This document shows positions 1 to 64,000 of a DNA stretch of 64,000 bases, piece by piece. The DNA is taken from assembly GCA_003278535.1 (NCBI GenBank), contig QCEG01000005.1, forward strand, positions 39,628 through 103,627, given 5' to 3'. The DNA comes from Prochlorococcus sp. AG-355-N18 (GTDB taxonomy: Bacteria; Cyanobacteriota; Cyanobacteriia; PCC-6307; Cyanobiaceae). How positions within the stretch are numbered: the stretch's first letter is position 1; each line of letters opens with the position of its first letter. The translations under genes were made by a program, and so were the position numbers. The notes below the pieces were generated by a model. That model did no database searches. It saw nothing but the letters and a program-made list of their open reading frames with translations, and had not been told where the DNA came from.

Positions 1-388
1 TAATTAAGGAAACATCAGCATTTTTTGAATCGTGTAAATACAAAAGTCTTTTTAGAGTACTAGGCCTAATGAGTGGCACATCGCCGTTTAGTACCAAAAG
101 TTTTCCTTCATGTTTTTTTACTTCTTTACATAGTACTTGTATAGCATGACCGGTTCCTGATTGAGGTTCTTGAAGAACAAAATGGATTTTTTTATCGTTT
201 GGGATTGACTTTTGTACTTCTTTTGATTTGTGTCCAGTAATTACGAAAATTTTATCGGGCTTTAATTCGACACATGAATCAATTACTCTTTGTAGGAGAC
301 TTTTGCTAGAAATTTTATGTAAAACTTTTGGCAATGAGCTTTCCATCCTAGTGCCCTTGCCTGCCGCTAATATGGCAACACTTAACAT
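1..388 (-). CDS. glmU: GlmU, bifunctional UDP-GlcNAc pyrophosphorylase, N-terminal part (truncated by window edge)
   Basis: Reverse-strand translation [39 protein letters not shown]...GTGHAIQ...NGDVPLI; canonical nucleotidyltransferase motifs. Confidence 0.93.
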
Positions 389-413
389 GTTTATTTGAAA
401 TCCTAATTTAAAT

Positions 414-1319
414 CTAACCCTTAAAGGATAACTTCGTCATTCCCCACTTCTCTCTCCATTTATTTGTAGTTAATAGATTTGAGAATAATTGTTCATCTAA
501 TCTTCTCCTGATTATATCGTCTTTACTTGAGTTCAAATCTTGATCTCTATATGGAATACTAGCTTTAGTTAAGAGATGTTCTTCTTCCATTGAAGATAAC
601 TTTTCAAAATTGAAATTAGCTTTCAATTGATTCTTATCAAATTTTGATATTGCGACAGTTCCCTGACTCCAAAAAGTTCTGTTTTTAAAACTTGGCTTAA
701 TAGTAAAAATTTCTAATCCAAGATTTCTTAGGGTTTTTCTTACTGCCGCTGATGAAGAATAAGTTATTAAATAACCATAAGGATTGAGATTTTCTGTGAC
801 TTTGGATAAAAATTCAATCGTCCATACTTGTGGGCATTTTTGAGGAGAAAAACCATCTAAATAAATCAGATCGAATTTAATAGAGGAAGGAATAATGGTG
901 ATTTTTTCTCTAGCATCACCCCACAAAATACTGCATTTAAAAAATTGATCCTCAAAGTAATCTTTTCGATAAAGTGATTCAAATATTTTTTTGACTTTTG
1001 GATCCCATAATTTAAGGAAAGATTTATTTCTAAGCGAATATTCAAGAGGATTTTTATCAATCTCCAATGCATACAAATTTAAATATGATTTTTGTTTAAT
1101 TAATTCATCTAATAAAGAAGCGGAATTGTATCCTAAACCAAAACATATATCTAAAACATTAAGAGATTTGCCCTTAAATCTTTGCAAATTAGAAGTAGCT
1201 GTAAACTTTGACTTTGTTTCCTCCAATGCGCCCAATAAACTATGGAAGTTCTCCTGAAAAAACACACTTCTCAAAGAGTAACTACCATCTTTAGTTAAAA
1301 CTTCTATTAATTTAGACAA
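414..1319 (-). CDS. MnmC/MnmD-like tRNA U34 methyltransferase domain protein
   Basis: SAM-methyltransferase motif ([12 protein letters not shown]), [19 protein letters not shown] typical of MnmC methyltransferase family. Confidence 0.8.
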
Positions 1320-1331
1320 AAACTTTTTAGG

Positions 1332-2681
1332 CTAGTTTGTTAGTTTGGCCAGCTCTTCCCAAAAAGTTGGATACGAGACGCTCGCAGCATCAGATCTCAT
1401 GATTTTTGAGGTGCCTTTAGCAAGAAGTGATGCAATAGCAAGACTCATTGCTACTCGATGATCTGTCTCACTATCTACCTCCGCAGAATGAAATTTTGAT
1501 TGCCCATTAATAATTAACCCATCTTCTTTTTCTGTTATTTCAGCACCGAATTTTTGTAACTGTCGTGCCATGACTTTTAATCGATCTGTCTCCTTAACTC
1601 TTAATTCTTGTGCATCCTTAATTTCAGAAACTCCATTACAAAAACAGGCAGCCACAGTAAGGATAGGAATTTCATCTATAAGTTTTGGGAGAATATCTCC
1701 TTCAATAGTGAATGATCTTAAATTATTTGAAGTCTTTACTTTAATACATCCAATAGGTTCACCTGCAATAGTCGATTTATCTAAAATCTCATAATCACAC
1801 CCCATTGAATCCATTACATTTAAAATCCCGGTTCTAGTGGGATTTAGTCCTACATTCTGAATTAAAACCTCTGAATTTGGAACAATAGATGCAGCAATCA
1901 TCCAAAAAGAAGCAGAGCTTATGTCTCCAGGAATCAATATTCTCTGGCCAATTAATTTGCCTCCTGACTTGATAACGACATTCCTTCCTAATTCTCCTCT
2001 GATACTGATGTCTGCTCCAAATGCTTTTAACATTCTTTCAGTATGATCTCTTGACGAAGCTGGTTCAATAACAGAAGTGGTTCCAGAAGCTTTGAGGCCT
2101 GCCAATAAGATTGCAGATTTTACTTGAGCACTCGCTACAGGGGTTCCTATAACGCACCCTTTTAATTTATTCCCATCAATTGAGATTGGAGCTTTGTTTC
2201 CTTTTTCTCTACCAAAAATTTTGCCACCCATCAAAGATAATGGTTTGCCCACTCTCCCCATTGGCCTTTCATTAAGAGAAATGTCACCATTTAAGATGAA
2301 ATTCTTACCTTCTTGACCGGCAAGTAACCCCATTAATAATCTCATGGTGGTTCCCGAATTACCGCAATTTAGAATTTCTTTAGGCTCTTTAAATCCTTCA
2401 AGACCCAATCCTGAAATCGTAAAAGGCTCATTTTTTTTTATTTCTGGTATGTTTACACCTAACTTTCTTAGACAGTCAGCAGTTGAAAGTGGATCTTCAG
2501 AATGTAAGAACCCCTCAATAGTCGTCTCACCCTTAGCAATACTTCCTATTATTAGAGCTCTATGAGAAATAGATTTATCTCCAGGTACTTTTACTTTTCC
2601 TTTTAAATTTACACCACCTTTTATTGTGCGGATATTATTCATTTTCAAATTAATTACTTGATAAAATTTATGTAAAAACAA
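1332..2681 (-). CDS. aroA: 3-phosphoshikimate 1-carboxyvinyltransferase (EPSP synthase); true start probably the internal Met near 2642
   Basis: [47 protein letters not shown] motifs. Confidence 0.95.
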
Positions 2682-2775
2682 ATTAGTTTTATATTATCAA
2701 TAAGTTTGTTTTTAAAAAAAAAATAATCAAATTAAGTAACTGTTTTCTATAATAAACCTAGAAAAGGATTCGATT

Positions 2776-3504
2776 ATTAATCTTACTTATTATCACGTTG
2801 CAAAGGATGTTCCTGAAAATAGTCCAGACATTGCAGTAGTCATTGATGTTTTAAGAGCTACAACCACAATTTCTTGGGCTTTAAAAAATGGAGCTGATTC
2901 TATACAAGTTTTTGCAGATTTAGATTTATTAAAAAAATCTGCAATTAAGTGGCAAGCTGAAAAAAGACTAATGCTTGGAGAGAGAGGCGGAAAGAAAATT
3001 GAGGGCTTTGATCTGGGAAATTCTCCTTTATCAGTTACAAAAAAAGTTGTTAATGGTAAAAGACTATTTATGAGTACGACTAATGGGACTAAATCATTGC
3101 AAAAAGTACAAAATGCTAAGCATTTATTTGCTATGGGTCTCCCAAATAGGAAAGCAGTTGCCGAAAAAATCATTTCATTAAAAAGTGAAAATGTTTTAAT
3201 CCTTGGTAGTGGTTGGGAAGGTTCTTTTTCACTTGAGGATTCTTTAGCTGCTGGTGCTTTGGCTTCATACCTAAAACAAAACTATGATTTCGAAATTAAT
3301 ATTCTTAATGACGAATTACAAGCTGCTTTGGCACTTTGGGATGTCTGGAAAAATGATATTTTGAAATGTCTAAAAACAGCAACCCATGGCAAAAGATTGA
3401 CAAGTCTTGGAGATTATGAGGATGATTTTAAATGTTGCTCTGAACTTGATTGCTTAGATATTGTTCCAGCTCAAGTTGAAAGAGGTGTGATTCGTGCCTC
3501 ATGA
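2776..3504 (+). CDS. comB: 2-phosphosulfolactate phosphatase; track ORF (2971) is N-truncated, homology extends upstream without a canonical start
   Basis: In-frame upstream translation INLTYYHVAKDVPENSPDIAVVIDVLRATTTISWALKNGAD joins the listed ORF. Confidence 0.85.
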   Translation: MNLTYYHVAKDVPENSPDIAVVIDVLRATTTISWALKNGADSIQVFADLDLLKKSAIKWQAEKRLMLGERGGKKIEGFDLGNSPLSVTKKVVNGKRLFMSTTNGTKSLQKVQNAKHLFAMGLPNRKAVAEKIISLKSENVLILGSGWEGSFSLEDSLAAGALASYLKQNYDFEINILNDELQAALALWDVWKNDILKCLKTATHGKRLTSLGDYEDDFKCCSELDCLDIVPAQVERGVIRAS

Positions 3505-3534
3505 TTTACGAATTGGTTCATTAGGAGTAAAGTC

Positions 3535-4362
3535 TTGACTGATTTTTTGGTAGCTGCATTGCAAATTACGAGTACTTCAAATGTAGAAGAAAATTTTACT
3601 GAAGCAGAAGAACAGATTGAATTAGCTGCTAGAAGAGGTGCTGAGTTAATAGGATTGCCTGAGAATTTTGCTTTTTTAGGAGGAGATGATGAAAAACTTA
3701 GATTAGCTTCTGAATTGTCAGAGAAGTGTACAAATTTTCTAAAAACTATGTCACAAAGGTATCAAGTATTTCTTTTGGGAGGAGGGTATCCTGTCCCTGC
3801 TGGTGATGATAGTCATACTTTTAATAGGTCAGCCTTATTTGGGAAAGATGGACAGATTTTGGCAAAATACGACAAGATTCATTTGTTTGATGTTGATTTG
3901 CCAGATGGAAATCTATACAAGGAATCATCCACTATTTTATCTGGAGCAGAGTATCCACCTATTGTAGATGTACCAGGTTTATGCAAAGTAGGATTATCGA
4001 TTTGTTACGACGTTAGATTCCCTGAACTCTATAGATATTTGTCTTCCAATGGTGCTGAGCTAATTATGATTCCCGCAGCTTTTACAGCATTCACTGGAAA
4101 AGATCATTGGCAAATCCTATTACAAGCAAGAGCAATTGAGAATACAGCATATGTAGTCGCTCCAGCTCAAACTGGTATTCATTATGGAAGAAGGCAAAGT
4201 CATGGCCATGCAATGGTAATTGACCCTTGGGGTACAGTTTTATCTGATGCCGGAAAAACACAGGGAGCTGCAATAGCACCTGCTGATAAAGAAAGAGTAA
4301 AGAAAATTAGGGAGCAGATGCCAAGCCTTAAACATAGAAAAAACAAATTGTTTTCAAACTAA
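3535..4362 (+). CDS. Nitrilase/carbon-nitrogen hydrolase family amidohydrolase (Nit1-like)
   Basis: Catalytic E (LPENFAFLGG), K (KYDKIHLFDVD), C (GLSICYDVRFPELYR). Confidence 0.9.
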   Translation: MTDFLVAALQITSTSNVEENFTEAEEQIELAARRGAELIGLPENFAFLGGDDEKLRLASELSEKCTNFLKTMSQRYQVFLLGGGYPVPAGDDSHTFNRSALFGKDGQILAKYDKIHLFDVDLPDGNLYKESSTILSGAEYPPIVDVPGLCKVGLSICYDVRFPELYRYLSSNGAELIMIPAAFTAFTGKDHWQILLQARAIENTAYVVAPAQTGIHYGRRQSHGHAMVIDPWGTVLSDAGKTQGAAIAPADKERVKKIREQMPSLKHRKNKLFSN

Positions 4363-5447
4363 TGATAAAGTTTTTAGATAATAAACTTTTTCGTTATTTA
4401 TCCGTTTTTTTATTTTTAAATTCTTCAATCCTTCCAGTCAAATCTTCAAGTGCTCTTGCGGCATGGGCTATAAATACTAATGGGGTTTTAGAATTAAGAA
4501 CTAAATCAAATACAAATTTAAAAGCATACTTTCAGAAGGCTAACCAAATATCGGGAGATAGATTCTGGGTAGATTTTCCAGGAGAATTAAAAAATCCCAG
4601 AACAATAAAAGGTAATGGCCCAATAAAAGAAATTAGATTAGGTAAACCAGATAAGGGTAAAACAAGACTAGTTATTGAATTTAAGGAAGAGACTTATTTG
4701 AAACCTTTGACTTGGCAAATGGTTGGCTTAGATCAAAATAGATGGAGCATTAAACTATTTAACTCAAAATATTCATTTAAAAAGATTGGTGAAGGTTTAG
4801 TTGAAAAGAAAAGAGGAAATAACAAAGCAAATCAAAATGTAATTCATTATAAGAAAAACAATTATGGTTACTTGAAACTACCAGAGGTAAAACGAAACAA
4901 GTTTGAGGTTGTAATCGATCCAGGGCATGGAGGACCTGATCCAGGAGCAATAGGTATAGGTGGTATTAGAGAAACAGATGTTGTCTTAGAGGTTTCAAAA
5001 ATAGTTAAAAATTTACTTTCTGAGAAAGGTGTCAAAGTAAGGTTGACTAGAACAAATGAAGTTGATTTGGATTTGCCTCCAAGAGTGTCCATGGCCAATA
5101 ATACGGATGCAGATATTTTTGTAAGTATTCATGCAAATGCCTCAAGAGGTAAAAGAAGAGACATAAATGGATTGGAAACCTTTTATTACAGAGGGTGGAG
5201 AGGAAGATTACTCGCGAAAAGAATTCAAAAACAAATTTTAAGAGTTTCCCCTGGGAGTCCTGATCGAGGAGTTAAACAAGGTCGATTTTATGTAATTAAA
5301 AATACTAGGATGCCCGCAGTCCTTATAGAAATTGGATTTTTAACGGGAAGATTAGATGCAAGAAGATTAGAGAAAATAACCCATCGAAAAAGATTAGCCT
5401 ATGCAATTGCAAAAGGCATCCTCGAATATCTAGATAAAGTAGGGTGA
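4362..5447 (+). CDS. amiC: N-acetylmuramoyl-L-alanine amidase with AMIN domain
   Basis: Amidase_3 motifs VVIDPGHGGPDPGAIG, SIHANAS, ALIEIGF-like VLIEIGFLTG. Confidence 0.88.
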   Translation: MIKFLDNKLFRYLSVFLFLNSSILPVKSSSALAAWAINTNGVLELRTKSNTNLKAYFQKANQISGDRFWVDFPGELKNPRTIKGNGPIKEIRLGKPDKGKTRLVIEFKEETYLKPLTWQMVGLDQNRWSIKLFNSKYSFKKIGEGLVEKKRGNNKANQNVIHYKKNNYGYLKLPEVKRNKFEVVIDPGHGGPDPGAIGIGGIRETDVVLEVSKIVKNLLSEKGVKVRLTRTNEVDLDLPPRVSMANNTDADIFVSIHANASRGKRRDINGLETFYYRGWRGRLLAKRIQKQILRVSPGSPDRGVKQGRFYVIKNTRMPAVLIEIGFLTGRLDARRLEKITHRKRLAYAIAKGILEYLDKVG

Positions 5448-6238
5448 AACTTAAAATTGGTATATTTGATAGTGGTATAGGTGGTTTTACTATCCTTAAT
5501 TCTTTACTAAAAACGCGTCAAGATGTAGAAGTTTTTTATTTGGCGGATACAAAAAGAATACCTTTTGGCAGTAAAGATTTTAAAGAGATAAGAATAATTG
5601 CAAAGGAGATTTGCAATTTCTTTGTTGATAAGAATTTGGATGCACTTTTAGTAGCTTGTAACACTACAAATGCATGTGCACTTGATATTCTAGAAAATAA
5701 TTTAATGGTCCCTTGTTTTGACCTTATAAATTCAGTATCGGAAATAGTTGATAAACAAATAATTGGTGTCTTGGCAACACAAACAACTGTTCGATCGTCT
5801 TATTACCAAATTGCTATAAATTCTAAAAAGAAGAACACGATAATATTTCAGCAGGAATGTCCAGAATTTGTATCAGAAATTGAAAAAGAAGAATTAAATC
5901 TTGATAAATTAAATAGTCTTTCAGACTTATACTTAAAACTACTAATAAACAAAAATATTGAAGAATTAATACTTGGATGTAGTCACTACCCTTTAATTTT
6001 TGACTTTTTAAGAAAAAAATTAGATTCAAATATAAAAATTATTGATCCATCGGTAGCATTAATAAAAAAATTTAATGAATCTTTTGCTATTCCAAAAACT
6101 GACCGCTATGAAAGTATTTCTTTCGAAAATGTAAACTTTTTTGTTACTTCAGAAAGAGATGAGTTTTCTAATAAAGTAAAATTTTGGCTTGGAATTAATA
6201 AAGAAATTAGGTTGGTTAACCTCCGAAGTAATGTTTGA
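5444..6238 (+). CDS. murI: Glutamate racemase
   Basis: GIFDSGIGGFTIL, VACNTTNA, LGCSHYPLI. Confidence 0.93.
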   Translation: MKLKIGIFDSGIGGFTILNSLLKTRQDVEVFYLADTKRIPFGSKDFKEIRIIAKEICNFFVDKNLDALLVACNTTNACALDILENNLMVPCFDLINSVSEIVDKQIIGVLATQTTVRSSYYQIAINSKKKNTIIFQQECPEFVSEIEKEELNLDKLNSLSDLYLKLLINKNIEELILGCSHYPLIFDFLRKKLDSNIKIIDPSVALIKKFNESFAIPKTDRYESISFENVNFFVTSERDEFSNKVKFWLGINKEIRLVNLRSNV

Positions 6239-6265
6239 TTCCGTAAGATATAAGAGAGGTCAACC

Positions 6266-7237
6266 ATGAATACAGTATCAGAGCTACTACAACCAGTTGA
6301 AAATGATCTAGATGATCTTATTTTAGAACTGAAAAATCTAATTGGAGCTGGTCACCCAATTCTTCAAGCCGCAGCAGAACACCTTTTTAGTGCTGGGGGG
6401 AAAAGGTTGAGACCTGGTATAGTTTTATTGATATCAAAGGCTATATCTCCAGAATTTTGCTTGACAACCAAACATAAAAGGCTTGCTGAAATAACTGAGA
6501 TGATTCATACGGCCTCACTAGTCCATGATGATGTTGTTGATGAGGCGTCTACAAGAAGAGGAGTAGATACAGTTCATAGCAGGTTTAATACCAGAGTGGC
6601 TGTTTTGGCGGGTGACTTTTTATTCGCTCAAGCAAGTTGGCACTTGGCAAATCTTGACAATGTAAATGTAGTTAAATTACTTAGTAGAGTAATAATGGAC
6701 TTAGCAGAAGGTGAAATTAAACAAAATTTAAATAGATTTGATTCAGCTCAATCTTTTTCCAAATACATCAATAAAAGTTATTGTAAAACAGCATCATTAA
6801 TAGCTAATAGTTGCAAAGCAGCTGGAGTTCTGAGTGGGATTAATGACGAAAACTTAACCTCGTTGTACGATTTTGGTAAAAATATTGGTTTAGCATTCCA
6901 AGTTGTAGATGACATTCTTGACTTTACTGGAAATGACAAACAACTTGGAAAACCTGCTGTAAGTGATCTTGCAAGTGGTTATCTTACTGCCCCAGTTTTA
7001 TATGCCTTAGAAGAAAATAAACAATTGTCAGTTCTTATAAACAGAGAACTTGCTGAAAAAGATGATTTAGATGATGCTCTTCATATCATCATGAACTCTA
7101 AAGCTATTGAAAGTTCAAGGAAACTTGCTGAGGATTTTGCAATGCTTTCTAAGGAAGCGATAGTCTGGCTTCCTGATTCAGAATATAAAAGAGCTTTAAT
7201 GGCTCTTCCAGAATTTGTTCTAAGCCGAATTTATTAG
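6266..7237 (+). CDS. sds: Polyprenyl (solanesyl) diphosphate synthase
   Basis: GGKRLRPGIVLL, DDVVDEAS, FQVVDDILDFTG. Confidence 0.92.
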   Translation: MNTVSELLQPVENDLDDLILELKNLIGAGHPILQAAAEHLFSAGGKRLRPGIVLLISKAISPEFCLTTKHKRLAEITEMIHTASLVHDDVVDEASTRRGVDTVHSRFNTRVAVLAGDFLFAQASWHLANLDNVNVVKLLSRVIMDLAEGEIKQNLNRFDSAQSFSKYINKSYCKTASLIANSCKAAGVLSGINDENLTSLYDFGKNIGLAFQVVDDILDFTGNDKQLGKPAVSDLASGYLTAPVLYALEENKQLSVLINRELAEKDDLDDALHIIMNSKAIESSRKLAEDFAMLSKEAIVWLPDSEYKRALMALPEFVLSRIY

Positions 7238-7328
7238 AGCTATTAGAAATAAATCTTTGAGCTAAATTAATATTAAAATTTTTGAAAACCTTAATTTTTT
7301 CGACTAAATTTATTAAGCATAGATTTAT

Positions 7329-9314
7329 TTGATGTCATTAGATAAAAAAAATTCGATCAATAACATACTTGAAGAAAAGAGAATTTTCTCTCCCTCAAAA
7401 AAATTTGCAGAAAGCTCAAATATTAGTACTCAAGAAGAATTACTAAGTTTAAAAAAACAAGCATCAGAAAATCCTATTAAATTTTGGGAATTTTTTGCAA
7501 AATCCGAATTAGATTGGTTTGAGCCATTTCAAACTGTATTAGATAATGAAAATGCCCCCTTTTTAAAATGGTTCAAAGAAGGGAAACTCAACATTACATA
7601 CAACTGCTTAGATAGACAAATTAAGAGAGGGCTTGGAGGAAAGACTGCACTTATATGGCAAGGCGAACCGGGAGATAGCAAAAAATATACTTATGAAGAA
7701 CTTCTAAAAGAGGTATGTAAAGCAGCTAATGCATTAAAAACAATTGGTATAAAAAAAGGAGATTTGGTATGTATTTATATGCCGATGATTCCTGAGGCGA
7801 TGTTTGCGATGTTAGCTTGTGCAAGAATTGGCGCGCCTCATTCTGTTGTCTTTGGAGGATTTTCTTCAGAAGCTTTAAAAGATAGGTTAATTGATGGAAA
7901 CGCAAGATTTATTATTACTGCAGATGGTGGCTTTAGAAAAGATAAAGTGATTGAACTTAAGCAAGCAGTTGATGCGGCAATTGAAAGTGGGGCAGATAAA
8001 GTTGTTGAAAAAGTAGTTGTTGTTCAACGTACCAAAAAAATTATTTCGATGGTTGATGATAGAGATTTATGGTGGCACGAATTATTAAAAGATCAAAAAG
8101 ATCAGTGTGAACCAGAAATAATGAATAGCGAAGATAGACTTTTTATTCTTTATACTTCAGGCTCTACTGGAAAGCCCAAAGGTGTAGTTCACACTACAGG
8201 TGGTTACAATCTTTGGACCCATTTGACATTTAAATGGATTTTTGATTTGAAAGATGATGATATTTACTGGTGCACTGCAGATGTTGGTTGGATTACAGGC
8301 CATAGTTATATTGTTTATGGACCTTTATCTAATGGTGCTACAACCTTAATGTATGAGGGAGTGCCAAGACCCTCAAATTTAGGGGCTTTTTGGGAAATTG
8401 TTCAAAAATATAAGGTTTCTATTTTTTATACTGCACCAACTGCAATTAGAGCATTTATGAAGTCTGGGCGTGAAATCCCTGATAAATATAATCTTGAGAG
8501 TCTTAGACTTTTGGGCACAGTTGGAGAACCAATTAATCCTGAGGCATGGATGTGGTACAGGGATGTTATCGGTAAAAATAAATGCCCTATTGTTGATACT
8601 TGGTGGCAAACTGAGACTGGTGGTGTGATGATAAGTCCCTTGCCTGGAGTCGTTGCTACAAAGCCAGGTTCAGCTACTTTTCCTCTGCCAGGAATCGAAG
8701 TTGAAATTGTCGATAAGAATGGAGATAAGGTTAAGGAGAACGAAGGTGGATATTTAATTATTAAGAAACCATGGCCAGGAATGATGAGAACAATTCACGG
8801 AAACTCAGAGAGATATTTGGAGAGTTATTGGGAATATATTTCCTTCAAAGGAGAAAAAAATGTTTATTTTGCTGGAGATGGAGCCCGCATTGATGAAGAT
8901 GGATATATTTGGATTATGGGAAGAGTTGATGATGTCATAAGTGTTTCAGGACATCGGTTAGGAACAATGGAAATAGAATCTGCTTTGGTAAGTCATAAAT
9001 CAGTTGCAGAGTCTGCAGTCGTTGGCAAAAAAGATGATTTAAAAGGTGAAGTTATAGTTGCTTTTGTATCTTTAGAAAAAGATGTGAAAAGTTCTTCAGA
9101 ATTAGTAGAGGACTTAAAGAAACATGTTGTTAATGAAATTGGAATTATCGCAAAGCCTGAAAAGATTATAATTTCTGACTCTCTTCCGAAAACACGTAGT
9201 GGAAAAATTATGAGACGAATTTTAAGATCTTTGGCTGCTGGAGAAAAAATTAGCGGTGATATAAGTACTCTTGAAGATGGTTCTGTTTTGGAAAAGCTTA
9301 AAGAATTATCCTAA
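7329..9314 (+). CDS. acs: Acetyl-CoA synthetase
   Basis: [42 protein letters not shown]. Confidence 0.96.
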
Positions 9315-10033
9315 ATAGATTCATCAATTAAATTGGAAATTTTTTTTATAGTTTTTCTTTTGAATTCATCATCAGCCCAGTCTCCCAAAAAATTTTCTCT
9401 TAGTCCTGCGCTTGCAATTATAGTGTGCGTACCTTTTAGCATTACCCCCTTAGAATTATCTTCTTTTCTTGCTTTCAGACAAGAAAATAATTTATCTGTT
9501 TGATCTAATTCGTCTTGGTTGAATTTTATTAGGAAGTTATTTTTTTGATTATATGTTTTTTCAATTAATCGCAAAGTTCTTTCAGGACTTGGGCTAAATT
9601 CACTGTTGAATTCTAATTTTTGAGAAATTTGTTTCAATAATGGTATTGATTTGTTAGCACTAAAATTATTAAAACTAATAGATATGAATTTTTCGCAATT
9701 TCTTCCGCCATCAGGAGAAATTAAATGAAGTTTGCAGCCTAGGCTATGACCAATTCTTATTGAAGGAATTGATGCCCCTATTCTCTTGGATAAAGATATT
9801 CGGCAATTCTTAAAATCTTTCCATGCTTTGATAGCAAGTTGTTGGTGATCAAATTGTGGTGTGTATTTATATGCGTGTACTGCATAATTTTTATTAATTA
9901 AACTCTCTATGAATCTTCTATAAGTTAAATCTGGCTTAGAAGCTAAATAACTTCCACCAATAAATTCAACAATTTTTTTTGGATTTGAAGGCCAATAACA
10001 GAAATTGTTATATTGAAATTTTGTAAAAGTCAT
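9311..10033 (-). CDS. DUF1350 family conserved protein
   Basis: [36 protein letters not shown]...GHSLGCKLH alpha/beta-hydrolase-like pattern. Confidence 0.7.
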
Positions 10034-10149
10034 CTTTCATAAGCTAAAAATGTTTCAAAAATTATTTTCTTGACTGTTTTTTAATTTATATTAATTTAAA
10101 AGAAATATTTATTAAATGCGTCAAGATAAATGAAAGTATTTTGAGTTAA

Positions 10150-10929
10150 TTGGAACTATTTAACAAAAAAGAATTAAATCAATTGGATTTTCTTCATGAT
10201 CAAATTAACACCAATCCCTCCGAAGAGAGAGTAACGAATAAAAATAAAAAAATTGAAAAAGTTTTAATTCTTGATACTGAAACAACAGGTTTAGACGAAA
10301 ATAAAGATGAAGTTATAGAAATAGGTTGCATTTTATTTGATGTATCTTTTAAATGTGTACTTTCACAAGTTTCTTTTTTATTTCCAGTTAATAATAATGA
10401 AGCCGAACATGTAAATGGTATATCTGCAGAAGTAACTAATATCTCTCAACCATGGGAAGATGGATTGAATTTCTTTCTAAAACTTGTTGATTCTTCAGAT
10501 TTCATCGTTGCTCATAATGTGGAGTTTGATAAGAAATGGTTTGGAAAAGGAAGATTGCCTAAGCTTAATAAGAAATGGATATGTAGTTTAGAGGATATTA
10601 ATTGGTCTTTTCAAAAATCACTAAAAACAAGACCTTCAGTAACTGATCTAGCCTTATCTTTTTCAATACCAGTTTGGAATTTACATAGAGCTTTATCTGA
10701 TTGCTTTTATATATCTGAGGTCTTCAAAAAATGCGACAACTTAGAGGAACTTTTACTTAAAGCTACTGAACCGAGGTTTTTATACAAGGCTTTGGTTAGT
10801 TATGAAGATAGGTCTTTAGCTAAAAATGCTGGGTTCAGATGGAATAGTCCTGTACAAGGAGCTTGGTCAAGAAAATTAACTACTGATGAGGCAAAAAATC
10901 TTGATTTTAGAGTTGAGATTTTGAATTAA
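10150..10929 (+). CDS. DnaQ-like 3'-5' exonuclease
   Basis: LDTETTGLDENKDEVIEIG, VAHNVEFDKKWF, NLHRALSDC. Confidence 0.85.
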   Translation: MELFNKKELNQLDFLHDQINTNPSEERVTNKNKKIEKVLILDTETTGLDENKDEVIEIGCILFDVSFKCVLSQVSFLFPVNNNEAEHVNGISAEVTNISQPWEDGLNFFLKLVDSSDFIVAHNVEFDKKWFGKGRLPKLNKKWICSLEDINWSFQKSLKTRPSVTDLALSFSIPVWNLHRALSDCFYISEVFKKCDNLEELLLKATEPRFLYKALVSYEDRSLAKNAGFRWNSPVQGAWSRKLTTDEAKNLDFRVEILN

Positions 10930-10959
10930 TATTTATTTAATTTTTGACTAAGAAAATAT

Positions 10960-11382
10960 TTAGTGCATCTTACAAGGCATCCATTTATTTCCCATTTTAT
11001 GTGCTCCAATACATCCGTATTTTGAAGCAGCCTCTTCAGCTTCTTGTTTAGTGTTAAATAGATCTGACATCATATTTTCCTTATTTGAATTTGAAATTTG
11101 TTTGGAATGATTATGATGATTTTCATGAGAATTAGGTGAATACTCCCATATCCCCATAGTAGTAACACCGGCAGAGATAATTCCCATCCCAACTACTGAT
11201 AAATTGACTATTCCCATTGCGACTGCACCAAAAGAAAATATACCCATTGGGACTACCCCTATACTTATTACTCCCATTGGCACTATTCCTATTGAAACTA
11301 TACCAAGGGGTGCTATTCCAAAAGCAATTTTTTTTGGTTTAGTACCGCAATGTTGATTCTCTTTACTTTTATTAATTCCCAA
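10960..11382 (-). CDS. Gly-centred pentad-repeat protein with C-terminal DUF3721-like domain
   Basis: Strict 5-residue repeat (G-h-h-x-h) and C-terminal FNTKQEAEEAASKYGCIGAHKMGNKWMPCKMH. Confidence 0.7.
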   Translation of the reverse strand: MGINKSKENQHCGTKPKKIAFGIAPLGIVSIGIVPMGVISIGVVPMGIFSFGAVAMGIVNLSVVGMGIISAGVTTMGIWEYSPNSHENHHNHSKQISNSNKENMMSDLFNTKQEAEEAASKYGCIGAHKMGNKWMPCKMH

Positions 11383-11480
11383 TAGTTTTTCTAAATGTTA
11401 AATTAAGATTGTCTCACAAAATAACCAATCAAAGATTAATTTCTAGATGAATTAAAAATTTTGAATTATTTTTTAGAACT

Positions 11481-12761
11481 TTGAATAACTTAAAAAATCT
11501 AAGAGGAACAGTAGACCTATTTCCTGATCAATTAATAAAGTGGCAAAACGTTGAAAAAATTTTATTAGAGCAGCTTTCTAGAGCATCCATCAAAGAAATA
11601 AGAACACCAATATTGGAAATGACCGAATTATTTATAAGAGGAATTGGTGAAGGAACAGATGTTGTCAGTAAGGAAATGTATACATTTCTTGATAGGGGGG
11701 AGAGATCTTGCACTCTAAGACCTGAAGGAACAGCCTCAGTCGCACGAGCGTTAATACAAAACGGAATATCTTCTAATCCTCTTCAAAAACTTTGGTACAT
11801 GGGTCCTATGTTTCGATATGAAAGACCTCAAGCAGGCAGGCAAAGACAGTTTCATCAATTAGGTGTTGAGTTTATAGGACATGATTCAGTTAGAAGTGAT
11901 GTTGAAATTATTGCTTTAGCTTGGGATATATTAGGCAAATTAGGAATAAAAGAACTCAATCTTGAAATAAATACGTTAGGTAATAGTAATGACAGATCAA
12001 ATTTTCAAAAATCTTTTTTAAAATGGTTAGAAACAAATAAAGATTCTCTAGATTTAGATTCTCAGAATAGAATTTCTAAAAACCCTTTGAGGATTTTGGA
12101 CTCAAAGAATATTCAAACTAAAAAAGTTCTTGAAAATGCACCAAGATTAATTAATTTTTTATCTGAAAAAAGTCATAACAGATATTTAAACTTAAAAAGA
12201 CAATTAGAGGTTTTAAAAATACCTTATGTAGAAAATTTTAATCTTGTAAGAGGTTTAGATTACTACACTCATACAGCTTTTGAAATTACCAGTGGGGCTT
12301 TGGGCTCCCAAGCTACAGTTTGCGGAGGAGGGAGATACGACGATTTAATAAAACAAATGGGAGGGCCAAACACTCCTGCAATTGGTTTCGCTATTGGTTT
12401 AGAAAGATTAATTTTACTCGCAGGGAAAGAGCTTGAAATTCCAAGAAATACTGATATCTATATCATTAATCAAGGCTTAGTTGCTGAATCATTAGCAATG
12501 GATTTATCTAGAAAATTAAGAAATTACGATTTGTTAGTTGAGTTAGATTTAAGCGGAGCCTCATTCTCTAAGCAATTTAAAAAGGCAAATAAACTTAAAT
12601 CTAAAAGCATAATTGTTATTGGTGATGATGAGGCAGTTAATGGGGAATTTATTATAAGGCTCTTTGATCAACCAGGTAATGGGAATGAAGAGGAGGTTAT
12701 ATCTTTTGAGAATGATATTAAATTAGAAAATTGGATAAACAATAACTTACTTGTAAAGTGA
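11481..12761 (+). CDS. hisS: Histidyl-tRNA synthetase
   Basis: [38 protein letters not shown]. Confidence 0.96.
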
Positions 12762-13051
12762 TGTTCTTGAAGATAGTGATAATTTTTCTTTTTATAATTA
12801 TTTTTTTCAATTTAAGGAATTTTCTTAAATTAAATAGAAAACAAAAAGTTTTTTATTCTAAAAAAATAACAACTTTCAATAAAAAGAATCTTAATAATTG
12901 GATGAATTTGACTAAAAAAGAAAGATATAACTTAACAAAACAAGATTCTCTTAACTACATGGATAAAAGAAAACTTTTATTAGACGAAATTAGAAATGAA
13001 TATAAGAAAATATCTAGAAAAAATTCTGAGAGGAAGATTAAGAAAAAATAA
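12758..13051 (+). CDS. Hypothetical membrane-anchored basic protein
   Basis: ORF overlapping hisS stop by ATGA; N-terminal TM helix. Confidence 0.6.
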
Positions 13052-13053
13052 TT

Positions 13054-13353
13054 ATGGAAAATTACTGGACTTCTAATAAACCAATAAATGGATTAAGACA
13101 TTTTGTTTTAGTAAATGAGACTAAAGAAAAAGAAAACATTAGTTTTTTTATGGTTTCTGTCCTTGATTCTGAAATTAACTTAAAAACTACTTATGAAGAA
13201 TTAATAAATAGTGGAAATTGGCAGAAGGGTTGGATCAATCTTTCAAAGCATCAATCGATTACAGAAGAATACGTTAACCATAAATCCATCAATAAAGGAA
13301 AGGGTATCGATGAGATATTCATTAATGAAGATTCTTTATTTAATATTTCTTAA
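13054..13353 (+). CDS. Conserved hypothetical (2-nt gap after previous ORF)
   Basis: ORF 99 aa, tight spacing, same strand. Confidence 0.6.
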   Translation: MENYWTSNKPINGLRHFVLVNETKEKENISFFMVSVLDSEINLKTTYEELINSGNWQKGWINLSKHQSITEEYVNHKSINKGKGIDEIFINEDSLFNIS

Positions 13354-13488
13354 TTTGATATAAATCTTTCAAATCTCTTTTCTTTGTAAATACAAGGTTT
13401 TTTGTGACTTAATAATTATTTAAAAATTTTACCCTTTCAAAAAAATAAAATTAACGTTATCAAGGAATAATTATATTTACTTAATTCA

Positions 13489-13722
13489 ATGTTAGGGGAT
13501 ATGTGGAGCTCATCTGAGTTGACCTCTGAAAAACTGGGAATAACTGAAATTAAACTTTCTTTTTTACGTGAAAATGGAATACTCAAGCCTGGAATTCATT
13601 GGAAAAGCTCTCCACTCGGTCAGAAAAAACCTTGGAAACCCAAAGCGCTTTACAATGTAAAAATGTGCAGAGAAATAATTAATAAATATTATTCTGAAGA
13701 AAACTATAATATCGCAGCATAA
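13489..13722 (+). CDS. Small putative DNA-binding (MerR/excisionase-like) protein
   Basis: SSELTSEKLGITEIKLSFLRENGILKPGIHWK resembles winged-helix excisionase-like proteins. Confidence 0.5.
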   Translation: MLGDMWSSSELTSEKLGITEIKLSFLRENGILKPGIHWKSSPLGQKKPWKPKALYNVKMCREIINKYYSEENYNIAA

Positions 13723-13766
13723 AAAATGATAAAATCTTAATTAATTTGGGAAAATATATAAAATAT

Positions 13767-13943
13767 TCATTCGATAAGATTCTCATCCTTACACTCAATA
13801 AGAGTGTTTTGCAAAGTTGGATATAAGTTAATCATATTTATGTATTGTTTCGATTTTCTGTAAGATTTTGCAGCCTTTTTGTAATGAACTTCAGATTTCA
13901 TTTCTAGTGAAAATTTTCTAGAAGACTCTTGAGAAGTAGTCAT
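13767..13943 (-). CDS. Small ORF (58 aa), unlisted in track
   Basis: Reverse translation MTTSQESSRKFSLEMKSEVHYKKAAKSYRKSKQYINMINLYPTLQNTLIECKDENLIE. Confidence 0.4.
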   Translation of the reverse strand: MTTSQESSRKFSLEMKSEVHYKKAAKSYRKSKQYINMINLYPTLQNTLIECKDENLIE

Positions 13944-14273
13944 AATAATAGATGTCTTATCCTATATTTAATAATTGTTTGAAAATGAGGCAATAACCAC
14001 CATGGTGTAATGAAACAAAACATCGTTTAATGTCAGCAAAATCAAATTTATTTGACTTGTTTGAATTTAAAAATACTGGTTTATTTGATAGAACTTATAT
14101 CTTTGAGAATAATTTTTCTTCATTAAATCTACCTTCTTTACTCTTGTCTTGCCCTACGAATAATTTTTGTTTAGTAATAGTTAGAATTAATAACCTTTAC
14201 AATTTTGTTATGAATTCAACTGTTTGGTGAAATATAAAGTATTCTCAAAACGTTTAAGCTAATCAATTCCTAA

Positions 14274-15332
14274 ATGCAAACCTATGGAAATCCAGATACT
14301 ACCTATGGATGGTGGGCTGGTAATTCAGGTGTAGCAAATCGCTCAGGAAAATTCATTGCTGCTCATGTAGCTCATGCAGGATTAATTGTTTTCTGGGCGG
14401 GTGCATTCACCCTTTTTGAACTTTCACGATTTGACCCAAGCGTCCCAATGGGGCATCAACCTCTAATCGTTCTTCCTCACTTAGCAACTCTTGGAATAGG
14501 GTTTGATGCTAATGGTGTTGCGATGGGAGATACTAAACCTGTTCTAGCGATAGCAATAGTTCACTTAGTTTCTTCTATGGTTTTAGCAGCCGGAGGACTT
14601 TTACACTCTTTACTTCTTCCTGGAAATCTAGAAGATTCTGATATAGCAAGAGCTAGAAAATTCAATATTGAATGGGATAATCCAGACAAATTGACATTTA
14701 TTCTTGGTCACCATCTAATTATTCTTGGTTTCGCAGTTATTGCTTTTGTCGAATGGGCAAGAGTGCATGGAATTTATGATCCAGCTATTGGTTCTGTAAG
14801 ACAGGTTGAGTATGAATTAAATTTAGCCAAAATTTGGAATCACCAAACAGACTTTTTGACTATTGATAGCCTTGAAGAAGTAATGGGAGGTCATGCTTTC
14901 CTTGCTTTCGTTGAGATCACTGGTGGTGCTTGGCATATTGCTACTAAGCAAGTTGGTGAATATACCAAATTCAAAGGCAAAGGACTTCTCTCTGCAGAGG
15001 CTGTTCTCTCATGGTCACTAGCTGGAATAGGCTGGATGGCTATTATTGCAGCTTTCTGGAGTGCAGCTAACACAACAGTTTATCCAACTGAATTCTTTGG
15101 TGAACCACTTGAATTGAAGTTTAGTATTTCTCCTTATTGGGTAGATACTGTTGATCTTCCTGATGGTGAGTACACTTCAAGGGCATGGTTAGCTAATGTT
15201 CATTACTATTTTGGATTCTTCTTTATTCAAGGTCATCTATGGCACGCTTTAAGAGCACTAGGCTTTGATTTCAAGAGAGTTACAAATGCTATCAGTAATA
15301 TTGATAGTGCAACAGTTACTCTTAAAGATTAA
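14274..15332 (+). CDS. pcbA: Chlorophyll a/b-binding light-harvesting antenna protein Pcb (CP43-like)
   Basis: [50 protein letters not shown]; 352 aa, six-helix antenna family. Confidence 0.95.
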
Positions 15333-15356
15333 TTTTCAAATTTTCTTACCAATATC

Positions 15357-15388
15357 AAAAGGCTCCTCTTATCGGAGCCTTTTTTATT
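15357..15388 (+). terminator. Rho-independent terminator after pcb
   Basis: AAAAGGCTCC-TCTTAT-CGGAGCCTTTTTTATT hairpin followed by T-run. Confidence 0.85.
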
Positions 15389-15425
15389 TGAAAAATTTTG
15401 TTTATTAATTTAGATTTAGAATTAT

Positions 15426-16814
15426 ATGTTTTTGAAATCATTGAATATTTTTTCGATACAGAATAAAGATATTTTTTCAAATTCTCTATTGATAAGTTTT
15501 TTTGGATTGTTAATTATATTTTTTTTGTTGATTTTTGGAAGGAAATTTAAACTAGCTGTTCAACTCGAGAGATTTGGATTGCCGATAGCCGTCATATCAG
15601 GAATTTTAGGTATATCTATAGGCCCATTTGGTGCGATACACTTTTTACCAAAAGAAACAATAAATGTTTGGAGTAATTTTCCTACTCCTCTTTTATCATT
15701 AGTCTTCGCAACTTTAATGATGGGAAGACCTATACCGAATATAAATGGTTTAGTTAAACCGATTTTTAATCAATTTCTATTAGCTCTTTCACTAGGTTTC
15801 GGACAATTTTTTGTCGGCGGCCTTGTTGTTAAATATTTTCTGCCTCCATCAATGGACGCAAATCCTCTAATGGGTTGTTTAATAGAGGTAGGTTTTGAGG
15901 GCGGTCATGGAGCCGCATCAATAATCGGTGAAAGTTTTAATAAACTAGGTTTCCCAAATGGTTTAGATCTTGGTTTGGCTATGGCAACAATGGGTCTTTT
16001 ATCCTCTTCAATATTGGGTAGCATATTTATCTTTATTGGTAGAACTTTAGGCCTTTCAGATACTGAGGAAATTCTTGAACAAAAAGATACTTTAAATGAA
16101 AAAAATAAGATTAGAATTTTTGCAGATTTTAGAATTTTTATAATAAATCTTGGATTCTCTGGTTTGGCAATTTCTTTTGGTGTTTTGCTTCTTAAATTTT
16201 TAAGGTATATTTCAAGTTCTTTTGGTGATTTTTCGAAGGAAATTATTTTTTCACTACCAGTATTTCCTTTTATCCTTATAGGCTCGCTCCTTATTAGATA
16301 TATTTTAGAAAAAACCAAAAATACGGAATTTATTTCAAATATTCTGCAAAGGGAGATTGGTATTTTATCAACAGACTTATTGATTTTTACAGCTATGGCG
16401 AGTTTAGATATTGCAGTTGTTTTTGATAATTGGATACTTATTTTAGTATTTACTATTTTCGGTTTATTTTGGAATTTAATCTGCATTGCTTATTTCGCAT
16501 ACTTTATTTTTGATGATTATTGGTTTGAAAAAAGTTTGATAGAGTTTGGGAATTCTACTGGTGTAGTAGCTTCTGGGTTACTTCTTTTACGGCTTGCAGA
16601 TCCTAAAAATATTTCTAAGACTTTACCAATTTTTACGTCAAAACAGCTATTTGCTCAATTAATTCTTTCTGGAGGACTATTCACAGTTCTTGCACCATTA
16701 ATGATTTCTAAAATTGGTTTAGTTTATTGGACAGAAATTTGTGCCTTAATTACATTCGCAATTCTTTCTATCGCATTGATTTTTAACAAAGTAGAGATGA
16801 AAAAGTTTCAATAA
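15426..16814 (+). CDS. gltS: Sodium/glutamate symporter family (GltS-like)
   Basis: GCLIEVGFEGGHGAASIIGESF and multi-TM profile. Confidence 0.85.
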   Translation: MFLKSLNIFSIQNKDIFSNSLLISFFGLLIIFFLLIFGRKFKLAVQLERFGLPIAVISGILGISIGPFGAIHFLPKETINVWSNFPTPLLSLVFATLMMGRPIPNINGLVKPIFNQFLLALSLGFGQFFVGGLVVKYFLPPSMDANPLMGCLIEVGFEGGHGAASIIGESFNKLGFPNGLDLGLAMATMGLLSSSILGSIFIFIGRTLGLSDTEEILEQKDTLNEKNKIRIFADFRIFIINLGFSGLAISFGVLLLKFLRYISSSFGDFSKEIIFSLPVFPFILIGSLLIRYILEKTKNTEFISNILQREIGILSTDLLIFTAMASLDIAVVFDNWILILVFTIFGLFWNLICIAYFAYFIFDDYWFEKSLIEFGNSTGVVASGLLLLRLADPKNISKTLPIFTSKQLFAQLILSGGLFTVLAPLMISKIGLVYWTEICALITFAILSIALIFNKVEMKKFQ

Positions 16815-16853
16815 GAACTCTAGAATGGTAAAAAGCCTAAATTTTTTATTTTA

Positions 16854-17111
16854 ATGTCATTTACACCCTACGATATTCCACCTCAAGAAAATAAAGGTAA
16901 GTGGTTTAGGAGTCATTTACTTGGAAGGGAAATAGAACTTGGTGAATTGTATAGTCTTGGATCAAATGATTTAGATTTGCTTATGGCGGAGACCGCAGAA
17001 ATTAGAAGCGATCTTGATTTTAAGGAAAAAAATATAGGCAAATTTAGGACCGCAGGATATTTTTTGGAGTTAGCAAGAATAATTGAGAAAAGGAAGTTGT
17101 TAGAAAGTTAA
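16854..17111 (+). CDS. Conserved hypothetical protein (85 aa)
   Basis: Intact ORF between gltS and a convergent gene. Confidence 0.55.
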   Translation: MSFTPYDIPPQENKGKWFRSHLLGREIELGELYSLGSNDLDLLMAETAEIRSDLDFKEKNIGKFRTAGYFLELARIIEKRKLLES

Positions 17112-17767
17112 TTAGATGGAAAATAATTCTTTCTAGAATTTGGTCCCCATAATTCGTATTTATACATTAACGACTTAAATTCTCTATTTTTCTCAAACGA
17201 ATCTAACCAGTTTTTTATAGATGATTCAAAATAATTTGTTCTTTTTTGACTTTCACAAGCGATTCTAAATTGTCTTACAAAAGGCCAAATAGACCAATCA
17301 GCGATTGTTGGACTATCTCCAAAAAAATATTTTTTTTCGGCAAGAAGTTCGTTCCATCTCTTTATAAATTTAATCGCATTTGTGAAATGAAATTCTTGAT
17401 CACTATCTTTATATCTTGTGGCATATTTAAATCGATCTAAATGATATTTGAATACGTTATCGTTTTCATTAATCATTTTAAAAATATCTTCCTTTTTGTT
17501 CTCAGGTAAATAAATAAATTTGATGTTTTCCTTTTTCGACTCTGAGAGAGCCCATAGGATGATTTCAAGACTTTCTTCAATAACTTCACTATTTTTTTTT
17601 ATAAGAATTGGCACCGTTTTCGTCTTTGAATTATTTAAAAAATCTAGAGGTTTATTTTTTAAATCAATTTCTCTTATCTCTACTTTTATTTCGCAAATTA
17701 ACATGGCCCATCTTGCACGAATTGCATATGGACATCTTCGAAATGAATATAAAATATCGTTTTTCAT
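17108..17767 (-). CDS. Glutathione S-transferase family protein
   Basis: YSFRRCPYAIRARWAMLICEIKVEIREIDLKNKP...VPILI; C-terminal SPTIADWSIWPFVRQF. Confidence 0.88.
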   Translation of the reverse strand: MKNDILYSFRRCPYAIRARWAMLICEIKVEIREIDLKNKPLDFLNNSKTKTVPILIKKNSEVIEESLEIILWALSESKKENIKFIYLPENKKEDIFKMINENDNVFKYHLDRFKYATRYKDSDQEFHFTNAIKFIKRWNELLAEKKYFFGDSPTIADWSIWPFVRQFRIACESQKRTNYFESSIKNWLDSFEKNREFKSLMYKYELWGPNSRKNYFPSN

Positions 17768-17841
17768 ATTGTAAAAACTTTTAATTTCCCTAATTCTTTT
17801 AGTATTATCTAATTAGGGACATTATTAATTTTACAACGCAA

Positions 17842-18384
17842 ATGTCGGGATATGTTTACCTTATTAGAGTAGGAGACCTTTATAGGATTGGGAAAACGGA
17901 TAATCTTGAAAAGAAAATTAAAAAATTAAATCCAGATGAATTATTAACATCAATTATGACTAAGGAGCCAGAAACTCTTGAAGCAAGATTACTAAGAAAA
18001 TATAAGTCGCAAAGAATTCCTGAAACTGGTTATTTAAAGCTTTCTAAAAGACAAATTAGAGAATGTAAAAAGCAATTTGAATTAAAGGGTAGCTTACCTC
18101 ACACTTTAGATGCTGAAGTTTCTATAACTCTATTTGCATCTTTTTTATTGTTTTCATTAGGTTCTTTTATTTTTAATTATTTAAATTTTGGATTTGTAAG
18201 ATCTATATCTTATTCTTTCGGAATGGCATCTCTACCAATGGTTATATTATTTATTACAGGTAGTTTTGGCGGATATTTTTCTGAAGATTTATCTCTTTTT
18301 TCATTGTTAACTAATCGAATAAAAGGTTTATTTATTGCAATTGCAATGCTTTCAATGGCTTACTTAATTTTTAATTTAGGTTAA
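17842..18384 (+). CDS. GIY-YIG/T5orf172-type nuclease-like domain fused to C-terminal transmembrane helices
   Basis: GYVYLIRVGDLYRIGKTDNLEKKIKKL plus hydrophobic segments. Confidence 0.65.
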   Translation: MSGYVYLIRVGDLYRIGKTDNLEKKIKKLNPDELLTSIMTKEPETLEARLLRKYKSQRIPETGYLKLSKRQIRECKKQFELKGSLPHTLDAEVSITLFASFLLFSLGSFIFNYLNFGFVRSISYSFGMASLPMVILFITGSFGGYFSEDLSLFSLLTNRIKGLFIAIAMLSMAYLIFNLG

Positions 18385-19088
18385 ATTTCATAGTTACAAT
18401 TTAAGGCAATTTCAAATGGAACTGATTGGGTAGGTAACTTAAGAATAGTTGAGCATATTTCAGCAATATCTTCAGGTTGTGTCATGCTTGATTTGTCTAA
18501 AGAAGAGATATTTTGAGCCATTTTTGTATTAACCCAGCTTGGGCAAATTGCAGTAATTCTTATATTTTTATCCCAACCTTTATTTTTCATAGTTTGGCAT
18601 AATCCCATCAAAGCAAACTTTGAAGAAGAATAAGCGGCTAAATCACCTTTGGATCTTTTCCCACTCATTGAAACTAAAACAATAATTCTTCCTCTTCCAG
18701 AGGTACATAAATGATCCCAAGAAAGCCTACATAACTGCCAAATTGCCAAAAAATTTATATTTAATGTATTTAAAATATCTTCTTCATCACCATCTTTGTA
18801 TAAGAAAGGAACTTTCGATAATACTCCAGAACAATTTATTACTGAATCAAATCCTCCAAATTCATCTACGGTATTCTTTATCCAATTTTCGGCTGTAATT
18901 TTTTGTAAAGCATCATAGTGGTTGATTATAATTTTCCCTTCCGGCCATTTTATTGGATCAATAGCGCTTCCTTTTAATGATTCTAAATCTCTTATGCCAA
19001 CACTAATTCTATTGCCTTCTTTTAATTCTTTATGTGCAATATTTTGTCCAATACCTCTACTGGCTCCACTTATTAATATGGTTCTCAT
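18381..19088 (-). CDS. Short-chain dehydrogenase/reductase
   Basis: ISGASRGIGQNIAH, NCSGVLS, YSSSKFALMG. Confidence 0.88.
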   Translation of the reverse strand: MRTILISGASRGIGQNIAHKELKEGNRISVGIRDLESLKGSAIDPIKWPEGKIIINHYDALQKITAENWIKNTVDEFGGFDSVINCSGVLSKVPFLYKDGDEEDILNTLNINFLAIWQLCRLSWDHLCTSGRGRIIVLVSMSGKRSKGDLAAYSSSKFALMGLCQTMKNKGWDKNIRITAICPSWVNTKMAQNISSLDKSSMTQPEDIAEICSTILKLPTQSVPFEIALNCNYEI

Positions 19089-19095
19089 TTTTTAA

Positions 19096-20379
19096 CTATA
19101 TGTTTGGAAATATTATCCTAAGTAACATTTTAAATTCTCTTCCATGCATTATCATAAGACCTTTCTTTACACTCCATGGAGCCTTTATAAACATTACGCA
19201 CATAGCATATACAATCTCTTTTAAAGAAAGAGTATCAGTTAGAAACCCATACCATTGATTTTTAGGTAGTTGGAAAAAACTGCCAAAAAATTCTCTCAAT
19301 AGTTTCTCATCAAATCTCATGAGTTTTTCTAATCCAAATTGGTAAAGTGATTTCTTCCTAATTAATTCTTTTGACCATAAAGTTTCCCAACCTTTTCTAG
19401 CAATATGATAGGTACTTAGATTTTTGTTTTTAATTGCTTCTGAGACTGCCTTCGCGACAAGTGGAGCTCTTCTTAAAACATTACCAATTAAATATCCAGA
19501 TGCAGGATGTACCATTGAAGCAGCACCACCATATCCAAGTATTTGTTGTTTGAAATCTGGGATTGGCATATTCATAGGAAGAAATAAGCCAAGCTCTTCG
19601 TGCTGCATGCTTGTGATTGATATATTTCGATAAGAAAGCCTCTTCTCTAGTCTCTCTTTTAAATTTTCCATTGTTAGAGGATTTACCAAACCAAGAGATG
19701 TCTCTTCAAGAAAATATTTCCCATCCCCCATATCCATGGCATAAAGAAAAGTTGGAGGTTCTTTTTTTTGCTCATCGTTAAGATGATCATTTCTATAGTC
19801 CATTAATACAAACTGCCCTTTCTTAAGTGGAGGTTTACTAAAATTACCTACTATCCCATAACAAGTTTGGACTGCCAAAGGACCACAGGATTTTAATTTA
19901 AGAAAAACAGGATCATACCCTGTTGCATCTACTACTAATCTTGCAGAGTAAGTTTTGCCATCTTTTGTAGTTACTGTACTTTTGTATTTTTCAAAATGTA
20001 TTTTGTTTGCAAAGCCTTGATGCCATTTAATAAAAGACTTATTGCATTCTTTAAACCAATAATTGTGGAGTTTCTTCTTATCAAATAGTCCATAATCTAG
20101 TGAATGTTCAGTAGCTTTATTCTCGTCGTCCTGTTCTTCTAAAGCGCCATGCCCAAAAAAACTTACAGTATTTTTCCATCTATATTCAAGTAAATCCTGA
20201 AGCCCGAGTTGATCAACTTCTTTCCCCCAAATGCCATATGTATTTGGCCAAGGTTCATCTGGTCCATTTGGAGAAAGCACTTCAACATCTAATTTTTCCT
20301 TCCCTAAAGCTGAGGCAATAGCCATACCCGCAGGCCCTGCACCCAAAACAAGAACATCTGGCATATTTTCTTTTGACAT
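19096..20379 (-). CDS. crtL: Lycopene cyclase (CrtL-type; probably CrtL-e, beta versus epsilon not resolved here)
   Basis: VLGAGPAGMAIASALGKEKLDVEVLSPNGPDEPWPNTYGIW; GYGGAASMVHPASGYLIGNVLRRAP. Confidence 0.88.
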   Translation of the reverse strand: MSKENMPDVLVLGAGPAGMAIASALGKEKLDVEVLSPNGPDEPWPNTYGIWGKEVDQLGLQDLLEYRWKNTVSFFGHGALEEQDDENKATEHSLDYGLFDKKKLHNYWFKECNKSFIKWHQGFANKIHFEKYKSTVTTKDGKTYSARLVVDATGYDPVFLKLKSCGPLAVQTCYGIVGNFSKPPLKKGQFVLMDYRNDHLNDEQKKEPPTFLYAMDMGDGKYFLEETSLGLVNPLTMENLKERLEKRLSYRNISITSMQHEELGLFLPMNMPIPDFKQQILGYGGAASMVHPASGYLIGNVLRRAPLVAKAVSEAIKNKNLSTYHIARKGWETLWSKELIRKKSLYQFGLEKLMRFDEKLLREFFGSFFQLPKNQWYGFLTDTLSLKEIVYAMCVMFIKAPWSVKKGLMIMHGREFKMLLRIIFPNI

Positions 20380-20603
20380 TAAATATAAATCTTATGATTA
20401 AAGAAATTTATGGAACAAATTATTACTTCTGAACCCAGAATTATATTTTTCATCCAATACTTATAATGAGAGTAGATTAATAATAATCAAATTACTCAAA
20501 TACTAGCGACTAAGTTTTCAGTGTTTTAACAATAATTTATAAGATTACAAAATAAAAAAAACTTTATTTATTTTTTTATCATAAAAAAAATATAGGAATT
20601 TAA

Positions 20604-21605
20604 ATGATTAAAAATAAAAATATTTTAATAACTGGAGGTAATTCAGGAATAGGGTTTTTTGCCATTATTAATTTACTGAAGATGAAAAATATTTTATATG
20701 TTGTAATAAAAAACGAATTTAGAGAGAATGAATTTCTCAGAAAAATCGAGAAACATTTTGATAAAAATTACCTTAGTAAATTTTTAATTATTATTGAAAA
20801 TTGTGATCTTTCAGATCTAGAGAATATTAAAAAAATTAAAGATTACTTTATTAGTAAAAAGATTTTTTTAGATGTTCTTGTTTTAAATGCAGGATTGCAA
20901 TATACAGGCTCTTTTTACCCTAAAGTATCAAAACAAGGCATAGAACTAACTTTTGCAGTCAATCATCTTGCACATTTTTACTTGGTAAATGTCCTAAAAG
21001 ATTTTATTAGAGATAAAGAAGAATCTAGAATCATTATTACATCATCAGATGTACACGACCCCAAAAGTTCAGGTGGCAATATAGGAAAGAAAGCGGGACT
21101 TAATAACCTAGTTAATTTGAGAAAAAAAGTAACTGGGCAATTTATAAATTTTAATGCTGATGAAGCTTATAAAAATAGTAAGTTGTGTAATATTTTGTTT
21201 GCTAAAGAACTTGAAAAAAAATTAAAAACTTCCTCGAGTAAAATTTCTGTAATTACTTGGGCTCCTGGTCTAGTAATACCAAATGATGATCTTGGTTTTT
21301 TTAGATACAGTAAGCGTTTTAATCTCTTTGGATATTTAATTTTTTCTAAAGCTGCAAAAAATATTTTAGGAATTTCTGAAAGTATAGAAAATGCTGGCAG
21401 GATACTTTCTGAAATTGTTTTTGATTCAAATTTAAATAATATTGGTTACGTTCATTTAAGTAATAAACTTATCTCTTTTAAAAAACATAAATTAGTTGAA
21501 AGTAATGTTAGTGATGAGGCAAATAATTCTGAGTTGGCTTCAAAACTCTGGATTTTAAGTGAAGAGATTTGTAGATCATTTGGCTTTGTTACTTTCAATA
21601 TTTAA
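20604..21605 (+). CDS. SDR family oxidoreductase resembling light-dependent protochlorophyllide reductase paralogs
   Basis: LITGGNSGIGFFAIINLL, VLNAGLQ, DEAYKNSKLCNILFAKEL (YxxxK). Confidence 0.75.
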   Translation: MIKNKNILITGGNSGIGFFAIINLLKMKNILYVVIKNEFRENEFLRKIEKHFDKNYLSKFLIIIENCDLSDLENIKKIKDYFISKKIFLDVLVLNAGLQYTGSFYPKVSKQGIELTFAVNHLAHFYLVNVLKDFIRDKEESRIIITSSDVHDPKSSGGNIGKKAGLNNLVNLRKKVTGQFINFNADEAYKNSKLCNILFAKELEKKLKTSSSKISVITWAPGLVIPNDDLGFFRYSKRFNLFGYLIFSKAAKNILGISESIENAGRILSEIVFDSNLNNIGYVHLSNKLISFKKHKLVESNVSDEANNSELASKLWILSEEICRSFGFVTFNI

Positions 21606-22613
21606 GGTTTGTGTTGGGAATGCAAACTCTATATTATTAACCGCAAATTCCTCAATAATTCTTAAATTTATAGATTGTTGAGCTTCCATTGCTGCGAGAT
21701 AATTATTCGTTGGGATGTAATAAACAAGTTCGAAATTAAGACTGAAGTCGCCGAAATCTGTGAAATGACATCTATCAAAAGACGCATCTTTTGTCTCTTC
21801 AACTATTTTTTTTATTATTATTGGAATCAATTTCATAAGTTTTGGAGAGGTTTCATAAACAACTCCCAATTTATGCACTAACCTTCTTTTTTTCATTTGT
21901 GCGTAATTTGAAATTATTCCATTTGTTAGGGCGCTATTGCTCATTACTATTACTTCTCCATTAATACTTCTTATCCTTGAAGATCGTACTCCTACTCTCT
22001 CAACCATTCCGAGAACTCCATCAGATTTTATAAACTCACCTTTTTGAAAAGGTTTATCAAGCAAAATTGTTATATATTCAAAGAACTCCTGAACTGGATC
22101 TTTCAAAGCTAATCCTGCACCAATACCTCCTGCACTTAGTAAAGCCCAAATAGCAGTCATTTGAACACCTATATTTTGTAAGAAAAAAATTGAGCCAATA
22201 GTCCAAGTTAATGCTTTTATCAATGGAGTTAGTGAAGATACCATCGAACTAATTGAGGAATCATTAATTTTCGAGGTCGATTCTGTTAAAGATCTTATTA
22301 AAACTTTGTTAAGTGCTTTTATTATGATTATTAATATAAATAATTTCAAAATATTCAATAAGACAGAGATGAAAGTTATTTCATCAGCAAAAAAATAGTC
22401 AATTGAAAAATAAAATGAAAGGAGGAAACCTATAGGTTTTATAATTCCAGAGATCACTTCAAAAATAAAATCATCGAAATTTGTTTTTGTTCTTTTGGAA
22501 ATCTTTTTAAAAAATATTTTTGAAACTTTTGAAATTATTATCGACAATAAAGTTCCAATAAAAAAAATAGATATTGCCAGAAGGAAGTTTTCAGTAACTA
22601 ATTTCATATTCAA
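21576..22613 (-). CDS. Small-conductance mechanosensitive channel (MscS) family
   Basis: GAGLALKDPVQEFFEYITILLDKPFQKGEFIK...GVLGMVERVGVRSSRIRSINGEVIVMSNS. Confidence 0.9.
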   Translation of the reverse strand: MNMKLVTENFLLAISIFFIGTLLSIIISKVSKIFFKKISKRTKTNFDDFIFEVISGIIKPIGFLLSFYFSIDYFFADEITFISVLLNILKLFILIIIIKALNKVLIRSLTESTSKINDSSISSMVSSLTPLIKALTWTIGSIFFLQNIGVQMTAIWALLSAGGIGAGLALKDPVQEFFEYITILLDKPFQKGEFIKSDGVLGMVERVGVRSSRIRSINGEVIVMSNSALTNGIISNYAQMKKRRLVHKLGVVYETSPKLMKLIPIIIKKIVEETKDASFDRCHFTDFGDFSLNFELVYYIPTNNYLAAMEAQQSINLRIIEEFAVNNIEFAFPTQTLNIESNKAK

Positions 22614-22685
22614 ATAAACCCTTAAAATTAATCTTTAATAAGATTTTAATTTATCTCTAAATAACAAACCAGTCTTTATTTTTCT

Positions 22686-23255
22686 TTAACTCATTATTAT
22701 GTTTCTAATTTCTTTAAATTCTTCTCTATCCGCAGTTTTGCATAATTCAAAAATTATTGATTCAGTTGTTGTTAAGAACGCCCCACTCTGAGTCATTCTC
22801 TGTAATGCTGTTTCATGATCTACCCTATTTCGACTCCCCATTGAATCTGATATGAGAATAACTTCAAATCCTTTTTGTAAACAATCTAAGACTGTTTGTT
22901 GAATACAAATATGTGTTTCGATCCCACAAACTATCAAATTAGTAATTTTCTTATCTTTAAGTTCTTTCAAAAAATCTTCTAATTTAGCTAGGCTGAATTC
23001 CATTTTTTCAAATTTTCTAAATTCTGCTATGGGGGATAATTCAGGTATCGTTACTCCCAATTTGAGTGGGTTTTGTTCAGATATAAATATGTTTTCTTCT
23101 AAAATTTGGTAAGCATTTATTAGCTTTTTAATGTTTTTGATTATTGAATCCTTATTAAAAATTGGTCTTATTATTTTTTCCTGAATATCAATAATTATCA
23201 AGGCGTTTACTTTCGATGATAATTTATCGGAAGAGATTTCTTGATCATTCATCAT
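22686..23255 (-). CDS. Isochorismatase/cysteine hydrolase family
   Basis: ALIIDIQEKI, LIVCGIETHICIQQTVLDCLQKGFEVILISDSMGSR. Confidence 0.88.
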   Translation of the reverse strand: MMNDQEISSDKLSSKVNALIIIDIQEKIIRPIFNKDSIIKNIKKLINAYQILEENIFISEQNPLKLGVTIPELSPIAEFRKFEKMEFSLAKLEDFLKELKDKKITNLIVCGIETHICIQQTVLDCLQKGFEVILISDSMGSRNRVDHETALQRMTQSGAFLTTTESIIFELCKTADREEFKEIRNIIMS

Positions 23256-23371
23256 TTACATATAAAGGTACATTTAACATAATATTTTGAAGAACTTTAG
23301 TAAACATTTGAAATAAATAAGTTGTTTTACTCTCATCTAGAGTTATTATTGAGAATAGCCAAGGGTTAATT

Positions 23372-23824
23372 TTGTCATTATCCTCTCAATACAAAGTAAT
23401 CACATCTCCTCTTGGTGATGGATTACATAAAGATGGGAAGAGATTAACTCCTCAGAGGTTAAAGGTACTTAATTTATTTGAAAATATTGGCTCTGGAAAG
23501 CATCTTAGTGCTGAAGAGGTTCATGAAAACTTAGTTAAAACGAGCTCAAAAGTTTCACTAGCAACAATTTATAGAACTTTAAGACTTCTAGTACAAATGG
23601 GTTTGCTTCATGAATTAGAACTCAGTGAGGGTGGACACAGATATGAATTGCTTAGTAACGACACACCGGATCATCATCATTTGATTTGCATTAGATGTGG
23701 AAGAACAGAAGAATTCGAAAATGATGAGGTTTTAGAAGCAGGCAAAGTTGCAGCAAAAGTTAATGGTTTTAAACTAATTGAATCCTCTTTAAATGTAAGA
23801 GCAATTTGTCCTAATTGCATGTAG
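23372..23824 (+). CDS. fur: Fur family transcriptional regulator
   Basis: LTPQRLKVLNLF, SLATIYRTLRLLVQMGLL, DHHHLICIRCGRTEEF. Confidence 0.93.
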   Translation: MSLSSQYKVITSPLGDGLHKDGKRLTPQRLKVLNLFENIGSGKHLSAEEVHENLVKTSSKVSLATIYRTLRLLVQMGLLHELELSEGGHRYELLSNDTPDHHHLICIRCGRTEEFENDEVLEAGKVAAKVNGFKLIESSLNVRAICPNCM

Positions 23825-23830
23825 CAAGTT

Positions 23831-24763
23831 TTAACTTAAAGTCCCTCCACAACTTGACCCTGCACCTGCAGTGCAAGCAAAACAATGTTCTTTTACAGCT
23901 ACCCTGTAGTCAAAAGTAAATGATTCATCCAACAGATCATAAAGCGTCTTTGGTCCTTTATTCTCTCGGAAATTTATCTGTTGGTTAAAGTCACAATCAT
24001 AAATTTCTCCTAGCCAATTTACGCTAATTGTCTTTTTACACATTAGATTTTCTAAATTTTTTTCATTAAAATTTTCTTTTAGTAATTTGTAATAAGTATT
24101 TAGTTTCCCTTCTCTTCTAAGAGATTCTTCATATCTATTAATTGGCATATTAGTTATTGTGTATAAATTATTAAAAACGATATTGTATTTTTCGAATAGA
24201 ATTCTTTTATAATCCTTCTCCAATATTTCCTGAGAAGGAGGAAGAATTGGGTTTACAGGATTGTAAACAAGGTTTAATTGTAATCCATTTTCTTTCTTCC
24301 CATAGCCTAAATCATTAAGAATTTTTATGGCATTAATACTTTTTTCAAAAACGCCAAAACCCCTTTGAAAATCAACATTAATTTTTTCATAACACGGTAG
24401 CGAAGCAGTAACTATCACTTTATTTTTTGCAAGAAATTGAGGAAGATCTTCATAACCTTCTTCAAAAAAAATTGTCAAATTGCATCTATCAATAATATCA
24501 ACTTGTTTTGTGTTCAAGCTGGTTATTAGGTTTTTAAATTTTGGGTGAAGTTCTGGCGCACCACCTGTTATATCTAAAGTCTTGATTTTGTATTTTTCAA
24601 TTATCTTTGGAATAAGAGATATCATTTCATTGGACATCTTTTCAGTCCTTAGGGGACTTGAATTGACATGACAATGCTTACAAGCCTGATTGCATTTATA
24701 ACCTATGTTAATTTGCAATGTTTCTATAGGTTTTTTATATATTGAGGGGAATTTTTCTTTCAT
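23831..24763 (-). CDS. arsS: ArsS-like radical SAM protein (arsenosugar biosynthesis family)
   Basis: INIGYKCNQACKHCHVNSSP, ITGGAPELHP; C-terminal CFACTAGAGSSCGGTL. Confidence 0.85.
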   Translation of the reverse strand: MKEKFPSIYKKPIETLQINIGYKCNQACKHCHVNSSPLRTEKMSNEMISLIPKIIEKYKIKTLDITGGAPELHPKFKNLITSLNTKQVDIIDRCNLTIFFEEGYEDLPQFLAKNKVIVTASLPCYEKINVDFQRGFGVFEKSINAIKILNDLGYGKKENGLQLNLVYNPVNPILPPSQEILEKDYKRILFEKYNIVFNNLYTITNMPINRYEESLRREGKLNTYYKLLKENFNEKNLENLMCKKTISVNWLGEIYDCDFNQQINFRENKGPKTLYDLLDESFTFDYRVAVKEHCFACTAGAGSSCGGTLS

Positions 24764-24803
24764 GAATCTATTATTTATAAATTGTCATTCGAAAATAAAA
24801 AAG

Positions 24804-26054
24804 TCAACTATTTTTTTTAAAGTTTGATCTCTCCTTAGCAAGTTCAATAAACCAACTTATGTATTCTTTGGGACCATTTTTAAAAACTATGTCAAATTTT
24901 AAATTGTCATGAACATCACTGATCCCTATTAAACCTGTTTTTTTTGTAGAGGGTCTTTCAACTTCACCAGAACTACTATCTACAAAAATTATTTTATTCT
25001 TAATCCCAAATTCATTACCTAATACTTGTATTAATTCTAGAAAAGACCTGTCACTCCCTCCTCTTGAATAACTTTTTTCATCATTATTTTTTTTTGATGT
25101 GACTGTGTCACCAACTCCTACAATCAAAGGCATATCTTCTTCTTGAATAGTTCTTTTGCACAAATCAATTTTTTCCTTAACAGAATTTGGAGAGTTTCTA
25201 AAATTAAAATTTCTTCCAAAAGGAGCTTTACCAGTTTTATCCGCAATAAATTTATTTAAAAGAAATAAAACTCCAGAATCTTTAAGTGCTCCTTTAATAA
25301 GTAATTGTATGTCTGTTGATCCGATATCATCTTGAGAAGAAAGTTTAATTGTTTCTCTACCATTTTTATTACCTAAATTTGGTGAAATATGAAGGAAAAA
25401 TGAGTTTTTGAGGCCTTCGGATTCAGCTTTTAAAATGATTTCATTCATCATTTTTTCAAAACTAATTTGAATAAGCTTTCTTTTATCAGAATCTTCATGA
25501 ACTAAATCAAATAGACTATTGAAATTAATCGTTGGGGAGAAGCGTGTTTCACATATTGATTTTAATGCGTGAAAATTGATATCCTCTTGGCTAAGTTCAG
25601 GAAAAATATTCTTAACTATATAATTAAATTTTGGTCTTATTAAACTGGGTACTTTAGATAAAAAACTTAGTTCTTTTTTTGAGACTCCTTCAAAACTTAT
25701 TTCACCATTACTGTCTTGATACTCTACTCCACAGGCAGCTAAACCTCTTAAATATAGTTCTTTGTTTCTAGGCTCAGTAGTGCTCCTTAAACTCCTCTCT
25801 ATTATTCTGTTAACTCCTCTTGGGCCTTCATGTTCTCCGCAAGTTAATACAAAGAATTCATCGGCAAATTCTTTTACTGCATAAATATATTTTGATTCTA
25901 ATTCTCTAGTCATTGGATCTTTAACTAAAGGGATACAAACTCCGTCAATGTCTTGAATAAATAAGATATTTTTAGAAGAAATTAATTGTTTTTGTTCATT
26001 TAAATTACTTGCTATATATTCCATATTTATAATTATTTTTCTTTTAATTTCCAC
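24804..26054 (-). CDS. stpA: Glucosylglycerol-3-phosphate phosphatase (StpA-like); start probably the internal Met (MEYIASNL)
   Basis: LFIQDIDGVCIPLVKDPMTR, long conserved HAD-like family. Confidence 0.75.
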   Translation of the reverse strand: MEIKRKIIINMEYIASNLNEQKQLISSKNILFIQDIDGVCIPLVKDPMTRELESKYIYAVKEFADEFFVLTCGEHEGPRGVNRIIERSLRSTTEPRNKELYLRGLAACGVEYQDSNGEISFEGVSKKELSFLSKVPSLIRPKFNYIVKNIFPELSQEDINFHALKSICETRFSPTINFNSLFDLVHEDSDKRKLIQISFEKMMNEIILKAESEGLKNSFFLHISPNLGNKNGRETIKLSSQDDIGSTDIQLLIKGALKDSGVLFLLNKFIADKTGKAPFGRNFNFRNSPNSVKEKIDLCKRTIQEEDMPLIVGVGDTVTSKKNNDEKSYSRGGSDRSFLELIQVLGNEFGIKNKIIFVDSSSGEVERPSTKKTGLIGISDVHDNLKFDIVFKNGPKEYISWFIELAKERSNFKKNS

Positions 26055-26184
26055 TTTCTCAGAAATTATAAATTAAAAAACTCAATATTTTCAATAAATA
26101 ATTTGCTATGGTCAAAAATTGCTTTAATGTAGAAAAATGTTGGTATGGGTAAGAAATTAAAAAAATTATCAAGAGTTTCCAAAA

Positions 26185-27693
26185 ATGAAGAATAATTTCG
26201 TAGAAAACATCAAAGATGAAAAATATTTTTATTCATTGATTGAAGATATAGAGAATAGCAAAGTTGGATTTTACAGTGTTGGTTTATATCCTGCATCACT
26301 AGCATACAACTGTGCTATGCATGGAAAATCAAATAATATTCTTTTGGCTCCTAGGGAAGATAGAGATTTGTTAGGTGCTTTCTCGAATGATGTAATTTCT
26401 GATATGGATAATGAGATTATTGAAAAGATTAAGAGAATGGGTAATTATTCTTCAGAGGGAAAAATAAAATCTTTTGATCTTAAAGATCTTCTCTTGAAAT
26501 GTGAGATAGTTATTCTTGCTTCAAATAGTAATCACATACAAGATGACGTTAAAAATGCTTTAGAACTCAGAAAAAATTTAAAAAGAGAAAATGTGGTTAT
26601 TGGCTGTCTAGTCGGGTCTTTTTGTATTGATAAAAAAAATAAAAACCCTTTTATTCTTTGTAATAAATATCCAAATTTAGCTTTTTTTACAGGATTTCAT
26701 CGTCACGGTGCTTTACGAAATCCTAATGATAGTTTTACTGCAAATTTCTGCCATCCTGATGCGCTAACAGCATTAATAGGAGCACGCATTTTGAATCAAT
26801 TATCACCGAAAATTCAAGTTTCTCCTGGAGTTCACAATATTGAATGTCAATATATAAAGTCAATAAAAAATATTTCATCAATATTTGCAGGTTTTGTAAA
26901 TAACTTTCATTCCGATAAGCCAGGAATGCTGCCTACCATTAATACAATTTTGTTAACTCAATGTTTAGATCAGGCCGCATCAGTATCAATAAAAGTTAGA
27001 AAAGAAAATAAATTAGAGAATAAATATCTTTCATTAAAGGAACTTGGTTATGGTGAAGAAATAATTAGTGCAAGGGAAATAATTAATGATAATTTGTGTG
27101 AAAAGGGAGATTATACTTTTTCTCAATTAAATGCTGTTAAGGCTGATGTCTTAGGGAGTATGACTCTACCAACTGAAGGAAAACCAACACGGAATTTTCA
27201 AGCAGGACAAGTTTTATCAGATATGCTTTTGAAACTCAAGAGATGTCCAAAAGATATCTCAGAATTTGTAAATTGGTGTAATAAATACTCTCTCAGTCAA
27301 GGAGGTTTAGAAGGTCTAAAATCTTTAAATTTTTGGCCAGACATTTATAAAGAATTCAAAATCAAAAATAATAATTGTTCAATGATTAATCTGATTTATT
27401 TATGCTTTAATGCTAATTCAGAAGAAAAAAAAGAAATTTATAAGGTTTTAATTAGTTCAGAAGAAATCACTAATTTTTGCCAAGAATCTGTGAAATCTGA
27501 ATTGTCTTTCGAACTAAATGAAAAATTAAAAGGAGATTATCTTTTTAATGATATTGAAAACTTTTACAAGAAATTATTTATTGACGAAGACCAAAACGCT
27601 TTTAAAAAAAATAAATATAGTAATCAAATTTCTAAAAAAAATCCTTGCTATATCAATGTATTGAAAATTATTAATAAATATTTTAATAATTGA
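26185..27693 (+). CDS. GpsA/opine-dehydrogenase-like NAD(P)-binding protein
   Basis: VGFYSVGLYPASLAYNCAMHGKSNNILLAPRE; VILASNSNHI; Rossmann-type dehydrogenase pattern. Confidence 0.55.
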   Translation: MKNNFVENIKDEKYFYSLIEDIENSKVGFYSVGLYPASLAYNCAMHGKSNNILLAPREDRDLLGAFSNDVISDMDNEIIEKIKRMGNYSSEGKIKSFDLKDLLLKCEIVILASNSNHIQDDVKNALELRKNLKRENVVIGCLVGSFCIDKKNKNPFILCNKYPNLAFFTGFHRHGALRNPNDSFTANFCHPDALTALIGARILNQLSPKIQVSPGVHNIECQYIKSIKNISSIFAGFVNNFHSDKPGMLPTINTILLTQCLDQAASVSIKVRKENKLENKYLSLKELGYGEEIISAREIINDNLCEKGDYTFSQLNAVKADVLGSMTLPTEGKPTRNFQAGQVLSDMLLKLKRCPKDISEFVNWCNKYSLSQGGLEGLKSLNFWPDIYKEFKIKNNNCSMINLIYLCFNANSEEKKEIYKVLISSEEITNFCQESVKSELSFELNEKLKGDYLFNDIENFYKKLFIDEDQNAFKKNKYSNQISKKNPCYINVLKIINKYFNN

Positions 27694-27743
27694 TTATTTT
27701 TCTAATTTTCTAGAAAGCGAAGTTCTTAATTTATTTACGAATC

Positions 27744-28445
27744 TTGATTGCAGGGTTAGAATTATTATGGTTTAAAAGGTTTTTTTTGAAAAAGGAATTA
27801 ACACATCGTTCACATGAACTTAAAGCTCTTGGTTGGAATCAAGAAGACTTAACAAGATACGAAGATTTATGGGACTACAGTCAAAGATGGGGATTAATAA
27901 ATTTAGAAAGAGAAGACAGACAGTTTTTAAAGAATGCAGAAAAGTTACTTCCAAAGATTCAAAATAAAAAGATATCCGTTAAAAAAACTATTGAAGAAAA
28001 ATCTTATTATCTATGGTTAAATTTTTACCTCGATGAAATTAATATTTTTAGTAATTCTAATCTTCCAAAAAATAAATATGGTGTTTGGACACTCTTAATT
28101 GAAGAGGAAATAAAACTTCTTAAGGAATTACAACCAGTTATGGGTCTTCCAGATACTATAAAAGCTAAGAATCTATTCGAAAATAGAAAAGAGCTTATAA
28201 ATAAAGCTTTTAGCGAATTTGATGCTAAGAACAATGATAAGGGTTTCAACTTTGATGAAGTTTTAAACAACTCTGAAAAAGATGTTGGTAAGAATTGGAA
28301 ATCAATTACTGAAAAAGATCCTGAGGCTAATAAAACTTTTCCAATAATTGAATCTGCAAATATTGATAAATTCAGATCTGCGATAAAAGAGGATTTGGGT
28401 ACATATATGAAAGATAATTACCCCTCATTAAAAAAGGATTTATAA
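27744..28445 (+). CDS. Conserved hypothetical protein
   Basis: Intact ORF, TTG start. Confidence 0.6.
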   Translation: MIAGLELLWFKRFFLKKELTHRSHELKALGWNQEDLTRYEDLWDYSQRWGLINLEREDRQFLKNAEKLLPKIQNKKISVKKTIEEKSYYLWLNFYLDEINIFSNSNLPKNKYGVWTLLIEEEIKLLKELQPVMGLPDTIKAKNLFENRKELINKAFSEFDAKNNDKGFNFDEVLNNSEKDVGKNWKSITEKDPEANKTFPIIESANIDKFRSAIKEDLGTYMKDNYPSLKKDL

Positions 28446-28511
28446 ATATTTATCTTTTTTTTGTTTTTTTTTTAAACTTTTGTAAGTTAAATAGATAATA
28501 GGATTATTTAA

Positions 28512-29846
<1,335 letters not shown>

Positions 29847-29859
29847 GAAAGGAGATTTA

Positions 29860-30750
29860 TTGGCTTTAATAATTCCTAGTAACTATCACAAGATTAGTGA
29901 TGTTGAGAAAAATCATATATCTTGGATCGAACCAGAATTGGCAAAAAGACAGGATATACGTCCTCTCAGAATTGGTATTTTAAATATCATGCCTCTTGGA
30001 AAGCAGTATGAATTTAACTTACTACATCCACTTGGTTTATCTCCTCTTCAAATTGAGCCAGTTTGGATAAAACTTGAAACTCACTCTTATAAAACATGGG
30101 ATCTTAATCATCTAAATAATCTATATATAACTTGGGAAGAAGCAAATAATCCAGAACCGTTAGATGGAATCATTATTACTGGAGCACCTATTGAGCACCT
30201 AGCCTTTGAGGAGGTTAAGTATTGGGATGAATTTGTGAAAATTGTAAATGAAGCCAGAAATTCTTGTGCGAGTACTCTTGGATTATGTTGGGCGGGATTT
30301 GCGTTGGCTTATTTGGCAGGGGTTGATAAGCAAGTTTTTGATAGGAAATTATTCGGGGTATTCCCTTTAAAAAGTCTTGTTCCAGGGCACCCTTTGATGG
30401 GTACACAAGATGATGAATTTATATGTCCTCAAAGTAGATTTGCGGGATTACCAGATTTGGAAATGGAGAAGGCCCAAAAAGAAGGGAAATTGAATTTGTT
30501 GGCTTATGGAGAAAACGTCGGATATACAATATTTGAATCTAATGATCAAAAACAACTTATGCATTTAGGTCATCCTGAATATACGGTGCATAGAATTGTT
30601 AGTGAAATTGAAAGAGACAAAGAAAAGGGAGATGTTCCTCCTCCAAAAAATTTTGATCTAAATAGTTCAAAAACCTCTTGGAGATCTCATAGGAATTTGC
30701 TTTTTCAGCAATGGCTTTGGTTTTGTTATCAACAAGTTAGTCTTAATTAA
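29860..30750 (+). CDS. metA: Homoserine O-acyltransferase (MetA type)
   Basis: RPLRIGILNIMPLGKQYEFNLLHPLG; GLCWAGFALAY; LMHLGHPEY. Confidence 0.93.
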   Translation: MALIIPSNYHKISDVEKNHISWIEPELAKRQDIRPLRIGILNIMPLGKQYEFNLLHPLGLSPLQIEPVWIKLETHSYKTWDLNHLNNLYITWEEANNPEPLDGIIITGAPIEHLAFEEVKYWDEFVKIVNEARNSCASTLGLCWAGFALAYLAGVDKQVFDRKLFGVFPLKSLVPGHPLMGTQDDEFICPQSRFAGLPDLEMEKAQKEGKLNLLAYGENVGYTIFESNDQKQLMHLGHPEYTVHRIVSEIERDKEKGDVPPPKNFDLNSSKTSWRSHRNLLFQQWLWFCYQQVSLN

Positions 30751-30755
30751 CTTGT

Positions 30756-32336
30756 TTAATGAGCGCTTTCTACACCACCTAGTCTTTCAAATAAGTTAAG
30801 ACTTTCTTTATTTAATCCCACAATTTCAACTTTAGAACCACCATTCTGGAACTTTCTAATAATTTGCTCAAGAGCAACAACCCCACTTTGATCCCAAATA
30901 TGAGCTAAAGACATATCAATTACAATATTTTCTGGATGTTCATGAATATCAAATCCTTGCAAGAAATAAATTTTACTTACAAAAAATAATTGTCCTTTTA
31001 CTTTGTAGGTAGTCAAATTATTTTCTTTAGCTCTTGAGACAGTTATAACTTTTGCGACTTTTCTGCTGAAAAGAATTGCAGCTAATGCAACACCAGCAAT
31101 AACTCCAAGTGCAAGATTATGAGGTTTTGTAAGCATAGTAACTGCAAAAGTCATAAGCATTACTGCAGTATCACTTTTAGGAATCTTTCTAATATTTTTT
31201 AATCCATTTATATCTGCTGTACTTATTGCGATCGTTATCATGATTGCTACTAAAGCAGCCATTGGTATTGCTCCAATCCAAGACTTCAAGAGGATGATCA
31301 TAATTAGTAGAGATATACCTGAGGAGAGTGTTGATAATCTAGATTTACCACCATTTTCAGTATTCATAACAGATTGCCCAACTAAGGCACATCCTGCCAT
31401 TCCACCAAATAAGGATGCCACAATATTTGCGATTCCCTGTCCTCTTGCTTCTTTATTTTTATTAGAACTTGTATCGGTTACATCATCTAAAATGTCTTGA
31501 GTTAAAAAGGTTTCCATTAAACCTACGAGAGATATTGCAAGTGAAGTCGGTAAAATAATTCCTAATGTTTCAAGACTAAAAGGCACTTTCCCATTCTCTA
31601 TTGATCCAAAAGGAAGAGAAATACTTGGTAATCCATCAGGTAATTTACCCAAATCGCTAACTGTTGGGACATCTAGATTCAAGAAAATGCTTATGAGAGT
31701 AATTACTACTATCGCGATAAGTTGAGATGGGACTACTTTTGTGATTTTTGGAAGCCCATAGATAATTATTAATCCTAGGATTACAAGAATCCAAACTAAT
31801 GGGATCTGAGAGTTAACAGGATACTGACTCAAAGTTTGCTCAATTAATCCTTTTGATTCTTTAATACCTATTCCTAACTGAGGTAGTTGTGCCTGAAATA
31901 TTAAAAGCGCCAGCGCATTTACAAATCCACTTAATACTCCCGTTGGCACGAATCGCATTTGGTAGGCAAGTCTTAAATATCCCCAAAGAATTTGGAAAAT
32001 TCCAGTTAATATTCCAGCTGCAATAAGATATGGGACTCCTAATCCAGGAGCTTGTGATTCTCCATAAGCAACAAGGCCAGTCATCAAAAGAGCTGTTGAA
32101 CCTGTAGCTGAAGTGATCATCCCCCTTCTCCCTCCAACAATCGCAATTGTTATAGATAAACAAAATGCACCAAAAAGGCCAACTTTAGGATCTACACCAG
32201 CTATACCAGAAAAAGCAATTGCTTCTGGGATCATTGCAAAAGCAACTACTAAGCCAGAGAGAATATTCGACTTTGGATCATCTAACCAATTTTTAGATAA
32301 ATATCTTGAGAAATTTGACATTTTAAGTTTCTTCAT
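30756..32336 (-). CDS. SulP family inorganic anion transporter (sulfate/bicarbonate) with STAS domain
   Basis: LSGLVVAFAMIPEAIAFS; C-terminal STAS-like IVIDMSLAHIWDQSGVVALEQI. Confidence 0.9.
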   Translation of the reverse strand: MKKLKMSNFSRYLSKNWLDDPKSNILSGLVVAFAMIPEAIAFSGIAGVDPKVGLFGAFCLSITIAIVGGRRGMITSATGSTALLMTGLVAYGESQAPGLGVPYLIAAGILTGIFQILWGYLRLAYQMRFVPTGVLSGFVNALALLIFQAQLPQLGIGIKESKGLIEQTLSQYPVNSQIPLVWILVILGLIIIYGLPKITKVVPSQLIAIVVITLISIFLNLDVPTVSDLGKLPDGLPSISLPFGSIENGKVPFSLETLGIILPTSLAISLVGLMETFLTQDILDDVTDTSSNKNKEARGQGIANIVASLFGGMAGCALVGQSVMNTENGGKSRLSTLSSGISLLIMIILLKSWIGAIPMAALVAIMITIAISTADINGLKNIRKIPKSDTAVMLMTFAVTMLTKPHNLALGVIAGVALAAILFSRKVAKVITVSRAKENNLTTYKVKGQLFFVSKIYFLQGFDIHEHPENIVIDMSLAHIWDQSGVVALEQIIRKFQNGGSKVEIVGLNKESLNLFERLGGVESAH

Positions 32337-32351
32337 AATTATGAAGTTACC

Positions 32352-33629
32352 TCATAAAGGAGGCAAAATACCTTGTGGGTCAAAAATATTCTTTAAAGTT
32401 TTTAATTCAGTAATTCTGTCTCCAAAGGCTAATTTAATTTCTTCCTCATGAGAATCCAAATGATTATGCAATTGGGCTAAGTGAATATTTGGATAAAACC
32501 TTTTTAGCTTGCTCCAAGATTTATAAATCCATTCCAAAGCGACTTCTTTTTCTTGAAGATCATTTTTTTTCCATGATGCATATATCCATGGTTTCCAAGT
32601 ACTTTTTCTATGAACAAAAAAGCTTGAGCCATGATTTAACTTTTTAGTGTTGCAACCTAATTGTTGAGAAGCAACATAACAGGAATCATTAGGTTTATTA
32701 TCCATAATTTCGTCCAAACATTTTATGAAAATTGGGATATCATTTTTTAAATCTTCTCCAAGAAGACTAATTACCTCAGAATAGTTATTTGCATTCATCT
32801 CATACAAATTCAATTCCTTTGGGAAGAAATTTATTTTGTTAAAGTTCTCATAAAATTGTTTTTCTAGAGCAGGAAATTTGTCTAGAAGCATTAGGTATTC
32901 CTCTGTTCTTTTATCCTCTAAATTATTTTTAAGTTCAGCCAAAATATATATGTAAATTTTTTGGGCATAAATCCATTGAAGACTAATATTTTCTGGAAAT
33001 TTCTCTGATAGTTTCAATATTTCTGAAAGTTCATTTACACTTACAAATCCCTCAATAACTTTAATTGGGTTAGATTGGAAAGTCTTAAGTTCTATTTCTG
33101 TAATAATTGAGAAGAAGGGTGCTGCGCCTTTAATTGCTTCCCAAATCAATTGTTCTTCTGAATTTATTTGATTTTTTTTTAAGGAGATAAATTTGCCATT
33201 ACCCAAGAAACCTTTTATTGATTCAATATTATCAATTGCTAATCCGTAGGTTCTACTGAGCGGGCTTACGCCACCAGTAAGTATGTAGCCTGCTCCAGGA
33301 AGTTTAGAAAGTCCGATTGGGAAACTTCGATTATGTTTTTGTAAATGATTTACTAGATCCCCCATTATTACTCCCCCTCCAATTGTTACTAAATTGGTTT
33401 TTCTATCCAGGTGAATTTTGCTATGATTTTTTCTTAGATCAAGAGTTGTAAAACCATTTTTTGCACAGCTAGAGGTTGTACCTCCACTACATACGCAAAG
33501 ATGCTCGAATTTTTCCCTAGAATAGTTATCCTCATTAAATAAGGAATTATCCACGTCATAAATTAATTTCTTTGATTTTGCATCCTTTGAGTTATTATTG
33601 GGAACTTCAAGCAAGTTATTATTTTTCAC
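32352..33629 (-). CDS. FAD-binding (PCMH-type) oxidoreductase
   Basis: VTIGGGVIMGDLVNHLQKHNRSFPIGLSKLPGAGYILTGGVSPLSRTYG. Confidence 0.8.
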   Translation of the reverse strand: MKNNNLLEVPNNNSKDAKSKKLIYDVDNSLFNEDNYSREKFEHLCVCSGGTTSSCAKNGFTTLDLRKNHSKIHLDRKTNLVTIGGGVIMGDLVNHLQKHNRSFPIGLSKLPGAGYILTGGVSPLSRTYGLAIDNIESIKGFLGNGKFISLKKNQINSEEQLIWEAIKGAAPFFSIITEIELKTFQSNPIKVIEGFVSVNELSEILKLSEKFPENISLQWIYAQKIYIYILAELKNNLEDKRTEEYLMLLDKFPALEKQFYENFNKINFFPKELNLYEMNANNYSEVISLLGEDLKNDIPIFIKCLDEIMDNKPNDSCYVASQQLGCNTKKLNHGSSFFVHRKSTWKPWIYASWKKNDLQEKEVALEWIYKSWSKLKRFYPNIHLAQLHNHLDSHEEEIKLAFGDRITELKTLKNIFDPQGILPPL

Positions 33630-33670
33630 TACATGAGATTGATCTTTACTATTATGTTATAAGTAATAGT

Positions 33671-34795
33671 TTGAATTTGGATAATTTAAATTCGAAGTTA
33701 AATAATCAAGTCGCAATACTTATCTGTGGACACGGGAGTAGAAATAAACTTGCCATTACTGAATTTCAAGAATTAACTAAGTTCATCCAAAAAAGATATC
33801 CAAACTTTTTAGTTGAATATGGTTTCTTGGAATTTGCTAAACCTTCAATTGTTGATGCTTTAGACAAGTTAAAAGATCTTTCTATCAAAAAAGTAATTGC
33901 AATACCTGCAATGCTTTTCGCTGCTGGCCATGTAAAAAATGATATACCTACCCTGCTTATGAATTATTCAAGTAAAACAGGAATTGAAATAATTTATGGA
34001 AGAGAATTAGGTATTAATAATTTAATGATTAGTGCAGCTTGTGAAAGAGTAAAAGATGTATTTAAACAAAATAATAATCTAAAACCTCAAGAATCATTAT
34101 TAGTTGTTGTGGGTAGAGGCTCCTCTGACCCAGATGCGAATTCTAATGTTTCAAAAATTACGAGAATGATCGTAGAGGGTATTGGTTTAGGGTGGGGGGA
34201 AACAGTTTTTTCAGGAGTAACTTTCCCTCTTGTTGAACCTGGCTTGAAAAATGTTGTGAGACTTGGTTATAAAAATATAATTGTTTTCCCTTATTTCCTT
34301 TTTTCAGGTGTCCTTGTTACGAGAATAAAAAGGCAAAGTGATTTAGTTGCGATTAATAATCCAACTATTTCATTTATACATGCAAAATATCTTTCTTCAC
34401 AGTCTTATGTGGTCGACACTTTTGTAGAAAGGATTGAAGAGATTCTTAATAACGAAGGTAATAATTTTATGAATTGCTCAACTTGTAAATATAGATCAAA
34501 TTTATTTGGCTTTGAAAAAGAAGTTGGCATGGTACAAGAAAGTCATCATGACCATGTAGAGGGATTGGGTATCAGCTGTGATTTATGTGATCCTGAATGT
34601 AATGGTGCTTGTGAAATACAAAATCAAATCACAACTCATAATCAAGAAAAATCATACTTAGGAGGAGGTGATTACTTAGAACATGAACATGTAGAGGCTC
34701 ATCAACATGAACATAATCACCATCACCATAGTATTTATCCAAATTCAAAACACCCTTTAGGACCTGTCACACTTCGCTTGCCTAATAAAGACTAA
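33671..34795 (+). CDS. cbiX: CbiX-like sirohydrochlorin cobalto-/ferrochelatase with His-rich C-terminal tail (track start 33572 overlaps the divergent gene)
   Basis: VAILICGHGSRNKLAITEFQEL; HVEAHQHEHNHHHH tail. Confidence 0.85.
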   Translation: MNLDNLNSKLNNQVAILICGHGSRNKLAITEFQELTKFIQKRYPNFLVEYGFLEFAKPSIVDALDKLKDLSIKKVIAIPAMLFAAGHVKNDIPTLLMNYSSKTGIEIIYGRELGINNLMISAACERVKDVFKQNNNLKPQESLLVVVGRGSSDPDANSNVSKITRMIVEGIGLGWGETVFSGVTFPLVEPGLKNVVRLGYKNIIVFPYFLFSGVLVTRIKRQSDLVAINNPTISFIHAKYLSSQSYVVDTFVERIEEILNNEGNNFMNCSTCKYRSNLFGFEKEVGMVQESHHDHVEGLGISCDLCDPECNGACEIQNQITTHNQEKSYLGGGDYLEHEHVEAHQHEHNHHHHSIYPNSKHPLGPVTLRLPNKD

Positions 34796-34914
34796 ATCTT
34801 AAGAAAATCCGTTGAAAATTAATGAATCACCTGTCTCTTTCTCGGCTTAGTCTTAATAGACTCATTATATATAAGTATTCTTAATATAAAATCGTGAAAG
34901 TATTTTGAGCTAGA

Positions 34915-34956
34915 TTTTCCACAATTTGCGGGTTGTTTTCCACGTCCAAATCCACA
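34915..34956 (+). promoter_or_regulatory. Cluster of three DnaA-box-like 9-mers
   Basis: TTTTCCACA (34915-34923), TTTTCCACG (34936-34944), AAATCCACA (34948-34956), same orientation. Confidence 0.35.
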
Positions 34957-35176
34957 CTGGATTAGAAATGGCAGTATTTTTAAAAAAAAACAGGACTTCA
35001 ACATTATTGTTGACTTTTTTTAAAGATCTATTCAATTTCCTTATTTGAAATAGAAACTTTTTAAAAACTTGCTTATAACATGAGTCTCATTTGGTAATTT
35101 GAAAAGTTATCTAACAGATATTTTTTGATTTTTTTAGAAAAAAATATCATTATGATTATGCATAGAATATATATTT

Positions 35177-35434
35177 ATGGATCAAATCAGCCAATCAAAT
35201 TTAACTGATAAAAAATTTGTCGAGTGCTCTTCAAATAAAGTCTCTTTAGAAACAGAGCTTTCAGAAACTCTTTATAACACTATGAAAGATTTCGTATTAA
35301 GTAATCCAACTTGGGATCAATATAAGCTTATAAATTCAGCATTAGCTACTTTTCTCGTTCAAAACGGATGTACAGATAATTCTGTTTCAGAAATTTATTT
35401 AAATCAATTATTTACACCCTCTAAGTCTTTTTAA
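35177..35434 (+). CDS. DUF2811-like small protein
   Basis: VSLETELSETLYNTMKDFVLSNPTWDQYKLINSALATFLVQNG. Confidence 0.7.
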   Translation: MDQISQSNLTDKKFVECSSNKVSLETELSETLYNTMKDFVLSNPTWDQYKLINSALATFLVQNGCTDNSVSEIYLNQLFTPSKSF

Positions 35435-37061
35435 TATTTAAACAGGCTCTTCTACTTAAGGCCATCATTGTAAGTGTGGGGCTTTGCCAAGATGATGTGG
35501 GCCAGCATGCTCCATCTAATACAAGTACATTCTTGCATCTCCATAACCTATTAAATTTATCAACTACGCTATTTTCTTCATTTATCCCCATTGGTGCTCC
35601 CCCTACTTCATGAATGTAATATCCAGGAGGTGGAGGGCTATCTGAAAATGCGATCAGATTTTTTGTAAATAAACTCCCTAATGGGATATTGATTAGTTCA
35701 TTAATATTTTTTATTTCTCCATTTGCAGCTGTGATTGATTTTCGTATTGTTTTTTCCATATGTTTAGCCATGTTTAACTCATTTTCGCTCCATTCGAATT
35801 CGATGCTGGGAATTGGGATACCCCATTCATCTGTTTTTCTTGAGAGAGAAACTGAGTTTTTTTCTCTAGGAAGGACTTCGCCATGGGCGATGAGAAAGCC
35901 AATGGATGTATTTGCGTCTTTTTGCAAAAATTTAGGTATCCCTAATCGATCAATTGCCCCCCAGATTCCATAACCTCTATGGAAATTTATGTTGTCAATT
36001 TTTGGTAAATTTGAACCGAATGGAATAAAGAAGCTGCCTGCTCCAGAAAGATCGGGAGGATTATCTAATAGTTTTCCTGAGTTTTTTGTTTTTGGGACTG
36101 AAAAAAATTTACAGATAGATATATGGTCCATAAGGTATTTACCTAATTTCCCAGAATTATCTTTAAAACCTGAGGAATTTGTTTTATATTCTGAGTTCAG
36201 TAGTATTCTGAGTGTAGAAATTGTTGATGCGCAAAGAAGGATTAAATCACAATTTAATTCTTTTTTGCTTCCATTTTCTAAGTTTACGATCGTTAGTTTT
36301 GATGCAAGCTCAGTGATCTTGTTAATCTCAAAAGATTCCACTAGGTGATTGGAAATTATTTGAACATTCCCAGTATCTAAAGCTTTTTTAAAGGTGCTGC
36401 CTATACTAGAAGATCTAGGCCACTTTTTATCTTTTACTGATGAATTACGGTCAAATCCTCTTGATTGTATAAATGGATAGTTTAATTTTGATTTAACTTT
36501 GCTGCTAAAAATTTTTTCGTTTTCTGTAAGAGGTATTTCCCCAATATATTTACCGTTTGGGACTTCTTTAATGTCATCTTTTCGTCCATAGATGCCACAG
36601 AAATTTTCAATGAAATCATAATGAGGCGATAGTTCATCGTATGAAATAGGCCAGTTTGGTCCGAATCCGTCTTTTTTAGCCGGATGAAAATCTTCTGAGG
36701 AAAGTCTTAATGTTATACCTCCCCACGTTAATGATCTCCCCCCATATTGTTTACCTTGGGTCCAAAAAAATGGCTTTTTTGGGGGGAAGTCATAAGGATG
36801 CTTCACTTCATTCGAATATAAGTCAGGATTATTTTTCCAATAACCAGGATGTTGGCATTGATTGGCATGTTCTTTTGTTAAAACTGCTGATAATCTTTTT
36901 AATGTACTTTTAGGCTCATGATTACTAGCTTCATTCCTTTTAAATTGAGGCCCTGCTTCTATAACTAGAACTTTTACCCCCTGTTCTGCCAATGTAAGTG
37001 CTGCTATTCCTCCTGTAGCTCCAGAACCAACAACAATTGCATCATAAGGACTTATATCCAA
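35421..37061 (-). CDS. GMC family oxidoreductase
   Basis: AIVVGSGATGGIAALTLAEQGVKVLVIEAGP; C-terminal ACWPTSSWQSPTLTMMALSRRA. Confidence 0.9.
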   Translation of the reverse strand: MDISPYDAIVVGSGATGGIAALTLAEQGVKVLVIEAGPQFKRNEASNHEPKSTLKRLSAVLTKEHANQCQHPGYWKNNPDLYSNEVKHPYDFPPKKPFFWTQGKQYGGRSLTWGGITLRLSSEDFHPAKKDGFGPNWPISYDELSPHYDFIENFCGIYGRKDDIKEVPNGKYIGEIPLTENEKIFSSKVKSKLNYPFIQSRGFDRNSSVKDKKWPRSSSIGSTFKKALDTGNVQIISNHLVESFEINKITELASKLTIVNLENGSKKELNCDLILLCASTISTLRILLNSEYKTNSSGFKDNSGKLGKYLMDHISICKFFSVPKTKNSGKLLDNPPDLSGAGSFFIPFGSNLPKIDNINFHRGYGIWGAIDRLGIPKFLQKDANTSIGFLIAHGEVLPREKNSVSLSRKTDEWGIPIPSIEFEWSENELNMAKHMEKTIRKSITAANGEIKNINELINIPLGSLFTKNLIAFSDSPPPPGYYIHEVGGAPMGINEENSVVDKFNRLWRCKNVLVLDGACWPTSSWQSPTLTMMALSRRACLNIKKT

Positions 37062-37168
37062 AACCTAGTTCGTGATTTGCTATTTCAATAAATATAGCAT
37101 TCAGTAAATAATTAATTTTTACATTTTAGCTTAAGAAGTTAGAATTTATTGAAATAATACTCAAACAA

Positions 37169-37642
37169 ATGAGATTTATAATTTTCACTTTTTTAATAGT
37201 TGTTTTAACCTTCCCCTCTAGAAGCTTCGCTGCGTTGGACTATGGTAAACAATCTTTGGTAGGAGCTGATTTTTCTGGATCTGATTTAAAAGGAGCAACT
37301 TTCTATTTGACTGATTTACAAGACGCAAATTTATCAGGTTGTGAGCTCCAAAACGCGACTCTTTATGGAGCAAAATTGAAAGATACAAATTTAAGTAACT
37401 CCAACTTAAGAGAAGTAACTTTAGACTCAGCTGTTCTAGATGGAACAGATTTATCAAATACTAATTTGGAGGATTCTTTTGCTTATAGTACCCAGTTTGA
37501 AAATGTAAAAATACAAGGTGCAGATTTCACAAATGTTTTTTTGCCAAAAGATATTATTAGGAAATTTTGTGAAAGTGCCACTGGAACTAATCCAATCACA
37601 AATAGAGATACTAGAGAAACTTTAGAGTGCGATTACATTTAA
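37169..37642 (+). CDS. Secreted pentapeptide repeat protein
   Basis: Signal peptide plus A(D/N)LXX repeats: ADFSGSDLKGATFYLTDLQDANLSGCELQNATLYGAKL. Confidence 0.88.
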   Translation: MRFIIFTFLIVVLTFPSRSFAALDYGKQSLVGADFSGSDLKGATFYLTDLQDANLSGCELQNATLYGAKLKDTNLSNSNLREVTLDSAVLDGTDLSNTNLEDSFAYSTQFENVKIQGADFTNVFLPKDIIRKFCESATGTNPITNRDTRETLECDYI

Positions 37643-37644
37643 AT

Positions 37645-38037
37645 TTATGCACATAAAAGTTCTTTTTTTATCTTTCTATGTTTATAAAGTGATCTCCCAA
37701 CAGGCCAACCTAAAATAGATAAATGTCTCATTAAAGAGCTTGAGTATTTGAAATAAAAATTGTCTGAGTATTTGATACCAAGTTCTTTAAGAGTGGTTAT
37801 TAATAAAAATAGATCTTTTTTGTTGCCTTTTTCCCTCTCCAATAATATCAATGGTTCACTTGATAATTTTTTTTCTAGAACCTTATCATTTTCAGCAAAA
37901 CCAACTTTAAGTGAATCAAATTTATCGGAATAAAGAGTATAAATTATTCCATCTTTGAATTTATCTATGGAAGTATCTACATTAAACCTGGATGATATTA
38001 ATGTTTTGTATCCTTTTATGATTTTTCTGTTATTCAT
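37645..38037 (-). CDS. Hypothetical protein with weak GIY-YIG/T5orf172-like N-terminal motif
   Basis: GIIYTLYSDKFDSLKVGFAENDKVLEKKL. Confidence 0.5.
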   Translation of the reverse strand: MNNRKIIKGYKTLISSRFNVDTSIDKFKDGIIYTLYSDKFDSLKVGFAENDKVLEKKLSSEPLILLEREKGNKKDLFLLITTLKELGIKYSDNFYFKYSSSLMRHLSILGWPVGRSLYKHRKIKKELLCA

Positions 38038-38039
38038 AA

Positions 38040-38537
38040 TTAGTTGATTTTATTCTGAGCTATTTCGTATTTCTCTAATAGATTGTTTACTTCTGCTAGT
38101 GCAATCCTCTTTTGACAGGCCGAGTCATATCTATTTACTGCTACTGAAGGTATTGAACCTTTGCTTTTCATTTCCCTTATACCAGTTTCTAAACATTGAA
38201 AAGCAACACTTGATAGATCTCTTCCTTCTGCTGCTGCCCAAACTTTCAAAAGATAAGTAAGATTTGATGGTACTGAGATTTGTACTTTGTTTGAATTTGA
38301 AGTATTTAATGCAATATCATCGAGACTAATTTCTTTAGAGGAAATAGTTTCTTTAACCTTTTTCTTTAAAAATTTTACTTGGCTTATAGCGTCTTCTTTA
38401 TTCTTTATTTTTTGTTCTATTTCAAATAACTCTTCTTCAGAATTGATTAAAGCTTCTAATGCCCATTTAGCATCATCTTTGGCAACGGCGGTTCTATCAA
38501 GCCATTCATCCCTTATCTTTGACCAATTACTAGGCAT
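38040..38537 (-). CDS. Coiled-coil plus putative ribbon-helix-helix-like DNA-binding protein
   Basis: KVQISVPSNLTYLLKVWAAAEGRDLSSVAFQCLETGIREM. Confidence 0.55.
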   Translation of the reverse strand: MPSNWSKIRDEWLDRTAVAKDDAKWALEALINSEEELFEIEQKIKNKEDAISQVKFLKKKVKETISSKEISLDDIALNTSNSNKVQISVPSNLTYLLKVWAAAEGRDLSSVAFQCLETGIREMKSKGSIPSVAVNRYDSACQKRIALAEVNNLLEKYEIAQNKIN

Positions 38538-38569
38538 AAGTTTTATGCGATAATTTTATAATATATAAT

Positions 38570-38601
38570 TCTAAATAGATTGTCTATATATTCTATTTAG
38601 A
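38570..38601. promoter_or_regulatory. Perfect 10-bp inverted repeat upstream of the RHH-like gene, candidate operator
   Basis: TCTAAATAGA-N12-TCTATTTAGA. Confidence 0.45.
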
Positions 38602-38800
38602 TTTAATATAGATTACACAAATTTAAATTTTATTTTAAGAATCTCTCGCCTTGGAAATAATTTTTTACAGATATTGAAACTGCAGAATTTATTCAATATG
38701 GTTTATTTGGTATTTTTTCCAATTAATTAAAAACGATATTTTAGATGATTCAATTTTTTAAAATTTATTTATTTGTTTATTTAATTTAAATTCCGAACTT

Positions 38801-38866
38801 TTAATCTCTTTCAATAAGTTCAATTTTATAACCATCAGGATCCTCAACAAAGGCCAAGACAGTAGA
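38801..38866 (-). pseudogene. gloA: 3' remnant of glyoxalase I (gloA), truncated at island boundary
   Basis: Reverse translation STVLAFVEDPDGYKIELIERD* matches the C-terminus of ORF 42653..43042. Confidence 0.9.
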
Positions 38867-38933
38867 GTCTAATACACCCCTTTTGTTATAAGTAAAAACC
38901 TGTGCCATACTAGCTTTAAGTTGAAATCTAGTA

Positions 38934-40829
38934 ATGGCTAAAAGCACTGCAAAACCTTCTGTTTCAAAGAGTAAACCAATAAAATTTTCCTTGTCTTATG
39001 TTCGTGTAAGTACTAAAGATCAGTTAGAGGGTAGTGGCATAAAAAGACAAGAAAAAGCATATCAAGAATGGCTTAGAAGAAATACAGATTATGAGAATTT
39101 AGATGAATTTAAAGATTTAGGAATAAGTGGTAGAGGTAAAAACAGTACAGCAGGGGCATTAAACAAAATCATTGAAAAAGCAGAAAAAGGTCAAATACCT
39201 CATAGCACTTGTTTAGTTGTTGAATCTATGTCGAGGTTATCAAGAGAGATTCCTAAAAATTCTTTAGAACTATTACTTAGAATTTTTAAATCTGGTTTAA
39301 CTATTGCTTTTACTGAATACGGAGGAAATGTAATTGATGGGAAAGGAAATGACCCTGCATGGTTTCAACTTTTAGGAGGTATGTTTCAAGCCTCTATTGA
39401 ATGGCAAACGAAACAAGAAAGAATAGTAGGTTCTTTTGATGATGTTCAAGAAAATCTAGAAAATGGCAAGCTAGATCATTTTAAAGGTAGAGAAAAAGGT
39501 ACAAAACATGGCTTCTATTCCTTTTGGCTTAATTTTGATGAGAAAAGAAAACAATTTATTGTTTTAGAAGAAGAAGCAGAAATAGTAAGAAAAATATTTA
39601 CTATGGCTGAAACTATGGAGGTAAAAAAGATTGAACGAGCATTAAAAGATCAAGGCATTAAGAATCCAATTGGATTTAAAGCTGAATGGTTTACTAGAAA
39701 TGTTATTAGAAAATGCATTTTAGAAAATAGAGTTGTTTTAGGAGAAAAAGTATTTAGAGGTAAAACTTATTTTGGTATTTATCCAGCAATTATTACTCCA
39801 GAGCAATACAACCTAGTACAAGAAGCCAAGCAAAAAAGGATTACTAATAAGGTTCCTCAATCTCCACATCATAAAGTAGTAAATTTATTTCAAGGTGCAA
39901 TATTTTGCTCAGAATGTGGCGGTCGTATAGAAGCTGTTGGTGTTAAAAGATTAGTCTGCAAAGAATTTAATGTTAAAAATAGCCCAAAGATAGAAGCTGA
40001 ATATTTTAGCTTGCATTGTTCTGTCGGAAGAAATCAAACTTCTAATATTTGTTCAGTTACTAATGCTGCTGCTTATAAACAATTACACAATGGAATAGAT
40101 AATGAACTAGCAATTCTCGAACAAATCCAGAATTTTAGATGGGCTGAGTTTTTTACAGATGAAAGGCATGAAAATGACCTACAAGTTGAAAAGGATAAAA
40201 GAACTAGATATTTAAATGAAAGGAATAAAGTATCTAATCAGATTGAAAAATATAAAACAGCCGAAGAACAATATTTTGAGCAAGGAGAAATATTACCTCA
40301 AAATCTTAGAGATAAAAAAAATCAAGCTAAAGAAAAATATGATGAATTAAATGAAAAATATAATAGGGCTAATTTAGATATTCAAAATTTAAAAAGAAAA
40401 AAAACTGGTAAAAGTTTAGAAGAAGATATTAATAAAAGAGTTAAAAACTTTATTAATAAAGGTAGGTTTGATAATCAAGAAAGATTTAAATTTAATATGT
40501 GGCTTAAAGAAATGGGGATAGCAATTCAAGTAGATATATATAAACAAAAGCAAACCAGAAAAACACCTCATAAAAATTATGCGTTCCATGTTGGAATTGG
40601 TATGTTTGATTTTATAACTGGCAAATATAGAGGATTAAATCAAAGTATTGATGATTTAGTTGCTTTAGGTCTTGATGAAAAACAAGTAAAAGAATCAGAA
40701 GCGAAAATTTATGAAAACTATAAAAAACAAAGTTTAGAAGTTGGACATGACATTAGATTTCCTCAACCAAAAAAAGAAGTAAAACCAATTACTAAAGAAG
40801 AATTTTGGAAACGACTTGAGGCAAGCTAA
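38934..40829 (+). CDS. Large serine recombinase (resolvase + recombinase + zinc ribbon domains)
   Basis: SLSYVRVSTKDQLEGSGIKRQ; VVESMSRLSREIP; recombinase-domain IKNPIGFKAEWFTRNVIRKCILENRVVLGEKVFRGK; CSECGGRIE zinc ribbon. Confidence 0.93.
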   Translation: MAKSTAKPSVSKSKPIKFSLSYVRVSTKDQLEGSGIKRQEKAYQEWLRRNTDYENLDEFKDLGISGRGKNSTAGALNKIIEKAEKGQIPHSTCLVVESMSRLSREIPKNSLELLLRIFKSGLTIAFTEYGGNVIDGKGNDPAWFQLLGGMFQASIEWQTKQERIVGSFDDVQENLENGKLDHFKGREKGTKHGFYSFWLNFDEKRKQFIVLEEEAEIVRKIFTMAETMEVKKIERALKDQGIKNPIGFKAEWFTRNVIRKCILENRVVLGEKVFRGKTYFGIYPAIITPEQYNLVQEAKQKRITNKVPQSPHHKVVNLFQGAIFCSECGGRIEAVGVKRLVCKEFNVKNSPKIEAEYFSLHCSVGRNQTSNICSVTNAAAYKQLHNGIDNELAILEQIQNFRWAEFFTDERHENDLQVEKDKRTRYLNERNKVSNQIEKYKTAEEQYFEQGEILPQNLRDKKNQAKEKYDELNEKYNRANLDIQNLKRKKTGKSLEEDINKRVKNFINKGRFDNQERFKFNMWLKEMGIAIQVDIYKQKQTRKTPHKNYAFHVGIGMFDFITGKYRGLNQSIDDLVALGLDEKQVKESEAKIYENYKKQSLEVGHDIRFPQPKKEVKPITKEEFWKRLEAS

Positions 40830-41584
40830 TGAGCACTTATTTAGAAGAGAGAATAAATTGGTATGACGAAAATTATCGTTTAGGAAATGCCCTGATTACA
40901 GATAAACATTTTGACCAACTAGAGAAAAATCTTTTAAGGGTAGACCCTAATTGTGATTATTTCACTAATAAAAAAGCTCTTCCACTTCCTTCACTTCCTA
41001 AAGATCAGATAGGGGAATTTATAGAAGGTTTATTGCCTGATACTCGATTATTAATAGAACCAAAAATTGATGGCTGTGCGATTGCGCTTCAATATAGAGA
41101 TGGCCTTTTAGAAAAGGCTATTAGTAGAAAAGGAACAGATTGCACTACTAAGATTGGAGCAATTCCAGATGTTCCATTTAATATAAAAATCAAAGGTTTA
41201 TTCCAAGTTAGAGGAGAACTTTTTAACCCTTCAGAATATGAAAGACCAACTTATTCTCAAAGACAGGTGGGCGGATATCTTAGGGCTGCTGCTAGTAAAA
41301 GCGATCACCTTAGCTTTTGTAGTTTTCAGATAATTAATGGAAGATTAAACCAACATGATTCGCTTAAATATTTAAAAAAATTAGGTTTTACGATTCCAGA
41401 ATATGAGAGTCTAAATTTCACTTCTCAAGTTGAGATGTATAGAAAGCAATGGTCAGATAAAAAGCTATTTAATGACTATCCGACAGATGGAATTGTAGTG
41501 AAAATAAATTCTAGAAAATTACAGTTAATTAGAGAAAAATCTTATGGAGTTTATCCCCATTGGGCAATGGCAATTAAGTATTAG
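40829..41584 (+). CDS. Stand-alone NAD+-dependent DNA ligase-like adenylation protein (Ia + nucleotidyltransferase only)
   Basis: EPKIDG (motif I KxDG), QVRGELFNPSEYE, TDGIVVKINS (motif IV), HWAMAIKY (motif V), stop right after motif V; no OB/HhH/BRCT. Confidence 0.82.
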   Translation: MSTYLEERINWYDENYRLGNALITDKHFDQLEKNLLRVDPNCDYFTNKKALPLPSLPKDQIGEFIEGLLPDTRLLIEPKIDGCAIALQYRDGLLEKAISRKGTDCTTKIGAIPDVPFNIKIKGLFQVRGELFNPSEYERPTYSQRQVGGYLRAAASKSDHLSFCSFQIINGRLNQHDSLKYLKKLGFTIPEYESLNFTSQVEMYRKQWSDKKLFNDYPTDGIVVKINSRKLQLIREKSYGVYPHWAMAIKY

Positions 41585-41590
41585 TTAGTA

Positions 41591-41622
41591 ATTGACATTC
41601 GATCTAAAATAAGGGGCAATTA
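41591..41622 (+). repeat. Dispersed island repeat copy 1
   Basis: ATTGACATTCGATCTAAAATAAGGGGCAATTA. Confidence 0.85.
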
Positions 41623-41690
41623 ACAATATTTATTTTCAGGAATTATTTTTTTTGCTAGTAATAGAAAGCCAATAAAAATTAAAAAATAAA

Positions 41691-41963
41691 ATGCTTTACG
41701 TTCAGCATTGGTCATTTAAGGCCGGATATCATCAAAAAGGTGCAGAAAAATTTCTTGGTGGAGGGGGAGATTATCCTGGAGTTGAGATGATTGGAAGATA
41801 TCACGCGCCGGGATCTTTAGAGGGTTGGATAGTTTTAAAGACTGATGATCCAAAAGCAATGTATCAACATGCCGCTGAATGGGGTGAATTTCTAAATTGG
41901 GAAACCACACCAGTATTTACTGATGAAGAAGCTGGTCCAATAGTTGCCAAAGTCTACTCATAG
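41691..41963 (+). CDS. DUF3303-like small protein
   Basis: MLYVQHWSFKAGYHQKGAEKFLGGGGDYPGVEMIGRYHAPGSLEGWIVLKTDD. Confidence 0.75.
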   Translation: MLYVQHWSFKAGYHQKGAEKFLGGGGDYPGVEMIGRYHAPGSLEGWIVLKTDDPKAMYQHAAEWGEFLNWETTPVFTDEEAGPIVAKVYS

Positions 41964-41969
41964 ATTGAG

Positions 41970-42001
41970 ATTGACAGTAGATCTAAAATAAGAAGCAATT
42001 A
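41970..42001 (+). repeat. Dispersed island repeat copy 2
   Basis: ATTGACAGTAGATCTAAAATAAGAAGCAATTA. Confidence 0.8.
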
Positions 42002-42013
42002 GCTCCTTTTTTT

Positions 42014-42277
42014 ATGAACACTCTCATCATTTCTACTTTTAGCTGTACATTTGAAGAATTTAAAAATGATGTAACGACATTATTTCTTGAAGAAATGTGC
42101 AAGGAGTTTGTAACTGATTATGAGTTTGTAAAAGTCAACGAACACAAATCTCATTTATTAATGAACTGTACTGACTTAGAAAAATTAGGTGCAGAGATGG
42201 AATCTCCTTTCGCAAAGGAATGGGATAAAAAAAATAACTGTAAGGATACCGTATATTCGATCAAACTCGTTGAGTAA
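42014..42277 (+). CDS. Small hypothetical cargo protein
   Basis: 87-aa ORF directly following repeat copy 2. Confidence 0.6.
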   Translation: MNTLIISTFSCTFEEFKNDVTTLFLEEMCKEFVTDYEFVKVNEHKSHLLMNCTDLEKLGAEMESPFAKEWDKKNNCKDTVYSIKLVE

Positions 42278-42289
42278 ATGAAACGCTTA

Positions 42290-42514
42290 CTAATTTTCTA
42301 TAACACTCGCTACTTTTCCTTCTGCTAGTCGTTTTTTTAGAATTGCATAATTTTGTGAAGCCCATTTTCGAGAAATATCAAATTCAGCATCTAACTTCTC
42401 TCTTAGTAATTTGCCAATTTTAAATACTTCTAAGAATCCTAGATAAACAATTACCAGCGCCTTAGTTATGTTTACTGCAACAGCTGCTATCTTTTCAATT
42501 TTTTGGTCTTGCAT
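42290..42514 (-). CDS. Small hypothetical protein
   Basis: 74-aa ORF with plausible TM helix; convergent to 42014 ORF. Confidence 0.5.
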   Translation of the reverse strand: MQDQKIEKIAAVAVNITKALVIVYLGFLEVFKIGKLLREKLDAEFDISRKWASQNYAILKKRLAEGKVASVIEN

Positions 42515-42529
42515 TCGAATTTATTGAAT

Positions 42530-42625
42530 CCCATTAAAATTACCAGCTGTAAGAAATTATGCAAATTAATTAAAGAAAAATCTTACGGAACTTATGTGTT
42601 TTGGCAAATGGCAATAAAATTTTAG
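42530..42625 (+). pseudogene. Remnant of a mini-ligase C-terminal tail (copy 2)
   Basis: In-frame PIKITSCKKLCKLIKEKSYGTYVFWQMAIKF*, compare VVKINSRKLQLIREKSYGVYPHWAMAIKY*. Confidence 0.8.
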
Positions 42626-42652
42626 ATAATGAATTTAGGTTCATAATTTAGT

Positions 42653-43042
42653 ATGCGTATTCTTCACACAATGTTGAGGGTAGGAGATTTAGATAAATCT
42701 ATAGATTTCTATGTAAATAGATTAGGAATGAATTTAATTAGAAAAAAAGATTATCCGCATGGAGAATTTACTTTAGCTTTTGTTGGCTATGGTTCTGAAA
42801 AAGAAAATGCAGTAATTGAGCTAACTCATAATTGGGGCAAAAAATCAGAAGATTATGAGCTTGGAGATAAATACGGACATATTGCTATTGGTGTAAAAGA
42901 TATTCATGGTATTTGTCAGGGGCTTGAAGATAACGGCTGCAAAATTACGACAAAGCCAAAAACCATGAAGAACAGTACGACAGTTTTAGCGTTTGTTGAA
43001 GATCCTGACGGATATAAAATCGAGCTAATAGAAAGAGACTAG
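42653..43042 (+). CDS. gloA: Glyoxalase I (lactoylglutathione lyase), full length
   Basis: MRILHTMLRVGDLDKSIDFYVNRLGMNLIRKKDYP...ELTHNWG...FVEDPDGYKIELIERD. Confidence 0.93.
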   Translation: MRILHTMLRVGDLDKSIDFYVNRLGMNLIRKKDYPHGEFTLAFVGYGSEKENAVIELTHNWGKKSEDYELGDKYGHIAIGVKDIHGICQGLEDNGCKITTKPKTMKNSTTVLAFVEDPDGYKIELIERD

Positions 43043-43060
43043 GTTCTTCTTTAAGTATTT

Positions 43061-43144
43061 AAATTAAATTTAAGAAAATTTCAATTAATTAGAGAAAAAT
43101 CTTATGAAAGTTATCCGCATCATCAGATGGCAGTTAAGTATTAG
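43061..43144 (+). pseudogene. Remnant of a mini-ligase C-terminal tail (copy 3)
   Basis: In-frame KLNLRKFQLIREKSYESYPHHQMAVKY*. Confidence 0.82.
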
Positions 43145-43150
43145 TTAGTA

Positions 43151-43182
43151 ATTGACAGTCGATCTAAAATAAGGGGCAATTA
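43151..43182 (+). repeat. Dispersed island repeat copy 3
   Basis: ATTGACAGTCGATCTAAAATAAGGGGCAATTA. Confidence 0.87.
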
Positions 43183-43194
43183 GCTTCTTTTTTA

Positions 43195-44322
43195 ATGAAG
43201 AGATTTTTTACAAAGAAATTTAAAGTTAACAAAACTAATATATTTTTATTTTCTTTCTTATTAACCCAAATAGCAGTACCTACATTTGAGTTGTTCAAAC
43301 CAAGTAGTGCAAATGGTACTGAAATTGGAAGTGGTGCAAGTTCTACGGGAAGTGCTTCTACTGCGATTGGACCTGTATCAAGTGCTTCGGGAAGTGCTTC
43401 TACTGCGATTGGACTTGGTACAAATGCTTCTGGTGAATTTTCTACTGCACTTGGAGGAGGAGAAAAACTTTATTTCAATAATGAAGGTGCAAGTGCTTCT
43501 GGAGACTATTCTACTGCGATTGGAAGTGAAACAACTGCTTCACATAATCGATCTACTGCGATTGGAACTGGTGCAACAACTGATAAGGATAATCAAATTG
43601 TTATTGGGACATCTGAAGATACGGTCACTGTTAAAGGAGAATTAGTAGTTGGGGTTGATGGTGAATATACGTTGATAACAAGAGAGGGTATTACTGTTGA
43701 TGGTATTCCACTAATCACAGAGAACGCTAATGGGGAAATTCATATTGGTAAAAATTCCTTGATAACAACTAATGAAGAAAAAACACTTCCTAATGGAAAA
43801 AAAGTGCAACCACTTTACGCCAAAGATCTATCGGGAAATCTTATCCCTATCGATGTTCGTTCTAAATTACTTATAAACGGAAGAGATATAGAACAATCAA
43901 TTAATAATGTTGGAGCGATGAGTGCTGCATTAACAGGATTGCCTACAGTTCCCACAGATACAACCCTTGCTTGCGGATTAGGAACTGGAACTCATGGTGG
44001 GGATTTTGCTTTTTCTGGAGGATGCGCTTCTAAGGTAAATGAAAATTTATCTGTTAATTATGCGGCATCAATGATTATGCCTAGTCAAGATTTTGCAGGT
44101 GATTTTGAAGACCAGTTTTCTGCTAGGGCAGGATTTGTTTGGAAGTTAGGTAAATCAAATGAGCCAACTAAAATTAGTCTTAATGAATCAAAAGAGTTAA
44201 AAAAAGAAGTACAAGATTTAAAAGCTAAAAATGCAACCCTTCTTGCGAGATTAGAAAAGCTAGAGAATATTGCCTTTAAATTACAAAAGAATGAAGGACT
44301 TAAATTATCAAAAGGGCTTTAA
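43195..44322 (+). CDS. YadA-like trimeric autotransporter adhesin
   Basis: Head repeats GSASTAIG / GEFSTALG / GDYSTAIG, anchor NNVGAMSAALTGLPTV...LSVNYAASM...FSARAGFVWKLG, C-terminal coiled coil. Confidence 0.85.
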   Translation: MKRFFTKKFKVNKTNIFLFSFLLTQIAVPTFELFKPSSANGTEIGSGASSTGSASTAIGPVSSASGSASTAIGLGTNASGEFSTALGGGEKLYFNNEGASASGDYSTAIGSETTASHNRSTAIGTGATTDKDNQIVIGTSEDTVTVKGELVVGVDGEYTLITREGITVDGIPLITENANGEIHIGKNSLITTNEEKTLPNGKKVQPLYAKDLSGNLIPIDVRSKLLINGRDIEQSINNVGAMSAALTGLPTVPTDTTLACGLGTGTHGGDFAFSGGCASKVNENLSVNYAASMIMPSQDFAGDFEDQFSARAGFVWKLGKSNEPTKISLNESKELKKEVQDLKAKNATLLARLEKLENIAFKLQKNEGLKLSKGL

Positions 44323-44335
44323 AAAAGATAATTTA

Positions 44336-44587
44336 ATGAAACGCTTACTACTCCCACTACTAGCTGCAATCTCTTTACCTACTGCTGTTAATGCTTTTCC
44401 TTTTGGTGGGGATATCGTACATAAAACGAATGTTGGAGAAAAATATATAGTAAAAAAATCTACTGTTGAAAAAATTTCAGAAAATATTTGGATTAGTTAC
44501 CTTCGGATATCTGATGAAATTAGTTATCTTGAAAAATTAATAAAAGAACGTGAAGAAGTTTGGGAAAAGAGATTAAAAAAAATCTAG
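44336..44587 (+). CDS. Secreted small protein, first part (signal peptide MKRLLLPLLAAISLPTAVNA)
   Basis: Signal peptide with AxA-like cleavage; ends just after an A8 run. Confidence 0.7.
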   Translation: MKRLLLPLLAAISLPTAVNAFPFGGDIVHKTNVGEKYIVKKSTVEKISENIWISYLRISDEISYLEKLIKEREEVWEKRLKKI

Positions 44588-44994
44588 ATATTATTGAATA
44601 TAATAAAAAACTGATGGCAAAAAAAGGAAAACCTTTTGTGTATACCGATGTTTATCTTTGGATCTTAGATAATAATAAAAGTTATGAACTCAAATTAAAA
44701 AAAGAGACTGATCCATTAAAAGAAGAATTGAAAACTAATAAAAAGTTGCTTCAAGAACTTGAGGTTTATATCCAAGACAATAAAAAAAATCTAGTTATGC
44801 TTGCTTATACTCCTATCTATGTTGATCTTAATGGAACAAAAACAATACAAGATGAAAAAATAGTTGCATGTGTTAAACCAAATTTAAATAGTCAAAAAAG
44901 GACTGAAATTTCTAAAAAATCTGAAGAATTTCTAGTTGAATCAGATGACAAATCATTGAAAGGAAAAATTTGTAAACAGCATGCAAAGTTTTAA
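44560..44994 (+). CDS. Continuation of the 44336 gene in the -1 frame (frameshifted second part)
   Basis: ORFs overlap through AGATTAAAAAAAATCTAG; one extra A would fuse the frames. Confidence 0.6.
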   Translation: MGKEIKKNLDIIEYNKKLMAKKGKPFVYTDVYLWILDNNKSYELKLKKETDPLKEELKTNKKLLQELEVYIQDNKKNLVMLAYTPIYVDLNGTKTIQDEKIVACVKPNLNSQKRTEISKKSEEFLVESDDKSLKGKICKQHAKF

Positions 44995-45006
44995 ATGAAA
45001 CGCTTA

Positions 45007-45267
45007 CTACTTTGAACGCCTAATAATATTATTTCTTCTAACTTGAATATTTGCTTTTATCTTTTCTGCAAGAGTTGGAAGATTTGGTGGTTCTTGCATT
45101 AAATAAACTTTTTTCTTTCCAAACTTATTTGGATATTCATGCCAGATGTAATCGTTTAATACTCCTCTATCTAATAATCTGTATATCGTTTTGGTGGATT
45201 TGTAACCTAGAAGTTTTGCTGTTTCTGTGATCGTATAGGCTTCGATCTCAAGTAACTTTGCTTTCAT
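45007..45267 (-). CDS. MerR/HTH_17-like excisionase-type DNA-binding protein
   Basis: YTITETAKLLGYKSTKTIYRLLDRGVLNDYIW helix-turn-helix. Confidence 0.65.
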   Translation of the reverse strand: MKAKLLEIEAYTITETAKLLGYKSTKTIYRLLDRGVLNDYIWHEYPNKFGKKKVYLMQEPPNLPTLAEKIKANIQVRRNNIIRRSK

Positions 45268-45453
45268 CTTACAAAATTTACAGTAATTTTTGATTGCATG
45301 AGACTGACTGCGGTGGTATAATTCTCAGCCATTTTGGTGGGGTAATCTATCCTCTATGAGATGTAAAACGTGTCCATATTTAGTGCCTTATACCAAGTCA
45401 CATTTTGCGGCCCGAAATTACCCACCTATTTAGTCTGGAAAGGACCCAAATTA

Positions 45454-46390
45454 TTATGGAACAGGCCGAGGTCCCCAATGTGGGTCACTATCATCTTCAA
45501 ACTCAGAAGTATTATAAGTAGCTAGATTTAATGTCTCTTGGTGTTGAGTGTGGTGGGTATGGCGAGTTAGCTCCAACCATTTATATATACAGTTTTTATT
45601 TTTGCTTTTTTCTTGATTTAAAGAAAGAGGTAAACCCTTCATACCCTTCACCTTTGTTTGAGAATCATATCTATTAGATGGATTTACTGGTGGTGAGTTT
45701 GGGTGGAGGGTAAGTTCTGGTGGTGAGTTCAACCCTTCATCTATGCATTCAAATCCAAAGTGATCCGTCAAATTGAAATTATTCATGGGCTTGATTTGAT
45801 AGTTGACACCATATTTTGTTTTGCTACTCATCACCCAACCCACCACCTTCTTTGCCTCTAGTCCGAACTTGGTTTCTTTAACAGGTTGGATGCCAGTATC
45901 TTCTGCCCAGCCTCGATATTCGTGATATAAATCTCTGCCTGCAATAGAAACAATTCCATCTTGATAATTCTCGATCAAGAATCTTAAAACTGGTCGTGAT
46001 TCCAATAGGTTTTCAATCGTTGCTTCTTGAATCGATCGAATTCTTCCTCTATTTTTAAATGCCTCTGCCATCTCTTCTTCGCGCATCGTCCAGCACCATT
46101 GAAATATTCCTGCGATTTCTTTTACTAATTTCTGCTTTAAAGAAGGATCACGTATCTTTGGACTATTTGAAATACGAAAAGTAACTAGCCGCCTACCCAT
46201 CCCTTCTATCCCTCCACCGTGAGCAACAGGAGGATCATTATAGAATCGCCAAATGACTACACCTAAACGAATAGCAAATCGATTTTTAAAAAGAACATGA
46301 ACTTCAACTGGTTCGTTGCTGACAATAGAATTAAAAATCCCTGGATCTTTGATATGACCAGACGAATCAGGATCAATGGCAATTTGCCTA
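45454..46390 (-). pseudogene. C-terminal fragment of phage/plasmid (D5/P4-type) DNA primase-helicase; open frame extends upstream of the listed ORF
   Basis: Reverse frame DPDSSGHIKDPGIFNSIVSNEPVEVHVLFKNRFAIRLGVVIWRFYNDPPVAHGGGIEGMGRRLVTFRISNSPKIRDPSLKQKLVKEIAGIFQWCW. Confidence 0.65.
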
Positions 46391-46904
46391 TCAATTATTA
46401 GCTGTATATGGATTAAGACCAGAAGAACTTAGGTGGCTAAGAATTATTGATGGAATTAATGGAAAAGAATTACACAGTATTTATCAAAAATCTATGGGTG
46501 GACTTAGAGGAGATAAAACGAAACCACGAAAATTGCAACCATTATTTGTTAAAGATGCAGATGGTAATCCTATTGATTGGAAGTTACAGCAAAGAATAGA
46601 AATATCAGAAGAATTGCCTCCTCTTGGTTCTGATGGTCAAGGAGGCTTGGCATTGTATACGCATATAAAAAGAAGAAAGTTATATCAACTAATAAAAGAA
46701 GAAGCATCAAAGATAGGACAAGAAGCTGTTCCTTATAGCTTTAGACATAGATATGCAAAGGCTTCTAATGCTAGTGGTTTTCCTATCGCAAATATTGCCC
46801 AGGCAATGGGTCACACTCCAGAAGTTCATTTGCAAAACTATTCAAGATTTACTCTAGATAAAACAACGGATCTATATGCAGAGGCAAATAAGCAAATAGC
46901 ATAA
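46360..46904 (+). pseudogene. C-terminal catalytic fragment of a tyrosine recombinase/integrase
   Basis: QWQFAYQLLAVYGLRPEELRWL...PYSFRHRYAKASN...IAQAMGHTPEVHLQNYSRF. Confidence 0.85.
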
Positions 46905-46912
46905 TGGTATTG

Positions 46913-46944
46913 ATTGACAGTCGATCTAAAATAAGGGGCAATTA
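46913..46944 (+). repeat. Dispersed island repeat copy 4
   Basis: ATTGACAGTCGATCTAAAATAAGGGGCAATTA. Confidence 0.87.
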
Positions 46945-46956
46945 GCTACTTTTTTT

Positions 46957-47094
46957 ATAAAAAAAGATTTTTATTTCCTTTATTTGCCGCTCTTGGTTTA
47001 CCTACCTACTGCTGTTAATGTTTTTCCTTTTAGTATAAATAATAATTGTATAAAAAATAATATAAATCTTCACAACTTTTTAAAAATAAAGTGA
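46957..47094 (+). pseudogene. Decayed signal-peptide gene (ATA in place of ATG)
   Basis: (I)KKDFYFLYLPLLVYLPTAVNVFPFS..., compare MKRLLLPLLAAISLPTAVNAFPFG at 44336. Confidence 0.6.
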
Positions 47095-47517
47095 ATTCAG
47101 TAGTAGTATTTCCTTCATCAGAGAGTCAAGGAAGTAGATTCGTTATAAAGAAAGAGAAAAAAAATATTTTTTATACTTACAAGTGCTCAATAATTGTGGG
47201 ATATTTTCAAGAATTTCTAAATAATCAAATCTTCCCTAGTGATTTTCAGTAACTCATTTGCAATCTCAAAAGTTAGAAAAGCTTATAAATGTAGAAACCC
47301 TTAAGTAATTTTAAGTAACTAATATTACTTTCGTCTTTTAAATAGAATCTAATTTTTAAATATATAAAGGAATCAAAATATATAAATGATATTTTGTAGT
47401 TAGATATACAATTTTAAATGAGAAATTGAATTACTAAACTTCTAAAAATATTGAAGCTTCTAGTCATTATGCATTAAAGCTTAATTTATAGTCTTAGAAG
47501 TTCAGATTAGTTTTAAA

Positions 47518-47835
47518 ATGATTTATAAATTTTCCTATTTTGCTTGGGGGGAAATATTTACTTTTTATCCGAATACTAATAATTATCACCTTCCTTTAAT
47601 TTTTGGCAATTATATTATTGGAATTCGTAATTCATTTGGACATGCTACTTATAGAATGTTTAGCAAAACACAAAATGTTTTTGATCTAAATATGGGAGAA
47701 AAGATTTCTATTCTTGATCTTAGTAATTCAATTCTGCAGAAAGAAACAGAAGGATTCAGTAACTTTTCCAGTAGCAACGGAAGTAATTTATTCATATATC
47801 AGGGTGATTTGAACTACGAAGGTAGGTGTCGATGA
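47518..47835 (+). CDS. Hypothetical protein, possibly a gene remnant
   Basis: 105-aa ORF; followed by short broken frames before the giant gene. Confidence 0.35.
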   Translation: MIYKFSYFAWGEIFTFYPNTNNYHLPLIFGNYIIGIRNSFGHATYRMFSKTQNVFDLNMGEKISILDLSNSILQKETEGFSNFSSSNGSNLFIYQGDLNYEGRCR

Positions 47836-48050
47836 ATGATGCCATGTCTAAATGCCAGTGCTGCAAGAGCTAAAATTTGTGGTGCCGTTGGAGGTGATGT
47901 TGACTACAACTTTTATGAGAGTATTGATCTATTGGATTTTGCGGTTATAGATAATGATTTTGGTTATATTATCTATAATGAAACTTATGGCTAAATAACA
48001 TTAAATGATGATGAAATGTTGGAAACTGACTTAGAGGACATTTTTTAGTT

Positions 48051-51000
48051 ATGGAGATAATTGATGATTTTAATATTGAGATTATTGATCATTACCAAAA
48101 TCCTTATGGTGAAATATATTTAAATAATATTGATAATTCCTCTGGAGAAATTAATTTAGACCATGATTTCAATTTAAGTCATATTTCTATTGATGATTTT
48201 AATACCTCTAATCAATCAACCATAATTAATTATCTTAATAGAGAAATAATAAACTTAGAATTAGAATATGCTAATAACTTTATTTTAGGTGATAAAAACG
48301 ACAATAAATTTATTTCTAATCTTAATTCACCCTACAAGAATTTTTATTACGCATCTGATAATAACGATACATATATTGGATTAAAAAATAAACTTGAGGT
48401 TTTAAATTATGATACGAATAATATTGATTTAGTCTCTGGGCTAATTGTTACAAATTCTAGTGATGATGTTTTTCTACAAGAAGATAATAATCTTTTTAAA
48501 GAATTATTAGATAATGATGATAATTTCTTGATTTTTAAGGACAATTTTAATTTAGATGATTTTGATAATTTAAAAGATTTTGATATTATCAGGCTAACCG
48601 AAAAAGAAGATCAAGCGATATTAAAGGGCAATAATGAGAAATTAATTATAGATTTCAATAAGGGAGATGACACTTTAGTTTTACACTCTTACACCCCTGA
48701 ATTGACTGCGGAAAATTATATAAACTTAGAAAAATTGGTATGGCATCCTTTAAATACTTCAGAAAATAGGGAAGATTTAAGTATTGAATTTGATGTCTTT
48801 GAAGTTTATGAAGGACAAGAAAAAGTAATCCCTATTGGAGATTATATAACTAATGCCCAAACTGAAAAAGAAAAAAATTGGGAAATTAATTACTTTCAGA
48901 ATGAAGAATTGGGTAAAAAGGAAATTCCAAATTGGATAACTATTGATTCTGTTGAACCAAGCGTATCTTTAATTGGAGCAGGTAATATTGTTATTTCATT
49001 CGAATTAGAAAAAGATGAAGAGAATGATCAATTAACTTGGATTAAAATATACGCCAATGATTTAAGAGATAATGCTCCTGGACTTCTAGGTCTTGAATTA
49101 GATTTAAATATGAATAATTCAATTTTCTCTATAGATGAAGATTTATATACTTTAACAAATATTTTTGATTCTAATAAATTGCCATTATTTAGGAATAAAG
49201 GATCAATAAAAAAAAGTCCAGTTGAAGATAATAAGCTATATATATATGGTCTTGGAGCTGCTTCACTTCCAAAAGCTAATCAAGGTGAAATCCTTGGTCT
49301 AAGTGATTACTCTAATGACAATACTCTATTTGCAAAAATTCCTTTGAGGAATTTTGACGATGAAATTCATTCAAAAAAAGATTTGGATTTGAATATTGAA
49401 ATAAAATTAATGCCCCAGGTGGGAGGCGAAATTATTGATTTAGATAAGGTATTAATTCTCGATAATAAGGCATCATTTGTAGATGTACTAAGGTTAAATC
49501 CTGATGATAAAGATATTAAATCCTATGCTTTTTCTTTGGAGGAAAAAAATCATAATGAGGTGAAGAATATTATATTTTCTTTAAGAGAAATAAATGATAA
49601 TCCAAAATTTGTTAATAGAGACAATGAGATTATCTTAAATGCTACACAAGACTCCCCCTTCTTATACAATTTATCTGATAAGTTTTTTGATGTAGATGAT
49701 ATAGATCTAGATTATGAAATTATAAATGCGCCAAATTGGATAGTCTTGGATGAATTAACTAATTCTCTAATCGGTACTCCTAAAAATATTAATGTTGGCA
49801 ATAATAATTTAATACTTAAAGTTTCAGATGGAAGGGGAGGAGAAATTGAAAAAGAAATAAAAATATTAGTTCAAAATATTAATGATTCCCCTTTCCTAAA
49901 TAAAGAAATACTTTTGCCAGAAATATTTCAAGATCAGAATTTTGATTTTCTTATACCCCAAAATTCTTTTGATGATCCAGATTTTTTAATCTCTAGTGAA
50001 GAGAAATTAGATTATTCAATACTAGATAATAATGGTACTTTTTTAGAAAGTGATTTTATTACATTTAACGAGGAAGAGAATATACTGAAATTTAGTCCAA
50101 CCCAAATTAATATAGGGTCTCATGAATTTAGGTTGAGAGCTACAGATAAAGATGGAAAGTATGCAGAGCAACTTATTACACTTAATATTAAAAACAAAAA
50201 TGACGCGCCCGTTTTTACAAAATCGTTTGAAACTTTTAAATCTTTTCAAACTAATTCATTAGATCTTAATTTAGTTTCTGAAGAAGAAAGAAAAAATTTA
50301 ATTTTTATTGATTCAAAAACTTCATTAGATCTTAACTCTTGGGTTAACGATGTTGACAAAGTTTTTGATATTAATGAATCTTTAACTTTTCATTTAGAAA
50401 TCATGGATAATGAAGGTCAAGTTTTTGAGATTAATAATAACAATGATGAAAAATATAATTGGATAAGTTTTAGTAAGAATATATTAGAAATTAATGCCAC
50501 AGAAAATAATATTGGTAGTCACTTTATAAGATTTAGTGCTTCTGACTCTTCAAATGAAACTATCACAAGTTTATTTAACATAAATGTTAGACATAAAAAC
50601 AGGGCACCAATAATCAATGAAAACTTTTTATTAGATGATATTTTTAATATAAAAGGTAAGGGATTACTCAATTCTACAGTTTCTAATAACTTTATACAGG
50701 ATGATTCATCCTATTCAAAAGTTCTATTGGTTTCGTTAGAAGAAGAATCTGAAATAAACTTTAAATTGCCTAAATCCTTGTTCCTTGATCCTGATCTTTT
50801 ATTAGATGAGAATGAAAAATTATCAATCGAACTTATAGGATCTGAAGAGTTATTTAATAATGATTCAAAAGAATTAAATGTTTTTACTTTTGATGAAGAT
50901 AATTTAAGTATATCTGGTTCAACTGTAGGTCTTGCAATTGATAAATCTAATGGTGCAGCAATATGGAAAAATAAGTTAATAGCTGAAGATAATTATGGTA

Positions 51001-54000
51001 AATCTACAAGTATAGATTTGATTTTTTCTCTTCAACGAACTGCATTGAAACCATCTGTAGAAATCTTAAATGAGATTAATGATTTTGAAGAAGGGACCAT
51101 CAAAACATTAAATGAATTTATCAATATAAATAATGTTCCACGGACTGGCGATCGGTTATTTATAGAAATTTCACAAGTTGATACCAACCCATATAAATTA
51201 GATCTTTTTTCAGATAATATTTTTATAGAGGAAGCTTATGTTAATAATAAACCAGTCTGGAAAATTAATGGTAATTGGAATAATATAGAGAATTTGCTCA
51301 ATAATCTTAAATTAAAAACTTCTAATAATTTTGGTTTTGGGGATTTTAAATTAGAAGTCAAAGCTTATAGTGAACTTGGATTGACATCACTTAGGTCCGA
51401 GGTTTCAAATGCAATATTTGATATTTATATCAATCCAAAGGTAGATGCACCAGTATGGATTGATAATACAAATGATGATTTTCTTTTAGAAGATTTTAAT
51501 TTTTCTTCATTAGGAGATGTTTTTAAAGCAGAATTAATTGATTATAATGAAAAACTTAGCTATAGAATTTCTTTTGATAATGATTTAGACCTTGAATTTT
51601 CTAATATATTCGGAGAAGAATTAGGACTTAAGATTGAAAATAGTTTTATATTTAATGAAAATGAATGGCAAGATCTAATTATAAGAAATAAATCTGAAAC
51701 AATAAATTTAATAGATTTAAAAATAGAAGCATTATCTTATTCAAATGTCCTTAGGAAATTTAAAGCTAGCGACTATAGATTAATAAAATGGAAGCCTATT
51801 CCTTTAATTGAAATAGATCCAAATATTAATGTAATTACGGAAATTACAAAATCTAAGTCAGGAGAAATTATTAATCTTGATCTTGATTTAAATATTCCTC
51901 CAATCGCTAAAAGTTCGTTACTAGCTTTGAAATTAAAAGAGGGTAGTGAGTTGATATTAAATAATGAAGTTATAAAGCCAGAAAATAAAATTGATTCAGA
52001 TGAATATTATTATTTAAATTTTAATCAAAATAGCCAAATTGTTAGACTTCAAATAAGGAATCCAGATATTTTTAATGGTCTTTATGAAGGGGAAATAAGC
52101 ATATATTCTTCGGTTAAAGATGATTTAAATAAATCTTATTTAGAACATTCTATTTTTGAGGACGTAAAAAATAAATTAACTACTAAAAATGAAAAAAATA
52201 TATTTAGTTGGGAAGTTTCTCAAGTGGCATTTAGTCCAGAATTTAATTCAGATAATTTAGAAAAATTTGGATATGATCCAATTACTGGAAAGTTAAATTT
52301 AGAAATCAGAAGAGGAAGTAGTCTTTCAGGGCAAAGGAATCCTAGAGAGGGTTTGATACTAGGAATACAAAATATACCTAATGGGTATCAATTAGTTAAT
52401 AAAGTTGATGATAAATATATTGTATTTGGAGCTACTGATGAATTTGGTACTTTTACTATCATAAATATTCCACCCCTACCTTTTGATACTGAACAAAACC
52501 AAATAGCAAATTTTAATTTAATAAATGAAGGTAATTTGTTTCTTATACCCAATGATAAAAAAGTAAGTCCTCTAAATAATCATAAATTAAAATTCTTATT
52601 ATCTTCAAGAATTATAGATAATTCTATTGGTGATACTTCATCTGAAGTGGTATCTGAAGAATTATATTTGAATTCATCAAATACTTTACCAGTATTAAAT
52701 GAAGATAGATTTGTTGATCCTCTTATTATTGATTTCAATAATGATGGTATTCAATTCTTAGATATAAACGATTTAGAAAATAATATAAGATTCAACATGA
52801 TACCAACAAAAGGTAACTATAAAACTTCTTGGATAACTAACACTGATGCTAATCCATTTGATAACGCTTTTTTAGCACTTAATGATACTAAAAATGATGA
52901 TGGCGATATAAAGATTCTTTCTATAAATGAATTATTTTCTGAATATTTTAAATCAGAAAATATAACAAGGAATTATCTATCTGGTACAGATGCATTGTTA
53001 AGTTTAGATGTTAATAATGACAAAATCATAGATCATCTTGATGATTCATGGAGTGAAATTTTGTTATGGTTCGATAATGGTGATGGTATCTCTCAAAAGG
53101 AAGAGTTATTAAATGTAGAAAACTTTCTTTCAAAAATTGATCTTAATACTAAAGAAAATTTATCTGTACAACCTTCATGGTCTTCTTCAAATATTTTGTT
53201 AAGTCAATCAAATGCTTATTCAAAATCTCCAAATGAAAATGTTTATAAAATATATGATGTTGGATTAGAAAATTATAGTGGAGATTTCTTGAATGAAAAA
53301 ATTGACATTGAATTATTATCAAAAAATGAAGGACAAAATGAATTTTCTCAAAATAATAACTTAATTACTAATGAGAATAATGATCAGGCCTTTCTTAAGA
53401 TCATTTCTCCATTAAGTTCCTCTTGGATTGAAGAGGGAATTGATTCTTTAACTCTAATTAGATTATCAGGATTGCCAAATGAGATTACTCTCCCATTAGG
53501 ATTAAAAGATTCTATTGGCGATTGGGTATTTACCTGGGAAGACTATAAAAATAATGATTATCAACTTAATTTAATAGCTAACGATTATTGGAGTGGAAAT
53601 TTTCCTTTGAATGTTCTAGTAAGCCAAATTCAGGCCGATGGAAGCTTAAGAAGTTCTATTTCTAAAACAATAAATGTTGAGATAACTCCTGTAGCTAATA
53701 AACCTTATTTAAATTCAAAAAATATAATAGCAAAAGAAGATGAATTATTTTCTATTCAAGATTTGATTTCATCTTACGGTTTAAGAGATAATGATGGGTC
53801 AGAAAAATTAGTTTTTGAATTAACTGATTTACCCCAAGGTACAAAAATATTTTATAAGGAAGGATTAGAAGAAATTAAATCAAATGAAAATGGCGTTTTT
53901 GTATTTGATAGTGATGAGATAAATAATATTGGTATTCAACCTGCCGAAAACTTTTCGGGAATTCTTCAATTTGCTATAAAATTAATTGCTATTGAAAATG

Positions 54001-57000
54001 GAAATTTATCTGAAGCAGAAATAACTAAAAATGTTCAAGTAAATATAGATGCCATTCCAGATAAACCCAAAGATATTATTTTTGTAGATCAAACAAATAA
54101 AAATGGATTAATTCAAAATCAAAGTATTAGACTTCTCGAAATAATTAATCCTATATCTTCTAATAATTTTGAAGATAACGACGGCTCTGAAGAGAAATTA
54201 ATAGAAATTGCTATAGATGATAGTTTGATTTTGGGAAACAGTATTAATGATTCATGGAACCCAATCTTAAATAATAATTCTGATGGTATATCTAAATATT
54301 TATTTAAATTTGAAGATCTAGAAAATCTAATTTTGATTGATAATGGTATTGATGCAATTAATAAAATTGATTTTGAAGCAAGTTTAATTTCAAAAGAGAA
54401 ATCTAATGGAAAATCTAATAGAGGAAATATTTCTAAAATTTCAATAAATTTTCATAGAAATGCAAAAGATCCTTTTTTTAAAAATATCGAATTAATAAAT
54501 TTAAATGAGGATTTTGATTTTTATAATCTTAGTAATTTTGTAGATATTGAACCTTATCTAGACGATTCAATCGAATTTGTTATAGATAATTTAAATTCAA
54601 ACTTGAATATTTTTGATTTAGATAAAAACATAATTGAAAGAAATGAAAATAATGAGATTATTTTAAATGATAGTTTAGATAATTTCTTTATAAAATCTAT
54701 TCCAAATATTTCAGGAAACTTCAGCTTTAACATTAGGTCTATTGCTATACCTCCTGGTTTGGGATTATCTAAAGAGTCTTCAAGAAAAAAACTTGATTTA
54801 TCAATAAATCCGATAGCAGATATCCCAATTATTAATTTTGAAAAAAAAGATGATTTTCATAACATAGAATCAAATGGCTGGTTTGATTTGGGAAAATTAA
54901 ATCTAAATATAAATTCAAATGATAATGATAATTCTGAAAATTATTTTTTGAAAATTGGCTACTTTAATGAAAAAGGTCAAGTAAATAATCTTCCTGATTC
55001 TTTTAGGCTAAATGTTGACTTAACAAAAAATAATGAAGGTTATTATGAAATACCTGAAGAGCTTTTAAATGATTTAAATTTATATTTAGGAATCATTCCT
55101 GAAAATATAGAATTAGCCTTAATTCCAATCTCTACTGATGATAATAGTAGCGTAGAAGGAGAAAGAGTTTTACTGAAAATTTCAAGTAATGAAGTTTTAA
55201 AATTTCCTTTATTAAATATTGCTTTTAATCCTAATTTTGATGAAGATACAAGAGTGCCATTATTAAAAGAAAATGGAGGCCCTATAGAAGCAAATCTAGT
55301 TTCATCAGCTGGCAGTCAAACCTTAGAAATAGAGTTCAGCGAGATCCCTGCTAATGCAAAAATTCAAAAAAGAGTTTTGGATGGAGATGAAACAAACTGG
55401 ATCACACTTTCTGATCAATTATCTTCATTAATTATTCCTTATGAGGAAGCTAAGGATCTATTTTTCCAACCTCCCAAGGATCATACGGGAAATATTGAAA
55501 TTACTGTTAGAGCATTAAGTTTTGATTCTGCCAGAAATAGTAAGTCATCTAATCCAAAAAAAGTTAATTTTAATTTTAATCCTATAAATGATGCACCTTT
55601 CGTTATTGATGCATCTGATTTAGATAAAGTTCTAGAAAACTATTACAAAGAATGGGATCTCCTTAAAATATTTGAAGATGTCGATAATAATAACTCGGAA
55701 ATTGAGATAAAATCTATAAACCAAATAATTGAAAATGAAAATCGTGAATTACCACAATGGTTAAAAATAAGTAATGAGGGTTTTTTATCTGGGATCCCCT
55801 TAAATCAAGATGTTGGATTTTATGAATTTTATATAACAGCTAATGATCCTTCAGGACTAGAATCTTCAGTAAATATAAATTTAGAAGTAGGCAATACTAA
55901 TTCATCTCCATTTTTAACGAACTATATCCCAAAATCTTGGACGCTTAATAGTGATGATAATGGAGAATTTATTTTTAAAACGGTTGACTTAAATGATGAA
56001 TTAATACTTAATCCAGTATTGTTTTTTGATGATGATGATTTTCTTCATAATGAAGAAAAACATATTTATTCAATAAGCACTAATTTGGTTGATTGGGATG
56101 AAAATATTTCTGACCTTGCCAAATTAAGAGATGGGCAATTAATAATTAAACCAACTACTAAATCAAAAATAGGCGATCAAATTTTTTATTTAAAGGCTTC
56201 TGATATTAATGGAACTTCAGTGTTGCAAAAAATTGCCTTATTTGTAAATGATATAAATGAACCACCTGTTGTTATAAAAGAAGGCGCAAATCTTGTTTCA
56301 CAGAATAGATGGCAAGAAGAGATCTTTATTAAAGAAGACGAAGATTTTAATTTTGATTTAAATAATCTTTTTGTTGATAATGATCAAAGTGATGTTCTCG
56401 CTTTAATAAATCCAAGCAATTTTCCTTCTTGGCTTAAATTTAATCTGGCAAAGAATAATTATGGAGGAACCTTGGAAGGCGTTCCAAAAAATAATGATAT
56501 TGGAGCTTATAAATTAATTTGGCAAGCTATTGATCTTAGGGGACAAAAATCTATATATGAACTCATTATTAATGTTGAAAATACTAATGATTCGCCTTCA
56601 TTAAAAATCAATCCTGATTATTCTAATTTTGGTGAAATTATTAATGGCATCCCTTCTTTATTAGAAGGAGAATATACATCACTAGATCTTAGTAAGATTT
56701 TTAGTGACGATGATTTAATTCATGGAGATAATTTGAATTATGAAATAATTGAGATATCTAAAGATGATAATGTAATTGATAACCAACAAGAATGGCTTGA
56801 AATCGTTTATAGATCAACTACCCCTAAATCTCCTGAGGGAAAACTCTATATTGAACCAGTTTTCTATAAATATGATGATTCTTTAAATTTAATAAGGATA
56901 GAAAATAACGAATTAGCATCACTTCAGAATGGAACTGAATTAGTAGTTTCCATTCAATTAATTGATAATAGAAATATTTTAGAAAATGGAGTTTTAGGAA

Positions 57001-60000
57001 TTGATTTAGATATCATTATTGGGGAATCCCTAGAACTAATTAAGGAATCGGCTTCCTTAACAAATAAATTACCACTATTTAATAGTATTCTTGAATCAAA
57101 TAACTCTATTAGAATAGAGGCTGGAGCACTTCCTGAAATTGGCCAAGGAGATTATTTAGGAATTGATGAATTTGATGAAATTATAAGTTTTAAAACTAGA
57201 CTTAAAAATTCTCAGGAAAATATATTTTTAGGAATTAGCCAAGGTAAAGGTATAAATAGAGATGGAATTACTGGAAGAAATCAGGAAATATTTACTGATG
57301 AAAATAGTGTATTTTATTCTTATTCCAGTAGAGATGGTGCTGACTTACATATTATGGCACCTAAAAATAATGATGTTGGTAAATATAATTTTAAAATCAA
57401 TGCTATAGATAGTTCAGGATCAGCAGAAATAGCATTTATACCCTTTGAGATTTTAAATAAAAATGATAAGCCTTTTGTAAATAAGAATACTGAAAAATTC
57501 TTAAAGGATTTATTTGACGAAGAATATTTTGAAAATTTTAATTTCAATACTGGACCATTATCTTTATTTTCTGATGATGACTTAATTCATAATAGTGATA
57601 ATCTTACATTTCAAATTATTCAAGGAGATATAAATAATAAGATAAATAATGATTTGTATGCTGAAAATATATTAAATATTGAGAAAACTGATAATAAAAT
57701 TTCAAATTTATCTTTTAAAGTACCCTTAGGTTTAACTAATGATGTAAGTCAAGAGTTTAAATTAAAGGCAATAGATTCAGAGGGAGAGGAGGTAGAGACT
57801 GATTGGTTTAATCTTTTTTTCAAGCCAAAAGCTGATTTAACTAATATTACTGGAGTTAATGATAATGAAATCATTGATCTCTTATCTCTAGGTATCCTTC
57901 TAAATAAAAATATGTCTATAGATTTGAGTAGAAATCTTGGCATTAACTCTCTTGATCCAAATGATATTTTAGGAGATAAAATATTCTTAAATATTCAAGT
58001 AGGAGATCAAGAAGCATATCTTAAAAACAATGTTGGTGATAATCCAATAATAGATAATGGAAAAATAAATGAAATTGGGGAAAAGCAATTTAGAATTGAT
58101 CTTAATAATCTCTCCGAAATCTCAGGTAATCCCTTAGGAAATATTTCCGGTCTTGAGTTAATAGTGTCCCCTAATAAATTTGAAGAAAAACCTTCACAAC
58201 TTGAAAATGTATATTCTATAAATAATGAGAATGAGCCTGTTAAAACTGGAATAGCTATTGATATTTGGACTGAAACAGAAGTTAATTCTATAGAAACTAA
58301 ATATCCAAGTGTCTCATCAAATGTTTCAACAATATGGATCCCTATAGATAATAATCAGGCAGAATTCTTACCATCAAGGCCTATCAATATTGATGAAACT
58401 TTTTTTGAAATTGATAGCAATTATATTTTGGATATGAATGAATATTTTTATGATCCGGACCAAGATGAGACTATAGGTTGGAAACTTAATCTACCAAGAA
58501 AAATCAGAGATTTGATTTTTATAGAGAATGAAAGTGGTAAAGTTTTATTTACTGAAAAAGTTAAATCATTTGAGGATTTGCCATTAGGAATTCATAAAAT
58601 TATTTGCGAGCGGAAAGATAGTTCTCATTCTTTTGGTCAAAAATCAGGAATGTCTCGCGGAGTTATAAGACTGGCATTTAGATCAAATAAAAGTGAAAAA
58701 ATAATAAAGGGTATAGACCTCTTAAGGGAAGCTGATACTTCTTCTCTCGAAGCGATTGTGAAAAATCAAAAAGAAAGTTTGAGTGAAGCCGAATCAAATG
58801 TTCTGGAAATTTTAGATAAATTGAAATTAAAAAATGAAAATGAAAAACTTTCTTTTATCGAGAAAATTAGTATTGGAAAGGTAGCTTTGCTAGAAACTAC
58901 TGAAGATCAAAAAGTAATTAAGCTTGATTCTACAAACTCTTCAGGTGCTTTATTTTTAGAATCTTCCACCAGTAATACTTCAGAGGAAATGGATTTAAAA
59001 ATAAATAATATTTATAAATCCCCAAATATTAATATGCCTCTGGGCGAGATTGATTTTTCATTAGATACAAATTCCGCAGAATCTTCAATTGTCTTTATTG
59101 ATGTACTTGATTTGGAAACCAATATTAATTCCATTGTTAAAACTAATGTATTTGACGAGCCTTCATTATTTCAATCAACCCAATTAACATATGAGGAATC
59201 AGTTGATGGGTCATTGCAAGAATGGTTGGATTCTTTGGATTTTAATTTAAATTATTATGCATTACCAAATTCTGGAATGAATATTGAATTAGAGAGTTTG
59301 AAAATTAATATGAATGATACCCTCTCAGAAAAACTTTCATCTATAGGTTTTTCCGAGGATCATCTGCCCTATATTGATGGTTCATCATATTTATTAGATA
59401 CAGATAATGATGGTTTGGTTGATAAAATTGGACTTCTATTAATAGATCAGGGTTATTTTGATTTGAATAGAGATATAGGTTTTATTAGAGATCCAATAAT
59501 TCCAATCCTTTTTGAAGTAATTGAAACACCTGAAACTAGTCAAAATATTGGTAACGAAACTATAGAAGCAAGTAGTTCTATAATCCCTCAAGATTTAAGT
59601 CTTTATAATAATTACAATATCAATAATTTATATCAAAATTCTTCAGTGATAGAAGATATATCTGGAGAAATATTAAACAAAAATAATTTTAGCTATATCA
59701 GTAATTCCCAAATTAATAAAGAAGCAGAAAATATTAAGTTAAAAGTCGATGAAACTAATTTTATTTTCGATAATAGTTCTGTTTTTAAAAAACTGAAAAA
59801 ATTAAGTAAGCTTTTATCTAATAGTTTTGATTTAGCTAAAGATTTTGCATCAAGACTTGTTGATTCACCTTTAGAAAGTTTCTTGTTGATAATGTTGGGT
59901 GGTATATCTTCCGAGAGAATTTTAACTAAATCTATAGATACATTAACTAAAGATAGAAATCTAAAAATAAAAAGGCGAAATGAACTTTTCCAAGGTAGAT

Positions 60001-60443
60001 GGATTTACCCCACAAGAGATAGTAGATTCTTAGCAATTGAAATGTTTAATTCAAAAATAAAAATTTTGAATATCAACGATATGGATGAATTTGTAGATAA
60101 ATATTCTGTTATTCCTGGAATAGATCATGAAGGGAAATCCTTGCTTAGTGAAATTCTTCATGAAGTTATTAATCCAGGTATTTTTATAAAGGAAATATCA
60201 ATATTGTTGAAAAAATTATCTCACGGTGAACAAATTGATATAAATTGGAATCAATGGATTAATAAATATTTTTTAGATGATAAGTTAAAGGGAAATTTAG
60301 GATCTAAATCCAAAGAAAAAATAAGAGATTTAAAATCAATCTTATCTAAAGCTGACAAAGTAAATGTTTCAATGACAGATGTTTTGATGTATGCGCAATT
60401 TATTGACGTTGCAAGAGAATTGAAAATAGATTTAAATATATAA
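48051..60443 (+). CDS. Giant (4130 aa) secreted adhesin with repeated cadherin-/dystroglycan-like Ig folds and RTX-linker-type Ca-binding segments
   Basis: Repeated ...FDVDDIDLDYEIINAPNWIVLDELTNSLIGTPKNINVGNNNLILKVSDGRGGE...; PLIIDFNNDGIQFLDI...LDVNNDKIIDHLDDSWSEILLWFDNGDGISQKEEL. Confidence 0.85.
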   Translation: MEIIDDFNIEIIDHYQNPYGEIYLNNIDNSSGEINLDHDFNLSHISIDDFNTSNQSTIINYLNREIINLELEYANNFILGDKNDNKFISNLNSPYKNFYYASDNNDTYIGLKNKLEVLNYDTNNIDLVSGLIVTNSSDDVFLQEDNNLFKELLDNDDNFLIFKDNFNLDDFDNLKDFDIIRLTEKEDQAILKGNNEKLIIDFNKGDDTLVLHSYTPELTAENYINLEKLVWHPLNTSENREDLSIEFDVFEVYEGQEKVIPIGDYITNAQTEKEKNWEINYFQNEELGKKEIPNWITIDSVEPSVSLIGAGNIVISFELEKDEENDQLTWIKIYANDLRDNAPGLLGLELDLNMNNSIFSIDEDLYTLTNIFDSNKLPLFRNKGSIKKSPVEDNKLYIYGLGAASLPKANQGEILGLSDYSNDNTLFAKIPLRNFDDEIHSKKDLDLNIEIKLMPQVGGEIIDLDKVLILDNKASFVDVLRLNPDDKDIKSYAFSLEEKNHNEVKNIIFSLREINDNPKFVNRDNEIILNATQDSPFLYNLSDKFFDVDDIDLDYEIINAPNWIVLDELTNSLIGTPKNINVGNNNLILKVSDGRGGEIEKEIKILVQNINDSPFLNKEILLPEIFQDQNFDFLIPQNSFDDPDFLISSEEKLDYSILDNNGTFLESDFITFNEEENILKFSPTQINIGSHEFRLRATDKDGKYAEQLITLNIKNKNDAPVFTKSFETFKSFQTNSLDLNLVSEEERKNLIFIDSKTSLDLNSWVNDVDKVFDINESLTFHLEIMDNEGQVFEINNNNDEKYNWISFSKNILEINATENNIGSHFIRFSASDSSNETITSLFNINVRHKNRAPIINENFLLDDIFNIKGKGLLNSTVSNNFIQDDSSYSKVLLVSLEEESEINFKLPKSLFLDPDLLLDENEKLSIELIGSEELFNNDSKELNVFTFDEDNLSISGSTVGLAIDKSNGAAIWKNKLIAEDNYGKSTSIDLIFSLQRTALKPSVEILNEINDFEEGTIKTLNEFININNVPRTGDRLFIEISQVDTNPYKLDLFSDNIFIEEAYVNNKPVWKINGNWNNIENLLNNLKLKTSNNFGFGDFKLEVKAYSELGLTSLRSEVSNAIFDIYINPKVDAPVWIDNTNDDFLLEDFNFSSLGDVFKAELIDYNEKLSYRISFDNDLDLEFSNIFGEELGLKIENSFIFNENEWQDLIIRNKSETINLIDLKIEALSYSNVLRKFKASDYRLIKWKPIPLIEIDPNINVITEITKSKSGEIINLDLDLNIPPIAKSSLLALKLKEGSELILNNEVIKPENKIDSDEYYYLNFNQNSQIVRLQIRNPDIFNGLYEGEISIYSSVKDDLNKSYLEHSIFEDVKNKLTTKNEKNIFSWEVSQVAFSPEFNSDNLEKFGYDPITGKLNLEIRRGSSLSGQRNPREGLILGIQNIPNGYQLVNKVDDKYIVFGATDEFGTFTIINIPPLPFDTEQNQIANFNLINEGNLFLIPNDKKVSPLNNHKLKFLLSSRIIDNSIGDTSSEVVSEELYLNSSNTLPVLNEDRFVDPLIIDFNNDGIQFLDINDLENNIRFNMIPTKGNYKTSWITNTDANPFDNAFLALNDTKNDDGDIKILSINELFSEYFKSENITRNYLSGTDALLSLDVNNDKIIDHLDDSWSEILLWFDNGDGISQKEELLNVENFLSKIDLNTKENLSVQPSWSSSNILLSQSNAYSKSPNENVYKIYDVGLENYSGDFLNEKIDIELLSKNEGQNEFSQNNNLITNENNDQAFLKIISPLSSSWIEEGIDSLTLIRLSGLPNEITLPLGLKDSIGDWVFTWEDYKNNDYQLNLIANDYWSGNFPLNVLVSQIQADGSLRSSISKTINVEITPVANKPYLNSKNIIAKEDELFSIQDLISSYGLRDNDGSEKLVFELTDLPQGTKIFYKEGLEEIKSNENGVFVFDSDEINNIGIQPAENFSGILQFAIKLIAIENGNLSEAEITKNVQVNIDAIPDKPKDIIFVDQTNKNGLIQNQSIRLLEIINPISSNNFEDNDGSEEKLIEIAIDDSLILGNSINDSWNPILNNNSDGISKYLFKFEDLENLILIDNGIDAINKIDFEASLISKEKSNGKSNRGNISKISINFHRNAKDPFFKNIELINLNEDFDFYNLSNFVDIEPYLDDSIEFVIDNLNSNLNIFDLDKNIIERNENNEIILNDSLDNFFIKSIPNISGNFSFNIRSIAIPPGLGLSKESSRKKLDLSINPIADIPIINFEKKDDFHNIESNGWFDLGKLNLNINSNDNDNSENYFLKIGYFNEKGQVNNLPDSFRLNVDLTKNNEGYYEIPEELLNDLNLYLGIIPENIELALIPISTDDNSSVEGERVLLKISSNEVLKFPLLNIAFNPNFDEDTRVPLLKENGGPIEANLVSSAGSQTLEIEFSEIPANAKIQKRVLDGDETNWITLSDQLSSLIIPYEEAKDLFFQPPKDHTGNIEITVRALSFDSARNSKSSNPKKVNFNFNPINDAPFVIDASDLDKVLENYYKEWDLLKIFEDVDNNNSEIEIKSINQIIENENRELPQWLKISNEGFLSGIPLNQDVGFYEFYITANDPSGLESSVNINLEVGNTNSSPFLTNYIPKSWTLNSDDNGEFIFKTVDLNDELILNPVLFFDDDDFLHNEEKHIYSISTNLVDWDENISDLAKLRDGQLIIKPTTKSKIGDQIFYLKASDINGTSVLQKIALFVNDINEPPVVIKEGANLVSQNRWQEEIFIKEDEDFNFDLNNLFVDNDQSDVLALINPSNFPSWLKFNLAKNNYGGTLEGVPKNNDIGAYKLIWQAIDLRGQKSIYELIINVENTNDSPSLKINPDYSNFGEIINGIPSLLEGEYTSLDLSKIFSDDDLIHGDNLNYEIIEISKDDNVIDNQQEWLEIVYRSTTPKSPEGKLYIEPVFYKYDDSLNLIRIENNELASLQNGTELVVSIQLIDNRNILENGVLGIDLDIIIGESLELIKESASLTNKLPLFNSILESNNSIRIEAGALPEIGQGDYLGIDEFDEIISFKTRLKNSQENIFLGISQGKGINRDGITGRNQEIFTDENSVFYSYSSRDGADLHIMAPKNNDVGKYNFKINAIDSSGSAEIAFIPFEILNKNDKPFVNKNTEKFLKDLFDEEYFENFNFNTGPLSLFSDDDLIHNSDNLTFQIIQGDINNKINNDLYAENILNIEKTDNKISNLSFKVPLGLTNDVSQEFKLKAIDSEGEEVETDWFNLFFKPKADLTNITGVNDNEIIDLLSLGILLNKNMSIDLSRNLGINSLDPNDILGDKIFLNIQVGDQEAYLKNNVGDNPIIDNGKINEIGEKQFRIDLNNLSEISGNPLGNISGLELIVSPNKFEEKPSQLENVYSINNENEPVKTGIAIDIWTETEVNSIETKYPSVSSNVSTIWIPIDNNQAEFLPSRPINIDETFFEIDSNYILDMNEYFYDPDQDETIGWKLNLPRKIRDLIFIENESGKVLFTEKVKSFEDLPLGIHKIICERKDSSHSFGQKSGMSRGVIRLAFRSNKSEKIIKGIDLLREADTSSLEAIVKNQKESLSEAESNVLEILDKLKLKNENEKLSFIEKISIGKVALLETTEDQKVIKLDSTNSSGALFLESSTSNTSEEMDLKINNIYKSPNINMPLGEIDFSLDTNSAESSIVFIDVLDLETNINSIVKTNVFDEPSLFQSTQLTYEESVDGSLQEWLDSLDFNLNYYALPNSGMNIELESLKINMNDTLSEKLSSIGFSEDHLPYIDGSSYLLDTDNDGLVDKIGLLLIDQGYFDLNRDIGFIRDPIIPILFEVIETPETSQNIGNETIEASSSIIPQDLSLYNNYNINNLYQNSSVIEDISGEILNKNNFSYISNSQINKEAENIKLKVDETNFIFDNSSVFKKLKKLSKLLSNSFDLAKDFASRLVDSPLESFLLIMLGGISSERILTKSIDTLTKDRNLKIKRRNELFQGRWIYPTRDSRFLAIEMFNSKIKILNINDMDEFVDKYSVIPGIDHEGKSLLSEILHEVINPGIFIKEISILLKKLSHGEQIDINWNQWINKYFLDDKLKGNLGSKSKEKIRDLKSILSKADKVNVSMTDVLMYAQFIDVARELKIDLNI

Positions 60444-60467
60444 ATGTTTATGTGTTGTTCTAATTAG

Positions 60468-61205
60468 ATGAGTCAAGAAAATAAATATCTTGATTTAATG
60501 AATAAATTGGCAAATTATGGATTACTGCAATCCTTAGTTAAACAGGATGCTGAAATGATGTTTGTAGAAGAATTTAAAATTAAGAATTATCCCGAATCAA
60601 TGAATAGTGAAACCATTATAAATTTCTTGAAAGAGGAACTTAATATAGAGGAAACTGAACAACTTGATCAATGGAGAAAACAAGCTTTACTTACAGATAA
60701 TTCTCAATTCCTTGATTTTGCAAGATTAAGATATAAAAGATCACTAGTCATAAAGGATTTAATGAGTACAAGTGGCGAGTCTATTTTTCTAAAATACAAA
60801 GACCGTTTAGATCGAGTACTTTATAGCCTAATAAGAGTAAAAGATGAAGATCAAGCTAATGATCTCTATTTTTCAATAGAATCTAAAGAAGCTGAGTTTG
60901 GTGATATTGCAGAAAAATTTAGCTGTGGTCCAGAATCAAAAACTCGCGGAATTGTTGGACCAGTTGATTTCACAACACCACATCCTGAAGTGGCTGCAAG
61001 ATTAAGAACTTGTAATCCAGGAGACTTAATAAGTCCTTTTAGAGCTAGTGAATGGTTTGCAATTATAAGGCTCGAGTATAGGTATGAAAGTGAATACGAT
61101 GATAAGACAAAATCTTTTCTTGGGTCTTTAATACTTGGTTCAAAATCAAAAAACAAGTCTCAGGAAATTTTACAACAATTTATAGAGCCACCTATTGTTA
61201 AATAA
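60468..61205 (+). CDS. PpiC-type peptidyl-prolyl isomerase, co-linear with type I secretion genes
   Basis: FSIESKEAEFGDIAEKFSCGPESKTRGIVGPVDFTTPHPEVAARLRTCNPGDLISPF. Confidence 0.82.
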   Translation: MSQENKYLDLMNKLANYGLLQSLVKQDAEMMFVEEFKIKNYPESMNSETIINFLKEELNIEETEQLDQWRKQALLTDNSQFLDFARLRYKRSLVIKDLMSTSGESIFLKYKDRLDRVLYSLIRVKDEDQANDLYFSIESKEAEFGDIAEKFSCGPESKTRGIVGPVDFTTPHPEVAARLRTCNPGDLISPFRASEWFAIIRLEYRYESEYDDKTKSFLGSLILGSKSKNKSQEILQQFIEPPIVK

Positions 61206-61207
61206 TT

Positions 61208-64000
61208 ATGAGATTAAGTCATAATCAATATAAATTTTTAAGCAACCTTATCCCAGCCTCAAATGTATTGCTTGAGGAAAATCCTGGCGCTCTTATCTTC
61301 TCAAATAATGAGTTGAAAAATAAACTTTTATTTGTCAAAAAAGGAGAAGTGAGGCTAATTGATGAAGAATCAACTTTTGGATCAAAAACTATCATAAAAC
61401 TTGATGGCCCTCTTTTATTTGGTGCAGCTGGGTTATTGAATATAAAGTCAAATGAAATTGTCAGATGTTCTAAGAAAGTTCAGTTCCATTTGGTAGATTT
61501 TGAAGAGTTAAATGAAGGAGATTTAGAAAAAATAAAATTAATTTTTAGATCTTGTTGTTCGGACTTTGAACTAATTGAAATCTATAAAGTAATTTCTAAA
61601 TTAAGGAATAATTATCTACAAATTGAAGATGTTAATCAAATAAAAACAAAGATTGGTTTTGTTAAAGACAAAAACAGCATAAAGCCTAGTGACATTATCT
61701 TATATTTGGATAAGGATTTTCAGGGATTTAGTTATGGCCAGGTACTAAATTTAGAAATAGTAAGATCTTTTTTTAGGAGTAAAAATTTACCAAGAATTAT
61801 TAAGATAAGTCCAGAAAGTTTAAAAATAGAGGGTTCTGATTCTGAAATAAATTTTGATAATTATTTTGAAAATAAACCAGAATTAGAACCTCAGACTATT
61901 TCCTCAGGGAAATTTATAACAAAAGATAAAAATATTTATAGCAGTAAAGATAAGAGAAAAAATGGAATAACTTTTTTAGGTGGTAAAAATCGTTTTGATT
62001 CTTATATTTCGACACTTTCAATGATAGTGGAAATTTTTAATCTTCCCACAAGAAAAGACACTTTAAGAAAGGTAGCAAAGATAATGGATCAGGATAAAAT
62101 ACTTTGGCCCGAAAGACTATTGTCCATTCTTGATAATTTAGGATTATCTGTTCGATTGATAAAGGTTAATGATAAAAATCCTCAAAGACTCCCTACGCCA
62201 TCTGTATGGATAAACGAAGTTGGCAATAGTTCCCTATTGGTAGATATAAATAATAAATCTTTATTAGTTTTTGATCCAATTAATGGCCCAGTAGATGTTT
62301 TGATAAAAGATCTTCCAAAATTTTTTGGTAAATCAAATCAATTAATTACTCTTTCAGAAGGTCTTCATACTCCCAAAAATAGATTTAAATTATCTTGGCT
62401 ACTCCCATTTGTAAGGAAATACAAAACTGAGTTATTAGAAGTTTTTGCAGCAAGTTTTTTAACTCAAATTTTTGCTTTAGCGACTCCTTTACTTTTTCAA
62501 CAGATTATTGACAGAGTTATTAGTAAAGGAGCTACGCAAGCATTAAATCCAATGATATTACTAATGTTAGTATTTGTAATTCTTGAGATTATTTTTAGTA
62601 GTTTAAGAACTTTCCAATTTGTTGAAGTAAGTAATAGGATAGATATAAGTGTTGGCTCGGCGATAATATCAAGGTTACTGAAGTTAAATGCTCGCTTTTT
62701 CGATAGAAGACCAGTTGGAGAAGTATCAAGTCGTTTAGGAGAATTGGAAAATATTAGAAGATTTCTTACAGGGACAGCTCTAACAGTGGTTTTAGATGCT
62801 TTTTTTGCAATAATTTATTTCTTGGTAATGTTTTACTACAATGTCTCTCTGACTTTGGTTGTCTTTTTTACGTTACCTTTTTTGTTTTTAGTAACTGTTG
62901 GACTTACACCTGTCACTCAGAGGCTTATAAGGGGAAGAGCAGAGGCTGCCTCTAAAACCCAGTCTTATTTGGTGGAAATATTAGGCGGAATACAAACGGT
63001 TAAACTACAAAATGCTGAATTGGTTTCCAAAAAACAATGGGAAGATAGGCATCTAGCTGCAATTAACAAAGGATTTAATGCCATTATGGCTAATACGTTA
63101 AGTTCTAATCTTTTACAGTTAATAAGTAAAATAAGCAATATTCTAATAATAGGAGTAGGAGCATCTTTAGTTATAGCTAATAAGATGACACTGGGAGAAT
63201 TAATTGCTTTCAGGATTATAAGTGGATATGTTACTCAGCCGATGTTAAGGCTTGCTTCAACTTGGCAAAATTTTCAGGAAATGTCACTTTCACTTGAACG
63301 TTTAGGAGATGTTGTTAATCAACCTTTGGAAGTCGCTGAAGGAGAGGAGGAAAATATTGTTATGCCATCAATTAAAGGAAATATACAATTAGATTCAGTT
63401 AGCTATTCTTATTCTTCTACTTCCGAACTAGTTTTGTCATCCGTGAGTGCAATAATTAAAAAAGGATCCTTTACGGGTATTGTTGGACAAAGTGGATGTG
63501 GTAAAAGTTCTTTATTAAAAATTATCCCTAGATTGTATAAACCAAAATCTGGAAGGGTTTTAATAGATGGATATGATATTTCTAAAGTGGACCTATATTC
63601 TTTGAGAGAACAAATAGGTTTCGTTCCCCAAGATTGTATGCTTTTTGAGGGTTCTATTTTTTCAAATATAGCCTTAGGAGATCCTTTAGCCGAAAGTGAA
63701 GATGTTGTAAGAGTTGCAAAAATAGCCTGCGCACATGAATTTATTATGACCTTGCCATATGGATATAGTACACCCATCGGTGAAAAAGGATCTGGATTAT
63801 CAGGTGGGCAAAGACAACGAATAGCCTTAGCTAGGATGATCTTAGAAAAACAAGTGGTTAGTAATTTGAGAGAACATTTTAAGAAACAAACTTTATTAAT
63901 GATTACTCATAGATTAACTACGTTAAAAGAATCGGATAACATCATTGTTATGCATAATGGTAAGATTGACTCTTTAGGTAGTCATGATTTCTTAATGAGA
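61208..64000 (+). CDS. Type I secretion ABC exporter (HlyB-like, N-terminal regulatory/C39-like region), truncated by window edge; absent from the ORF track
   Basis: MRLSHNQYKFLSNLIPASNVLLEEN...; TM domain FFDRRPVGEVSSRLGELENIRRFL; Walker A GQSGCGKSSLLK; signature LSGGQRQRIALARM; H-loop ITHRL. Confidence 0.9.
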   Translation, partial: MRLSHNQYKFLSNLIPASNVLLEENPGALIFSNNELKNKLLFVKKGEVRLIDEESTFGSKTIIKLDGPLLFGAAGLLNIKSNEIVRCSKKVQFHLVDFEELNEGDLEKIKLIFRSCCSDFELIEIYKVISKLRNNYLQIEDVNQIKTKIGFVKDKNSIKPSDIILYLDKDFQGFSYGQVLNLEIVRSFFRSKNLPRIIKISPESLKIEGSDSEINFDNYFENKPELEPQTISSGKFITKDKNIYSSKDKRKNGITFLGGKNRFDSYISTLSMIVEIFNLPTRKDTLRKVAKIMDQDKILWPERLLSILDNLGLSVRLIKVNDKNPQRLPTPSVWINEVGNSSLLVDINNKSLLVFDPINGPVDVLIKDLPKFFGKSNQLITLSEGLHTPKNRFKLSWLLPFVRKYKTELLEVFAASFLTQIFALATPLLFQQIIDRVISKGATQALNPMILLMLVFVILEIIFSSLRTFQFVEVSNRIDISVGSAIISRLLKLNARFFDRRPVGEVSSRLGELENIRRFLTGTALTVVLDAFFAIIYFLVMFYYNVSLTLVVFFTLPFLFLVTVGLTPVTQRLIRGRAEAASKTQSYLVEILGGIQTVKLQNAELVSKKQWEDRHLAAINKGFNAIMANTLSSNLLQLISKISNILIIGVGASLVIANKMTLGELIAFRIISGYVTQPMLRLASTWQNFQEMSLSLERLGDVVNQPLEVAEGEEENIVMPSIKGNIQLDSVSYSYSSTSELVLSSVSAIIKKGSFTGIVGQSGCGKSSLLKIIPRLYKPKSGRVLIDGYDISKVDLYSLREQIGFVPQDCMLFEGSIFSNIALGDPLAESEDVVRVAKIACAHEFIMTLPYGYSTPIGEKGSGLSGGQRQRIALARMILEKQVVSNLREHFKKQTLLMITHRLTTLKESDNIIVMHNGKIDSLGSHDFLMR

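Follow-up and report, generated by a model that had tools for sequence, protein, structure and literature searches.

Why would a site-specific recombinase gene run directly into a gene for one piece of a DNA ligase? The question is raised by two genes in the window, a 64,000-nucleotide stretch of the Prochlorococcus sp. AG-355-N18 genome, whose assembly comprises 1.66 Mb in 49 contigs and is 93% complete:

38934..40829, + strand: large serine recombinase (LSR), 631 aa (PF00239, PF07508, phrog_95)
40829..41584, + strand: "lig", a stand-alone LigA-type adenylation protein, 251 aa (PF01653, LigA matches in the PDB)

The ORF list places both genes at exactly the coordinates given in an earlier note on this DNA, which had proposed that the recombinase is translationally coupled to lig. 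The junction, GGCAAGCTAATGAGCAC, bears this out: the TAA stop of the recombinase (40827-40829) and the ATG of lig have one base in common (TAATG). The recombinase has an N-terminal Resolvase domain (2.7e-14) followed by a Recombinase domain (7e-11), as is characteristic of LSRs, and it matches a PHROG integrase family at 1.4e-53. Its dN/dS, measured against the LSR at locus L063, is 0.26.

Domain composition and conservation of lig

The lig protein matches DNA_ligase_aden (PF01653) at 5.7e-21 over profile positions 43-250 of 253, and the Pfam search of the ORF returned no further domain. Its nearest solved structures by sequence are LigA adenylation domains (9.9e-11). The same domains are the best PDB matches (3.5e-8) of its AF2 model, so that the structural comparison proposed in the earlier note holds as to the fold, on a weak model (pLDDT 60). 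The NAD+-ligase Ia and nucleotidyltransferase motifs are present as that note described them: a short Ia region in which Y16, D25 and D29 are kept, then KIDG (K79-G82), VRGEL, DGIVVKI and, at the C-terminal end, WAMAIKY*. An Arg stands at the position that we take to be that of E. coli H23. The ORF stops at motif V and is missing the OB, zinc, HhH and BRCT parts, in agreement with its description as a ligase stripped down to the adenylation domain.

In all integrase-coupled copies aligned, K79, D81, G82, R100, E130, D220, K225 and K250 are kept together with Y16, D25 and D29; in the HTH-coupled lig proteins of a high-GC genus, Q replaces K225. The dN/dS of lig against its closest relative is 0.12, and most pairs tested range from 0.03 to 0.27. 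These values and the retained catalytic residues uphold the view that the conserved motifs speak against random decay. Judged by its sequence, the integrase-coupled lig is under purifying selection and is probably active as an adenylation protein.

Conservation of the recombinase-lig overlap

LSRs of this kind are rare, occurring in 6 of the 121 genomes of the genus, four of them near full length. All four near-full-length relatives overlap the start of a lig gene by 4 or 1 bp, and identity among these LSRs is as low as 46-48%. One LSR-coupled lig has a broken frame (genome G031), and a fifth, shortened LSR (L149) ends 12 bp before lig. The nearest relatives of the window lig (85-90% identical) sit behind tyrosine recombinases, likewise with overlaps of 4 or 1 bp, and the R, K, H, R and Y residues of these recombinases are kept. 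The overlap is 4 bp (ATGA) or 1 bp (TAATG) in all cases of an intact recombinase except one, and the overlapping recombinases belong to three LSR families (one pair with the 12-bp gap) and several tyrosine recombinase families.

In another genus, a tyrosine recombinase overlaps lig by 4 bp and the pair adjoins a phage major head gene (L253). At two loci (L251, L252) a tRNA-like sequence precedes lig, with a divergent tyrosine recombinase beside it, and in a third, distant and high-GC genus (L256, L257, L259) an HTH ORF overlaps lig. Thus, the recombinase-lig synteny predicted from this window is conserved in all four LSR relatives, but the tie to serine recombinases did not hold, as tyrosine recombinases and an HTH ORF take the same place. 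Absence of linkage and loss of catalytic residues, which the earlier note had named as grounds for abandoning the pairing, were both checked; linkage is complete (4/4) and the residues are kept.

A lig gene is missing beside several related tyrosine recombinases, and lig is therefore dispensable for at least some elements. Among the best 30 loci with mobile recombinases, a sample biased toward lig-coupled ones, five have a full lig and four an N-terminal remnant.

Reassortment of recombinase and lig

Over all coupled pairs, the identity between recombinases is uncorrelated with that between their lig partners (Pearson 0.06). For example, L141 and L142 have lig genes that are 99% identical behind recombinases that are 38% identical, and at L147 and L160 the recombinases are 94% identical and the lig genes 65%. 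On the lig tree the four LSR-coupled proteins occupy four different positions, which needs four separate origins; therefore, the coupling has been made or remade repeatedly. We read repeated coupling with the junction kept as selection for the arrangement; the chief alternative is homologous exchange by way of lig.

The element and its attachment site

The left junction of the LSR element was located by base comparison with both ends of a related element of ~8.4 kb at locus L217 and with intact glyoxalase genes. The L217 element encodes an LSR, lig, a complete second glyoxalase gene, an HTH protein, a capsid with protease and an AAA protein. The features flanking the gene pair in the window are:

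38802..38863, − strand: 62-bp 3' remnant of the chromosomal glyoxalase-family gene, on the host side of the left junction
38864..38880 (approximate), no strand: attachment junction at the left end of the LSR element (host side ...CCAAGACAGTAGA, element side ...CTAATACACCCC)
41590..41631, + strand: ~45-bp dispersed repeat, copy 1, directly after the lig stop, ending in an intrinsic-terminator-like hairpin
41969-42012, 43149-43193 and 46911-46955: other copies of the ~45-bp repeat
42533..42622, + strand: second lig copy, decayed 3' end (codons 224-251, 57%; tblastn)
42653..43042, + strand: complete glyoxalase-family gene (PF00903, 3.1e-25), its protein 99% identical to the extra copy in the L217 element
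43055..43141, + strand: third lig copy, decayed 3' end (codons 223-251, 69%; tblastn)
45007..45267, − strand: HTH_17 (AlpA/excisionase-like) ORF (PF12728, 1.2e-4), with a similar ORF in the same position at L217 and L218
45454..46200, − strand: P4-type phage/plasmid primase, C-terminal fragment
46494..46904, + strand: tyrosine recombinase of the lig-coupled kind, C-terminal fragment, 51% to that of L052

The 62-bp remnant matches the 3' end of the intact glyoxalase gene in L057 at 88.7%, and the truncated copy in L217 lacks this piece. The LSR target lies inside this gene, about 60 bp from the stop; L057 has the site empty, L220 has it decayed, and at L217 the related element occupies it. The window junction has the opposite orientation with respect to the glyoxalase gene. 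The L217 element ends read ..TTCTACTGT / AATACACCCC.. (also given as TTCTACTGT / AATACACC) and ..GATCGGCTACTGT / CTTAGC.., and CTACTGT is common to both, the short core shared by attL and attR in LSR elements. In the window the left end was found and the right end was not. Since the attachment site is inside the glyoxalase gene, lig is not the target of the LSR, and this candidate was ruled out.

Further decayed lig ends lie among cargo genes at L055 (5342-5407) and L046 (9494-9550). Scattered ends of this kind would be a sign of repeated module turnover in one island. The ~45-bp repeat, TGATTGACAGTCGATCTAAAATAAGGGGCAATTAGCTCCTTTTTTT, consists of two hairpins, a small one and a terminator-like one. 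It lies between short island genes, often by lig or a recombinase, and is also found at L138, L142, L149, L053, L055, L218 and L221. It could not be established as the attachment site of the integrases, as it follows lig, precedes lig or is absent depending on the locus. The repeat may correspond to PRE1, an island repeat reportedly described by Coleman et al. (2006). Elsewhere in the window, a single 4130-aa ORF occupies a low-GC stretch (48051-60443), and neither a known RNA (Rfam) nor a tRNA was found in the window.

The founding paper on tycheposons is reportedly that of Hackl et al. in Cell in 2023. As described in the sections consulted of two papers that treat these elements and further picocyanobacterial integrases (PMC10187409, PMC10872708), tycheposons are Prochlorococcus islands with tyrosine recombinases, tRNA sites, and primase-like and capsid genes. 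The lig-bearing elements are of a similar kind and differ in having LSRs as well and an adenylation protein overlapped by the integrase; instead of a tyrosine recombinase and a tRNA site, the element in the window uses an LSR and a glyoxalase gene. The replication and capsid genes of tycheposons have counterparts in the related L217 element (capsid with protease, AAA protein, HTH), and the window itself carries only the primase fragment. The same sections of PMC10187409 and PMC10872708 make no mention of a ligase-like integrase partner; the founding tycheposon paper and the PNAS 2022 paper on marine satellites fell outside this search. In its combination of Resolvase and Recombinase domains, its insertion into a protein gene and the short core common to its ends, the element is like those of large serine integrases. 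To our knowledge, a lig-like accessory gene is new to LSR elements, and we know of no LSR directionality factor that is ligase-like.

Stand-alone lig proteins and full-length LigA

Like LigA, its best PDB match by sequence, lig has an Ia-like region, KxDG, and motifs III, IV and V with their catalytic residues. It differs in length (251 aa versus about 690, with Ia and the nucleotidyltransferase domain shortened), in ending before the OB, zinc, HhH and BRCT parts, and in being coupled to integrases. In the tree, the stand-alone proteins form one clade apart from LigA with support of 100/100. The adenylation domain occurs in 115 of the 121 genomes of the genus, mostly as ORFs near 249-262 aa. 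This separate clade and the genus-wide stand-alone form rule out that lig is a sporadic truncation of a host LigA.

The genome of the window contains four stand-alone adenylation ORFs; no complete LigA was found in it and PF03120, the LigA OB domain, is absent. Within the genus the OB domain is present in 5 of the 121 genomes, all five incomplete, and in none of the 41 that are 90% complete or more. A later sample of the family added one genus genome with a complete LigA (G334). Contamination as the source of the full LigA in these few genomes was ruled out, as the gene is syntenic with that of other genera. Outside the genus, nearly every genome sampled from the family has a full LigA, and stand-alone copies are present as well in three of the other genera.

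Because copies of lig without a recombinase are nearly universal across the genus (the commonest is 249 aa long and preceded by a 68-aa ORF), lig may have a role outside mobile elements, whether original or acquired. In genus g32, a stand-alone pair is encoded ~4 kb apart in opposite orientation (L262 in G151, 4379-5011 and 8878-9564), at a position fixed in most genomes sampled of that genus. Unlike the integrase-coupled copies, this vertical pair has lost Ia and several catalytic residues, and it is possibly domesticated and non-adenylating. Two "DNA ligase" genes are listed among the clade-specific segments of LLI (PMC6102989); these may be the g32 pair.

Possible function of lig

The explanation that we prefer, tentatively, is that the two genes form an integration module of a tycheposon-like, satellite-like element, in which lig is an accessory or regulatory NAD+-dependent adenylyltransferase and not a ligase. 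The first gene would supply the integrase and the second a minimal NAD+-dependent adenylyltransferase, made in a fixed ratio to it through translational coupling. By analogy with the chemistry of LigA, lig would bind NAD+, form lysyl-AMP on K79 and release NMN. Because it is paired equally with serine and tyrosine integrases, it would act on something common to both and outside strand exchange itself, which is the weakest step of the argument. It would most likely be an NAD+-responsive accessory factor or regulator of integration and excision that works by a change of state or by donating AMP to a DNA end or a protein. Such a role is the most economical one because two unrelated integrase classes rejoin DNA unaided.

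The earlier note had suggested that lig assists strand sealing after serine-recombinase breaks. This idea was not supported: serine and tyrosine recombinases rejoin strands themselves, lig has no OB domain, and the LigA OB domain is absent from all 41 near-complete genomes. Ligases need this domain to engage DNA (PMC12133292), and ligation by lig is unlikely because the domain is missing and no partner was found. A partner in trans is what a T5-like two-part NAD+ ligase would require, with lig as the adenylation subunit and the complete enzyme sealing element DNA after entry, replication or excision. Subunit A of such ligases (phrog_3359; PR1 heterodimer 9hu3) is likewise free-standing and of similar make-up. 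Moreover, lig is similar over its full length to two phage families, phrog_3869 and phrog_3359; tblastn matches it to the "NAD-dependent DNA ligase subunit A" of T5-like phages, and the fold of the pLDDT 60 model resembles that of the PR1 phage ligase, a heterodimer (9hu3 and 9i5i). However, identity to subunit A is about 25% and the gene neighborhood differs. The T5-like enzyme also has a subunit B (OB, DNA-binding), of which none was found in the element or the host: beyond the missing PF03120, the scanned genes of the L217 element include no ligase domain and no conserved partner lies downstream of lig. We consider a two-part ligase unlikely; together with the passive homology stretch discussed next, it is the chief rival of the accessory role. 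Among annotated phages, only remote ligases with less than 60% identity were found.

It is also improbable, in our view, that lig has no role in recombination and is either a stretch of homology common to the islands, through which integrases are exchanged, or a hitch-hiker. The reassortment breakpoints at the lig start, the several lig copies per genome and the common decayed remnants would fit such a role, but the exact stop/start overlap is kept across many unrelated recombinases, the active site is kept with a low dN/dS, and in three genera lig accompanies an integrase or an HTH ORF. We give little credence to an NAD+-consuming or anti-phage effector carried beside the integrase. NAD+ is widely used in phage defence, and lig is located in satellite-like elements with capsid genes. 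Against this, no PADLOC model matched lig, which ruled it out as a defence gene, and a single-turnover adenylation domain uses little NAD+ unless the AMP is passed on. Least credible of all is that the 5' end of lig is an integration target and the adjacency only records insertion, as with dusA integrases (PMC4482086). The recombinases do end exactly at the conserved lig start, and at some loci the first 15-59 lig codons alone remain, but the remnant ends vary in position with no single core and, for the LSR only, both element ends map into the glyoxalase gene.

If lig is an accessory or regulatory adenylyltransferase, a broader and more doubtful possibility is that it represents a general NAD+-dependent factor of site-specific recombination, one that adenylates itself, serves unrelated serine and tyrosine integrases, and ties mobility to the NAD+ state or to adenylation of element DNA or protein. 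We know of no case in which a mobile element is controlled via NAD+-dependent adenylation. In the photosynthetic organism that outnumbers all others, mobile-element integrases appear to have acquired a helper from the catalytic domain of an essential DNA-joining enzyme, and the pairing of this helper with mechanistically unrelated integrases makes a control step common to element movement a testable claim.

Our results further suggest that it is misleading to annotate these ORFs of high-light Prochlorococcus as NAD+-dependent DNA ligases, because most of these genomes are without a complete LigA. The LigA slot was compared between a 140-aa gene and DedA/ValS (relatives L305, L047 and L048); the ValS locus is missing from the assembly of the window's genome. 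In three high-light Prochlorococcus genomes (G015, G022 and G041; loci L303, L304 and L306), the slot holds a 443-aa ATP-dependent ligase that matches Pmar-Lig (PDB 6RAU) at 1e-241.
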